In this document: piece after piece, positions 1 through 64,000 of the stretch
Layout of the letters: each line of letters opens with the position of its first letter
Position numbering within the stretch: the stretch's first letter is position 1
Assembly (NCBI GenBank): GCA_039000515.1
Contig: JBCFYV010000001.1
Span: 16,717,928 to 16,781,927 of the forward strand
Direction: 5' to 3'
DNA: 64,000 bases
Origin: Timema cristinae
Lineage: Eukaryota; Arthropoda; Insecta; Phasmatodea; Timematidae
Program-made: the position numbers and the translations under genes
The notes under the pieces: model-generated
The model's database searches: none
The model's input: only the letters and a program-made list of their open reading frames with translations
What the model was told of the DNA's origin: nothing

Positions 1-779
1 TTGGTACTATTAATAAAACATGGTTGTCTGATATATCAGAAGGAGACTTATATTTTTACTTGGTTTTTGGTTTTATATTTGGATGCAATGAAATTTGTTT
101 AGCTAAATTGCTAACTGATTTTTCTTAAGAAATTACCTTACAAGGTTCCTATATTTTTCCATCCTCGTTATGACTAGTTCATTCAAGATATCTCCTGGCC
201 ATACCAAACACTACAAATACTCGACCAAGGACACAGCCAAATAATACACTCTGACATTCAGACCTCAGCTTAAAATGGTTGCACTCCTTTTGCAAGCTTG
301 AGTCCTCCAACACTAGGATCGCTACGTTCCGTTCTATTATCACCAAGCAGTGATACTAGCGAATCCCAGTGTTGAAAGACTCATGCTGGCAAAGGAGCTT
401 AGCCAATTAGGAATGGACCGAGAGATATCTCTTTCTATCTTTGTCAGAGGCACAAGAAACCGAAGTTCGAGTGAATCTACAGTAAGGGATGTATTTAATA
501 CGGTCTCGTACATTACAGGGACTTCACGTCAAAGACGAAATAAGGAAATGAGAGCTTTGGCCAAAGTGTTAGCAAAATATAATTTGGGCCAAAATCCATC
601 ATATTCTACTGATAGTAATATCCATCCATTCTTGAATATTTGTCACAAACGTAATGGAATCTTTAATTCGTGTGTACCATAAACTGATACAATTGAGTGA
701 GGTTGAGAATCTGTTTATTTTATTTGTTTGTGACCAGGGGTCAATCCCTCAGGTAGACCTTTTGTTCGCATACTCTTTT

Positions 780-1018
780 TTAACACCGCGTCTTACTACC
801 TGTTTGGGTTTTACGCTAATGGTTTTAGGGATTAGGAAGTTTATATATTTATAGTTGGTGTACCCGCATTTGTGTGGAGGGATAGTGGAAAACCATTTAG
901 GAAAAAAACACCCTCTGTACACTTGACCGAGATTTGAAATTTGATCTCCCTGCCATCGGGAGTCTATTCTACTGTGAGAGTTGCGTGTTTGACCACGTGG
1001 CCAACTAAGCTGGTTCGT
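780..1018 (-). repeat. SINE family B copy
   Basis: tRNA-derived SINE read on the minus strand: an A-box-like GGCCACGTGGTC head, a degraded B box, a middle part (TTTTCCTAAATGGTTTTCC), and the shared tail whose plus-strand complement is CCGCGTCTTACTACC. Confidence 0.75.
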
Positions 1019-1089
1019 TTAATAACTATCATTTATCATGGAGGCGTTTACGTATACGTAAATACAAAGGAGGACCGAAACAATTAGAT

Positions 1090-2095
1090 GATTATTAACT
1101 TGAAAATTAACACTTTTAACTGAAAAGTAAATATTCATTGAGAGTTAAGACTTATATATTATTTTGATCTAAAAATAACAAATTTATGTTCGAAAGTTAA
1201 GTTGTAATTATTCAAGTGGATATTATAATAATGTAATGTTGAAAAACAATAAAAAAAATAAAAAGTTTTTAGAGGAACACTGTGCATGATTATGAAAATT
1301 AGAGAAGATTAAAATACTTCATCAACTTATACAATGATCAAACGAGTTGATGAATAGTCTAAAGCATATGCTAACAATTAAAATATTAATATACAAAATA
1401 TAACAAACAATGTAACGTGATATGAACATACACGTTAAAGTCAAGACTTATTTTGAAATTATTCAGAATAAAATTAAGTTAATATCAGCAAAGTTGATTT
1501 AGATAATGTTGAAGTATGGTATAATATATAATTAGAAAAATACAATTATGTTGGTCTAAGTCTTATCTGTATTGATGTCCCATTACTTCAGTTCTGGATC
1601 TAAAAGGAGTAAGTTAAAGGGACATCAATACAGATAAGACTTAGACCAACATAATTGTATTTTTCTAATTATATATTATACCATACTTCAACATTATCTA
1701 AATCAACTTTACTTATATTAACTTAATTTTATTCTGAATGATTTCAAAATAAGTCTTGACTTTAACGTGTATGTTCATATCACGTTACATTGTTTGTTAT
1801 ATTTTGTATATTAATATTTTAATGTGTTAGCATATGCTTTAGACTATTCATCAACTCGTCTAACCATTGTACAAGTTGATAAATATATTAATTTTCTCTA
1901 ATTTTTCATAATCATACACAATGTTCCTCTAAAAACGTTCTAATTTTTCTATTGTTTCTCAATATCAAATTATAAGTATAGTATCCACTTTAATTACAAC
2001 TTAACTTTTGAACTTAAATTTGTTATTTTCTAGATCAACATATCTAATTCTTAACTCTCAATTTAACTACTCCTTACTTAAAACTTGAACATTTT
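1090..2095. repeat. Foldback element, about 480-bp inverted arms
   Basis: The left arm (about 1090-1581) and right arm (1619-about 2095) are reverse complements around a 37-base spacer at 1582-1618. The inner 250 bases are almost identical, for example AACATACACGTTAAAGTCAA on one arm and its complement on the other. Divergence and small gaps grow outward. No coding capacity is seen. A transcript crossing it in either direction would form a long hairpin. Confidence 0.92.
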
Positions 2096-3975
2096 GAATG
2101 TTTTCTAAAATGTTGAATATTCATCAGCTAAATAAAAGCAAATTTCTTACTACATATTTCACTGTTTGTCACTCAGGTTAGCTCAACCGGACGTCAGACA
2201 AACCTCAGCACGTTTTCCATCTCTCTCCTCAGCATATATCGTCTAATTGTTTCTGACCCAGTCTGTATAATGTTCATCGCTTGACCTCTCCTAGATTTTC
2301 CGTGAGAATAAAGCCGACAGTAAGGCAACCATAGGCGTGCGCAGCGTGGGTGTAACGGCACTTCCACGATCCACAAAATGTAGAAAAAAAGAATAAAACT
2401 CCCCGTCAATGGATATTCCAAGGGTATTGGTTAATGTAGGTTTATGATCCTGTCTCTAGGCTGGCTGATGAATGTCATAGTATTTTGTTTTCAAAGAATT
2501 ATCTTCTAAAATAAAACATCGAATTAAAACCTATTATCAAGGGGGGAGGGGGCTCATTGATCCTTCTCCCTTCATCTTCCGGCGCCCCCCCCCCTACTCC
2601 CCCCACATCCACACCACACCCTGCTCACGCTTATGAGGGCTGCATCCGAATTTTCCTAACTATACGACGTCGTCTTGTCATGAACCTTCGTCAGTTGAAT
2701 TGGCGTGAACGTGGATAATTGAAGATTTGAACTGTAACACCAAGGATCTCGATTAATCTCTCCCACTCCCTTCGATACAACATGCGTCTTCATCACACCC
2801 TCACGCGGTTTTAGCGTGTTGTTTATTTGGCAACTGTTTTATAAATATTATTCCCCCACTCCCCCCCCCCTGTCCTTTACGTTCTTGCTAGAGATTAGTC
2901 ACTTACTTTTTTTTTGACATCTTACATTTCACAATAATCTACGCTGCTACAATTTATGTTATTGAAAATAAGTTATAATAACTGTTGATACATTAAAATT
3001 GCGTGTGTATTAGTTTGATAATAATTATTAACCTTCATGAGTAATAATATAATTCATTCACGACCTAAGTTTACCTGTATGACAGCTCGAAATGTTACTA
3101 TAAGTAGCCCCTAATATATCACTACGCCAACAGCAGACATCTATCAATTTGGATGACTGTAATGAAAACAGATGGTAATATATTAATGTGATAGTTAAAC
3201 ACAGTAATTTAGGCCAATATTATTTATATATTTATTTGAGGTCGGACACAAAGTTTATTTATAGTTTTATTCCCCTTAAAAAATATATTCACACCACTTT
3301 CACAAAAACTTCTAACGAACATAGCTTCAAAATGGCGACTGATGAATTTAAACCATATATTTAAACATAACGGTAAACAAGTTTTTTACAATGATGCAGA
3401 CAAGCAGTTGATGAAAATATTTTATTCAGTTAAATATTACAAAATACGATAAATTATCACAAAATCATTTATTGTATGAAAAAAAAATACAAGAATTTTC
3501 CCTTTTCCATGTAAATACGATAGTCAATAACGTTCCAAAACGAAGAATAAGTACTTTTAATTATGTTTAAAATATTATTTCGAGTTGGATAAAAAGAGAT
3601 TATTTAAAAAAATGAAATAGTATGAGAAAACTTAAGTTTACGTTATTTTTAATGTAATATATAACAGGTGATTAAAGATCTTTACATTTTTAACAAAAAA
3701 GTGATCTTTTACAAGTGTTGGCAACCCAAAACCTAAACATATGATTTTCGAACTGTCATCCAGTTAAAAAACCTATCGTAACGGACTTTAGATTGCGTTA
3801 AACTTAGTTTCTAAGATAGCCGTTAGGTAGTAGCAGTGTTGTCTCAAGGTTCGTCTACCATTCGAATACTCTGGTGCAGTCTTTCATCAAAAGTTCGTGG
3901 CAAGTATGTAAAGTATATCAAAGTGATAAGATAACGCGAGGCTCTTATTTGAATACAACCTTTGTCTTTACTTAC

Positions 3976-4235
3976 TGATAACTGAACAGTTCCATGTACG
4001 GACTGTGTTTGACGACGATCGGTGAAAGGGTGACAGGTATGACCTCCTGAGGAAGGGCCATGATTTCACACGGAATGTTGGACGAAACAGCTTTGGCTTG
4101 TTCCAATTCCAAAAGTGCGGAGTACTTGCTGTTGGTGCATATGTGGTCCAATGCTTCACCCAAGTTGAGAGGAAGGTTTTCTTTACCTTTCAAATACTTT
4201 ATGAAAGCTTTTCTCATCATGGGGTCATTCGAATC
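3976..4235 (-). CDS. IR-A exon 7, S2 ligand-binding lobe
   Basis: A 260-bp exon, phase 0 to 2, between a TTTCTTTGTAG acceptor and a GTAAGT donor. It encodes DSNDPMMRKAFIKYLKGK, then HICTNSKYSALLE, then the SPYMELFSY motif that precedes TM4 in IRs. It aligns with IR-B exon 7 by position and phase. Confidence 0.9.
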
Positions 4236-6734
4236 CTACAAAGAAATAAAATGCATTGTTTAATAAACTACCATTTCGATAAAAAGTTTAGTTATATTTT
4301 AAATAACGGTATTTCTTTTAACTCTTAGTAATAGTCTAATTAGTCAATATTTAAGTTTTAACTAAGATAATTATAACCAATAAAACAGCTGCATTAGAAG
4401 ATCAACTTTATCAGAATTATGACCATGAAGAGAAATATAATTTTAATGGTTCTAGTTAGAAACTTTTTTAATGGACATTCGGTATTTCTTAGTTATATAT
4501 ATTATATGATAGAAGTATTAAATATAATAATATGGAAGAATAAAATATTCGGAAAGCAACCTTTTTATTAACATATTATCCATGATAAAGTAAACACTCA
4601 TGTTAATGACGTATTAAACTGAAAATAAATGGCGTGGTGCACCACACAGATTTTCTCTGAATAGATACATTTAATAAAACTCGAAGAGTTTGAGAAACGA
4701 AATAAAATACACTGTTGCAGAATAATGATGTAATAATATAATCCGTTACAGAAATATCACCACCTGTCCACCAAAGAACATAGCAATAAATTTAATATAT
4801 TTTATAATTACTGCGTAAAAAATATATATGTTTGCTTATAGCTCAGAAACTATTGGTTTTATATAAATATATTCCAAACTAAAATATTTTAAAATTAATA
4901 GTACTAAACTTTACAATGATACGTTATTTTGTTTCGCAAATAGTTGAAGATAAATTATCAAAATTGGAAAATTCTGTTAATGAATTACCATCAAATTAAT
5001 TTAAATGAGAAAACGTGAACCACCATTTGTTTGTAATGTTAAATAATGCTTGATACAAAATTTAATAAAAAAAATCATTGGATTGGATTTTGAGAAAATC
5101 TCTTTTATCTCTTTTTGCCTTTAAGCAAACTACCCTTAACTTTAGGGTTATATATTTAATTCCAAAAAACACCTAAAAAACCCTAAATACCAAGTTTTAG
5201 CTCAATTGGTAACATATTTTCGGCTCTAGTCTGAGATACAGACACACAGACAGACAAACATACGACATCGAAAAAACAACTTTTTAGGTTCCAGGGCGTC
5301 ATGAAACTTCGACATTTTAGCAAAATCTCGAGTTCAACTTTTTTTAACTATCACAATACTTCTCTCTTCGATATTTCGAGAGAAAGAGAGAATACGAGCA
5401 CATCCAGAAAAGTTAGTGCTCGGATATAAGACCCTCTGACGAATATTAAGATCATTAAGAGGTTGATAAAGAATGGTGAACACACTAAGCCATCAGCACA
5501 CCGATGGGAGTGGCTGAATATTGAACTAAAAGTTGTTAAAGGTGACAATTACCAACCAGCTTAAAAGTTATTTTAAAATATAGGTAAAGTGAGGTGAAAA
5601 ATCAAATGGGACAAAATACAAAATGAGCAGATCTCATTATTCTGATAAAGTTATATGGGGTAAATGACCTTAGATAAGGGGTGGCGGGGAGGGGAGATAA
5701 AGTCACCAGGTAAAACCCAGGTAGTGGAGGGGGAGGGAAGAGGGTATGACGTCACAGTAGAAAAGCCAAATGGGGAATAGCGGGTCAAATATCTTGAAAG
5801 TAAATGTATTTTCAGAAATAATGGCACTTGAGGTAGGTCATCCTACTGTGACACCCCCCACAACAACTACTTAATAATTAAAACAAATATAGGTCAACAT
5901 TAATATTTTCTCAAGTTTGCTCTCGTTAAAACCTTCCACTGACGTGGGAATCCCCGTTCACCTGGAAGGAATTATACTCCGCCGTTTTCTTGATCACAAC
6001 AAAGCTGTAGGTGCTATCGTTGTAGAGCTGTTGCAAGCCTTGGAACGGCACTACGGTCGTCTGTCTCGACAGCGACGATATCAAGGAGGCCGAGTAGGCC
6101 GCGTTCATCACCAACGCCGTCAGGTAAGTCGTGAGGAAGACCAGACGGCAGGACATCGCCTCAGGTATCCAGTCGTTACCTGAGTGAGTGAACAAGTGAC
6201 AAGATCAACAATAACCTTATCAGTCGAAACGCGTTTTGAAAAGGTCGATTTCGGTGATGGCCATGATCTAACTCAGTGATCGGCAAATATTCGATCATGA
6301 TTGAGAGGTTTCTTATCTCGCGGTAAATTTCAATCAATCGTGTAAGAAAGTTGAATCGTCGTTAAAAGTCGATCTTTGAGTCTTCTAAACAGCAAATATA
6401 TCAGATACTTTCAAATTAATATTATTGAGTGAATAAAATAACCTTGATTGGTCATAATCGGATTATTTAGCACTGCGTCCTATTACCAGTTCGGGTTATA
6501 CGCTTATAATCAATGATGTTATAAGGAAATTACATACATACATACACATAACAACATACATACATACACACATATACATACATACATATATACATGCATA
6601 CATACATACAATACATACATACATACATACATACATACATACATACATACATACAAACAACATACATACATACATACACATACATACAACATATCATACA
6701 TACATACATACTAATACATACATACATACATACA

Positions 6735-6766
<32 letters not shown>

Positions 6767-9700
6767 CATACATACATACATACATACATACATACATACA
6801 TACATACATACATACATACATACATAAACATTACATACATACAATACATACATACATACATACATACATACATACATACATACATACATACATAATACAT
6901 ACATACATATATACATACATACATACATACATACATACATACATACATCATACATACATACATACATACATACATATCATTACCACGTTGGGGGTCTGAC
7001 CCATACGTGGCGCGTCCCCAGGTGGCGAATAGGGGAACGCTCTGCAGATATGCAGGGTAGGAGGGAAATAATATACCTCTCGCGGGCCAAACAGAATAAG
7101 GGAAGGAAAACCCCGAAAATAAACCAACCAACTGCTGCCTTGCAGGGAGGGATTGGATTCCCCAAAGGCTAGGACAAGGTTAAAGTCCGAAATGAAACCC
7201 GGATCAGTGTACGTCATGGTTCATTGGGAGTGCCTCGTTGTGGTTTACGAGGCTGATGTGTGCTAGCACTTCCGAGATGATGCTATGGCGTATGACATGT
7301 GGCCAGCCCCTTCGGGCCCTGATCAGGAAGCACGCATTGGTCATGGATATCGGAATCCATGATGCCACGAGCGAGCGCCAGTCCGTCCGTGTATTCCGGG
7401 ACTGGTAAAGCGAAGGTCAGGCCTCAGGGAACTGGGGTAAGCTCCTGTTGAGCTGAGGATATACCCGTTCCTGTCTTGTTCAGCCCACCCCCTTGCGTAC
7501 GAAGCACTGGTGAAGATTGAATGTTAGCAGTATTTTTTAAAAACCAACTTGATAGAATGAATGCATGGGGCGATCCAATGGAGGTGGATACAGTCCCAAG
7601 CAAGGAGACAGAACGAGGACTGAAGGCTCTCTTCCAACTAGAGAAGAAACTGGATGACCTATACGGGACGTCAAGCCGAGGACTAACATCGCCAAGGAGA
7701 TTCGTGCAAAAATGAGCAGGGTTATGAGCACTTTTGAGCTGGCGAAACTAGTTATAAGTGATGTTCAAGCGATGTTTGACCAGCAAAACGGTGTGGAGGC
7801 CGAGATCCGAAAGGCTCAAAGTCGTGAGCAGTCCGTTGGGAGCGAAGACAGAGAACCCTCTGAACCACAGACTCAGAAGGGAACAGAATTACAGTCCCCT
7901 GCGAGGAATAAGGGAAGCCCCTGGAATCCCCATGACACGTGTTGTGGCGGCGCCGACGGGGTCCATCCCAGAAACATCAGAAGGGCGAGAGAAGACGACG
8001 GCGGACAGAGAGGACCATAGGCTTCAGGAAAATGGGATGAAACCACCGGAGTCAGTAGAGAACAAAAAGGCACCTGTTAAAAAGGTGAAGAAACGACAAG
8101 AAAGACGCAAACAAGAGAAAATGTTGCACCCAGATGTGGTGATTGTTAAAGATAAGGAGGGAAACTCCTATGCTGACATCGTGAAGTCCCTGAAGAGTGA
8201 CCCTAAACTCCAGGACCTCAAGGAAAACGTAAGCAAGATGCGGAGAGATGCTGCGGGGAATCTCCTGCTGGTCTTGAACCGCAAAGCTAAACAAGGAACG
8301 GAGATGTTCGTCAGGCGATCCAGGAGCAACTGGTGAACTCAGCTGAGGTCACTAGCAGGAGGACATGAAGTCCATTGAAATAAAGGACCTCGACGATTTC
8401 ACGACAAGAGACGAGATATGTGATGCTATCCGTCAACAAGTAGAAGGGACTGACGTCAGACCCGATGCTATAAAATACCTTCGACAGGCGTATGGAGGAA
8501 CGCAGATAGTGGTGCTTGTCCTTACTGCTAACCATGCGAAACTAGTCCTACAAAAGGACTAACTGAAGATAGGATGGGTTGTTTGCAGAGTAAGAGAGAG
8601 AGTCTCTCCCCTGAAATGCTTTAGATGCTTAGAGTTTGGTCACTTAGCCAGGATGTGCAAAGGCCCGTTCGGTCGAAGCAGTGCACCAAGTGCGGAGAAA
8701 CCACACACATTGCCAAGGACTGTGAGAAGGCCGAGATGAAATGCCTCCTGTGCAGTGAGAATTTGGACAGGAATCATCGAACAGGAAGCAGTGCGTGCCC
8801 TGTTTACAGGGAAGCAATGGCGTTAGTAAACAAGGGAAGACGATGAGGTTCCTTCAGTTAAACCTGAACCATTGTGAAGCAGCACAGGACCTCTTCAGGC
8901 AGTCTGCAAGTGAATTGAGCATTGACTTGGCATCCTCTGTGAACAGTACCGGAACTTTGACAACTTGTCGTCCTGTATACCAGACCGTGCTGGCAAAGCC
9001 GCTATCTGGGTGCGCAGGGGTTTGTTCATCGAGGAAAGACAAACAGTAAAAAATGATGGATTTGTCTGGGCAAAGACGGGAGGCATCTACGTTTGCAGCG
9101 TCTACGCTCCACCTAGCATCTCCCTGGAAGGATTCCAGCACATGCTGGATGAAATCGCTGACGAACTACGAGGCAGAAGACCTGTTATTATAGCTGTGAT
9201 TTCAATGCCTGGGCTACAGCCAGGGGCAGTATAATGACCGACAGACGTGGTGAGAGCCTACTGGATGCACTCTCTCTTATGGATATAGTGATACTGAATA
9301 TCGGTATCACTCCTACCTTCGAGAGGAACGGCAACAGCTCCATCATCGACGTGACTTTCGTGAGTGAAAACCTGGCTTCCCGCATGGTGACATGGAAAGT
9401 CAGTGATCACCTGACACAGAGTGACCACCAGGCGATCATATTTGAGATGATAACGCCCCAGAGACCAGTAAACCCGGGTAGGGAGAGGACAAGAGGCTGG
9501 AATGGGCGCTCCTTTGATCGAGAAACCTTCATCGCTTGGATGGAGGACAGTGAAGTTGACCTGAGGGCACGCTTGATCAGGTGTCGCGCAGTTAATGACG
9601 CTTTCACCGACGCTTGCGACGCCGCTATGACGAGGCGTTCCTGTAATCACCGACACAAACCAGCGTTCTGGTGGAACGAGGAGATAGCTGAACTCCGTAG

Positions 9701-12700
9701 AAGATGTCTCCGAGCTAGGAGAAACGCACAGCGTGCAAGGGGTCATTCGACCTTCTCTGCTCTCAGAAGCCAATATGCCGAAGCCAGGAGAACCTTGGGC
9801 AAAGCCATCAAGGCCAGCAAACGATGGTGCTGGAAGGAGATGTGTAAGGAGGTCGACCAGGATCCCTGGGGCAGACCCTACAGGCGGTTATGGCTAGGAT
9901 GAGAAAACAGGATTCGGCTTCACCTACTTGTCCGGAGTTCTTGGATAAGATAGTGAACACCCTCTTCCCACGACAATCGGATGGAGTGCTCATTGAAAAC
10001 CAACCAGATGACCTGGAAGAAGTGCCACCAATCACTTGGGATGAACTACTGAAAGCAGCTCGCAAAATAGGAGACATCAAGGCTCCGGGCCCGGACGGAA
10101 TTCCGAATGTAGCTCTGAAAACTGCAATCAAAACGAGACCAGACTTATTTATCCGAGTCTACAAGGCGTGTCTGAGAGAGGGCGTTTCCCAGACTGCTGG
10201 ATAAATCAACACCTTGTTCTCCTTCCAAAAGGGGCCAAACCACTAGACGAACCATCATAATATCGTCCAATCTGCCTCCTGGACACGTCTGGCAAATTGC
10301 TTGAAAGATCATTGCTGACAGAATAGAGGTATTCAGTGAGGGACAACAGGGCCTCTCTGAAAACCAACTAGGATTCCATAAAGGCAGGTGTACGATTGAT
10401 GCGATAGATAAAGTTGTAACCATTGCCAGGGACGCAATAGCAGGCAGATGCTGGTCGAGAGGCACGAAGAAATATTGCGCCATCGTGACCCTCGATGTGA
10501 AAAATGCGTTCAACTCTGCTAAATGGAGCTGCATCATGGAAGCGCTTCGGAAGATGGAGGTACCTGCCTATCTTCGGAGGATGATCGCTAGTTATTCTCA
10601 GATAGAGTCCTGACCTACGACTCTGAGATGGGTCAACGAATGTACCGGGTAACCGGAGGAGTGCCGCAGGGAGCTGTTCTTGGACCTCCGGTGTGGAACA
10701 TCATGTACGGTGCTGAGGCTTCCATTGCCAGACGGAGCTACGATAGTGGGATTTGCCGATGACATCGCTATAGTTGCTGTTGGAAAGTTCCTCGATGAGG
10801 TTACGTACATAGCGAACAGAGCTATCGCCAACATCCGTCAGTGGCTTTCTTCTGTTGGCCTGCAACTAGCAGATCACAAGACGGAGGCAGTACTAGTGAC
10901 AGGAAAGAAAATCAGAGAATCCATCACCCTGAATATAGGAGATAATGTCATATCTAAACCTTCACTGGGGTACCTGGGCGTGCAAATAGATGCCAAGTTA
11001 CGCTTTGACGACCATCTTTGGAACGTCAGCCAAAAAGCAGCAAAGGTGGCAAATGCGCTTTCAAGCATCATGCCCAACACGGGAGGCCCAAAGTCGAGCC
11101 GCAGACGTCTGCTTTCTACGGTCACAAGCTCCATTATGCTGTAACGCAGCACCAGTCTGGTCACCGGCAATGAAAGTGGCGGTGCATGCCCACATGTTGA
11201 ACAAGGTACATAGGAGAATGGCACTACGTGTTGCATGTGCCTACCGCACAGTCTCTGGCGATGCTGCTTGCGTGATAGCTGATATGACGCCTATCGACTT
11301 CTTGGCAGACGAGCGAAATAGGATTTACCGCCAGACCTGGACTCCTTCCGAGCTCACGAAAACAACCATTGTGAGGGACGAAAAGAAGAAAACCATGGAA
11401 ATATACAAAGACGCTGGGACTCATCGACGAATGGTAGATGAACCCACCGTCTTATTCCAGTAGTGTCGCTCTGGAATACGAGAAAACACGGTGAGCGGAC
11501 TTTTACCTCACCCAGCTCCTGACAGGCCACGGATGCTTCATCTGGAGAGAGTCGAGCTGATGATTCACCATCCTGTCCAAACTGCACAGAGTTGGAAGAG
11601 ACTGTGGAGCACGTCTTTTTCGGGTGTCCCCGCTTCGCTGCTGAGAAGGAGGAGCTAGATAGGCGACTACCAAAAGAGATCAACTCCAGAAAGCATCGTC
11701 AGTTTGATGCTGCTCAAAGAGGACAACTGGAAGGCTGTAGCGGACATGGCTTCGTGCGTTGTGAAGAACCTCAGGGTAGAGGAAAGAGCAAGGAGTAGAC
11801 CACCTAGATAATGGCAACGACGGAGTAGGCAGTTAGCCATCCAGCCACACGCGAAGTAATGCCTGACGGCGTTCCACGTGGGGTGTATTGGAGAACACTC
11901 TCGAGGTGGGGTACAGGGTTGTACTCCCGGGGTTTTAGTGGGTAGGGTTCTACATTTCGTAGTTCGGTACGTCGGGAATATGGAATATTCTTGCCGTACA
12001 CCTAGAGTAACCTTCTCTAGTGGAGTCCCACACTCTTTCAGATGGATCTGAAGGCTCCGTAAAAAGGATTTCCCTCCTCGTTAAAAAAAATACATAATAC
12101 ATAAACACATATACATACATACATACATAATACATACATCATACATACATACATACATACATACATACATACATACATACATACATACATACATACATAC
12201 ATACATCATACATACATACATACACTACAACTACATACATACATACATACATACATATATACATACATATATATACACATACAACATACAACAAATACAT
12301 ACATACTACAAAATATACATACAATACATACAAACATATACATACATACATACATACATACATAATAATACATACAACATACAAAATATACATACATTAC
12401 ATACATAACACATACATAACATATATACACACATACACGCACATACCTAATCCCTCCGTTCCCTTACAGAAACTGTATTTGTAACTCAAAATAACTCCAT
12501 ACTCACTAACTTTCTCCACACTTCCCTATCCTTTCATACTCCCTTCGATTCAATAACATACACCGAGACATGCATGCTCCTTTATTCTTAAAACTCTTAA
12601 TGTTTCACTTTTTCACACATCCGTCAACAACATCTAGCTACGTCTCTCATGGCCTACCCCTTCCTTTTGATCACACATTCTACCTTCATATATTTGCTTC

Positions 12701-15700
12701 ACCAATTGATCCACACTCATCCTCTCAACAAGCCCAAACCGACGTAAAATTCTTCTTTCACATTGAACTATTGAATTCCCTTTAAACCACACTCCATCAG
12801 CACCCATTCATTACTGACTTTGTCCATACAAGTTTTTCCACAAACATTTCTTAGATATCTTATTCCAATAGCATTCAGCTTGCTCTTGTGTTTCTCCTGA
12901 CGAACCCACGCTTCACACCCGTAAAACAATGATGGTGTTAACACACTTTTATATACTGTCATCTTTGCCCCATTTGATAAGTTTTTTAAGTTGTCGAGAC
13001 CCAAATAGTTTCCCAAACTCTCACCAATTGCATACACCTTTTCAGGACCATGGCTTTACTAACATACCCCTTTCAGCTCTTAGTATCTAAAAGAAAAACA
13101 AACATCTAATATCTTGTAAAGTATAAGAATGCTTCGAAATTTCATTAATGCTTCAATGCCAAGGTTACGGAACCAGAAGTACCGGTTTCGATCCTTTGCA
13201 CTCCAGATATATCTGTGAGGCAGTGGGTCTTGAACGGAGTCAAACTCAACCTCGTGAGGTCACGTGAGGAGCTACTTGAATAAATAAGTAGCGTCTCCGG
13301 TATAGAAAATTGAGATTAGCGGCTGGAGGGTTCGTTGTTCTGAATACTATGCCAATCTGTCCACAGAAGCTGGCACTACGTTCTCCAGCAGACGGTGGCA
13401 TAGCTCGATTGCTGGATGAAGCCATGGATTTTTTTTTCATTGGTAAGTTAAACCAATCCATAACAGAGGGTAAGAAAGGCTCATTTAAAGTCTATGACAT
13501 TTCGCTAAAAATCTGCCTTAATTTGTCCAACAGACTTGCTATTATCAGAAAACAAGCCATTATTAATAACACTTATTAGAGCATCTCGTACCTCCTGGAA
13601 TGCTACACGTACCCTTGAGGGTACGCCTACCACAGCTTAATGAAAACTTTTATAAAGTTTTTGGGTTAGATACTTCGGTTCGAATACCCTGTAGGACATA
13701 AATTCTTTTCTCCACGTGGTTAAAAATCAGGTGTAGTATGAGTGAGTCTATGTTTGGTACTAGTCACGAGTAATCCAATTTGCTTATATTTTGTATTTAA
13801 GAGGCAGGATAATTTATTATCGATTTTAACTAATCAATAAACTCAAAACACAAAATTATTCTTATCCATTATAAAAAAAACGCACAATCATTCCAATGAA
13901 AATAGTTTAGAGAGCTCCATTGAGTAAAGAAAAACATAACTCCATTAGTTCCCATCTGTATCGAAACCAGATCTACCCACTTCGGTGGCCACATGGTCTA
14001 ATGATCTACTCTCGCGGTAGACTAGACCGCCGATGACGGGGAGAACCGGGTCAAATCTAACCGTGTGTACTGAGGGTGGTTTTTCCTAAGGTTTTCCACT
14101 TTACCTCCCCACCAATGCGGGTACACGTGTTATAAATATAACCTTCCTTATCCTTATCGCCATTAACCTAATTAGTACACAAGCGTATAACCCGAACGGG
14201 TAGTAATATGCGGTGCTAAGAAAAAAGAAGAACCTAGATCTATTGAGTCAGAATATGTCATGTGACCCGTGAGGGGTGAACCTCCCGGTCCAATCGCTGT
14301 CACCTTGCGCGAGGAACGCCCGCAGGACGGAGAGTAGAGATCCACCTTGGTGTCGGCGCTCACTCGTGGACGCCTCATGACTATCGAGACGCTTAGTGAC
14401 GCTGCAGAGGACGGACCATTGAGCGGTAAGAATCAACACGCAGACGCCCAATCCGAGCCACATATCTCGGGCGAAAGGTGAGAAGAAGCCACCCCAAGGC
14501 AGTTGTTGGCCCGACGGGACGCGTATGAATACTGAGTAGCTGCATCAGAAAGTACACCCTAACTCAAGTGGTAGTGCATCAGTATACTGTAATAATGGCT
14601 CTGGGGTCGACTCCTGGCATGGCTGAAAACATTATACTGGTGTAATTGGTGGTTTATTCTTTCACAGTGATGAATAACAGCCAGGAACCAGCTTCGTTGG
14701 TCAAATGGGTTGAGGTGTCACTCTCGTTTTAAACTGTAGTGCCGATTACGGGACTATTATGGTTAGAATCTCGGTTGGGTGTTCTGAGGGTAGTTTTTCC
14801 TTAAAAAAAAACACTCTCCCTTCAAGTAAATGCGGGTACACCTCCTCTGAGTTCCACCTTCCTCATAACTAACACGTCAGCGTAACTATTACATTTTCGT
14901 ATAGTCCGAAAGTGTGTAGTACGACGTAGTGCTAAAATAAAGGACTGAAACAGCTAGGGGACTAGACGAGTTTGGTGATTTAAAGAAACCTGGGACTGTT
15001 CCTCACCGATGGACTGAAGAAGTTCTGCGGATTATAGTATCCGGCGTTCCTGTTTCATACGAGAGGGTAAGTTATACATACACCTCCAGTAAGCAGCAAT
15101 GTGGTTAGGTCAGGTATCCCATCTATCAGGAGGAAAGCTCAACAGACGCACCTGGTTTGGATGATCGGGAACAAGAAGTCAACCTCCGTCGACCTCCGCC
15201 GAGTCATAGAGAAGTCCCCTATGGCCACATGGACCTGCCCGCTCCGGACCATCTCCATCATCCCGTTCCAGGAGCCGCTAGAGACGTCGTAGATCCCGTA
15301 GGCGTTGTCCCTTGCCGGTGTAACCTCGTCCTGAAGGGAACAAGCCGTCGATACTAATCAGCGAGCACTGGGCTGGAGACTCCACAGACGCGCATTGGAC
15401 CAAAGAATCGTTCTACCTTAACCATCATAAAACCAGACAAAGATGTCTGTATTATCTTGTCTTGCCTGAGATGCTGGTGATGGGTATGTTTGGGTTTAAA
15501 TACCATCCGGTTGTGCTGATTTCACCCCACTTTCATAGATTCCCCTTCTTCCCCTTTGCGATTGAAAATCCACACTTCATTTAAATTATCTTTTCTTTCT
15601 CCCTCGCTCATTAGATAAGTTCAAGATCGTAGAAAGATAGTGTTTCTAGGAGGTGTCTGCTAGACAATTTGACCTATTCAAGTTTTTACACCTATCTACA

Positions 15701-18700
15701 AGGTCGTGGTCAGCCAATAATTTCAGGGTGGTTTGGTGGGCACATCTCCCAATTGCCGGACGCAAGAAAAAATTATAAATTATAGACAGTTTTAGAAGCT
15801 ATCTGAAGTGTTTTTTATGGCAACATAATCCCATAACTGCCGAAGGCTAGGAAATATTCTAAATATTAAACCCCTTTAGAAGCTTTCTAAAGTGTTTTTA
15901 TGGCAACATAGCTTCATAACTGCTGGAGGATAGAACAAATTCTAAATATTAAACCCTTCTAGAAGATCTATAAAACGTTTTTTAAGGTAACATATCCCCA
16001 TAACTGCTGAAGTCTTGAAAAATTATAAATATTAAAACCCCTAGAAGCTCTCTGAAGTGATTTTTATGGTAACACAGACCACTAATTTGTACTTGTACCT
16101 ACATTTTGATATTGTCTGTACCATAAATAAAGCCATATACATTTTGTTAATAAAATTTCGTTTTTTTTTAACCCCCTAACCCCCCCTGACTACGGACTTG
16201 CCTATCTGTGGACCTCCCTAAGGTTGATGCCCGTACCAATCCCAAACACCACCCCTTTTATACCCTTGGGTACAGGGTACTTTGGTTAGGCCATGGCCCC
16301 AAAAGAGGTAAGCGACTCACGAAAACTTGGAAAACGCTGCTGAATAGATTTAAGTAAACATTAATGATAGAAATTGAAACCTTTAGTTTCTTAGAATCTA
16401 AAACCAACATTTTACTACTTTAAAGATTTTTACCAAGCAGAGATATTTTCCCTTCGATGAGATATTGATTGGCATAATTTTATTTTACAGTTGTTCAAGG
16501 TTATAATTATGAGCAAGCAGTTTGATGCTCAATGTAAATTTTAAGGCACTCTTGACTCCCGACTGAAGAAGCAATGATCGAAAATGAACACCTTATACTC
16601 ACGTGAAGTTGACCCTCTTCTCCAGAACCTTCCAGATCTCACCGAACAGACCTCCCACCCGGTAGACCCCATCCGACCCTTGGACGAGGCCCACTATAGG
16701 CGAGGCATTGATGGAAGCCCCCTCGATGACCAACCCGTGCAAGTGCGGTCTCCTGTTGAACACGCTGAGAGTGGAGACCGTGACGTCATCCTCAGTGGCG
16801 TTCCACAGGCCGTACCGGAAAGTGCGCAAAGGTCCTCCACTATCCACGTGGTACGCCTCCATCAAGAGGACGTCGTCCCCGTCTGCAGCCGCCAACAGGA
16901 AGTGGCTGTTGAAGGGCAGGTACACGTGCTGCAGAAGATCCTCCAACGTCTGGTTTGGAGTCAGGAAGAGCAGCCAGCACGGGTACTGCAAGGTCGGCGT
17001 CGGAGACACGTCCTAGAGGAGAGAGAGCAGAGCATTCCGTGCCAGAACTGGCTATTAGCAGAGGTGGACTAGGGAACACCCGTTTATGTGGTCTAGTCAC
17101 TATCGCAATAGTCTGGATTGTCAATTATGGGGATATCTGGGTTTAAATCCTTGTTAGGTATAGTGAGGGTGGTTTTTCCTAAATGTTTTCCACACTACCT
17201 CCACGCATATGTGGGTACACTTCCTCCTTTCTAACACACTATCGTATTTAATACATATGTGCATCGTCCAGACGGTTAGTAAGACGTGGTGCTTAGAAAA
17301 AACAAATAACAGGATGAGGAGGGTGGACCTTAGTGAAACACTTTGTTTTAAATCCTGGGAATATCATAAAACAGTATAGACCCGATTATCCGAGGTTAAC
17401 GGGATCAAGACGGCCTCGGATAACCAAATACTCGGATAATAGGATCGATCTAAAATACACTACACGAAATTTTGAACGGACTAGACTCTCACAACTTTCA
17501 AATAAATCCCGATAGATCTTTAAGCCACGGCTTTAACGCTCAGCGAAAGGCAACTGACTGGACCAAGTCAAGGGATAATACGGAACCTCAGATAATCGCG
17601 ACTCTACGTTTCTAGGTGCTTGTAGCTTTGTAATGTTACACATAAAAACTAAACTTTATTCAAAACTGAAATGTAAGGGAAAACTTCAAAATATATACGA
17701 GGGGTTAACACTCCTGACTGGGTGTCTTGGGCGTCTTTCGATTATATGCACTGAAAAGTTGTTATTTTAATCAACAATTCGGGGTAGGCCTATTAATTAG
17801 ACCTTTAGGAAAGTATTTGTGAATTCCCTTACTCTCCTCTTCCTAACCTTTCTAGTACCTTAGTGAGACGGGAGGACACAAATTGAAACATTGTTTGAAA
17901 TATATAAAAAACGTTGACATGTACAACATTTGTTTTAACCTCCGTGTTCACTTTTAGTTGAAATTTATACTCTGTAATAACCTTCAGCCTCAAATTTAAT
18001 ACTTTTACCTTACACGTTTCCACTATGGCGTAACTTATAATATAAGGTCATAGTGTAATCAGTCAAGGTAAGACTGATATCTTGCTTGGTTTCACTATGG
18101 CGTAACTTATAATATAGGGTCATAGTGTAATCAGTCAAGGTAAGACTGATACCTTGCTTGGTTTTACTATGGTGTAGTTTATAAGATATGGTCATAGTGT
18201 AATCAGTCAAGGTAAGACTGATACCTTGCTTGGTTTCACTATGGTGTAGCTTATAAGATATGGTCATAGTGTAATCAGTCAAGGTAAGACTGATACCTTG
18301 CTTGGTTTCACTATGGTGTAGTTTATAAGATATGGTCATAGTGTAATCAGTCAAGGTAAGACTGATACCTTGCTTGGTTTCACTATGGCGTAACTTATAA
18401 TATAGGGTCATAGTGTAATCAGTCAAGGTAAGGCTGCTACCTTGCTTGGTTTCACTATGGCGTAACTTATAATATAGGGTCATAGTGTAATCCATCAAGG
18501 TAAGACTAATAACTTTCAGAGTAGGCCTAGTGTACATATTATTATTATTAGCACCGCGTCTTAATACCCGTTCGGGTTATACGCACTTACGCTAATGTGT
18601 AATGGTAGGGTAATTGTGAGATGAAATGGAGGACCTACAGTTTAACGTGGAATCCGAACCACGGTGGAGGCCTGGCTAGTATAGATAAAATAATCATCTC

Positions 18701-21517
18701 TTTGGTTATATGTATTATTTTAAATGACACCTAGACATGGTAATCGAACCCGGAAACTTTGGTTTAGCGCACCAACACTCTATCTTGCAGCTACCTAGGA
18801 TTCGTCCCACGCTTATATATTTGCATTAAGGATAATTTCAATCTTCTAACGCCAACCTCAGTGGTCTTGGGGTAAAGTACTCGCCTTAATACTCAAAGCT
18901 CGTGGGTTCAAACCCAGCTAAGGTTGAAGGAATTTTCATGAGCGTTATAAATCCGTAGCACAACTTTCTTTGGAGGGAAAGTTAAGCCGTAGATCCTATG
19001 TCGATTGTGGCAGGTAAAAGAACCATAGAAGTTAGGCTATGAGAGAATACCTTTCCGGCCAAATTGTTAGACCATTTCACTCTCGCTCTTAGAAATTCCC
19101 GTGTGCTGGTATAATAAATCGGTTTAAAAAGTGTAATTAAAGGAAATGAAAATGAATTAATCTTTTAATCTTTTTGAAAATTTAAAATGCACCTGGAAAC
19201 GTGAATCTAGCCTGGGACCTTTGGTTTAGTGCGCCAATGCTCTTACCACTGAGCTATCCAGGAATCGTCCCGTATTCAGTTTCTCTCTTCACTCATATTT
19301 TAAGGCAGAGTCTATGATGGACGTGCGGAAATTGTCGGTTACAAATGTGATTTTATTAAGATCACCCAGATAAAGCAGCCACCTTCAACTCGGTAGTTGG
19401 CTTAATACTGCTTTGCTAGTCATGTAAAATTATATTGTATGCTTCCTCCATCTCTTTGGTTGTTTAGGTTTTTGGTTCGTTAAGGCCCAGTTTACAATCA
19501 GTCGCATCCACTTATCGGACGTAATGAGCATTAGCAAGACGGGATGTGTTTGTTTTAGACCTAAGCAAAGACAGTCTGCAATAAAATGTCGGTAAAACGT
19601 AATTTCAAACAAAATTACTCTATCATGAAAGTCATATTAACGATTACAAGTATGAGTTAAATAAATAAATTAATATATGGAAAATTTATTAAATTATTAC
19701 TATTATTAAAGAATTAAAATAGATTATTATTACTTAGCACCACGTCTTACTATCCGTTCGGGTTATACGCTTTAAGTACTAATTACGCTAATGGATTAGG
19801 AATCGGGAAGGTTGAATTAGAGGAAGTGAACCCGCGTTTGCGTGTAGGTAGAGTGGAAAACCATTTAGGAAAAACCAAATCCAGTTAACCCGACCGAGAT
19901 TTGAACCTCGATCTCCCCGTCCCCAGCAGTCAAGCTCAACACGTCTAGCGCGGCCCTACCGAGGCGTGTATTAAAATTTAATACCTTCTATTATACATTT
20001 GTAAGATTTTTATCTTTGACCAAATAGCTAATTACTTAATGGAATACAGATTTGCACTTATATTTGTTTCTGATTAGCCGACGCCAACGCAGCTACATTA
20101 ACTCAAAAGATGGACAGTTTTATTATTAACACCACGTCTTACTACCCATTCGGGTTATACACTTATGTACTAATTACGATGCCAGGCCTCCACCGTGGTT
20201 CGGATTCCACGCTAAACTGTATGTCCTCCATTTCATCTCACGATCACACTACCATTACACAATAGCATAAGTGCGTATAAACCGAACGGGTAGTAAGATA
20301 TGTTGCTTAATAATAATAATAATAATGAAAATGGTTAGGGAAGTTATATAAGTAGTGTACGAGCATTTGCGTGACTGGAGAGTGGAAAACCATTTTGGTA
20401 AAACAACTCTCAGTATACCGACCGAGATTCGATCTCCCCTTCATAGGCAGTCTAGTCTACTGTGAGAGTAGCACCTTAGACCATGTCTCCACCGAACTAG
20501 GTGTGGACATTTGACAGTGTTCATCTCCTTATGACATGTGACTGCGCTTGCGTGTGCCACTGTAGACATACACGAGTGCGAGAGAGACAAGTGGTTAAGA
20601 CTGGTTGTACACTGAGCCTAACTAAGATTACCTGTAAGAATCGCTTGGTGGCCATGTTGACACTCAGGACGACGAAAATGGGGTGTTTCGCGTTGCATCG
20701 TGTTTGCATGGAGGAGTAGTTAAAAGAGTTGAGGGTCACTGCTCCTACGATGATAGGAAGCAGATATAGATGTTTCGTTAGCTTCACGAACCTCTGTTGT
20801 CCGCTGAAATCTTGAAACAAGTATCAGGAATAACTTCAGCCCCAAGTTTATAAGGGTACGTCTCGGTGCTCAATTGGTTTGAGGCGTCGGTCCCGCAATA
20901 GATTAGATTGCTGATGACAGGGAGATTGGGGTTTCAATTTCCGTTAACGTGTAGTTTTTATCTGCTATACCGTTTGCATGTTATGTACGTACAGGTACTA
21001 ATTACGTTAGTGAATTAGGAGATGAGGAGGTGGAATTTAGAGTAAGTGCACCCATAAATGTGTGACTGAAGATTGTAAGACTATTTAGAAAAATCTCTCC
21101 TGATACAGCGACCGGAATTTGAACTCTATCTCCTATCACCGGTAGTCCAATCTTTTGCGTGAGTGGCGCATTAGACCATATGGCCACCTAACAGCTTTGA
21201 AAATATATTTAAATTGCAAATGTTGAGGAATTGGAATGGATAAAAAAGGGAATTTTGATATTTCTTGTGGTAATATAACCTCTTTATTAGAAAGAGAACG
21301 TAAACATCAAAATAAAATAGAAGTAACTTAACAATAATATCTCACCAGAGGTACCAGGTTCTTCAGTGTTGACAAGAATAACGCAGCCATGATGATATTT
21401 ATCTCTGACTTTCCTTATAATCTCACTTACACAGGTCTTGGGTGTGCAGAGAGTCCAAGTCCGTACCATCGATCCCAAAGATAGGAGAGCGATAAAAACT
21501 ATCACATTAATATACAT
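3976..21517 (-). CDS. IR-A: divergent ionotropic receptor, 7 exons, TM4 exon not found
   Basis: Chemosensory ionotropic receptor: a ligand-gated cation channel of the dendritic membrane, derived from ionotropic glutamate receptors. Exons in transcript order are 21346-21517, 20632-20810, 16603-17012, 15152-15330, 14304-14539, 5962-6179 and 3976-4235. They give about 550 residues: signal peptide, amino-terminal region, S1 lobe (GSWNGMM, FSMT, VDF), TM1 at LGLGVCVLILTAQW, TM3 with AYSASLISSL, and an S2 lobe ending SPYMELFSY. Splice phases agree at every junction except exon 3 to exon 4. No TM4 exon is recognisable between 1 and 3975, so the gene probably runs past the window edge. The S1 arginine after FSMT is kept, as in glutamate receptors. 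Intron 5 is 8.1 kb and holds a Waldo-like retrotransposon. Family assignment is by motif recognition only. Confidence 0.88.
4236..5961. other. IR-A intron 6, no gene seen
   Basis: AT-rich intron. The stretch at about 5080-5340 resembles a dispersed insect repeat (Ser/Thr-poor, with repeated CAGACAGACAAAC-type sequence). A short palindrome around CTTCGATATTTCGAGAG lies at about 5365-5392. Nothing coding is recognised. Confidence 0.5.
5962..6179 (-). CDS. IR-A exon 6, TM3
   Basis: A 218-bp exon, phase 1 to 0, acceptor CACTCAG and donor CAG/GTGAAC. It encodes DWIPEAMSCRLVFLTTYLTA, the TM3 signature AYSASLISSLSRQ, VVPFQGLQQL, and ends AEYNSFQ. It is separated from exon 5 by the intron that holds the retrotransposon. 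Confidence 0.92.
6465..6528 (-). repeat. SINE tail fragment
   Basis: A fragment matching only the shared SINE tail (GCACTGCGTCCTATTACC, then TTCGGGTTATACGC) abuts the start of the ACAT microsatellite. Confidence 0.6.
6529..6984. repeat. (ACAT)n microsatellite, left part
   Basis: Near-continuous CATA/ACAT tetranucleotide repeat with scattered one-base interruptions, about 450 bp. It is the left half of an array interrupted by the Waldo-like element. The open frames across it on both strands are artefacts of the repeat. Confidence 0.97.
7521..8846 (+). pseudogene. Waldo-like ORF1 (gag-like RNA-binding protein), frameshifted
   Basis: ORF1 protein of an R1-clade element, which binds element RNA and directs the particle to its target. 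The reading moves between all three frames (shifts near 7712, 7900, 8340 and 8660). Visible are a Lys/Arg-rich middle, NSYADIVKSLKSDPKLQDLK as in R1-clade ORF1 proteins, and three zinc knuckles: CFRCLEFGHLARMC at about 8617-8658, CTKCGETTHIAKDC at about 8684-8725, and a Cys-X2-Cys-X9-His-X5-Cys motif at about 8741-8800. It ends with TGA overlapping the ORF2 start. Confidence 0.85.
8843..11798 (+). pseudogene. Waldo-like ORF2 (endonuclease and reverse transcriptase), frameshifted
   Basis: It begins MRFLQLNLNHCEAAQDLF, the usual start of R1-clade endonucleases. The GDFNAW site is present as CDFNAW at about 9195-9212, and SDHQAI near 9420 ends the endonuclease. The reverse transcriptase shows KAPGPDGIPN (about 10077), LDVKNAFNSAKW (about 10491), GGVPQGAVLGP (about 10656) and the FADD catalytic motif (about 10752). 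A C-terminal Cys-Cys-His-Cys motif lies at about 11579-11628. At least five frame changes and one in-frame TAA/TAG region around 10260-10330 interrupt it. Some may be assembly errors. Confidence 0.88.
12087..12440. repeat. (ACAT)n microsatellite, right part
   Basis: The same CATA/ACAT repeat as on the left of the retrotransposon. Its right end merges into the 3' tail of a second, minus-strand non-LTR element at about 12440. Confidence 0.95.
12441..13080 (-). mobile_element. Non-LTR retrotransposon 3' fragment (family N1)
   Basis: On the minus strand it encodes FYGCEAWVRQEKHKSKLNA, then GIRYLRNVCGKT, then VSNEWVLMECGLK, a pattern seen after the reverse transcriptase domain in several insect non-LTR elements. 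The 3' part ends GGGATTAGGTATGTGCGTG and runs into the microsatellite. A related copy lies at 44665-45510 on the plus strand. Confidence 0.75.
13140..13335 (+). repeat. tRNA-like SINE, family D
   Basis: A B-box-like GGTTTCGATCC is followed by a body with ATATATCTGTGAGGCAGTGG and GAGGAGCTACTTGAATAAAT. A second copy lies at 49985-50216. Confidence 0.55.
13975..14226 (+). repeat. SINE family B, near full length
   Basis: The head GGTGGCCACATGGTCTAATG gives the A-box region and the B box is degraded. The body has GGTTTTTCCTAAGGTTTTCC, and the tail reads GCGTATAACCCGAACGGGTA then GTGCTAAG. It sits 78 bp downstream of the IR-A exon 5 donor. Confidence 0.85.
14304..14539 (-). CDS. IR-A exon 5, S1 end, TM1 and pore region
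   Basis: A 236-bp exon joined in phase to exon 4 (QTS-YSVFIRVPSG). It holds LPWGGFFSPFARDMWLGLG, then the TM1 hydrophobic run, then SVLRAFLAQG at the pore. The donor after CAA G is GTGACA, phase 1. IR-C has the same exon length, and IR-B has it minus one base. Confidence 0.9.
14690..14945 (+). repeat. SINE family B copy, diverged
   Basis: Head TTCGTTGGTCAAATGGGTTG, B-box-like GGTTAGAATCTCGG, and the common tail as AGTACGACGTAGTGCTAA. It lies between IR-A exons 4 and 5. Confidence 0.75.
15152..15330 (-). CDS. IR-A exon 4, S1 ligand-binding lobe
   Basis: It encodes NAYGIYDVSSGSWNGMM, then VAIGDFSMTRRR, then VDFLFPIIQT, the S1 signature with the conserved arginine. The donor is GTGCGT, phase 2. 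The obvious acceptor (CCCTTCAG before 15330) gives phase 0, while exon 3 ends in phase 2. An AG 20 bases further in (exon from about 15310) would restore the frame but lose the first seven codons. Confidence 0.85.
15699..16200 (+). mobile_element. MITE family M1 with 8-bp target duplication
   Basis: Begins CAAGGTCGTGGTCAGCC and ends CCTGACTACGGACTTG, imperfect terminal inverted repeats. The flanks CCTATCTA and CCTATCTG match at 7 of 8 bases. Inside are three or four tandem units of about 85 bp with TCTAAATATTAAACCC and TTTTTATGGCAACATA. No coding capacity. The 8-bp duplication suggests a hAT- or Merlin-type transposase source. Confidence 0.8.
16603..17012 (-). CDS. IR-A exon 3, amino-terminal domain to start of S1
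   Basis: A 410-bp exon, phase 0 to phase 2, between a CTCTCTCCTCTAG acceptor and a GTGAGT donor. It encodes PCWLLFLTPNQTLEDLL, then FNRRPHLHGLVIEG, then the typical pre-S1 segment EIWKVLEKRVNFT. IR-B and IR-C split the same region with an intron after the RR...G motif, so IR-A has probably lost that intron. Confidence 0.88.
17080..17310 (+). repeat. SINE family B copy
   Basis: Head TTATGTGGTCTAGTCAC, body GGTGGTTTTTCCTAAATG, tail AGACGGTTAGTAAGACGTGG. It starts about 70 bp upstream of IR-A exon 3. Confidence 0.75.
18022..18530. repeat. 72-bp satellite, 7 units
   Basis: Contiguous units beginning ACTATGGCGTAACTTATAAT with an exact 72-bp period, in IR-A intron 2. The period is a multiple of three, so the minus strand stays open for 175 codons of a 24-residue repeat. 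That open frame is not evidence of a gene. Each unit carries CACTATG and CATAGTG as a short inverted pair. Confidence 0.97.
18539..18685 (-). repeat. SINE family A, 3' half
   Basis: An ATT run and tail (TTAGCACCGCGTCTTAATAC) are followed by CCTACAGTTTAACGTGGAAT. The copy breaks off at GCCTGGC before the tRNA-like head. Confidence 0.85.
18720..18800 (-). repeat. tRNA-like SINE head, family G
   Basis: On the minus strand: TAGGTAGCTGCAAGATAGAG, then GCGCTAAACCAAAG, and the B box GGGTTCGATTACC. A related head is at 19185-19275. Confidence 0.55.
18841..19105 (+). repeat. tRNA-like SINE, family F
   Basis: The tRNA-like head has CTCAGTGGTCTTGGGGTAAA and B box GGGTTCAAACCCAGC with matching CCAACCT/AGGTTG ends. 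The body contains TCCGTAGCACAACTTTC and GTCGATTGTGGCAGG. A minus-strand copy is at 28440-28695. Confidence 0.65.
19185..19275 (-). repeat. tRNA-like SINE head, family G
   Basis: On the minus strand: CCTGGATAGCTCAGTGGTAA, then GAGCATTGGCGCACTAAACC, close to a real tRNA 5' half but with a degraded B box, so not called a tRNA gene. Confidence 0.55.
19731..19968 (-). repeat. SINE family B copy
   Basis: Tail as TTAGCACCACGTCTTACTAT, body ACCATTTAGGAAAAACC, and complemented B box CCGAGATTTGAACCTCG, ending GCGTGTATTA near the head. Confidence 0.85.
20128..20326 (+). repeat. Inverted SINE fragments, tail plus family A 3' half
   Basis: A minus-oriented shared tail (20128-20185) is joined directly to a plus-oriented family A body and tail (GCCAGGCCTCCACCGTGG to AACCGAACGGGTAGTAAG) ending in AATAATAATAAT. 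Confidence 0.75.
20327..20500 (-). repeat. SINE family B, 5' part
   Basis: Body GTGGAAAACCATTTTGG, complemented B box CCGAGATTCGATCTCC, and head ending CATGTCTCCACCGAACTAGG. Lies just 130 bp from IR-A exon 2. Confidence 0.7.
20632..20810 (-). CDS. IR-A exon 2, amino-terminal region
   Basis: The exon opens after a TTTCAAG acceptor and ends at CAG before donor GTAATC, phase 1 to phase 0, 179 bp. It encodes a stretch ending HPIFVVLSVNMATKRFLQ. This matches the end of IR-B exon 2 ([18 protein letters not shown]) in position and pattern, which supports both calls. Confidence 0.75.
20862..21190. repeat. Two SINE family B fragments in inverted order
   Basis: A plus-strand head (20862-20965, GGGAGATTGGGGTTTCAAT) is followed by a minus-strand copy (20985-21190, ending CCATATGGCCACCTAA). 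Confidence 0.6.
21346..21517 (-). CDS. IR-A exon 1, signal peptide
   Basis: The chosen ATG at 21517-21515 precedes a hydrophobic stretch (MYINVIVFIALLSLG) and then a Cys-containing stretch (TLCTPKTC). An upstream in-frame TTG is not used. The exon ends in phase 1 at TCT G, followed by donor GTGAGA, and this fits the phase of exon 2. The start is inferred; no TATA box is evident upstream. Confidence 0.7.
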
Positions 21518-23993
21518 TATCAATATCTTTAATAATTTATCTTGGTTTTATCGTAAATAGTTTTCTTTCAAAGCCGGCAAATCTCCTATTAAGGTCGCAT
21601 ATTGGTTCAATAACGTAAATTATTATTTACAATATCTTAAACTTGGCATAATTTTTTTTCCTTAGAGATGGTTTAACCTTTGTAGCTAGTTAAAACAATT
21701 AATGTGTTTTATAGACTGATAATTACTTTTTAGTGTGCTGTACTTGGATAGATTTTAGTTAAACGTTTACTAACTTGTTGGAGTCCACCAAAGTGACATT
21801 ATATGTTCGGTAGTTTCATAACCTCCTAGAACACGCCATTGTTAAACATTGCACGCACGTGTAAATGGTAAAAAGGTTATGGAGATATAAATATCTGTAG
21901 ATATATGTTAGTATTAAAACACGATCATAGAAACTCCAGTATAAACTCTTTATGCCACAGAAGTATAACTAATACATATTTATTTTTATTAACTTTTCAT
22001 ATAAAACAAAACTAAAAAATATAAATAAAGAAATATTTGCTCTAATTTTGGGTTTCATTCAAAATTATGTTTTGACTCATAAAATTAACAATCTACAGTG
22101 ATCTTAATTATGTAAAATTATCTTAAATATTTGTAAATCAAGTGCAATATCGATTAGACAAACATTATCGATAAAAGCTTAGTTACATTTTAAAGTATGA
22201 TGAATCTATACGATAAAGTAAAACTTACAAAACTAAATTTTCTTTAAAATAATCTAATAATCGTAGTGACTTTGAATCGCTTTCAAAATATATTTAAAAT
22301 GGTAATATAATCCTATAAATCCATCAATTTATGTTAGTCTAACCATAAATAATGTTCTTTGTGTGGCCAATTAAAAGGTTGAAAAATATTAGTTAGAGTA
22401 TTTGTAGTGTCTTTAATATTTACTTGCTTGTAGTTTTGTTTAATACGCACCCAATTTATAGTTCTAAAATCTGAAAGAAAAGTTGAAAGTATTTAAAAAA
22501 AAAATTAAGTTGTACTTATACTCCATATACAAATGATTTAAACCAACCTAATTAAGTACTGTTATATCAGCATTCAAATCAATAAAATGTGTGAAACTAA
22601 ACAAACACCAACAACAAAGGTTTGTTGACAATCCCTGCAAACCAAACAACAACACTAAACGAACCGTTCTACCATCTAAGATGTTATATACATGAAATAG
22701 TAATTTGATTTTAAGTAATACCCCTTATAGATCTTGTGTATGCTTCACGTGGAACAGACGTGCTTGATTAGTTGCCAATACTTCATGGTAAGGATGTTTC
22801 ATATTGTTTACTTTTTGTGTGTGTGTGTGTTGTATGAGGATCCGACGGCGATACATCATTTTTCAAGAAAATAATGACAGAATAATTCTATTCAAGTACA
22901 GCTGGTTTGAATTATGTGTAGAGATACAATCTTTACATGCCATCATAAATAATGAGTTTGTACAAAAAATATGTTTAGAAATAACAGTAATTGTACTTTT
23001 ATGTTTACCAGAATTAGCCAGTTGGAAAGATGAAGATTATAATATTTATACAATCATATAAAATAGTAGATACACTATTAATGATTAAATTTAAGATCTT
23101 TGGCGATATAGGTATTAATAAATGTTACATGAACACGTGAATTAACATTTATGAATTAGTACATTATTTTATAAATTATATTACTTAATAATATATATTA
23201 AAATTATACAAACAAATATGTTTAGTCGCTAAATAATGGTTTAACTTGAAAGTGAGATTATTGTTATCATATTACCTATTGAATTAATGCATAAATATAT
23301 CTAGTAGAATTGTAAACTTCTTAGCTATTAGCATAGGTACAGATTATTTAAATTAATATACATATATTTAAATTTATCTTCCTAAATATATCAAAAAGGA
23401 CATTTGTACTAATATTAGACTATCGAACATAGTTAAACATACTAAAAAATTGTTTAATAATTTAATGTATTATTTTGAATAACATTCTTGACAATGTTTA
23501 TGCATCTCTGTAGAGAAGCGTGTATTTTATTAATTATATGATAGTTTAGTTCATGATAATTTTATTGTATCTGAGAAATTTAATTCTAGTATTTATTTTT
23601 CCTATTTTAAACATTTGTTTGTCACAATATTAGTCAAAACAGGTGCCTTACGATTTAATCAAATATATAATGACCCTCTTTTTGCTATAAAATATGTTAT
23701 ACGCTTTTGGAATTGTTAAAATTTAATGTAAACAACTTTAATACATCTTATGTATATTATAAAATGTTTTTATAAGTTCCTGGAATTATTTAAATTTAAA
23801 CTCAATAATTTTTATATATCTTTTGTTTACTATTCAATGTTTTCAAATTAACCTGGAATCATTAAAATTTCATGTGAACAATTTTAATAGTTTTTGTTTA
23901 TTATAATATGTTTTAAAAGTTCCTGGAATGATTTATAACAATGTTAACCATTTTTCCAGCCAAAGCTCTGGCCATCCACTAAGAGACCAGGTC
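21518..23993. other. Spacer between IR-B and IR-A, AT-rich
   Basis: About 2.5 kb separates the IR-B stop from the IR-A start. It is strongly AT-rich, with no exon, SINE or inverted repeat recognised. It must include the IR-A promoter, but I see no convincing core element. Confidence 0.6.
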
Positions 23994-24222
23994 TCACGTT
24001 ATCCGACGACTCTCTCCGGCGACGCCGTGCGACGCCTTCCCTCTCATCTCGACGACTAAACAGGTCAGAGAGATCAACAGACCTGCAGCCAATAACACGA
24101 GTATGGGTGCTATGTTGGTGAGAGTGACCTCCGTCCAGGGGTTGCGGACCTTTGGTGCGTTTTGTGGTAGCAGTAGCACTCTCAGTCTGTCCAGAGCTCC
24201 ATTGTCACGCAACTTGTGTAGA
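23994..24222 (-). CDS. IR-B exon 8, TM4 and stop
   Basis: It begins with one base completing His after acceptor CAACTTCCAG. It encodes [15 protein letters not shown], then [22 protein letters not shown]4 through LTCLVVEM, and a short tail to TGA at 23994-23996. Confidence 0.9.
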
Positions 24223-27200
24223 CTGGAAGTTGGGAACATTAAGTCAGGCGAGTTACAATTTGGGGACTTAGGCTAATGTGGGAGATATTTTATGAATATT
24301 TATTCCACCAGAATAAGAATATCATTAAATATGTATGCTTGAAGTCCACTTTTTCGAAACGAATGGTCTTACACACTACTTTCGCTTTACAACATCCATA
24401 CAATGAGTCATACAGGCTCTTTTATTCTTAAAACTTTTAATATATCTCTTTTTCACACATTCGTCTACAATATCTAGTCACGTGTTAAATAGCTACCCAT
24501 TCCTTTTCATCCACACAATCTACCTTCATATATTAGCTTCGTCTATCAATCGACATTCCTCGGTCCATTGGTGCATTTTATCAAGATAAATGGATAGCAT
24601 ATATGTTGTGTGCGTGTCTGGTTTACATCACTCCTAGCCCATTTTGTGGAAATATTAGCCAGTACTAATAGAGAGTTGCCTGGGGAACGCCCGAATATAT
24701 TAATAGTACATGCTTTACTTGGAGGCTCTTTCCATTTCCCGATTAGATGATGTAAAGGGGTGTTTATAGTGAGTAAGAGGGAGTGAAACCAGTAAAAACT
24801 CATAAACCTAACTTAAGCTTAATTAAGTAAACTCTGGTGACAATTGAGATAATTTACATTTCAGGAAATATACCCAAGGTGCCAGCCGGGAATCGAACCC
24901 GGAATCCTCAAGTTCGTAGCCACGTGCGTTGACCACTATAACACGAGGTTATATTAAAACTGCTACATTTCAGGATAAATGAGGTTTTCATATGAACAAG
25001 AAAAAAAAGGAGTCATATTTGAAGAATAAATTGTGATGCTTTTGGTGAATTAAGTCAAAATAAAATCAAGACTAAAACCACACTTATTTGCTCTAAAAAA
25101 ATCACAAAATTCAATTATTATGTTCTCAGCGTTTGGCCAACTTACTGGTAGTTGATGACACGAAGGTAGGGACTGCTCTTTGAAAGAACTATCCCAAGGA
25201 ATGATGCATAGTTCATGGATATAGGTGTTATGATCTTACAGTCGAGATCTTTTAGATGTCCCAAAGAATGGAAAGCTGACGTGAAAAAGGCGTACTTATC
25301 TTTCTGGCACAGACGAGCTAGGCCTTTCAAGGTCGAACGAGGCAAATTATGTTTATTAGGTAGTAAATACTTTGAGTAAACTTCTTGGAGTAAGCTGTTA
25401 GTTGAATCCTGTGAACAGTCATGAGGATTAACATTAAAATAAAACTAAATAGGATATTTAAACTAAGCAATGCCCTTTTGTCATGATAATGGGTGTTTTT
25501 AGATATACAATTGTTGCGTCACCAGGCTGGTTTATTGAAATTGTTATTTTTTATAAAATGTATCCATTCAATAAGAATTTGTTCAGTATAGTATTATTTT
25601 TACAAATTTTTTGTATATTATTATCTATGACTATTCAAGATGTAAAAGAACGCATTCCATGGATAATAAATACAAAAGGAAACACATGAATTGCTAGTAC
25701 TGGTCCGCTTTAATAATCTTTGCTATGGCCATTGGTTTGTACAGAATGCGATTACAATAGTTGTTTGGGTAAATGAATAACAATATTTTTTAAATCAGTT
25801 GTTTAGCTGTTAAACAATTATTACACAGATGGCTATTATTGATTCTGGTTTTGTTTAGTTGGCTTTTATCATTTTCTCATAGACAAGTATTATATATATA
25901 ATGCTTTTTAAAAAAAACACTCTAGTGTTGTCAATTGGAACCAGATTAAAAATCTATAGTAATAGTATATTATGTATAGCATCTAATAATTTTATAATAA
26001 TATACTACTACTATCCAAGGGGTAGTATAATATATTAATCAACGCATTCTTTAAATGTTATGGAAAGGTATGCTAGTTAATATTCGTATTATTACAATTT
26101 TTATAACCAAACACATGTATATAAAAAAACTCATAACATTTAGCTTCATTATATATGTTTGTTTCAATCAAATTAATAAAATGAATTGTTTGTTTGTCAT
26201 GAGCAAAGGTCTGCACTTTTCAAAATCCGTGGTCCCTTTGTATGATTATATGATCCTCGAAGCCGTAACATTTAAAAAATTTAATCAGATATATTTAATT
26301 AATTTAGAACTGGGTGGGAAACAAATCGGCTACGGGAAACGCAAGGTCTAAAGGCACTAACTTTAAAGTTACCTTCCACGTACAATAATTAAACTAAAAA
26401 CATTTTCCCTGGTAGCGCTGAGTGCTTCAACCGTTTACAAAACATGTTTTTTCCGACAGTTCTTGAATATGTGTCATGAACATGGAGGAATTTGAATGGA
26501 AACTTTTTAAATGGAGACAAAAAGTCCTTTTCATTTCCTAGATATGCATATGACAAATATTAAATAAATATTTAGGTTAGTTAAATAAACAAAAAATATC
26601 TCTCAAAGCAAAGTTTTATTTATTTAAGGCAAAAAAAGATTTTTTAAAAATTACCGCGTCTTACTACCTGTTCAGATTATACGCAGCTGTATTAATTACA
26701 CTAATTAGTAAGGGATTCGGATGGTTGAATATAGAGGAAATTTACCCGTGTTTGCCTGTAGAGAGAGTGGAAAATCACCCTCAGTACACCTGACTTTGTT
26801 TTTGGCATTAAAACTGTAAAACAACGAATCTCAACTCTCATTTCTTTCCACTTTAAGCGAAAAAACCGAAGGTTGGTTTTGTTGTGATTTCTATCCACCG
26901 GTAATACCTTCGGCTGGTTAGTGCTGCCTGCACCATCTGGTATCCCATTTACTAAAGGATTTTAGAAAGAAGTGTGGTGGCTCTCCGTTACCTTTCACAC
27001 CGAATTTCTACGAGCAGCGCGAAAGTGCCTTCAGCCCACCTTAAGACGACCACGTGTTGAACTTTTTTTTTTGGGGGGGGGGGGACTCTCGTTACCTTGA
27101 AATAGCTGAACTCAGCAGAATTTTCAGAACCTCGAACTCAAACTGTCCGTCTTGAATCATCCCTTCAAGGTCAGTGAAAGGTGGGACGATCTTCTGTTTG

Positions 27201-30200
27201 GCCAGGAAAGATATGAGCGCAGCGGAGTAGGCGACAGCACGATGACAGCTGTCAGATATGTTGTCATATGGACAGTGCGACATGACAGCGAACGGGGAGG
27301 GCTGTAACAGCCTGCAGGAAAGGAGGATAACATTGAAGGAGCGCCTGCGTGAAATACAAGATTAAAAAAACAACTCTTATTCAAATTTGAATACTTGCTA
27401 ACCAACTAGAATGGAATCTATATAACTTATTAAAAAAAAGTTTCAAATCGAATCTGAATTGTATAATTACTTTTTATCCGATTTAAATTATTATTACTAT
27501 TAGTATTTAGCAGCGCGTCTTACTACCCGTTCGGCTTTAAATATTAATTACGCTAATGGATTAGGAATTGTGAAGGTTGAATTAGAGGAAGGGAACCCGC
27601 ATTTGCGTGGAGGGAGAGTGGGAAAGCCATTTAGGAAAAGCCCCCCCAGTTCACCCGACCGAGATTCGAGCCTAGATCTCCCTGTCCTCAGCAGTCAAAC
27701 TCAACACGACTAGCGCGTTAACTAAATACGCCACCGAGGGCGGGTAAGATTCAAATTGAATACTAGGGCTAAATAATACAAATGGACATATCTGATAGAT
27801 AGCAATAGTTATTAGATCTATTTTAACGTATTCATACTTTTTACTTTTTATGAATAATATTAATGCTTATAAAATAACGCTAATAATACAGCAAAGCGTT
27901 ATCAATGTTGACCATATAAAAATATATTTGTATTTTATAAAAGTTTTTTCAAATGTTCATTCATAAGATTTTTATTTTTACAGAATATGTATATTCAAAT
28001 TGAGTCTAATATAAAAAAACCACGGTCATTAAACTATCAGTAAACTGTTGTATATGACGCCTCGGGTATTAGGACGGTTCACTTAGTGCTATCATTTGTT
28101 TGGAAGAGATAGTCAACAAGCCCTCGTTATTTTTGTTTTTTTGAATAATTAATTATTATTATAACTACTCTGAAACACATCAATTTCTATGAGCAGGGCA
28201 AATAATGATTTTTTGCGATCTTCCTTAAAGGTTAAATTATTCAAAGGTTTGACATGAAGATTAAATCCCGAATTAAATTCCATAGAATCTTATAATAAAT
28301 ATGTTTAAATTTTAAATTTAGAATTCAATCCAAATATTTCAAGATACAGAATCAGTACTTCAACTATATAATTGTATTTTTAAATTTCATTTTCATTTAT
28401 CTAAGGTATTAAAGTTCACGTATAGAACCGAGGAATTATATTAGACGAGAATTTCTACGAGCAAGAGCGAAAAAAAACTACCAATTTTGATGTAAAAGTA
28501 TTTTCACATAACTTCCAGGGTTCTTTTACATACCACAATCGACTTGTGATCAACGGATTTACTTCCCCTACAAAGAAGTTGCGCTACGGATTTTTAATCG
28601 CTGAAGAAAAATCCTTTGGCCTTCACTGGTTTGAACCCAAGAACACCGTGTCCTGAGGTGAGCACTTTAACTAAGCGCATCGAAGTCGACTCTTATAAAT
28701 ATAACGTTCCATTAAACTAAGTTATAATCTATTTTTTTGACAGGAGGCAAACTACACTATCAATCTAACCTTGTGACAAAAGGCAAACGTACCTACCATC
28801 TAACCTTGTGGACAAAAGGCAAACTACACTACCATCTAACCTTGTGGACAAAAGGCAAACTCACTACCATCTAACCTTGTGGACAAAAGGCAAACGTCAC
28901 TACCATCTAACCTTGTGGACAAAAGGCAAACTACACTATAATCTAACCTTGTGGACAAAAGGCAAACTACACTACATCTAACCTTGTGGACAAAAGGCAA
29001 ACTCACTACCATCTAACCTTGTGACAAAAGGCAAACGTCACTACCATCTAACCTTGTGGACAAAAGGCAAACGTACTCTACCATTTAACCTTGTTGACAA
29101 AAGGCAAACTACACTATATCTAACCTTGTGGACAAAAGGCAAACGTCACTACCATCTAACCTTGTGGACAAAAGGCAAACGTCACTACCATCTAACCTTG
29201 TGGACAAAAGGCAAACGTCACTACCATTTAACCTTGTTGACAAAAGGCAAACTACTACTAATCTAACCTTGTGGACAAAAGGCAAACGTCACTACCATTA
29301 ACTTTGTGGACAAAAGGCAAACGTCACTACCATTAACCTTGTTGACAAAAGTCAAACTACTCTACCATCTAACCTTGTGGACAAAAGGCAAACTACACTA
29401 CCATTAACCTTGTTGACAAAAGGCAAAGTACACTATAATCTAACCTTGTGGACAAAAGGCAAACTCACTACCATTAACCTTGTGGACAAAAGGCAAACGT
29501 ACTACCATTTTAACCTTGTGGACAAAAGGCAAACGTACTCTACCATTTAACCTTGTTGACAAAAGGCAAACTACACTAAATCTAACCTTGTGAACAAAAG
29601 GCAAACGTCACCTACCATCTAACTTGTGGACAAAAGGCAAACGTCCTACCATTAACCTTGTTGACAAAAGGCAAACTACACTACATCTAACCTTGTGGAC
29701 AAAAGGCAAACGTCTCTACCATCTAACCTTGTGGACAAAAGGCAAAACTCACTACCATTTAACCTTGTTGACAAAAGGCAAACTACACTAAATCTAACCT
29801 TGTGGACAAAAGGCAAACTCACTACCATTAACCTTGTGGACAAAAGGCAAACGTACTTACCATTTAACCTTGTGACAAAAGGCAAACGTCACTACCATTA
29901 ACCTTGTTGACAAAAGGCAAACTACACTATAATCTAACCTTGTTGACAAAAGGCAAACTACCTATAATCTAACCTTGTGGACAAAAGGCAAACGTACACT
30001 ACCATTTAACCTTGTTGACAAAAGGCAAACTCACTACCATTTAACCTTGTTTGACAAAAGGCAAACTACACTATATCTAACCTTGTGGACAAAAGGCAAA
30101 CGTAAAACCATTACCTTGTGGCAAAGGAAACTACACAATATCTAACCTGTGAACAAAAGGCAAACGTCACTACCATCTAACCTTGTGGACAAAAGGCAAA

Positions 30201-33200
30201 CTACACTATAATCTAACCTTGTGGACAAAAGGCAAACGTCACTACCATCTAACCTTGTGGACAAAAGGCAAACTACACTATAATCTAACCTTGTGGACAA
30301 AAGGCAAACGTCACTACCATCTAACCTTGTGGACAAAAGGCAAACTACACTACCATCTAACCTTGTGGACAAAAGGCAAACTACACTACCATCTAACCTT
30401 GTTGGCAGAAGGCTCCAAGAACGTAGAGAAAAGTTTCTTTCATACAGAATTTCTCAGGCGTCTCAATTTCCTGGTTCCCTATCCGTTTCCAAGGCGGTGG
30501 AGAGCGGACAGATAGACTGCGATGACCAAGATGGTGCTGAACAGGGTGAGCCATAGTCCCAAGGAGAAGGGTGACATGAAACTGGTCCAATCCAGCTCGT
30601 CTTGGGAGGGGGCTTTTATCATCACCGTGTATCTAAATACAGGAATAAATAGTGCACTGGATTACAAATATAACGATATAAAACATAAATGTTAACGTGG
30701 GAGTGTAGAAAATGTGAGAAAAGATTAATATTTTTGCAGTTTTTATAGCAACATTTTATTTGCTCTAAATAAATAAAATATTTCTTTAGTACTAATAGAG
30801 TTTAATTTCCTCACACAGTGATATCAACAGTGTTGTATTCCCACCATGCGCATAGTGGCATTAGATGAGTAACTTCCTAAATGAAGAGAAAAAGTTGTCA
30901 TTAATTTCCAGGACACGCTTGACAGATATTCAACAACTGTTGTTATCAACATGTTAAGAAAATGAAACTATATGCTTTTACTGAAGAATTATTTGATTTA
31001 TTTTGACCAAAAAACTTTATTATATAAAGTCTGCAAAACACTGGCCTTTTCTTGTGTCTGCTACATTCCCAACGTAAATATAATAAAACAATATTAATAC
31101 TGCAAATAGCATAATATGTACATTATTCACTGGTGGCGTGGGGGTTTTTAGTTTATACTCTGCTCCATTCTTTACAGAAAGGTGATCAGATTCTTTGTGT
31201 TAAGTTAGGTTAGGTTAGGTTTGGTTAGGTATGACAGGTCCGGTTAGTTACATGAAAATATTTATGGCAGCCATCAACCCCACTAAAATAGGCCTTGTTG
31301 CAAACCTTACTACAATAAATCTTTTGGAGTAATATTAAGTTTATTATAATACATTCCTTTAACTGCGTATATAGAGCATAGCGTTGTAACAAAGCTCCGT
31401 TCTTCAAGACTATTTCCTCCCCCCCTCCTTTTGAATATTAACTTGCTGTTTTCTTCAACTAAACTTAGATACAAACAAACCATTCTTTGGACTTGGCCTA
31501 GTAAACCTCTCACATTACCATCCGAGCATCATTACTAAGCGAGCGTATAGCCCGAACGGGTAGTAAGACGCGGTGCTAAATAATAATAATAATAATAATA
31601 ATAATTACTAAACACCGAGATTATGAAAGGCATTTGAATGGCAACAGCTCTAACTTGCAAAGTGACTTTTAAGCAGAAAGTGAAACGTTTGTCATTCTAA
31701 TGATCTTCGTAGTCTCGGTTAGTTAAAAATGTTAATAAAAAAAAAGAGGGGTACTAATGAGATGATGATTTAGATTAAGTATGTAGGAAAAATACCGCAA
31801 AGAAGGCCCAGAAAAAGATTGGAGAACCATATAATGGAAAGTGTGTAAGTGAGAGGAGAAGATTGGAAGTTATTAACGATGTTGCTACATGGTCATTTCG
31901 AAGTTATTTTGCAAAGTGGGTTTCATCTTAACTTGACGCATCCAAGCAGTCTAAGGGTTCGGCCAGACTGCCAAGCGTGCGAGCAAGCGCGCAAGCGACT
32001 GGGTGGCCAAACTGGCGAGCGCGCGAGCGAGCGAGCGCGTAATTAGCGGACCCTAGTTAGATTATTATTAGCACCGCGTCTTACTACCCGTTCGGGTTAT
32101 ACGCACTTACGCTAATGTGTAATGGTAGGGTTATTGTGAGATGAAATGAAGGACCTACAGTTTAACGTGGAATCCGAACCACGGTGGTGGCCTGGCATTC
32201 CCTACATTCACAAGATGTCTTGTCAGAGGTGAAGGAAGGGTTTGGAAATAAGATAAATCTGTGCCGGGACCGAGGGTTGAACCCCGGCTGCCAGCACAGA
32301 AGTCTGACACCTTACCCCTAGACCACTAGGTCACCCCCCCCCCCCTCCCCCCTAGTTAGAGAAGATGTCTCTGTCAAACACACTTAGTACATCTCTGCTC
32401 CTCGAAAATTCTTACAGAAAATATTGTGTATTTATAAAAAAGAAAAAAGTAGAAGTGCATCCAATTAATAAATTGAGAAATGCGTATGGTACTGTACTGA
32501 AGTGTTTTAAAATCAGATTTGCCGCACCAGTGGCAGAATGGTGCGTTGCACTCGATAACTTTTGACTAGGAGGCAAAGGTTCGAATCTTGGCTCAGTGAA
32601 CTGAAGGTGATTTTTAAAACTTATTTATTGTTGTGGTTTTTTCATACTCTCTCCAAACTAATGGTGATTCTTATTTGTAAAGGCCTACTTTGATTATAAT
32701 ATTGAAGTATTTTAACATATCGGGTTTACATATATACATTATATTATTTATGGTCTTACCAATTAAATTAGGCCATTAATAGCAAGTGTGTTAAACCTAT
32801 CACTGATAGAAAAAAGTCAAATATCATGTCAAAATGAGAAGTTTCCCCAGCACTCAATGAACCAACATACAATAATATTGCCTAGCGCCTGTAAACTAGA
32901 CTGTACCGGGTCGAGCGCGCGCGCTTGAAAAATAGAACCAGTTCTATCTTTCAAGCGCGCGCGCTCAGTCGCTCGCGCGCTCGCTCCAGTGTGGCCACCC
33001 CCCATTACAACCAATGTGTTCTATTTTATATTTTAGTCGCTCGCTCGCGCGCTCAGTCTGGCCGTACCCTAAGCACTATCACACTTAGAAACTAAAGTAA
33101 GAAATAAAAAGAGGGAATAAAATGAGTATTTCACCTATGAGAGCTCTAATTTATTTGTTGATAACAGTTCCCCTCTTCCACTAACGAGTATAAACACCCA

Positions 33201-36200
33201 CTCAACTATTTGCGCCTTGATATCATTGACTACAATTTCAAAATAACCTTTTTTATTGTTTCCTGTACTAGACTGACATATGCTACCACGCAATTTTTTA
33301 ATCTACGTCCTGGCAGAAAGATTCCTACAGGACATTTTTTTTAATTAACCAAATAGCCTGAGCTCTGGACGATTTAAAAATAAAATGCGTTCACAAAAAT
33401 CTACTTTAAGATAAAAAAATAATTTTGTGATACTGTAAGACTGGTTTTAGTCTCAATTATATAATATATCTTTAAAATTCTCCGAATACAACGTAAATAC
33501 ATTAAAATGGAAAATCTTATTTAGACTTACCATAACGTCACAGGCAAGCAATGTCCTTAAAGGAGGAAGGATGATGGAAGAATAGAGGAAGACATAGACA
33601 TTTTTACTAAACTGACAATGCAACAGGCTGGAAACAGTTGATAATAATTATTATAATATTGCGTGTCTGTGCTACATCATTCGTAGGCCAATTTGTACAA
33701 ATATTTGCCAGTACTAAAGTATTGTTACCCAGGGGACGCCAAAATGTACTGATCGTACATCCTTTCCGTTGAGGTTTTTTTCCATGTCCCGATGAGATGA
33801 GGGTGATGGTGATAGTGAATATGAGGGTGATAATGAATATGAGGGTGATAATGAGTATGAGGGTGATAGTGAATATGAGGGTGATAGTGAATATGAGGGT
33901 GATAGTGAATATGAGGGCATGTAACGAGTGTAAACCCTTAAAACTAACTTAAGACTAATAAGAAAGCCCAAGTGACAATTGGGGTAGTTCTCCTTTCGGG
34001 AAAAATACCCAAGGTACTATCCAAAGATCGAACCCGGGATTTTTGAATTGATATTCAGGTGCAATGACTACTACACTACGAGGCCGTTTGATGATGATTA
34101 TGATGATGACTTAGAAATAACCCTTCACAAAACAAAATCTAAACATCAAGAAGTGTCGACTCCCAAACATGTTTCCTACTTGGTAGCCAGAAGCGGCACG
34201 GTGAAGTCGACCACGTTAAGTCGCAAGCTGGTCATGGCGAACTCGTTGATGGCAACCTCCACTTCGTGTCTCTGAATCATGCCTATCATCCCGTTCCAGG
34301 AGCCATGTCTGTGCGTCTTGTTGAGGCTGTACCTGCCCAAGACACTCCAAGAATCGTTCTCGAACATTCCCCACGAACCGTCGCTAGGTTTTCTCCATGT
34401 GGTGCTGAAGTCAAGAGAGATCAGTTACATGAAACGAATGTTTGGTGGGAAGATCTTTGATTAATATAGTAAACGTATGAACGTTATCAAAGAATGCTAT
34501 TTCATTTGAAATATGAACCCTAGTCTTAAACTATTTCTTGGCACGGATGAGGTGTAACGATGTAGTCAGATTGTTACAGTCCAATTTTCAAAGGAATGTC
34601 CTTATCTGAGAATTAGAAAAGTTAGTAGATTTACTTTCATACGTCAAGTAAAGTAATCGGTAACTGTCACTTTTAAAATATATCAACAGTGCCTGAGATA
34701 ATAGTAATAATATAGAAAATACATTAGCAATGTTGATTTAAAAAATAGATTGTTTGTAAGATCCTGACTATGAATATTGGAATGTACACCAAGTAGCTTA
34801 TTTGATAGTTGTTCGAAATAATTTTTTCCTGGAAAATTTATGTAATATAATTTCCCCCTTTTCCCCCTTGTAGCCTCCATATGTTCATATAAGGGTGTAT
34901 GTATAACCGTTGACTCAAAGCTAATTAAAAAATACCTCTTGTTAGTAAGAATTTGGATAAAAACCTGAATGGTCCATTTGGTAAAGAAGTAGGAGCATGG
35001 ATGCCCATAAATGGATAATAATAGGGGCTTCAATCTACCCTCCCTTTATCACGTTGAAATATTATTAATTTTTATGAAAAAAATCAAATTATGTGTTTGG
35101 GATTTGTCTGCAATTTGCTATATAACAACTTTGAATAGTCAATATACAAGTTAACAGATAAAGATAATAAAACGTAGATTTCCTCCCATTCCCTCTTCAA
35201 CCGCTTTATTTTCATTTTGTTCTGTTCAATAAACTTGTGAAAAATATATTGTTTCTTTTCAATAGGTTCAGCTACAAATAAATTTTAGATTTGTTAATTT
35301 TTCAGAAACTTTTTTTTGTTGTTGCGAAAATTAGCTCATGAAACTTATAGCTCAGAATTATATTTTGATGCTCTAAAATTCCCTCCACAAGTTTAAATTC
35401 CTGAAATTTTCTCTCGAGAAAGAAGGGGGAAGTTCCACACCCCCAGCAGAATGAACACCAATCTGCACCCCTTTGGAAAAATCTAATGCTCACCCTTGAA
35501 TAGGGGTAAATGTGTATCATCCTATTCACTCTTCCATACTTTTGTCTAAAATATATAATTTATCATATTTCTTACTTAATATCAGCACATTGTCTAAAAG
35601 ACACAAGTGTCAGACGATACTCACGTGAAGTTGATTCTTTTCTCCAACAAACCCCAGACCAGACCGAAGTACCCGCCAACATCCAAAACACCATCATCTT
35701 TCTCCCGAACATTCGTGAAAGGAGGCTCCTGAAAAAACAAAAGTTAATACCAACGGGAATCAAACACGGGACTTTTGGCGACACGTTGTAATTCTCTACA
35801 TAGAGCTATTCAGGAATCGTTCATACTTGGAGTTATTCTTCACTCTGTGATAGAAGTGTGAGATCTTTGAATCCTAGAGCTATCATATATCACAGCCACT
35901 GGGGACCCCTATTATATATATATATTATTTAATTTGAGATATTTGACGTGCACTTTCTGAACAAGCTCACCAACCACTGGTGTAGTGGTCAAAGCTCCTG
36001 GTCGCTGACCTAGAAATACGGGTTCAATTCCCAGCTAGTACCAGAGGATTTTTTTTTCTCGAAGGAGGAATAATTCCCATAGCCATCAGTGTTAGGTTAA
36101 TCAGACTTAAGTTAGGTTAAGATCTTCATAAGATTCACCCCGTCATACTCACTATCATCATCTCCTCGCCTCATCGGGACTTGGAAAGATTCTCCACGGA

Positions 36201-38976
36201 AAGGACGTCAGTACCGGCTAATCTTTCCACAAACTCAGCTATAGACGGATGTAACCCGACAGGTCATTATAATTATTATTATAAACGAATGATTACATCC
36301 GCACACGACTTATAAACTAACATAAATCTAGAACAAGACAACAACCAACCCCCGCCATTAATTCATCGTTGTGGAAGGTGAAACCCACATGATACATTTC
36401 TCAGCCTTGCCGGGAATCAAACCCAGGACACTTAGCTTAGTAGGAAGACAATTTACCGTCTGAGTTGAGGCATCAGAAGTGAATTTTTTGCTGCCGTTCG
36501 TAAAATACTAAATTGTACAGAGTATACGATATATTCGGGATAAAGATGAATGATTCCTGGATAGTTCAGTGACGTGAATTTACATGCGGAGACAAATATC
36601 TCTGACTCTTTACCGTGTACAGGTGTCATTTTTCAACTATTTTTAATTTTATTGAATTGTAAGATGGATAGAGTTATGGTTGTAGCCATAACTTAAGTTA
36701 GTTTCAAAATTCAAATTTATAAATTACTTCAAGTTTTTAATCTGTGAAAAATATATATCCAATGAACGTCCAGTGATGCACTTTAACATTTGAAATTGTG
36801 TTTCTATGAGGTTCAGGTTTATATCAACTTGATAGCTCACATGGACAACCGCCGCTCTGATGTTGTGGCCATTCAACTGTTTCCGTCGGTTGTACAAGGA
36901 ACATTTGCACCACGTCAGACCGGTCGCAGCGCTCCAGTGGCCAAACGGGGAAGTGTTGAGAGAGGAGTCTTGGTCCACCCTGTATATCTCGGTGAGAGTA
37001 CGTGATCCCTGAACGACCGGGCGACTAGGAACTTACAGTTGAAAGGCACGTAGATGTCGGCGAAGAATTCCTCCAGAGGTGTCGCATCTGGTAGGAAGAG
37101 AAACCAGCTGGGTCTGTGTATCTTACCCGTCGTGGACATTTCCTGACGAGAACATGGATATGTTTGTATTAACTTTCCATTGCGTCTCACTACCTATTCA
37201 GACTAACCAGCCCCATGGTGTGCACCTGGCTACGATCCTAGAGGTCCCGAATTCGATTCACAGCTGGTACCTTGTTTATTTTCCTCGGAAGAGGAATTAC
37301 CCCAAAAGGTCACCAGGTTTTGGCTAGTTAAGCTCAAGTTAGGTTTAAGCGTTTCCACTGGTTCCACACTCTCATACTCACTATCATCATCACCTCATCT
37401 TATCGGACATGGAAAGAGCCTCCACGGAAGTACATTTGGACGTCCCGTGGACAACGGTACATTAGTACGGGCTAATTTTATCTACAAACTGGGCCCCGAA
37501 TGTTGTAGCCCAGTCGTACATATTATACTATATCAATATATTTTTTTATATTATTATACTACTATACGTTCAGACTAATGGGCTAGGGATGAAGAAGGTA
37601 CCATTTAGAATAAAATGTCTTAATTTCCGTGAGAGAGAGTGGGAAACCGTTAAAGAAAAAACACCTTAAGTAGACTCAACTGAGATTCGAACCTCGAGCT
37701 CCCCATCATCAACAGTCTACTCTATGCGAGAGTGGCGCGTTAGACCACGTGACCACTGAAGCGGGTGTTTTCAATACTAACCGCAACAAAACACATTTTA
37801 TATTTTCTAACAGGTACTTTCAAATTTAAAATTGGACTGTACACACCTCTAGGAAAGTCCTGGTGGCGTTGTCCGCGGACAGGATGACTAGAAGAGGAGG
37901 TTTCCTAGGACACTCTCCGATCTCTTGCAACTTGCTGAACTGTTGGACGGGGAACAGATGTCACCTGCACGTCTTTCTCCTGCAGCACCAGGGTTGCCCT
38001 CTTCACCACCGACACGACGTCGTAGCCTGAGTCACATACATCCCCCCCAGAGGTCGGTGAATACCTGCCTTGTCATCGAGAGCACCAATACGCCAAAGGT
38101 TATGGGTATGTGAACGTCGGGTTCGAATCCCAGTTATGCATTTCAACCTGAACATCAGTAGCGAGGATACTTGTGGTCAGATGGTTACGGTTTTTCTTCA
38201 GTACGTCTTACTACCTGGTCAGGTTATACGCATATATGATAATTACTTTAATGAGGTAAGGATGGGGAAGGAAGCCTTTTAGAGGTAATCTACACGCATT
38301 TTCGTTGAAGAGAGGGGAAAACGTCTAGGAAAAATACCCTAGGTAGACTCTACCGGATTTCGAACCCCGAGCTTCCTGCCATCATCAGGACAGTCTTAAC
38401 ATGAGCATGACCTCATATACCAATTGGTCGTTGAAGCGTGTATATACACATACATAGATTAATTACGCTAATAGAATAAGGATGAGAAGGTCGAATGTTA
38501 GAGTAAATGTACCCACATTTGTAATAATGGTGATTGGGAAAACATTTAACAAAATTACACCTTCAGTACACCAAATTAGGTTTCGAATCCCGGTCTACTG
38601 TTTCCGACAATGCAGTATTACACGATAGTGACGGGTTAGTCCACGTGACTACCGATGCTTGTCAGGAGGTGTCGGGTGCAAATAAGACAGATTGTCTTAA
38701 TGTAAGAGAATCTTGGGGTTGAACCACCGGATACAAAAAAAAATCATTTATTACAAACGATGTTCATGCTTGAAATATTACTAGATAATTTGTATCAATT
38801 TAATTTATAAGAACATTACCTAAGATACCATCCTGAGACTGAAAACAAAAGAATGACACAACTTCTGTGGTAGCTGTGGTATATGGCTGGAATAACGTCC
38901 GGATGGTCCGGGTTGATACCACACTGCCATTACATACTAAGAATATCAAGAGGATTATTATCACAGATTTCATCAT
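23994..38976 (-). CDS. IR-B: divergent ionotropic receptor, 9 exons, single-base frameshifts
   Basis: Complete IR from signal peptide to stop. Exons in order: 38829-38976, 37847-38026, 36841-37142, 35625-35728, 34180-34404, 30398-30632, 27096-27311, 25146-25408 and 23994-24222. It shows the S1 signature [10 protein letters not shown] and FAMTSLR with the conserved arginine, LGAFCQQG at the pore, [10 protein letters not shown] in TM3, SPYLRVINY in S2 and a TM4 run ending LTCLVVEM. All splice sites and phases fit. Exons 2, 3a, 5 and 6 contain one or two single-base indels. No in-frame stop arises by substitution. IR-A is its closest relative here. Expected in chemosensory neuron dendrites; ligand unknown. 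Confidence 0.9.
24360..24560 (-). mobile_element. Non-LTR family N1, 3' fragment
   Basis: Matches 12560-12760 (TTTATTCTTAAAACTCTTAA type sequence, CACACATTCGTCTACAA, CTACCTTCATATATTAGCTT). Lies in IR-B intron 8 of transcript order. Confidence 0.6.
24590..24955 (-). repeat. SINE family C copy
   Basis: On the minus strand a tRNA-like head with TATAGTGGTCAACGCACG and B box GGGTTCGATTCCCGG, a body with GGGTATATTTCCTG, then GAAAGAGCCTCC-type sequence and a tail near GCCAGTACTAATAGAG (plus-strand ATTAGCC complement). Confidence 0.75.
25146..25408 (-). CDS. IR-B exon 7, S2 ligand-binding lobe
   Basis: 263 bp, phase 0 to 2, intact, acceptor TGTTCACAG and donor GTAAGT. It encodes [19 protein letters not shown], then [13 protein letters not shown], then [13 protein letters not shown]. 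Confidence 0.92.
25409..27095. other. IR-B intron 6, no gene seen
   Basis: AT-rich, with a SINE B fragment at 26650-26790. Open frames at 25483-25689 and 26055-26351 on the plus strand are AT-rich and unsupported. A T10/G12 run at about 27063-27084 lies 10 bp downstream of the exon 6 donor. Confidence 0.55.
27096..27311 (-). CDS. IR-B exon 6, TM3, two one-base deletions
   Basis: It encodes [20 protein letters not shown], then in the next frame [19 protein letters not shown], then after a second shift NSAEFSYFK. Shifts fall at about 27230 and in the T run at 27121-27124. Length 216 against 218 in IR-A fits two deletions. Donor GTAACG. Confidence 0.88.
27505..27745 (-). repeat. SINE family B, near full length
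   Basis: Tail CAGCGCGTCTTACTACCCG, body GGGAAAGCCATTTAGG, complemented B box CCGAGATTCGAGCCTAG, ending at ACGCCACCGAGGCGGG-like head sequence. Confidence 0.85.
28440..28695 (-). repeat. tRNA-like SINE, family F
   Basis: Matches 18841-19105 in reverse: GTTTGAACCCAAG B-box complement, AGTTGCGCTACGGATTTTTA, and ACCACAATCGACTTGTG. Confidence 0.65.
28745..30397. repeat. 36-bp minisatellite, about 45 units, donor-derived
   Basis: Contiguous 35-37 bp units of the form CTAACCTTGTGGACAAAAGG plus CAAACTACACTACCAT or CAAACGTCACTACCAT, in IR-B intron 5. On the transcript strand each unit contains GCCTTTTGTCCACAAG followed by GTTAGATGG. The true exon 5 end reads GCCTTCTGCCAACAAG followed by GTTAGATGG. 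The array therefore starts at, and looks like copies of, the exon 5 splice junction. Single-base losses within units are frequent. Confidence 0.97.
30398..30632 (-). CDS. IR-B exon 5, TM1 and pore, one-base deletion
   Basis: It opens [17 protein letters not shown]1 runs through [17 protein letters not shown], and it ends [13 protein letters not shown] base is missing in GGAAACGG at 30483-30490 (235 bp against 236 in IR-A and IR-C). The donor GTTAGA is weak, and the exon end is the founder-like unit of the adjoining minisatellite. Confidence 0.9.
31200..31232 (+). repeat. Short TTAGG-like interstitial repeat
   Basis: About five imperfect TTAGG units (TTAGGTTAGGTTAGG, then one TTTGG). TTAGG is the usual insect telomere repeat. 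Too short to imply a former chromosome end. Confidence 0.6.
31520..31610 (+). repeat. Shared SINE tail with (AAT)n
   Basis: GCGTATAGCCCGAACGGGTA, then GACGCGGTGCTAAATAATAA and further AAT units. The body upstream is not recognisable. Confidence 0.75.
32061..32349 (-). repeat. SINE family A, full length with 10-bp target duplication
   Basis: On the minus strand: A box region CTAGTGGTCTAGGGGTAAGG, B box GGGTTCAACCC, middle GTTCGGATTCCACGTTAAAC, tail ending GACGCGGTGCTAATAATAAT. It is flanked by CCCTAGTTAG at 32051-32060 and 32350-32359. It lies inside the PIF/Harbinger-like element. Confidence 0.92.
32521..32615 (+). repeat. tRNA-like SINE head
   Basis: GTGGCAGAATGGTGCGTTGC and B box GGTTCGAATCTTGG. 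It resembles a degraded tRNA sequence; the body is not recognised. Confidence 0.5.
33640..34085 (-). repeat. SINE family C with internal 18-bp expansion
   Basis: Head on the minus strand with TAGTAGTCATTGCACC and B box GGGTTCGATC. The internal CACTATCACCCTCATATT unit is repeated six times at about 33785-33920. Another part matches CCTTTCCGTTGAGG. Confidence 0.75.
34180..34404 (-). CDS. IR-B exon 4, S1 ligand-binding lobe
   Basis: A 225-bp exon, phase 2 to 2, intact. It encodes [35 protein letters not shown], then [20 protein letters not shown]. The donor is GTAGGA. Confidence 0.92.
35625..35728 (-). CDS. IR-B exon 3b, start of S1
   Basis: A 104-bp exon after TTTTTTCAG, phase 0 to 2, donor GTGAGT. 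It encodes [13 protein letters not shown], then [14 protein letters not shown]. It corresponds to the end of IR-A exon 3 and IR-C exon 3b. Confidence 0.88.
35970..36290 (+). repeat. SINE family C, near full length
   Basis: tRNA-like head GGTGTAGTGGTCAAAGCTCC, B box CGGGTTCAATTCCC. The body has TCGAAGGAGGAATAATTCCC, TTAAGTTAGGTTAAG, CATCGGGACTTGGAAAGA and CTCCACGGAAAGGACG, ending in an ATT-rich tail. Confidence 0.82.
36841..37142 (-). CDS. IR-B exon 3a, amino-terminal domain, one-base deletion
   Basis: It encodes [20 protein letters not shown], then [13 protein letters not shown] after a frame change at about 36998-37003, then [15 protein letters not shown] and ends AAVVH before donor GTGAGC. 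Length 302, one short of a multiple of three. Confidence 0.85.
37195..37535 (+). repeat. SINE family C copy
   Basis: Head GGTGTGCACCTGGCTACGAT, B box CGAATTCGATTCACAGC, body CTCGGAAGAGGAATTACCCC and GGACATGGAAAGAGCCTCC, ending near ATGTTGTAGCCCAGTCG. Confidence 0.8.
37560..37765 (-). repeat. SINE family B copy
   Basis: Body GTGGGAAACCGTTAAAG, complemented B box TGAGATTCGAACCTCGAG, head GACCACGTGACCACTGAAGC. It lies 80 bp from IR-B exon 2. Confidence 0.8.
37847..38026 (-). CDS. IR-B exon 2, amino-terminal region, one frame change
   Basis: It follows a GTATGTGACTCAG acceptor. It reads [19 protein letters not shown], then changes frame near 37957-37963 and continues [16 protein letters not shown] and [15 protein letters not shown] to donor GTGTGT. 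Length 180 bp against an expected 179 (or 182). Confidence 0.75.
38195..38670 (-). repeat. Two tandem SINE family B copies
   Basis: Copy one (38195-38420) carries CAGTACGTCTTACTACCTGG and TACCGGATTTCGAACCCCG. Copy two (38445-38670) carries GGTTTCGAATCCCGGTC and GTCCACGTGACTACCGATGC. Both are read on the minus strand, in IR-B intron 1. Confidence 0.75.
38829..38976 (-). CDS. IR-B exon 1, signal peptide
   Basis: ATG ATG at 38976-38971 starts [17 protein letters not shown], a clear signal peptide. The exon ends in phase 1 at GAT G before donor GTATCT. The first of the two ATGs is taken as the start. Confidence 0.75.
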
Positions 38977-41267
38977 CAATCATAACTGCATACCTCAGGA
39001 TTAACTAGATTTAGATAACACTGATTATAATATGGAATATTGTCTTTAAAACACAGCGCGTCTTTGTCTGGTAAGCTGAATCACTTGCAATATGTTGATT
39101 TTCTTTTTTTTTAAATAAAATGTTCTGCCGTATAGACACTAGACATAAGCACGCCATTTGTTAAGTACAATTTTGAATATTTTTTTTTTCTTCACGTTTA
39201 ATTTTGTTAGTTACGTTTATTCGAATAAGAACACATCCAAGTTTAAATTATCTAAATGTCTTGAATCTTGGAAATAGTTATAGTTGGGAAGTAAGTACAA
39301 GTATTTTACATGTAATTATGATACGTAAATAAAGACATGTTAACCTGTGTCATTATTTGACAAAGAGCGAGTATGATAAATATTCTCACTTGGACTAATT
39401 ATATTTCTATTAATAGATGAATAATGCCACACCTAGATCAATGTGTAATTAGAAGTTCAAGATAAGGTAGGAAACAGGTTCATATTTTGTTATTTCGTCT
39501 CCCATTGTTCTAACTCTGTGTGTTGATTAATTTATTATGCTGACTTACAGAGCTAATCAATCATAATTAAAATACTAAACTGCACGATGTCATTTGGATG
39601 ACATATTAGTATTGATATGTTATTAATAAAGACAGTCACAAGAGCTTGATCATCACCAACTCGGCAACAGTCTGGCGTGTTATTGCCGGGGCTAAATAAC
39701 TTCGCTTGACCGGACTAAATAGTAGAACTGTTTCCTACCATTCAGTGTCAAATTTAACTTTCAAAACCAGTAAACAAGGTCAGATTTTAGATAAGAAGGA
39801 ACATTTTTTGATAGTTACAAAAGCTACTAAAACAATTTGCTTATGTTCATACGTCAAATCATGTGAACTGAAGCTGTCAATTATGATTGATAATATTAAT
39901 CATCCTTAGAGCCCGTCTCACACGAGGTACAGCACATAACCTAGGTAAGTAATACAGCTAGAACCAGACGTCGCATCTTCGTGACCAGTTAAAGAATCTT
40001 ACCAATTTTTTTTAAAAGAAAGTACTATTTCATTGATCCAAATTTATTTGCTGTAAATTGAAGAGCGTAGAAATACCACACTTCGATGCTATTTTTTTTG
40101 TTTCGAGCGTAATCTTTATTATAATATTCCAGTTAATCGTTTCTTAAGAACTGCGAGACATTTTTATACTACATTTTTAACAGTCAGAATGGGCACACTG
40201 CCCCTACCCTTACATTAATAAATGCTTGATTAAATATCTTAATATTATCTTTGTAAATTTAAATGACACCTAATATTTGTATACAAGGTGATTAGAGAAA
40301 TCATAGCTCTCTCTAAAGAAAGATGTATTTACCGCACACATACACACAAAACCTAACTACTGAACTCTTTTTCGAAAAATGTTACGTCCTCCCATCCATT
40401 ATAATCATCACCTTCGAATGTAAAAATGATATTTTTCCAGGAAAAAAAGTGTTTTTTTTTAAGTCGCAATCGATTGTTTATTACGATACACTTAATTAAA
40501 AACATCCACAGTTAGTGCTAAATGAAGCCTATTACTGTACACTCAAAATAAAATAAAAATATGATAAAATATTCTTCTCTACAAAACATGTAGATTCGTC
40601 CACAGCGATTATTATTATTATTGTTTTAGTTAAAACTAGTTAAGAGATGCCTTAACGATTTCTTTTAATGTTTCTTGTTGATATAACCACTGAAGAAATA
40701 AACCAATTAAGTCAAATACTTTTTATTTTATTTTCAGTGTTCGTACTCGAAGCGTGTTTCGATAATAGCCCAACTAGGCTTTCTACCCTGTTCGTGCCGT
40801 CAGAAATAACAGATCAATATCAACACATACTTACCTTGACACGTTAAGAACATGCCACGATATAAACACACAATGAAATGTAAACCTGTTTGGTAAATAA
40901 TTTTTTATTATCTGTAAACATATTAACCCCCTATGAGGCTGTTGGAGTTTATACTAATAGTGGTATTTAATATATAATTTATGAATAAACTGATTATAAT
41001 CTGCACATGACTTTCAAATCAATAATTCGATTCCAAGGCTAGACAAACATCCTGGTCCCCCAATCGTTAATTAACCAAGAGTATCGAGGTCCTGATCAAA
41101 CTTGATCTTTTGGCAGCTTAACAGTCTGTGTGTTCAAAGATAAATGTGTCGACGAATCTTAATGACATTTGACAGGGATATTATTTGGACTTAAGTCAAA
41201 CGATATACAGTTTGTACTGTAAAAAGTTTTTCAATCCAAATATCACGTTCAATAAGACAGCCACTAA
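38977..41267. other. Spacer upstream of IR-B, no gene seen
   Basis: AT-rich intergenic DNA that must include the IR-B promoter. The only recognisable repeat is one isolated, diverged 68-bp satellite unit at 39907-39972. An open frame at 39706-39909 has no recognisable content. Confidence 0.6.
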
Positions 41268-42340
41268 CTTAGGTAGGTAATACAGCTAGAACCAGACGTC
41301 TTAAGAGCCCGTCTCACGCCACAGATAACACCTAGCTTAGTTAGGTAATACAGCTCGAACTAGACGTCTTAAGAGCCCATCTCACTCCACAGATAACACC
41401 TAGTTTAGGTAGGTGTTACAGCTTGAACTAGACGTCTTAAGAGCCCATCTCACTCCATAGATAACACCTAGTTTAGGTAGGTAATACAGCTTGAACTAGA
41501 CTTCTTAAGAGCCATCTCACGCCATAGATAATACCTAGTTTAGGTAGGTATTACAGCTTTAACCAGACGTCTTAAGAGCCCATCTCACGCCACAGATAAC
41601 ACCTAGTTTTGGTAGGTAATACAGCTTGAACTCGACGTCTTAAGAGCCCGTCTCACGCCATAGATAACACCTAATTTAGGTAGGTAATACAGCTTGAACT
41701 AGACTTCTTAAGAGCCCGCCTCACGCCATAGATAATACCTAGTTTAGGTAGGTATTACAGCTTGAACTAGACGTCTTAAGAGCCCATCTCACGCCACAGA
41801 TAACACCTAGTTTAAGTAGGTAATACAGCTTGAACTCGACGTCTTAAGAGCCCATCTCACGCCATAGATAATACCTAGTTTAGGTAGGTATTACAGCTCG
41901 AACTAGACGTCTTAAGAGCCCATCTCACTCCACAGATAACACCTAGTTTAGGTAGGTATTACAGCTTGAACTAGACGTCTTAAGAGCCCATCTCACTCCA
42001 CAGATAACACCTAATTTAGGTAGGTAATACAGCTTGAACTAGACTTCTTAAGAGCCCGTCTCACGCCATAGATAATACCTAGTTTAGGTAGGTATTACAG
42101 CTTGAGCTAGACGTCTTAAGAGCCCATCTCACGCCACAGATAACACCTAGTTTAGGTAGGTAATACAGCTTGAACTCGACGTCTTAAGAGCCCGTCTCAC
42201 GCCATAGATAATACCTAGTTTAGGTAGGTATTACAGCTTGAACTAGACGTCTTAAGAGCCCGTCTCACGCCACAGATAACACCTAGTTTAGGTAGGTAAT
42301 ACAGCTTGAACTAGACTTCTTAAGAACCCGCCTCACAGAC
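41268..42340. repeat. 68-bp satellite, about 16 units
   Basis: Contiguous units with GACGTCTTAAGAGCCC, TCACGCCACAGATAACACC and TAGTTTAGGTAGGTATTACA. The period measured from successive AGACGTC sites is 68. Variants (GACTTC for GACGTC, ATAATACC for ATAACACC) recur at intervals of three to five units, suggesting partial higher-order structure. Intergenic between IR-C and IR-B. Confidence 0.97.
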
Positions 42341-43610
42341 ACAGCCAAACAACTAAGACATGTTCAGAAAAAGAGATACAATAAATAGACCAGTAAAATC
42401 TTGGTCAGACCTAAATGTAAATAAATTTTGGTTCAAATTTGCTAAATAGTTTATAAGTTAGAATTGAAACACACATAAACACAATTGTCACGTTAGTATA
42501 TTTGATTGAAAAAAATAATTATGTTCTATGCTTGAACCACAAATTTGTGTTAAAAAGCAGCTCAACACTAGGGGTATTTAAATACTACTTTTTATTAGAA
42601 AAATATACCCAAAAGCGTCACCAAAAGTCATGCTTAGTTCTGGAATTGGGCGTTGAGTTAGAATACTCGTCAAATACACGAGGGTAAATTTTTCTCAAAA
42701 ACAAGTGCATATCTTTATTTTTTTAGTACAGTGTCTTACTAACCATTCGGGTTATAAGGTTACATCTTATTTTAATGATCCTTTTCACCCTTAATCCATT
42801 ATATTACATTGTCAATAATCCTGGTTCCAGGAGAGAAAAAAAACTTGACTTGTTTATTAAGATTTTCAACGAGATATTAGCGTCATATGTGGCCGTTTAT
42901 TCGCATGCTTAGAAGGAATGAATTTGCTGTACATATTGAACTTGAAAATTTGCTGAATGTCATGTCAACCTTACAACGAAAAGATAGGTCAGTTAATTCC
43001 CACAGTTAACACACTGAGATGCCATCTATATTGTACTTACATGACACTTTGTTTATTGTAAGTTTCGATCCGTACCCTCGTTTTAGAATAACAAAGACAA
43101 GCTTCATAAATGTAGGTCAAAATATTTGTCTTTGTTAATCGACGAGGGTAAATCACTCAAACATACAAAACCCAAGTTTTTCCATTTACATTTTGTTGTT
43201 GTCTGCACGTCTATTTAATTTAAATAGGTAGAAACATTTTTTGGCAGTTCTAAAAGTTATTAAAACAATTTTAATATATTCACACTTCAAGTCATGTGAG
43301 ATAGGACAGCTATCACTTGGGATTAATTTTATCAATACCTTATTAAAACTAATAGTAATAATTTAGTAAAATGAAATAAATGTTGACCGAAAAAAGGGGG
43401 GAGGGGGGGGGGGTTGCATTTGAAGAGTACAGGATAAAAAGCAGGAAACTCCAATTTGAACTCAAATAAAGTCAGTGCTACCATCTGTTAGACACTCATG
43501 AGATATTTCTAATACACTTTGACTCGATATTATGGTTAAAAGAGGTATCTGTTGTTTTTAAATTGATAATAATAAAAGTGTTTACTAGGGTTCTTACGAG
43601 GTTTGAAATT
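42341..43610. other. AT-rich spacer with one hairpin
   Basis: No gene is recognised. A stem-loop with ACCCTCG/CGAGGGT and ACAAAGACAA/TTGTCTTTGT arms lies at 43073-43150, and a G run at 43396-43414. Confidence 0.6.
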
Positions 43611-43611
43611 A

Positions 43612-43866
43612 TTATTAACAACACGTCTTACTACCCGTTCAAGTTATACGCACATGCGCTAATGTGTAATGGAGGACCTACAGTTTAACGTGGAATCCGA
43701 ACCACGGTGGAGGCCTGGCATTCCCCACATTCACAAGTTGTGATTAATACACGTCTTGTCAGTGGTGAAGGAAGGGTTTGGTAATCAGATAAATCTGTGC
43801 TGGGACCAAGGATTGAACCCCCAGAACAGAAGTCCGACACATTACCCCCAGACCACCAGGTCACCT
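43612..43866 (-). repeat. SINE family A copy
   Basis: Tail ACACGTCTTACTACCCGTTC, body CAGTTTAACGTGGAATCC, complemented B box and head ending CCAGACCACCAGGTCACC. A short deletion removes part of the B box region. Confidence 0.88.
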
Positions 43867-44382
43867 TTGAGTTATAAAAGTTGTCCTGTAAAAATTAATG
43901 TGTTTAGTGTGACTTTTCCGCCGCATTTCCCACATACCCTTCAAATATGTTTGTATTTTCTCAATTATCTTTACCGCAGAATTTTACTATAGATAGTATA
44001 CTTTTGTAAATAAATATTTACGCTAATTATTCACTATATTTATTGTGCGACTATTTTATTACAATGATAATAATTTTACTTTTTAAAAATCATCCCAATT
44101 ACCAACCATTTGTTTATTTACTCCTTTCATTTTAAGCCCTCACTAATTTGTCCATCTGTTTTCATTCTTGTTTCTAGCGGATTCTTCTGTCTTCATGAAG
44201 ATAACACCTTGTTCTTCATTCTAAAAAAAATCAATTATTTTTCACTTACAATAATAAACTAGAGATATAATGAAGATATTTGAACTATGTATGAGGACTG
44301 CTTGTGAGGACGTGGTTGGTGAACAAATGGACAGTGTTAATGTGGAGTGTTCATTTGATGATGCCGTATTAATTTCTGAGAC

Positions 44383-44630
44383 CCGCCTCGGTGGCGTAGT
44401 TGGCTAACGCGCTTGTCGTGTTGAGCTCGACTGCTGAGGATGGGGATATCGAGGTTCGAATCTCGGTCGGGTGAACTGGGAGTGGTTTTTCCTAAACGGT
44501 TTTCCACTCTTCCTCCACGCAAATGCGAGTTCACTTCCTCTATTTCAACCTTCCAATTCCCAATCCATTGGCGTAATTAGTACTTAAAGCGTATAACCCG
44601 AACGGGTAGTAAGATGCAGTGCTAAATAAT

Positions 44631-44661
<31 letters not shown>

Positions 44662-44664
44662 TGC
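44383..44664 (+). repeat. SINE family B, full length
   Basis: Head GGTGGCGTAGTTGGCTAACG, B box GAGGTTCGAATCTCGG, body TTTTTCCTAAACGGTTTTCC, tail GCGTATAACCCGAACGGGTA, GTGCTAAATAATAATAATT and more AAT units. This is the best copy for defining the family. Confidence 0.9.
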
Positions 44665-45510
44665 TGAGAGTGAAAGTGACTTGCAGAATGGATTAAATTG
44701 TTTGAATGTGGTGATAGGTAAAATGGATCTTTGTATAAATGTATCCAAAAGTCAGGTGATAACTTTAGGTAAGGACGGATCAGGAAATGGTTGTCAACTT
44801 AGAAAAAAGGGAAACCGTTAGAACAAGTGAATGATTGTGTGTGTTTGTAAAAATGGGAGGATAGATGGTGAAATCGACAGATGGGTTAATGCATCTCGAA
44901 GATTAGTTGGATGTATGTATGTGGATTATTGAAAATAATGAAGTAGTATCGAAAGGGGCAAATATGGTGTATATTAAAATAAGTTGAGGTCAACATTGTT
45001 GTATGAATGTGAAACGTGGGTTTGTCAGGAGAAACACAAGTACCAAGGTGAATGTGGTTGGAATGAGGTATTTAAGAAATACTTGTGGAAACAATCGTAT
45101 GGACAGAGTCAATAATGAATGGGTGCTGAAGGAGTGCAGTTTAAAAGTGAATCCAATAAGTCAATATGAAAGATGTGTCTTACGATGGTTTGGTCATATT
45201 TAGAGGCTGAGTGAGGATTGAGAGAGGAGGCAAATATATGAAGATAGAGTGTATGGATCAAAAAAAGGGTAGGTAATGTAAGACGTAACTAAATGTTGTA
45301 GATGAATGTGTGAAAAAGAGAAGCATTTAGAGTTTTAAGAATAAAATACTCGGTGTATGGATGTTGTTGAAGCGAAGGGATTATACAAGAATAGATAATG
45401 GTGGAGAAAGTTAGTAAGGATGAATTAAGTTCCAAGTGGTTTTATGAGCTATATTCACAGTTACTTGCCTACCCTGTAAGGGAATGGGGGATTAGATATG
45501 TATGTGTGTA
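44665..45510 (+). mobile_element. Non-LTR retrotransposon 3' fragment (family N1)
   Basis: Degenerate reading on the plus strand: CINVSKSQVI, RWVNASRRLVG, KVNVVGMRYLRNTCGNN, VNNEWVLKECSLK and RWFGHI, the post-catalytic part of a reverse transcriptase. It ends GGGGGATTAGATATGTATG, matching the 3' end of the 12441-13080 copy. A SINE B tail precedes it directly. Confidence 0.78.
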
Positions 45511-45533
45511 TATATAGCAATAGTATGAATATC

Positions 45534-45735
45534 TCACCTCTGATAGCTAACTATCTCGAGCAGTAGTATGATCAGAGAGAGCATCCCACCGCACCCCAGT
45601 AGAATATAGGCGGGGGTGAGGGATACCAAACCCACGCTGATGACGTCAGCGTTGGACGAGGCACAGGTAGGGCGAGCCGGCCGCCAAACCTTGTTTTGAT
45701 GGTCCCACAGTCCGTTTTCCGCAAGTTTCTTCATG
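45534..45735 (-). CDS. IR-C exon 8, TM4 and stop
   Basis: It encodes MKKLAENGLWDHQNKVWR, a Cys-containing loop PARPTCASSN, then TM4 through YILLGCGGMLSLIILLLEI, and TGA at 45534-45536. The final AG/GTGAGA could also be a donor, in which case the true stop lies further downstream. Confidence 0.88.
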
Positions 45736-48700
45736 CTGGACCAATTCAACGAGTCATGTATCTCCAGTTTCATTTCATACTAGCTGACACATATGCCAAG
45801 TAACTCATAAGTCATAAGATTTAATTAAATAATGTTATTTTCATCCTTTCTTCAGTTGCATAATTTGTCATTGGTAAACACGTATCTCAAGTACATCATT
45901 GATATTTTAAAATAAATATATTATGATTAATTAAAACCATTCTCCCAGCTCGTGTTCTTTTGACTAATTTTTAATTAATCACTTGTCTTAGAAAGGTAGT
46001 GTGTTATTTGTATATAAAAAGACGTCTTCAAAAGTAATTAGCTATAATGTATCTCAATGAAAGGCTACAAAATCAGTAAATATATTTTGGTTTCAAAATA
46101 ACAGTTTAGCTAAAGAACATCAATAATAAATGTAAACATTATTTATTTATTTAATTAATTTTATTTATTATTAAAACTTATGCTTCCCTTTAGCAATTTT
46201 ACGTACCATTTTGTAAGATTAATTTTTATATATTATTTATAAAAAATAAATTGAAAACTCTAGAATTAGTATAATATTACATTTATATTTTAATAGAGCT
46301 GCATGGATAATGAAAGCCTTGGTTTTGGCCTGTGAGTGGTTAGATTATATTGGATCAGGTATCGTAGTTTATATTCTTGTCTGGTTTACCAGAAAGTGTT
46401 TAGGGATAGTAGACAAGGTATAAGTTGGTTGCATTCTAGTCTGGTTTTCCAGAGAGTGTTGGGGGATAGTATATAAGGTATTAGTAGTTTGTATTTTTAT
46501 CTGGTTTTACAGAGAGTATTTAGGGGTAGTATATCAGGTGTTAGTAGTTTGTATTCTAGTCTGGTTTTCCAGAAAGTGTTTAGGGATAGTAAATAAGGTA
46601 TAAGGTATTAGTTGGTTGCAATCTAGACTGGTTTTACAGATAATGTTTAGGGATAGTATATAAGGTATTAGTAGTTTGTATTCTTGTCTGGTTTTACAGA
46701 GATTATTTAAGGATAGTAGATAAGGTATTAGTAGTGTAATCTGGTTTACCGGGGTCACTTAGGGCTAGTATGTCAGTTATTAAGTGTTTTGTTCAAATAA
46801 ACTACATGTATTATTTATTTTAGAGGCAAAGTGCTAGATCAAGTATGAATCCGGACGTTACACTCACCCGTAAGATATGATTTTCTTGTAAGGTGAGCTG
46901 TAAGGGAAAGGCATGTACCCCATCTCGACGGGGAACAGAAGTATCTCGTTGAGCCCACACTTCTTTTTGTCGGGAACGTCTTCTCAATGGTTGGGTATGC
47001 CCTGACGGCCTCGGTGTGGAAGGCGAATTCCTCCATCAACACCTTCTGAATCCCCTGCTCAATCGAGTAGTAAGCGTGTTTGTTGTGGTGGTAGGGACTC
47101 GTCATCTTCTTCCTGTACAACTCCTGGATCAGCGGGTCTTTGTTCATCTGGGACAGGGAACGCCTCTTTTGAATCTATTATCCATAGTCTCGACTAGCAT
47201 ACATTTAGTAATCAGGAATAGGTTCGTTAGGGCATATATTTGGAGCGTTATGTTTTACGAATGTGAAACATTGACCATTTGTGCAACTGAAAGAAAACCT
47301 TTATAAGCATTTGAGATGTTGTGTTACAGAAGAATGTTGTAAATATCATGGATGGAAAAAAGGTATAGAATACAAAAGTGATAGTAAAAGCAAATTAAAA
47401 AGTAAGCTTTGGGAAGGAATACAGGCTAAGATGAGTTCACATGGTAAACTTTATCATGGAACTATTGAGGTAGACAGTTGGTGTGACTGAAAGGAAAACG
47501 TTTAGAAGCATTTGAAATGTTGTGCTCCTGAAGAATGTTGTAGATGTCATGGACGGAAATGGTATCAAATCCAAAAGGGATAAAAAAGGCAAAGGGAAAA
47601 ATGAAACTTTGGAGAGGAATAGAGCCCAAGTTGAGTTAACTTGATAGGCCATATACTGATACATGATAGTTTGACGAATATAGCTATAAAAGGAGATTCA
47701 GAAGGGAGAAATTCCATAGGGAAACCAAACGAATCAGATAATGGATGATGTTGGCAGAAGAAGGTAAAAGGACTTTTAAAAATGTGTCCAAGATAAACAA
47801 AAGTGGAGAGCTGCAGCAAACCAATTGCAAAATTATTGACCTTAATGTTGATGACTCCAGTGAATTGAGCACCCACTTATGTGGTCGTTTGGTATAAAGC
47901 AGAGAAGATCCAGAAATTTTTAAAACGTCGATCCAATTTTTAAAATTACAAACTCTTGTGACCCTCCTAGTTTTAACGGACATGTGGGTGCTCATTTTTT
48001 AAATTTAATTTTCTTACTACTTTTTAAAAACAGTTATTTTTAATTGAACTAGGCCTTATTGGGTTTTGTCGGTTTGCCTGTCTTGCTTCAGCAAGCACCA
48101 CATGCACATGAAACCCGATTCCTATATCCCCTATTTTATCAATTTGGTTTTTCTATTTTTAAGTAATAATTACAAAATTGTTAAACAATTAAAAAAATCC
48201 CGTGATCCACAGTTTGGAAAGCAATGGTTTAAGGAAAACTCTTGTAAAAGCCCGGAATTGCTGCTGATGATGATGAGGATATCAGAGCTCAAATCTCGGT
48301 TGAGTGCATTTCTCTAAATTATTTCCTACTCTTACTTCACGCAAACTTTAGTACATTTTCAGTAAAAATTCTACCCTCATCATTCCTACTCCATTAGTTT
48401 AATTAATGTAAGCGAATAGACACACTTTGGTGGTCAAATGCTCCAATATAGTGGTTCTTAACCTTTGATTACTCGCGACCCCCTAATTATCCTAAAATAT
48501 TTTACGGCCCTCTAGTTTGTTCTAACATATTATTCATTAAGATTTATTCTAAAATATTGACTTTATTTACTGATTTATAATAACAAACAAATACAAAAAC
48601 AGAAATTAACTTGCCTAAATGTATTTAATGGGACCTCTGCTGTTAAACACTTTCCATTAATTTGTCAATTCTTATATCATTTGTATTCCTTAATGCTATT

Positions 48701-51700
48701 CGTATACAGGAGTGGATTTCGATGCTTCGTTTTAATATTTATCATTGGGGAAAATCCTTTTTCACATAAATAAGTAGAAACAAAGGGCAGCAAATTCTGA
48801 ATGGCAATGTTAAACAGATGGGGATCATATGTGATATCTGTGGTTTCTATTATATGTGCTCCCCTTCCCCTCCATTACCCCGGAAAATCGAGAGTCTACT
48901 GTACTTACATGTTTATGATCATCGAATTATTTCTTCTAAAACGTAATATTTAAGATAATTGACTTCAGTAATAAACAAGTAACATTTTTAATTATTTTTC
49001 CGAGGCCCCAATAAACCTTTCATGGCCCTCAGGTGGCCGTGGCTCCCTGGTTAAGAATCGCTCGCTCTAAGTTCATCATAACTCATGCTTAATACAGTAG
49101 TGACTATCGTAATTAGTATATGTGAGTATAGCCGCTAAGACGTGGTGCTAAAGACACTCTACAGGCATACAAATAGCCCTGACTGACACACTCACTCATC
49201 ACCTTAGAAAAAAATATGGCAATTATTTTTAACCCCGTATATGCTTCTAAGGGGTAGAAAAAAATGAATACAGACAATTAATTAAAATATGTAATTACGT
49301 TAAATATGTAAATCCAAGAGACGATAGAAGTTTGTAGTTTATATTTTGCCGAAATTTTTTGGTGTTTGTAGTGTCTGTTTGAGCGAGAGGGCCCGGGCGG
49401 GGCGATCTGTGTAGGTAGGGGGTGGGGGAGGGGATACCTGTTTAACCGTGCTCAGCTGATAACGCCCCAAGCAGTAGGCAAGGGGAACTTACAAAAATAA
49501 AACTCCTCATGATAAACAATACATAGTCACCTCCTTGCGGTGTTTCTCGGTAGCTCTAAGAATGTCATTAAGCTTCAAACAAAAATTCCTCATTTTCATC
49601 AAAAAATAAATAATAACACAATATCCCGTGCAAAGAACGGGAATTCAGCTAGTTAATCATAGAATGAAACTGTTAAAGAGCCTAAGTGAGTGGTTATTTC
49701 TAAAATGCTCATTGACTAGCCTCAAAGTAAGGTCTGTTGTAGACGATATCCTCAAACCCCAAAGTGAAGACTGCTCTCAACGAGGTCCTTGGCTGTCTTG
49801 ATGGTCTGAGGTGACTGGTTGAGGAGAGTCGAGACCACTATGGCGGCGTAGTAAGTGTTGAGAAGGACTGTCAGAATGAGCATCATGAAGAATACAAAGC
49901 GCCAGGTGAACCATCTGGAGTCCAGAGATGTGCCTGGACAGTTGACGGACAGCAGTAGATACCAGTCTAGAGAGCATTGTGTTTGTATGTGCTTGACCTA
50001 AGTATGGCTATTAGTTGTATTTTTGGACGATTGAAACCACTTTTGTGTACTAATGGTCAGAGTTCCTGGCTGCAGTTCCAGAGGTCATGGGTTCGATCCC
50101 CGGTAGTTTCAGATATTTCTGTGAAGCAGTGGACTGGAACGCGGTCAACTTATCTTCGTGATAAAGAGCTATTTGAACTGAAAGTTAGAGGTTCTGGCCT
50201 AGAAAACGGATATTAATGACCGCGAAGTTAATTGTTTTGACCACATGACACACACTCTCCACATAAGTTGGCGCAACCTTCATCAGTAGAAGGTGGCCAC
50301 TCTGTCAGTATAGCTATTTTCCAAGCTGCCGCCACGGTTTTAGGTGATTGACACAAATTTGGTTATTAGCTATAATTATTGTAGGTGTTTAAAGTACAAA
50401 TCAATCTGTGTAATCAGTTGTATCAAACTTGTGGCTGAGCTCCAGAGCTGATAACAGTATCCGCACTACGCTCGACCCTGTCAGAGTCACCTTGTTCACC
50501 GACGATGCCGACGACTAGCAGGAAGAGGTCACTCCAAGATGCTATATCGTCGTCCTCCTCCCCTGTGACGTCAGCGTACTTGGGCTGCAGCCAGGCGAGG
50601 AGCCGGAGGACGCTTGCAATCAGGAGCCACATGAGAAACGTGCATAGCCACAGGTCACCGGAGAAAGGTTTGATGAGGGCGTCCTGTCCCCCGGAGACGG
50701 GAGGGTGTCTGAAGATGGCGCATATTCTAGCGGGAGTGGTACATTAGTTTGGTTAAATACCGGCACTAACAGTGTTGTGTCGTGTGGTGTTGCCAGTGTA
50801 AGTAGAGTTGGTTAAATATGTCCCTGTGATATTTCTACCTCATTCTCTCCCCATTTAACTAATCATTCATAGGCTCTGCTCTACATATTTCACACGGGAA
50901 TGTATTCTCGTTGGTACCTGACCAATGAATGTTCTCTGAATGATGAGAACAATTCACAGGTACAGTTTAAACTTACTCCACTTACCCTGTCAACAATTTA
51001 CGACGCGACACTAGCTATTGGGTACTACCACAACTTATCAAATAGTTGAAGGAAGAGTAGGTACATGCTTGACGAAGTTCCAGTATTGCTAGGTGTGATA
51101 TAGTTCACAATAATCATGTGTTTTGTGACGGCAAGGTTGCGACACCATTCAAACAAAATTAAATCTAAATGTACACTTCGATTAATTTAAAGGCAGAAGT
51201 CTTATTTTGACGGATGACACTAAATCCTCGTGTTATAAGCTGATTAATGAGGGATTCAAGATAAACTTGCAGGGTAAACGGAGTGTACAAGACTTACAGC
51301 CTAGTGAAGATTAGCAGGGTCGTTGTAAGGAGCTTGTCCTGACAGAAGGTAAAAATCTGGACATTTATTGTAGGGCTGTAGATTTAAGGGGTAGGATAGC
51401 TTGTAGTAACAACAATCAAATAGGTTGGTTTACAAACAATTATTTTTTAATCTAATTTGGGAATATAAGCTAAAAATTTTAAACCTCATTAATATGCCAA
51501 GTTCTAGACCGATATAATTTTCATATACATTTAAAAAATAAAATAACTGGTTTAAAAACCTCCCACATTGCTATACCAGCATGTGCGTAGTAAGCATGTA
51601 AATAAAAATAAATTTTATTTAAAACGTATGAGTAAATAAAACGTTTCGCTTGCTTAATTGGCAAATTTTGTAAAAGAAACCATTCTCATATAAAATTTTG

Positions 51701-54067
51701 ATTCAAAATCTATTCTAATAAAGCTATTTGAGCTAAATATGGAACTTGGTGCGTTTCCAATATTTTTCAAATCAAAAATGGTAAAAAATAAAAATATAAC
51801 CTAATTCAATCTCAAAATAAATAAAATGAGGTTTTACTCTCTTTACCTAAACTTCCAGCCATAGCCGGTGCTGTAGTCAACATACTGGAACCTGGGTTTG
51901 TTGAGCAGAAGGGAGGATATACCCAGGTCTACCAGACCTTCTCCGATCAACTCCGTCAGACCATCATAGTTACCTTCGTCCACCACGAACCCGAACTTGT
52001 CTGTCAGCACCAGATCCATCCTGAACAGGTAAAACATTGATCGCGAATTCATGGGGGTCTTCGAAGGAAGTTTTAAGGGCGTTGCCTACCCAGGACTTCA
52101 TGGTAGGTCTAGATAGGATTAATCATGGTTAGTGTATTTACGTTTTATACGGTGAGTTTTATAGATATATAAAATTGAAACAAACCATTCATATCCTCAA
52201 ATAATTATAAAAATTAATCTTACATCTTCTTAAAATTATTTTTTTTATCTTAAAGTAGTTGATTTTTTGTGAACACATTTAAATAAATCTTTCATTGCCC
52301 AGGCTATTTGGTTTATTCACAAGAAAATTCTTTGTGAATCTTTCTGCCAGGATGTTAGTTAAAAAAAAGCCTTGGAAGCAAATGTATATTTAGAAAATGA
52401 AACAAGAAAAGGGTAATTTTGAAATCTAGTCAATGTTATAAAGGATAAAATAGTAGAGTAGGTGTTTATACTCGTTATTGGAAGAGGGTAAGTATTTTAA
52501 GCAGGTAAATTAGAGGCCTTATATGGTGAACTACTCATTTTCTTCCCTCGCTCTCTATTTTATATATTGACGTCTACGTGTGACGGTGCTTAGCATGCTT
52601 AAGTGTACTAAGTTAAGATGCAACCCACTTTGAAAAATAGCTTCGAAATCACCAAGTATAAACGTGGTTAACTTGATAGGACAATATTAGAGTAGACTAT
52701 ATCAACTGTAGTGGAATATAAGACAAATACTGGGCTGGAAAACCTGATCATCATACCCAAGTGTTGTTCGGTTGAGCTATAGTGTAATATGTGGCCTCTT
52801 AATTTTCGAGTATTAAATAGTGCTACACATTATCCTGAGACATTGACCCCGAGGAAAGAGGATAATACATATTTGTAAAGCTTTGGGACGTGGCTCTGGG
52901 AAAATACTTGAGCTGTTAAATTGGACTAATAAAGAAGTTCTAAGAAGATTCAATGAAATGGAACTATTCTTCAGAGATTCCACAAAGACAGGCAAGTGTA
53001 TGGGTCACTGTATGAGAAGAAATGGCTAATTGAGTGATATAAAATAAGGTAAAGTGGAAGGAGGGTAGGCATTCGGTGAATGGAATTGATGGATGACCTT
53101 AAATTAAGGAAATAAGATGGGTAGTAAGATCTAAAGAAAGGAATATGCTGAGAGGACATGTTAGAATACTCAATTTGCACAAGATAACGGATCTGTTGAA
53201 AGATATAACACCTAATAATATTAATAATAATAATAATAATAAAACACAACTCACTATCACTCTCATACTCACTATCACCATCACCTCATCTCATCGGGAC
53301 ATGGAAAGAGCCTCCACGGAAAGGATGTACGATTAGTACATTTGGGCATCCCCGGGTAAATTAGTACTGGCCCATTTTTCCACAATTGGCTACGTTTTAT
53401 GTAGCTAAGATGCGCTATATATATTATGATATATTATCGTTTAACTGCCTTGACATAAGCTTTGGGTGCTATGTAGACTAGACTAGTATGTAAGTAGGAT
53501 TTTAACATGAATTTAGAAAGTAAAACGCTATATTTAAATTGTGTTTGGTCTTTCGTATAAAGTCGCAAGTAAAATAAATAAACCCTATTCTTAATCTTAC
53601 GTGAAGTTGAACTGTCGTTGAAGCATCTGGAAGAGACCGTAGTTGAATGTGGCCATTGCATCCTGTTCCCTGTTCTCCTCCTTCACAAGTTCTTCCTGTA
53701 CGTTTTCGTGGGGGATGTTGTTCACCTGGAACAATGTGTATATTAAGAACGTCGCCTATTTATGACGTCACGGCAAATAAAGATAAGACTTCTGATGTTA
53801 ATGTATTGACCTTTTATTCGGTGGGTTTTAAAAGTCATAACATTGAAACAGAAACCATACATGCTAAAATAATTCTAAAATCAGTCTACATTGTCACAAA
53901 AAATAATCTATTTTTATCTTGAAGTAATTTTTAGTACATGTTTTTTTAATCATCTACATCCCAGATTATTAATTTTATTCACAAAACTGTCCTGTAGAAT
54001 AATTTATTTCAGGATGTGGATTAAAAAAGTCCATGACAGTATTTTTTTATTAAAAATAGGAAACAAA

Positions 54068-54120
<53 letters not shown>

Positions 54121-57100
54121 GCACCATGTCTTACTAACCGTTTGGGCTATACGCACTTATGCTAATGTGTAATGGTAGGGTGATTGTGAAATGAAATGGA
54201 GGACCTACAGTTTAACGTGGAATCCGAACCACGGTGGAGCCTGGCATTCCACACATTCACAAGTTGTGATTAATACACGTCTTGTCAGAGGTGAAGGAAG
54301 GGTATTGTAATCAGATAAATGTGTGCCGGACCAGGATTAAACCCTGGACACCCAGCACAGAAGTCTGACACCTTACCCCTAGACCACCAGGTCACCGAAA
54401 CAAACATTATCATTTTGAAATGCAAGCCAATGTTGCCCAGGCGAAAATAGTAGAGTAGTGTGCATATTCTTAAGTGGAAGAGGGAACGTGTCATCATCAG
54501 AAAAAGACACACTTGATGGCAAACTACTAATTTTCTTCCCTCTCTTTCTATTTCGTATATTGCGTCTATGTGTTTCAACTTAAGATGCAGCCGGCTTCAC
54601 AAAATATCTTTAAATTCCCCAAGAGACTAGGTGGTTTTCCTCAAGCATTGCCTCGAGTGACTGGAAATATATATATAGTCTCACTTGAACAATTCATGTG
54701 GAAATTGGATCTGCTTTAGTAAATCAAATAAATTCGTAGCGGTTGATTCACTTTCTATCGATAGTCCTACGATACAAGTATTTTAGCTATCAATTATATT
54801 CAAGGACGTAGCCAGTGGAGGGGAGGGGTCGGTAGGTTCCCCCTCACTGGAATTTTATGGACCCCTAACAAGACGAGATGGGGTTCATATTATATAGACA
54901 TATAGAAACTTTTATTAGCTAAAGGTGTAGTCAAATTTTCCATGAAAAACTAGCTCTACACAGCCTTGATTAATGACATTGCCTATTTGGTTCTTTTGAA
55001 ACTAGTTTGCAAATCGGGCCGCAAATTAACTTTATTCACCTAAGCAGTCCAAGCACTATCACACTTGACAACAATGTATAAAATAGAAAGAGAAGGAATC
55101 TAATTAGTAGTTCACGATGCGAGGCATCTTGTATATATGGTGACAACACCTCCCCTCTTTACCTGACGAGTAGACACACTCCATCTAATATTTGCGCCTG
55201 GGTGGTATTGAGATTTAATCAAATAAACCTTAGCAATAAAAACAATTAAATAGGTAAAAATTATATTTTTGACCAATGTGTGACTATGTTTTAGAATTAT
55301 GAATTAATTTACGGTTTTTATTTTGTCTTTGTATCTTTAAAACTCTGAGGATAAAATGTGAATACATAAAGATGGGAAATCCTTTCTTTACTTGGTGTCC
55401 GCCATTTTGGTTTAATTACCCGTTGTGGTCCCACCTCTACCAACACAAGTTAGACCTGATTGGTTGTCCTCTCTCACCGTGATCCCGCAGCGTAAAGAGA
55501 AACCTCTCATATCCTCCCGCCGGATATACTTGTACTTGGTGAGCTCGTTGCGCAGTCCGCCATCTTGACTCCACTCCCCCACGCGGTTGATGATCTCAGA
55601 GGTCCCGTCACCTACCTGAGAGAGGAACGTAGCCGTTACTTGGACCGTAGGTGAGGAGGGGTGTAGGATTGAGTAAACAAAGACGCTGATCTGACGAATG
55701 ACCTTGTAATGTCGTAAAGGGTGATACGCCAGAGTCGTGGTTCTTGGCCGCCCAGATGAACTCGGTGTCTATGCTCATGTTGAGAGTCGGGGCGACGCGG
55801 AGCATGGAGTCCGTCTCGCCCCATACTACCCAGTAATAGCTGGCGTTCAAGAACTGCCGCTTAGAGTTCTGAACAGAAAATACACGATTCACAAGCAATT
55901 TGCATAAAAAGGGCCTTTTATAAAATACAAAATTTTTGCACCCAACATTGATAACATCTATTATATTATGATTGTTGTTTTATATTTATTGAGACCACCT
56001 CGTGGGCCAGTGGTCAGAGTGCCTTGTTACAGATTAATGGTCCCAAGTTTAATCCCCGGTGCTTCCATATTTTCTGCATTCCCATTCAAACTCTGGCCTA
56101 AAATCATGGAAGCTCTTCAATTTGATTGATATTTGAGTTTCAAATCTGGATTTTATGTTGATCTTCAAAGGACATTAATAAGACTGGCTCAAAGTATTCT
56201 ATAATCAGGAGGTCCATGGTGCATTTAATTAATGTGTAATAAGTTTATTTTAAAAAAAAGTTTGAAAATCATTGTAAAATATCAATAATTAAACATAATC
56301 CAAATTCTTTAAAAATTGCCCGTTTTGCATCGGAATATATACTTTTAATTTTTTGGTGTGCTCTGGAATAAGTTGTAATATTTGATATGTATATAACTAT
56401 TAAAATAACTAATCTTATAGCAAATAAGGCGAGTAATTTTGCAAATATTTTTGGGACAAATTAAATAAAATGTGATTCATTTATTCATTTAATTTATTTA
56501 TCTACTCAAATTAAACACAAAAGCTATTTTATATTTGTCATGAGCATAGTGGCATTCAACCAGGACTTTTATCTTCATTTTAAAAGTTCCTGTTCAAATG
56601 TCACTGTGCTAAGGACAAATATTAAAGAATTGTTGAGCTCACCATGTGACTAAAAATTAAACAATATATTTCTACTGGAAAAATATTTGTTTGCTATGAA
56701 ACCTGCAAAAATATTGACCTTTTCTTGCGCCCACTGGAATCCCACCTAAAGGCGCTAGAATAGTCGGTTAAGAAATTCTTAAACGCGAGAAACCAAGTTG
56801 GTTTATAACGTTCCTAGGGGGGGGGGGATTTGTCCAGCATAGGAGATACAAACAGGGTAGTAGAAAAATACAATTTGTAAATGTTATCCTAGCCCTATTC
56901 CCGTATTGAATTACATCATTCAATTCACAAAGATGATCCATTCTTCATTGCTCTGGGGCTACACAGGGTCACGGTAATCAAGCTCTTAGTGATCACCCAA
57001 AATATGTAGGCTTTTGGATTTTTCAGAGTGGAAAAATTCAACTTCTAAACTGTGTTTACAAGTCCATGCATGTATAGGGTCATAGAAAATAGTTGTGTGT

Positions 57101-58113
57101 TCATTCCAACAAACACCAAACTCTTGTACTGTTAAAGGTTTTGTCAATATTTAACCTTAAGCTCAACATCTGACTGGCGTTACCCAATGCCATATCCGGG
57201 GGGGGGGGAGGGTTTAAACCCCCACGAAATTTTATGAACAAAATATATGTGGCTTTATTTATGGTACAAACAATATCAAAATTAAGAAACAAATACAAAT
57301 TAGTGGGCTGATTACAATAAAAAGCACTTCATAAAGCTTCTAGAGGTGTTAAATATTTAGAAATGTTCATAGCCTTTTGGCATTTTAGGGGTTATTTTAC
57401 CATAAAAACTTCACAGCGCTTAAAAAAGTGTTAAGTATTTAGAAATTATCTAAGCCTTCGGCAGTTAGGGGATTATGTTGCTATGAAAAAAACACTTAGA
57501 TAGTTTCTAGAATTGTCTATTATTTAGAATTTTTTCTAGCTTCCGGCAATTGGGTGATGTGCCCACCAAACCCCCATGAAATTATTGGCTGGCTACGGCC
57601 TTGGCACTATCATAGGCAAGCGACATTAATGTAAGCTGACCTCTTGCAGAACCTTGCTTCCATCCGAACAGCTGTGATCCAGAAACACAGCCTGTCTGTA
57701 GAAGTCCTGTCTAGCGACACTCTCTAGTGCCGCGGTCCTTAGTTCTGGTCCCGGGGAGAACACCCATATGTTGGTCATTGACGAGAAGTACTTGGTCATG
57801 ACGTGGCTGTCTGATCAGGGACAAGAAGATCGTTTACAAGTATATTTCAATAGAAAGAAGAGCTTTTTATGATGCATTTATTAGTATCAATATCATAATA
57901 ATGACGTGTTTATCAAATTATTCTATATTAAAAAACAATAAATTTCTCTCCGAGTGAATAATTATATTTAATATTCTCAGAAGAATGTGGGGAATGCCAA
58001 GGTCTTCCACCGTTGTTTCGATTTCACTTAAACGTGTCCTTCATTTAATCTCACAATACCCAAACGTTACAATGGTGTAAGTGCGTAAAACCGAAGGTAG
58101 TAATACCGTGCTA

Positions 58114-58160
<47 letters not shown>

Positions 58161-60101
58161 CTCAGAAGAATCTAAAGTCACTACAAAGCAAATGCAGTGA
58201 AATCTCCCTTAACAGACACCTCTGAATAGTGGATTCTTTTTATAGCGGACAGTTCAAGTTTCCCCGACAAAATAACATGGGATCTTACGGCGGAAAAACC
58301 TCCCAATAACGGACTTTCTGAAGACGCATATTTATGTATAGAAATTTCTAAACAGCGAACAAAAATTGAATATATGTATATATATATATATGTATAAATC
58401 TTTGACTGTAGAATGTCAGGAATACAATTGTCTCGAGCAAAGTGTGAGATTCCTACTCTCTCCCTTTAGAGAAAGTTTCTAAAATAACCACCACGGTCAA
58501 GGCCGTAGTCAGCCAATAATTTCAGCGGGGGTTTGGTGGACACATCACCCAATTGCTGGAGACTAGACAAATGTATAAACATTAAACACCTCTAGAGTCT
58601 CTCTGAAGTGCTTTTTTTTATGGTAATACAACCCCCTGATTTGTAACTGAACCCTAGTTTTGATATGGTTTGAACCATAAATAAATCCATATATATTTTG
58701 TTCTTAAAATTTCAGAGGGGTTGAACCCGACTACGGACTTGACTACGGTACTTCAAGGTTTACCTCCTCCCCTTCCCTCTAGCTACCAGTTGTCGGTGCT
58801 CGTGCCTACTGTTTACATTTAATTTCATGTTTTGTATTGTTCTGTATTTTATGCAATCTGTACAGTAATCTACGTACAATATTGTATTCACTAGTCATAA
58901 ATCCTGCATACATTATTGTATCGTGCAATAATTATATGGTATTGGTTTATATTCAAAGTATGTAGTTTAATATAGATTAACTTGTGTTCAAGAAATATGA
59001 TTAAAAATAATATAGTTTTCCAAATAACGGAGGCCTATTAATGAGGGACTTTTTTTTATCCCCGAAGGTGTCCGCTATTAAGAGATTTCACTGTTAATCG
59101 GTTTTTGGTTTGTTTCTTTAATAACCACATCTTACTACCAGTTAGGGTTAAATGCGTATGCACTAATTAATTACACTAATGTGTTGGGGATGGTTAGGTT
59201 GAATGTATAGAAAGCGTGCCCACATTTGCGTGGGGTAGATTGTAAAATCATTTAGGCACTACCACCTTCAGTACATCAAAACAGGATTTGAACCCCAATC
59301 TCCTTGTCATCGGCAGACCAGTCTATTACAAGGATGACGTTTTAAACCAGGCTGCCACCGAAGTGGATCATATCATCTGAATTAAAATAAAAACCCACTT
59401 CAATGGCCGCGTGGTCTAACGCGCTACTCTTGCAGTATACTTGACTGCCGGTGAAGGAGAGATTAAGGTTCGAATCTCGGTTTAGGTGTACTGAGGGGAT
59501 TTATCCAAAATTGTTTTCCACTCTCCCTCCACGCGAATTAGAATACACTACCTATAAATATAACCTTCCTAATCTCTAAAACCACTAACGTAATTAGTTC
59601 ATAAGCGTTTAAACGAACAGGTAGTAAGAGTCAGTGCAAAAAAACAACATCAAATTAATCGACCAAAGTTATATCCATGTTTATTTACTGCTTATAAACT
59701 TAGTTGGTTTTGCTGATGTGTTTTAAAAAATGCTGTATTATTCATAAGTAAAATAAGATAATTTAAAATCAACAGCCGATTAAGACTTAAACTTAATTGT
59801 GGTAGAGTATTTAAATCGGTCTACAGAGTAGTATGTGAATTGATCTCAAATTTAAAAAATAATAAAATAATATATTTTTTAAAAATACATATGCATGTTA
59901 TTATTTGTAGTATTAGCAGTCACCAAACTATATTTTGTGTCTGCCTGGTTATTCGGCCTACCTTGCTCAGAACAAGTGAAGAGAGTTAGTTGCTGGATAT
60001 TCCTGTACTTTGAAGTATTCTCTGGAGAACTGCAGAATGTCGCGATCAAGCAAACACGAGGAGAAACTGAATAATATGACCACATATAGACTCAGTGCCA
60101 T
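45534..60101 (-). CDS. IR-C: IR75-like ionotropic receptor, 9 exons, single-base frameshifts
   Basis: Complete IR. Exons in order: 59962-60101, 57641-57810, 55478-55868, 53601-53725, 51847-52020, 50491-50726, about 49721-49933, 46868-47147 and 45534-45735. IR75-type marks are VFLDHSCSDGSKVLQE, QRQFNFT, YDGLTELIGEGLVDLGISSL, TYYAAIVVSTLLNQSP, EFAFHTEAVRAYPTIE and DKKKCGLNEILLFP. The IR75 clade in insects detects acids and related volatiles and works with a co-receptor such as IR8a; that role is inferred. Exons 1, 3a, 6 and 7 carry single-base indels. Splice sites are canonical except possibly exon 6. Confidence 0.9.
46330..46770. repeat. 60-bp tandem array, about 7 units
   Basis: Units with CTGGTTTTCCAGAGAGTGTT and GGGATAGTATATAAGGTATT at a 60-bp period, one with an insertion. 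It lies in the last IR-C intron, about 100 bp downstream of exon 7. On the transcript strand each unit contains TACTAATACCTT. Confidence 0.92.
46868..47147 (-). CDS. IR-C exon 7, S2 ligand-binding lobe, one-base deletion
   Basis: It encodes MNKDPLIQELYRKKMTSPYH, EEFAFHTEAVRAYPTIEKTF, then after a missing base at about 46971-46974 DKKKCGLNEILLFPVEMGY and SSPYKKIISY. Length 280 against an expected 281. Acceptor CTGTCCCAG, donor GTGAGT. Confidence 0.9.
47210..47790 (+). mobile_element. Non-LTR reverse transcriptase fragments, tandem pair (family N2)
   Basis: Two diverged copies (about 47230-47480 and 47485-47790) of a post-reverse-transcriptase segment. Broken frames give EAFEML, SWMEKV and GHMIHHDSFTNIAIKG. 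The family differs from N1. It is in IR-C intron 6, in opposite orientation. Confidence 0.65.
48449..49063 (-). mobile_element. hAT-like transposon remnant
   Basis: Ends TAGTGGTTCTTAACC and GGTTAAGAATCGCT are inverted repeats of hAT type. Inside, the minus strand gives LLPFVSTYLCEKGFSPM and INIKTKHRNPLL at about 48690-48800, a pattern of the hAT transposase C-terminal region. Flanking GCTCCAAT and GCTCTAAG match at 6 of 8 bases. Confidence 0.7.
49200..49660. repeat. Dispersed repeat end with CTAGCTGAATTCCCG
   Basis: The minus strand starts AACTAGCTGAATTCCCGTTC followed by TTTGCACGGGATATTG, an end sequence typical of a dispersed arthropod repeat. A GC-rich stretch lies at 49388-49438. No coding capacity is recognised. 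Confidence 0.45.
49721..49933 (-). CDS. IR-C exon 6, TM3, one-base insertion
   Basis: It encodes GTSLDSRWFTWRFVFFMMLI, LLNTYYAAIVVSTLLNQSP, KTAKDLVESSLHFGV, then after an extra T at about 49753-49756 EDIVYNRPYFE. Phase requires the exon to end at GAG, and the next bases are GCTAGT, so the donor may be of the GC type. Confidence 0.85.
49985..50216 (+). repeat. tRNA-like SINE, family D
   Basis: Head with TACTAATGGTCAGAGTTCC and B box GGGTTCGATCCCCGG, body GATATTTCTGTGAAGCAGTG and AAAGAGCTATTTGAACTG. Matches 13140-13335. Confidence 0.65.
50491..50726 (-). CDS. IR-C exon 5, TM1 and pore
   Basis: 236 bp, intact, same length as IR-A exon 5. It encodes ICAIFRHPPVSGG, KPFSGDLWLCTFLMWLLIAS (TM1), an acidic loop GEEDDDIASW, then LVVGIVGEQG at the pore. 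Donor GTGACT. Confidence 0.92.
50727..51846. other. IR-C intron 4, no gene seen
   Basis: AT-rich intron with no recognised repeat or exon. Confidence 0.55.
51847..52020 (-). CDS. IR-C exon 4, S1 ligand-binding lobe
   Basis: 174 bp, phase 2 to 2, intact. It encodes MDLVLTDKFGFVVDEGNYDG, then LVDLGISSLLLNKPRFQYV, DYSTGYGWKF. The binding arginine is at NKPRF. Acceptor CTGTTCAG, donor GTAAAG. Confidence 0.92.
52400..52640 (-). repeat. Dispersed repeat R1, unoccupied Harbinger site
   Basis: Reverse-oriented copy of the sequence that flanks 31955-33069: TACTCGTTATTGGAAGAGGG, CTATTTTATATATTG and AAGTTAAGATGCAACCCAC. The site corresponding to the insertion reads as an uninterrupted GCTTAGCATGC. Confidence 0.7.
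53225..53425 (+). repeat. SINE family C, 3' part
   Basis: CTCACTATCACCATCACCTC, CATCGGGACATGGAAAGAGC, CTCCACGGAAAGGATG and a tail at ACATTTGGGCATCCCCGGG. Confidence 0.75.
53601..53725 (-). CDS. IR-C exon 3b, start of S1
   Basis: 125 bp, phase 0 to 2, intact. It encodes VNNIPHENVQEELVKEE, then NYGLFQMLQRQFNFT, before donor GTAAGA. Confidence 0.9.
54074..54396 (-). repeat. SINE family A, full length with 14-bp target duplication
   Basis: An (ATT)n tract of about 45 bp and tail TTAGCACCATGTCTTACTAA, the family A body, complemented B box and head GACCACCAGGTCACC. Identical GAAACAAACATTAT sequences flank it at 54060-54073 and 54397-54410. Confidence 0.93.
54990..55235 (+). repeat. Dispersed repeat R1, unoccupied Harbinger site
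   Basis: TTTATTCACCTAAGCAGTCC followed directly by AAGCACTATCACACTTGAC, then TATAAAATAGAAAGAGAAGG and TATTTGCGCCTGGGT. It aligns on both sides of the element at 31955-33069. Confidence 0.75.
55478..55868 (-). CDS. IR-C exon 3a, amino-terminal domain, two one-base deletions
   Basis: It starts after TTTTCTGTTCAG with NSKRQFLNASYYWVVWGE, then MSIDTEFIWAAKNHDS, changes frame at about 55728-55736 (WRITLYD), again at about 55702-55716 (YKVIRQISVFVYSILHPSSP), and continues VGDGTSEIINRVGEWSQDGG and YIRREDMRGFSLRCGIT to donor GTGAGA. Length 391 is two short of 393. Confidence 0.85.
55985..57180. other. IR-C intron 2 part, tRNA-like fragment only
   Basis: A tRNA-like head (GGCCAGTGGTCAGAGTGCC, then AAGTTTAATCCCCGG) lies at 55990-56075. 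The rest is AT-rich with nothing recognised. Confidence 0.5.
57185..57603 (-). mobile_element. MITE family M1 copy
   Basis: Right end GGCTACGGCCTTG, internal units TTAAATATTTAGAAATG and GGGGTTATTTTACCATAAAA. The left end is degraded around CAATGCCATATCC. No clear target duplication. Confidence 0.7.
57641..57810 (-). CDS. IR-C exon 2, amino-terminal region
   Basis: 170 bp, intact, phase 1 to 0. It encodes SHVMTKYFSSMTNIWVFSPG, then RQAVFLDHSCSDGSKVLQE. The acceptor is CCCTGATCAG; the donor GTCAGC is weak. Confidence 0.8.
57987..58162 (+). repeat. SINE family A 3' half with (AAT)n
   Basis: GGGAATGCCAAGGTCTTCC, CTTCATTTAATCTCACAAT, a diverged tail and about 14 AAT units. Confidence 0.8.
58498..58741 (+). 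mobile_element. MITE family M1, short copy with 8-bp target duplication
   Basis: Begins CAAGGCCGTAGTCAGCC and ends CCGACTACGGACTTG. Flanks are ACCACGGT and ACTACGGT, 7 of 8 identical. It has fewer internal units than the 15699 copy. Confidence 0.82.
59125..59645. repeat. Inverted pair of SINE family B copies
   Basis: A minus-strand copy (59125-59372, ending GGCTGCCACCGAAGTGG) and a plus-strand copy (59390-59645, starting CACTTCAATGGCCGCGTGG) face head to head with about 20 bp between them. Both have the shared tail at the outside. Confidence 0.85.
59962..60101 (-). CDS. IR-C exon 1, signal peptide, one-base insertion
   Basis: ATG at 60101-60099 starts MALSLYVVILFSFSSCLL. It continues DRDILQFSREYF, then after an extra A at about 60008-60012 reads KYRNIQQLTLFTCSEQ to donor GTAGGC, phase 1. 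Length 140 against an expected 139. An upstream in-frame start at 60149 would precede the signal peptide and is less likely. Confidence 0.82.
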
Positions 60102-60149
60102 GACGGTATTGTCATCTTGCTTTAAAGACTGGGAGATTTGCTCAACCAC

Positions 60150-62340
60150 AAATAAGTTTTTTTTATAAAGATTAAAACAATTATTTAATCAGTTTTTATA
60201 TAATATATATTATCATTTGATTTAATAAAATACTATAAATATATAACATTCCTGACTAAGCCAAAATTATTCTATTAAATTGAGTTACTTAAACAAAGCA
60301 ATCACTAAAGTAAAAAAACAACCTTTTCTTTCCTTCTAAACAAAATGTTCTCAGTGTGTGATCTAAGGAGAAGTAAATACTCGTAAGAGTAGAGATAAAA
60401 AAATGTGTTCCCACATGTGTTCTTATTCCCAGATATATATATTTAAAAATCTACTTAAAATTCCACTTGCCTTCCGTGGACTTTTTGTTGTTGTTTGAAT
60501 TATCGTTTAGCGTGTTTGTTTACTTCTTGTGTGTGAATCTACCAGGAATTAAACATTTAACATGTTCTTTTGCTGGATGATATCGAAATTTCCTTTTTTT
60601 TGTATTTGGATGAGACAATATCTTCAACTTGTAGCTTGTAAAGGGTTTGGAGGAGGATCGTTCACTGGTTATGAATATGAATTACGTGACAGGCATGCGA
60701 AAGCTTACAAACATGTACATATGTGAATAATAGTGTATTTCTTATCTTAAAAAAAACCTGCAAGAAGGAATAGTTTCTGTTTATAGAGAGAAAAAAAGTG
60801 TATGACAAATAAAATATAGAACGTATAGCATCGTATTTTATTCGATACTAGCCTTTAATCGTCGCGGCTTCATCCGCAATAATTGATAACATCTTTTAAT
60901 TTTTAACTTAACTGTTTTGGTCATAAATCAAACTTTATTTTTTTCAAATATCAATGCATTTTTCTTAGTTATAGCTGTAAATAATTTTGCCGTATTTTAA
61001 TTTTCACTTTTAAATATTTCATAATAAAATAAATATATATTATTTAAGTTATCAATTATAAATTTAATTTTTTTAAATTTTTAACTTCATAATTAGTAAG
61101 ATAAATAAATTAAATTTAAAAAACTTCGAACTACAATAGCTAAAAATCACACCATATTTATTATTTATTAGTATGAAACTACTTCACACTAATTACTATT
61201 TACTTTAATTACAAATATCAAATCATAAATTCTTAAATAACATCGTTTCAATCACATTATAATCATATATTTATTATTATTTAAAATCAAAGGTTGGGAA
61301 TAGTCCTATATGTTATTCCAGGACATACTCTATCAACGTACAAAGTTTCATTCGAATCCGTTCAGCAGTTTTGGCGTGATTGAGCAACAAACATCCAAAC
61401 ACACAAACTTTTGCATTTATAATATTATATTTAGTAAGAAGTAAGATTCTATTTAAAATGTTTTGCGATACATCATGTGTCATGTGACGTCACACCGCGT
61501 GCTGTGAATAAATTGAGCCTTCATCGGGATCAGCAAATATAAATATAAGAGAGACGATACATTTTTATACTTTCTAAATTTCTGGGAAAATACAACAAAT
61601 GAATTAAATAGCCAAGCTAATATAATTGTTAATTACGGTTATAACAACATCTAAATATAATATTCTTTAAATTGAAAAATGACACCTATTCTATTCCCGT
61701 TTTCAGGTGTCATTTTTCATTTTAAAGAATATAAAAAATACAATTTCCTAGGTAAGGAAAATATTTTACTTGGTATTGACAGGTATAGTCTGATTTTCAT
61801 AGGAAGCCAGTTATTTGAAGACTGTAAACTCATATTGCCAAGATGACGTTGAAAAAAAAATTACAATGTATTCATAATCTTGGTTCGTTTAGTTAATAAT
61901 GTAAAAATAAATCCATAGGGAAATAGTATTGTAAACTTGTGATAAAATTTTTAAATCCACCATTTGATTAATAAATCAAATGTATACAATGCCAGATTTT
62001 GGTATATTTTAATCAATGCTAATGGTTGAAAGTGTGCTTTCTATAATAAAATTGTGGTTTTGGTTGAATTTAAATGGTTTTTATAACTTTTTACTTCAAG
62101 ACTTACCAGTTATATGAGTTTACCTTTAGAATTGGGGTGCATATTGTAATGATACTGATTTGGCCCCTCTCATATATTTAAAAAGTCATGGATGAAGTGT
62201 ATTTTTCTTTAATGAACTGTATATAAAATATCCTTTTAATACTTATCCATGGAGAGTCACGCGCCTTAAAGAAGTAATTTAAAAATATTGCACCATAAAA
62301 CTTCTTTTTATTTCAAAGATCAACTCCGTTGTATTTATAA
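60150..62340. other. AT-rich region upstream of IR-C, no gene seen
   Basis: It must include the IR-C promoter. A dispersed insect-type repeat spans about 60850-61440 (TTTAATCGTCGCGGCTTCAT at one end, CCGTTCAGCAGTTTTGGCGT and ATAATATTATATTTAGT at the other). A 28-bp-arm hairpin lies at 61660-61732. Confidence 0.55.
61660..61732. repeat. Short hairpin, 28-bp arms
   Basis: Arms ATATTCTTTAAATTGAAAAA plus TGACACCT and the complementary AGGTGTCA plus TTTTTCATTTTAAAGAATAT, with a 17-base loop. One or two mismatches. Confidence 0.85.
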
Positions 62341-62345
62341 AAGTC

Positions 62346-62875
62346 ATGTGACGTGCTGTCTCCCTCTACCCAATAGGAAGCTAGCCTTCACAACATCAGG
62401 TCACCAGGAGATTTATATTAGTTAGTTTTGACAAGGGGTCCAAGAGGCAAGGGGTAGGTCATATATAAGAAGCTTGTGCGTATGAATCCAGATAGTGATA
62501 CACAGGAAAATAGTTCGATTCATCTAAGCGGCTCGTTAAAGCAGTAAAAGAGTGTTTAAGAGTTTCGGTAATATAAGAGTGATATAACCTTACATAGTAC
62601 ATAGAAGACGGAACATGTAATATCACAGAAAAACAATCCGTAAATAATATAATTTAATATCATATATTCAGTGCCGACGGTGTAATCAGTTAAATAAAAT
62701 GTGTGCAACATCAAAAGTATTTCTCATTTCATAACTATAAGTGTCAAATATACTCAGATCACATAATCGTGTGATAAGTGCGCAGTAAACGCATACACGC
62801 GTAGCCATCTCGATATCATTATAATTAGTGCTCAATCTAAGGGCAATATCACAATATATAAAAACCGTGTCACTT
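62346..62875 (+). mobile_element. Candidate LTR of an LTR retrotransposon
   Basis: It may start TGTGACGTGC, contains TATATAAG at 62462 and AATAAA at 62693, and is followed directly by tRNA-Lys primer-site-like sequence. No second LTR, gag or pol is visible, so the boundaries are inferred. Confidence 0.5.
62462..62469 (+). promoter_or_regulatory. TATA box of the candidate LTR
   Basis: TATATAAG in GC-richer context, about 230 bp upstream of the AATAAA. Supports an LTR with its own promoter. Confidence 0.45.
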
Positions 62876-62879
62876 AAAT

Positions 62880-62990
62880 TGGCGCCCAACAAGAGACATC
62901 ATTAATACATAAAACCGTAACACTTCAATTGGCGCCCAACATAGGGCAATATAATTCAATATCACATCAATTGGCTCCCAACCGCGGGGC
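62880..62990 (+). repeat. Three tRNA-Lys-type primer-binding-site copies
   Basis: TGGCGCCCAACAAGAGAC at 62880, TGGCGCCCAACATAGGGC at 62930 and TGGCTCCCAACCGCGGGGC at 62972. An insect tRNA-Lys 3' end would pair with TGGCGCCCAACGTGGGG. Interspersed ATCATTAATACATAAAACCG-like sequence shows that the unit was duplicated. Confidence 0.7.
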
Positions 62991-63189
62991 ATCATTAGTA
63001 CATAAAATCGTAAGACTTCAAGATCTAGCTCACCTCCACGTGGTGCACCCTGGGTAAAGCTAAAGAGCTAGAACCGACTATCCTCATGGTCTTCTGGCCA
63101 TATTACACATGGACAGTACCATGTGTTGCCATGCGCTAAATAAATAAATACATTTAGAGTTTGGTGTCAACTGTGGACTAGCCACTCCA

Positions 63190-63440
63190 ACCCACTTTGG
63201 TTGCCGCATGGTCTGACACGCTACTCTCGCAGTATACTAGAATTCCGATGACAGGGAAATTGAGGTTTGAATCTAGGTCGGGTGTACTGAGAGTGTTTCT
63301 TACAAAATGGTTTTCCACTTTCCCTCCAAGCAAACGTGGTCACACTTCCTACAATTATATCCAATTCCTAAAACCGTAAGGATAGTTAGTACATAAGCGT
63401 GTTACCGGAAAGGGTGGTAAAACGCAGTGGTAAAAATATC
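63190..63440 (+). repeat. SINE family B copy
   Basis: Head GGTTGCCGCATGGTCTGACA, B-box-like GAGGTTTGAATCTAGG, tail GTTACCGGAAAGGGTGGTAA. Confidence 0.8.
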
Positions 63441-63664
63441 CTCTTTAAAATACTTTAGTTCTTATCCAGTTGGGCTCAGTATATTTTAATATTCCCCTCA
63501 CTTGAATATTGTGTATACCAAATAAAAACATTGTTACTCATAGCATATGAAAGATAAATCATATATATTTGAAAATTTGTTGTATGAATGGAACTCAGAG
63601 CATTAATGCTACTAACAATCTCTTGAAAGGAATTAATCTAAATGTCCTAGGCTCAACTTCCAGT

Positions 63665-63880
63665 TAGACCGCATCGGTGAGCATGTGGAATAAATTTCGT
63701 CAAGCTCATGTAGTCTGATTTGCCTGTGACGGGAAGTCTGGGCTTCGAATTCTAGTCAAATATACTGAGTGATTTTTTTTTATAAATGATTTCTCGCTCC
63801 CCCTCCACCAAATTCGAATAGATTTCCTCTAATTTCTACCTTTTCATCCTTACCGCATTAATGTAGTTAAAAGAGTGATA
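63665..63880 (+). repeat. SINE family B copy, diverged
   Basis: Head ACCGCATCGGTGAGCATGTG, B-box-like GGCTTCGAATTCTAG, body ATAAATGATTTCTCGC. The shared tail is lost or too diverged. Confidence 0.6.
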
Positions 63881-64000
63881 GCACAGACAAGAACTAAACG
63901 TGACATAAAAAAATTATTAAATAACTTTTACTTTTACTTTTCTGGACTGGCCTAAAAATAAAGAAATGTCTTTAAGTTTTAGTGAATGTTCAATAGCTTA

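What the first reader, a model, noticed from the sequence alone, without database searches (positions are those of the whole stretch)
28745..30632. Minisatellite built from a splice junction: about 45 donor-like copies beginning at the real 5' splice site
On the IR-B transcript strand exon 5 ends GCCTTCTGCCAACAAG followed by donor GTTAGATGG. Each 36-bp unit of the adjoining array contains GCCTTTTGTCCACAAG followed by the same GTTAGATGG. That is 22 of 25 positions shared, and the array abuts the exon with no gap. The simplest reading is that the exon-intron junction itself was amplified, giving one true weak donor and dozens of decoys in tandem. This could shift splice-site choice or extend the exon, since many units are multiples of three and stay open. 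I know of no described case for an IR gene. The functional effect is inference.
Basis: partly seen in the sequence, partly recalled or inferred. Interest (0 to 1): 0.85.

Follow-up and report, generated by a model that had tools for sequence, protein, structure and literature searches.

The report
Splice junction amplified into 47-unit minisatellite
In an insect chemoreceptor gene, the last 16 bases of an exon plus the first 20 bases of the following intron appear to have been copied in tandem about 47 times, giving one real splice site followed by dozens of look-alikes; the same kind of structure ("mirage") is known from lancelets, and this gene looks damaged, so a function is unlikely.

Summary
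On the minus strand, IR-B exon 5 ends at 30398, and a 36-bp minisatellite of 47 units (30397-28734) starts at its GT. The last 16 exon bases match the unit consensus at 13/16 and a CAA variant (10 of 47 units) at 14/16; they are the best of 124,538 16-mers outside the array. They encode a pore motif present in 33 of 45 fetched relatives, so copying probably ran from exon to array. One own-genome DNA search found the array only here. The functional half is weaker. All 47 units keep GT, and 28 of 46 downstream have the real donor's 9-mer, but in the receptor frame extension meets TAG at once. The donor scores between those of its two siblings. IR-B has seven single-base frameshifts in this assembly, so it is probably a pseudogene. 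The structure is a known kind: amphioxus "mirages"; IFI6 is a reported case of repeat donors being used. Verdict: a new member of a known kind, most likely a passive by-product. Searches for an array-free paralogue did not complete.

The parts
30398..30632 (-). IR-B exon 5 (TM1 to pore loop, ends ...GAFCQQ|G, phase 1), with one single-base frameshift inside; bounds from splice consensus
   Evidence: translation; with exon 6, matches to AMPA receptor chains, best E 2.9e-13; frameshift alignment
30398..30413 (-). exonic 16 bases inferred to be the seed of the unit (13/16 to consensus, 14/16 to CAA variant)
30392..30400 (-). inferred real 5' splice site AAG|GTTAGA
   Evidence: sequence; exon 6 continues in the right phase after its acceptor
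28734..30397 (-). 36-bp minisatellite, 47 units (32-37 bp); GT at the donor position in 47 of 47, the real donor's 9-mer in 28 of the 46 downstream units
28714..28733 (-). possible decayed remnant of a further unit (13/20); doubtful
27312..30397 (-). intron 5 of IR-B, 3086 bp by reading the acceptor TTTCCTGCAG, of which about 1.66 kb is array; inferred from splice consensus and homology
   Evidence: the script printed 3085, from a bound one base off
27096..27311 (-). IR-B exon 6 (CYSPPRSLSCR... to NSAEFSYFK), two single-base frameshifts; bounds from splice consensus
34179..34415 (-). IR-B exon 4 (ligand-binding part), no frameshift; approximate bounds

Best explanation
It is a 'mirage': a minisatellite grown from an exon-intron junction. 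A 36-bp segment (last 16 bases of IR-B exon 5 plus first 20 bases of intron 5) was duplicated in tandem and then expanded by slippage or unequal exchange to 47 units, lengthening the intron on its exon side. Splicing, if the gene is transcribed, most likely still uses the exon-proximal donor, and the array is removed with the intron. Occasional use of a downstream copy would add an in-frame TAG straight after QQG and give a truncated, probably degraded message. The gene itself is probably a pseudogene or decaying. Shown: anatomy, match, register, identical donor 9-mers, stop codon, frameshifts in this assembly. Inferred: direction and mechanism of expansion, splice choice, absence of function.
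For: The exon end matches the unit in register at the array edge and is the best of 124,538 16-mers outside the array. Against the CAA variant the exon differs only at two synonymous third positions (TTC/TTT, TGC/TGT; read). The motif is conserved independently of the array: FCQQG in 33 of 45 fetched relatives, and GAFMQQGC aligned in AMPA receptor chains. The one answered search of the 1.29-Gb own genome gave 6 matches, all at this array. The junction keeps phase 1 with exon 6. Precedent: amphioxus mirages spanning junctions, with regular splicing reported kept.
Against: Only 16 exonic bases carry independent signal; the match does not extend upstream (20 bases 13, 36 bases 18). Register-free matches of 13/16 or more are not rare (26). 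No orthologous or array-free junction was seen, so the direction rests on the protein motif. One search warns that very common words are skipped, so rarity is not proven. The exon-side units 1 and 2 equal the consensus exactly, so the exon-side edge shows no units intermediate between exon and consensus. No RNA data.
Confidence: 0.77

Rival explanations
1. Active decoy bank: downstream donors compete for U1, divert part of the splicing to stop-containing transcripts and so set the dose of IR-B protein according to array length.
For: 28 of 46 downstream copies carry the real donor's 9-mer, and extension hits a stop at once. IFI6 transcripts are reported to use two downstream repeat units as donors (passage in PMC4526556).
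Against: Seven frameshifts in the gene. Amphioxus mirages are reported not to disturb splicing. No RNA seen.
Confidence: 0.08
2. Unrelated intronic minisatellite: the array arose from intron sequence or came from elsewhere, and the exon resemblance is chance plus the shared donor consensus.
For: Only 16 bases are informative; 26 register-free matches of 13/16 or more were counted in the window, the best 14/16.
Against: In-register shuffles reach the match in 83 of 200,000 (consensus level) or 8 of 200,000 (CAA-variant level); 0 of 50,000 for shuffled 36-mers in any register. No second locus in the one genome search answered.
Confidence: 0.08
3. Assembly artefact: copy number and single-base differences (and the gene's frameshifts) are partly consensus errors of long reads across a repeat.
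For: Gaps exceed insertions in the array (40 against 12); units 1-6 have no gaps while units 7-47 carry all 40. The gene's frameshifts also lie in exons well away from the array.
Against: Variants recur in many units (TA at 7-8, AC at 14-15, A at 30). IR-A shows no frameshift in 253 aligned columns or in its open exon 5 of 79 codons. This could alter copy number but hardly create the array.
Confidence: 0.07

Closest known systems
Amphioxus 'mirages' (Adh3, globins BflGb6/BflGb9, TnC, PGBD5); PMC3087553 section 16 read in full plus passages, PMC3902484 one passage
   Same: Tandem repeats that span an exon-intron boundary, with splice signals in many units; minisatellite type.
   Different: BflGb6 has 6 or 3 units of 150-160 bp, and Adh3 units are 10-72 bp; here 47 units of 36 bp at a donor, in an insect chemoreceptor gene that looks damaged. 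There boundary units are less homogenised; here this holds at most for the far end (unit 47, 7 edits), while units 1-2 at the exon equal the consensus. Instability and RNA not tested here.
Human IFI6 (6-16) minisatellite with multiple splice donors (Turri et al. 1995: title seen in reference lists only, paper not held; use of two downstream repeat units read as a passage in PMC4526556)
   Same: Repeats at an exon's 3' end supply extra donor sites.
   Different: There downstream donors are reported used; here extension meets a stop and use is unknown. A shorter unit there is recalled, not seen.
Internal tandem repeats at exon-intron boundaries of human genes in segmental duplications (PMC2812944, passages)
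   Same: Minisatellite-sized repeats (on average 30-bp units) that can lie at exon-intron boundaries.
   Different: On average 4 repeats, in primate-specific paralogues, with transcription evidence examined and new introns proposed.

Membership tests
Mirage (minisatellite of an exon-intron boundary) | tandem repeat unit spans an exon-intron boundary | tested here: met
   unit = 16 exonic + 20 intronic bases, in register at the exon end; the exon boundary itself is inferred from homology and phase, not from RNA
Mirage (minisatellite of an exon-intron boundary) | many units carry AG/GT splice signals | tested here: met
   GT at the site in 47 of 47 units; AAG|GTTAGA in 29 of 47 including the real donor
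Mirage (minisatellite of an exon-intron boundary) | length instability between haplotypes | not testable with these tools
   one assembly only
Mirage (minisatellite of an exon-intron boundary) | regular splicing kept | not testable with these tools
   no RNA data
IFI6-type donor minisatellite | downstream repeat donors used in transcripts | not testable with these tools
   no RNA data; extension meets TAG
Insect ionotropic receptor gene (host of the array) | iGluR channel segment with TM1, pore loop, TM2/TM3 homology | tested here: met
   AMPA receptor chains, best E 2.9e-13; termite and cockroach receptors, best E 3.7e-79; but 0 Pfam families for four single-exon pieces
Intact ionotropic receptor gene | open reading frame through the exons | tested here: not met
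   seven single-base frameshifts in exons 1, 2, 3, 5, 6; assembly error not excluded

The most novel reading that the evidence does not exclude
A chemoreceptor gene whose output is tuned by a hypervariable bank of donor copies made from its own splice junction: most extra units add a donor with the same core as the real one, and each use yields a stop-containing transcript, so array length acts as a rheostat on receptor dose.
Probability: 0.06. Interest if true: 0.85.

Novelty: new member of a known kind. Interest (0 to 1): 0.42.

Why it matters
It suggests that junction-spanning minisatellites of the mirage kind also occur in an insect. It offers a natural test of how splicing chooses between an authentic donor and 28 copies with the same nine-base core, and it is an example of an intron lengthened by amplification of its own 5' end. 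No insect case showed in the listings of my literature searches. Those cover only open-licence papers and few word combinations, I opened only a few of the papers listed, and one search listed 15 of 32. The search that required 'insect' with four other terms returned no paper at all.

Tried and rejected
RNA structure as a function: z-scores 0.96 (exon 5 junction with first units), -1.34 and -1.26 (two stretches inside the array) and 1.06 (IR-A junction); 20 and 22 of 200 shuffles fold at least as well as the two array stretches, so there is no clear structure.

In-frame exon extension: rejected, stop codon at once.

Dispersed satellite: 0 exact matches to one 22-base pattern in viral and in bacterial/archaeal contig collections (weak tests for an insect repeat), and only the home locus in the own genome.

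Higher-order structure: neighbouring units are not more alike than shuffled ones (lag 1 P 0.80); lag 4 has P 0.04 among 7 lags tested, not convincing.

Sibling junctions: IR-A and IR-C exon 5 end CAAG|GTGACA and CAAG|GTGACT, with no array listed there by TRF, but they are too diverged to serve as an empty site.

Full report
What is there. The window is insect-like DNA from a 1.29-Gb genome of 7605 contigs, C1:16717928-16781927, with at least three ionotropic receptor (IR) genes on the minus strand: IR-C exon 5 near 50.5 kb, IR-B from about 39 to 25 kb, IR-A from about 17 to 4 kb (the assignment of exons to genes is by position and homology). The best named relatives of IR-B are from Zootermopsis, Periplaneta, Cryptotermes and Blattella, so the source is probably a blattodean (inference). 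One relative, P0001, is 85% identical over 23% of one query and 90% over 32% of another; its species was cut from the listing.

The array. TRF gives 28745-30413, period 36, 47.1 copies. My wraparound alignment gives 47 full units from 30397 down to 28734; 21 of 47 are 36 bp and 16 of 47 are 35 bp. The unit, read on the transcript strand, is 20 bases GTTAGATGGTAGTGTAGTTT plus 16 bases GCCTTTTGTCCACAAG. Exon 5 ends GCCTTCTGCCAACAAG and is followed directly by the first unit. The match is 13/16 to the consensus and 14/16 to a variant with CAA in place of CCA; CAACAAG stands in 10 of 47 units. Against that variant the exon differs at two third codon positions only, both synonymous (read). The match stops at those 16 bases: 20 bases score 13, 36 score 18.

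Chance and direction. Of 124,538 16-mers outside the array the exon end scores best, 14; none scores 13 and six score 12. Shuffling the unit's first 13 exonic-type bases reaches the consensus match in 83 of 200,000 trials and the variant's level in 8 of 200,000, and shuffling the whole unit with any register reaches 13/16 in 0 of 50,000. A looser scan, every register against every position, gives 26 matches of 13/16 or more, the best 14/16 at 14055-14070, so the position of the match is what makes it meaningful. The exon bases code for the pore-loop motif. FCQQG stands in 33 of the 45 related proteins fetched; 8 have another sequence at that site, one has ICQQG, and three gave no match to the pattern. 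AMPA receptors align GAFMQQGC there. A motif shared with relatives is unlikely to have come from the array, so copying probably ran from exon to array (inference). A search of the own genome with 401 bases of the array gave 6 matches, all at this array (the tool warns that common words are skipped and that no match does not show rarity).

Splice sites. GT stands at the homologous site in 47 of 47 units. AAG|GTTAGA occurs 29 times: the real donor and 28 of 46 downstream copies. On a frequency table recalled from memory the donor scores 3.39, IR-A's 2.52 and IR-C's 3.96; the variants AAG|GTTAAA and AAG|GTTAAT (8 and 6 units) score 0.07 and 1.5. So this is not one weak donor among better ones; 28 copies equal it in the nine core bases. 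If a later copy were used, the receptor frame reads ...GAFCQQG then TAG. The use of any copy is unknown because no RNA is available here. RNA folding shows nothing clear.

State of the gene. A frameshift-aware alignment shows seven single-base frameshifts in IR-B: two in exon 1, one in exon 2, one in exon 3, one in exon 5 and two in exon 6. Exons 3b and 4 and the 38 aligned columns of exon 7 show none. IR-A shows none in 253 aligned columns of three exons (one stop where the alignment runs past a probable exon edge), and its exon 5 is open over 79 codons; it was aligned to more distant proteins, so the comparison is not quite even. Either IR-B is a pseudogene or the assembly is faulty here. 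In the array, units 1-6 have no gaps and units 7-47 hold all 40, which fits consensus errors in the repeat but also ordinary divergence. In the German cockroach 393 of 897 IR genes are pseudogenes (passage in PMC6175461), so a broken IR would be ordinary. P0001 ends exactly at the end of exon 4, so the nearest relative gives no view of the junction.

Comparison. [quoted passage not shown] TnC and PGBD5 add cases (PMC3902484, passage). Human IFI6 is the reported case where downstream repeat units serve as donors (PMC4526556, passage; the 1995 paper is not held). Tandem repeats at human exon-intron boundaries are the subject of PMC2812944 (passages). The array meets the two structural features of a mirage that could be tested. 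It differs in the number of units and in lying in an insect gene that is probably broken.

Verdict. Real structure, well-supported origin, probably no function; a new member of a known kind. The open question that would raise its interest is whether the gene is transcribed and whether later donors are used.

Noticed in passing
1137-2062: A 926-bp stretch aligns to its own reverse complement at 90% (fold-back).
   Followed up: no
18016-18515: 72-bp array, 6.9 copies; its unit contains CAAGGTAAGA, a donor-like string, on the plus strand.
   Followed up: partly
41269-42344: 68-bp array, 15.8 copies; 15/16 matches to its unit lie at 39942-39964.
   Followed up: no
6531-6976: TACA repeat of about 114 copies close to IR-A exon 6.
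   Followed up: no
32061-32335 and 54111-54396: Two copies of an interspersed repeat, 86% alike; the string CGTCTTACTACCCGTTCGG stands near 32078 and, on the other strand, near 31555, perhaps a SINE.
   Followed up: no
34179-38937: P0001, a close relative of IR-B, ends exactly at the end of exon 4, perhaps because exon 5 was not joined in that gene model.
   Followed up: partly
28734-30397: Single-base gaps are absent in the six exon-side units and frequent further in, perhaps a trace of assembly polishing.
   Followed up: partly
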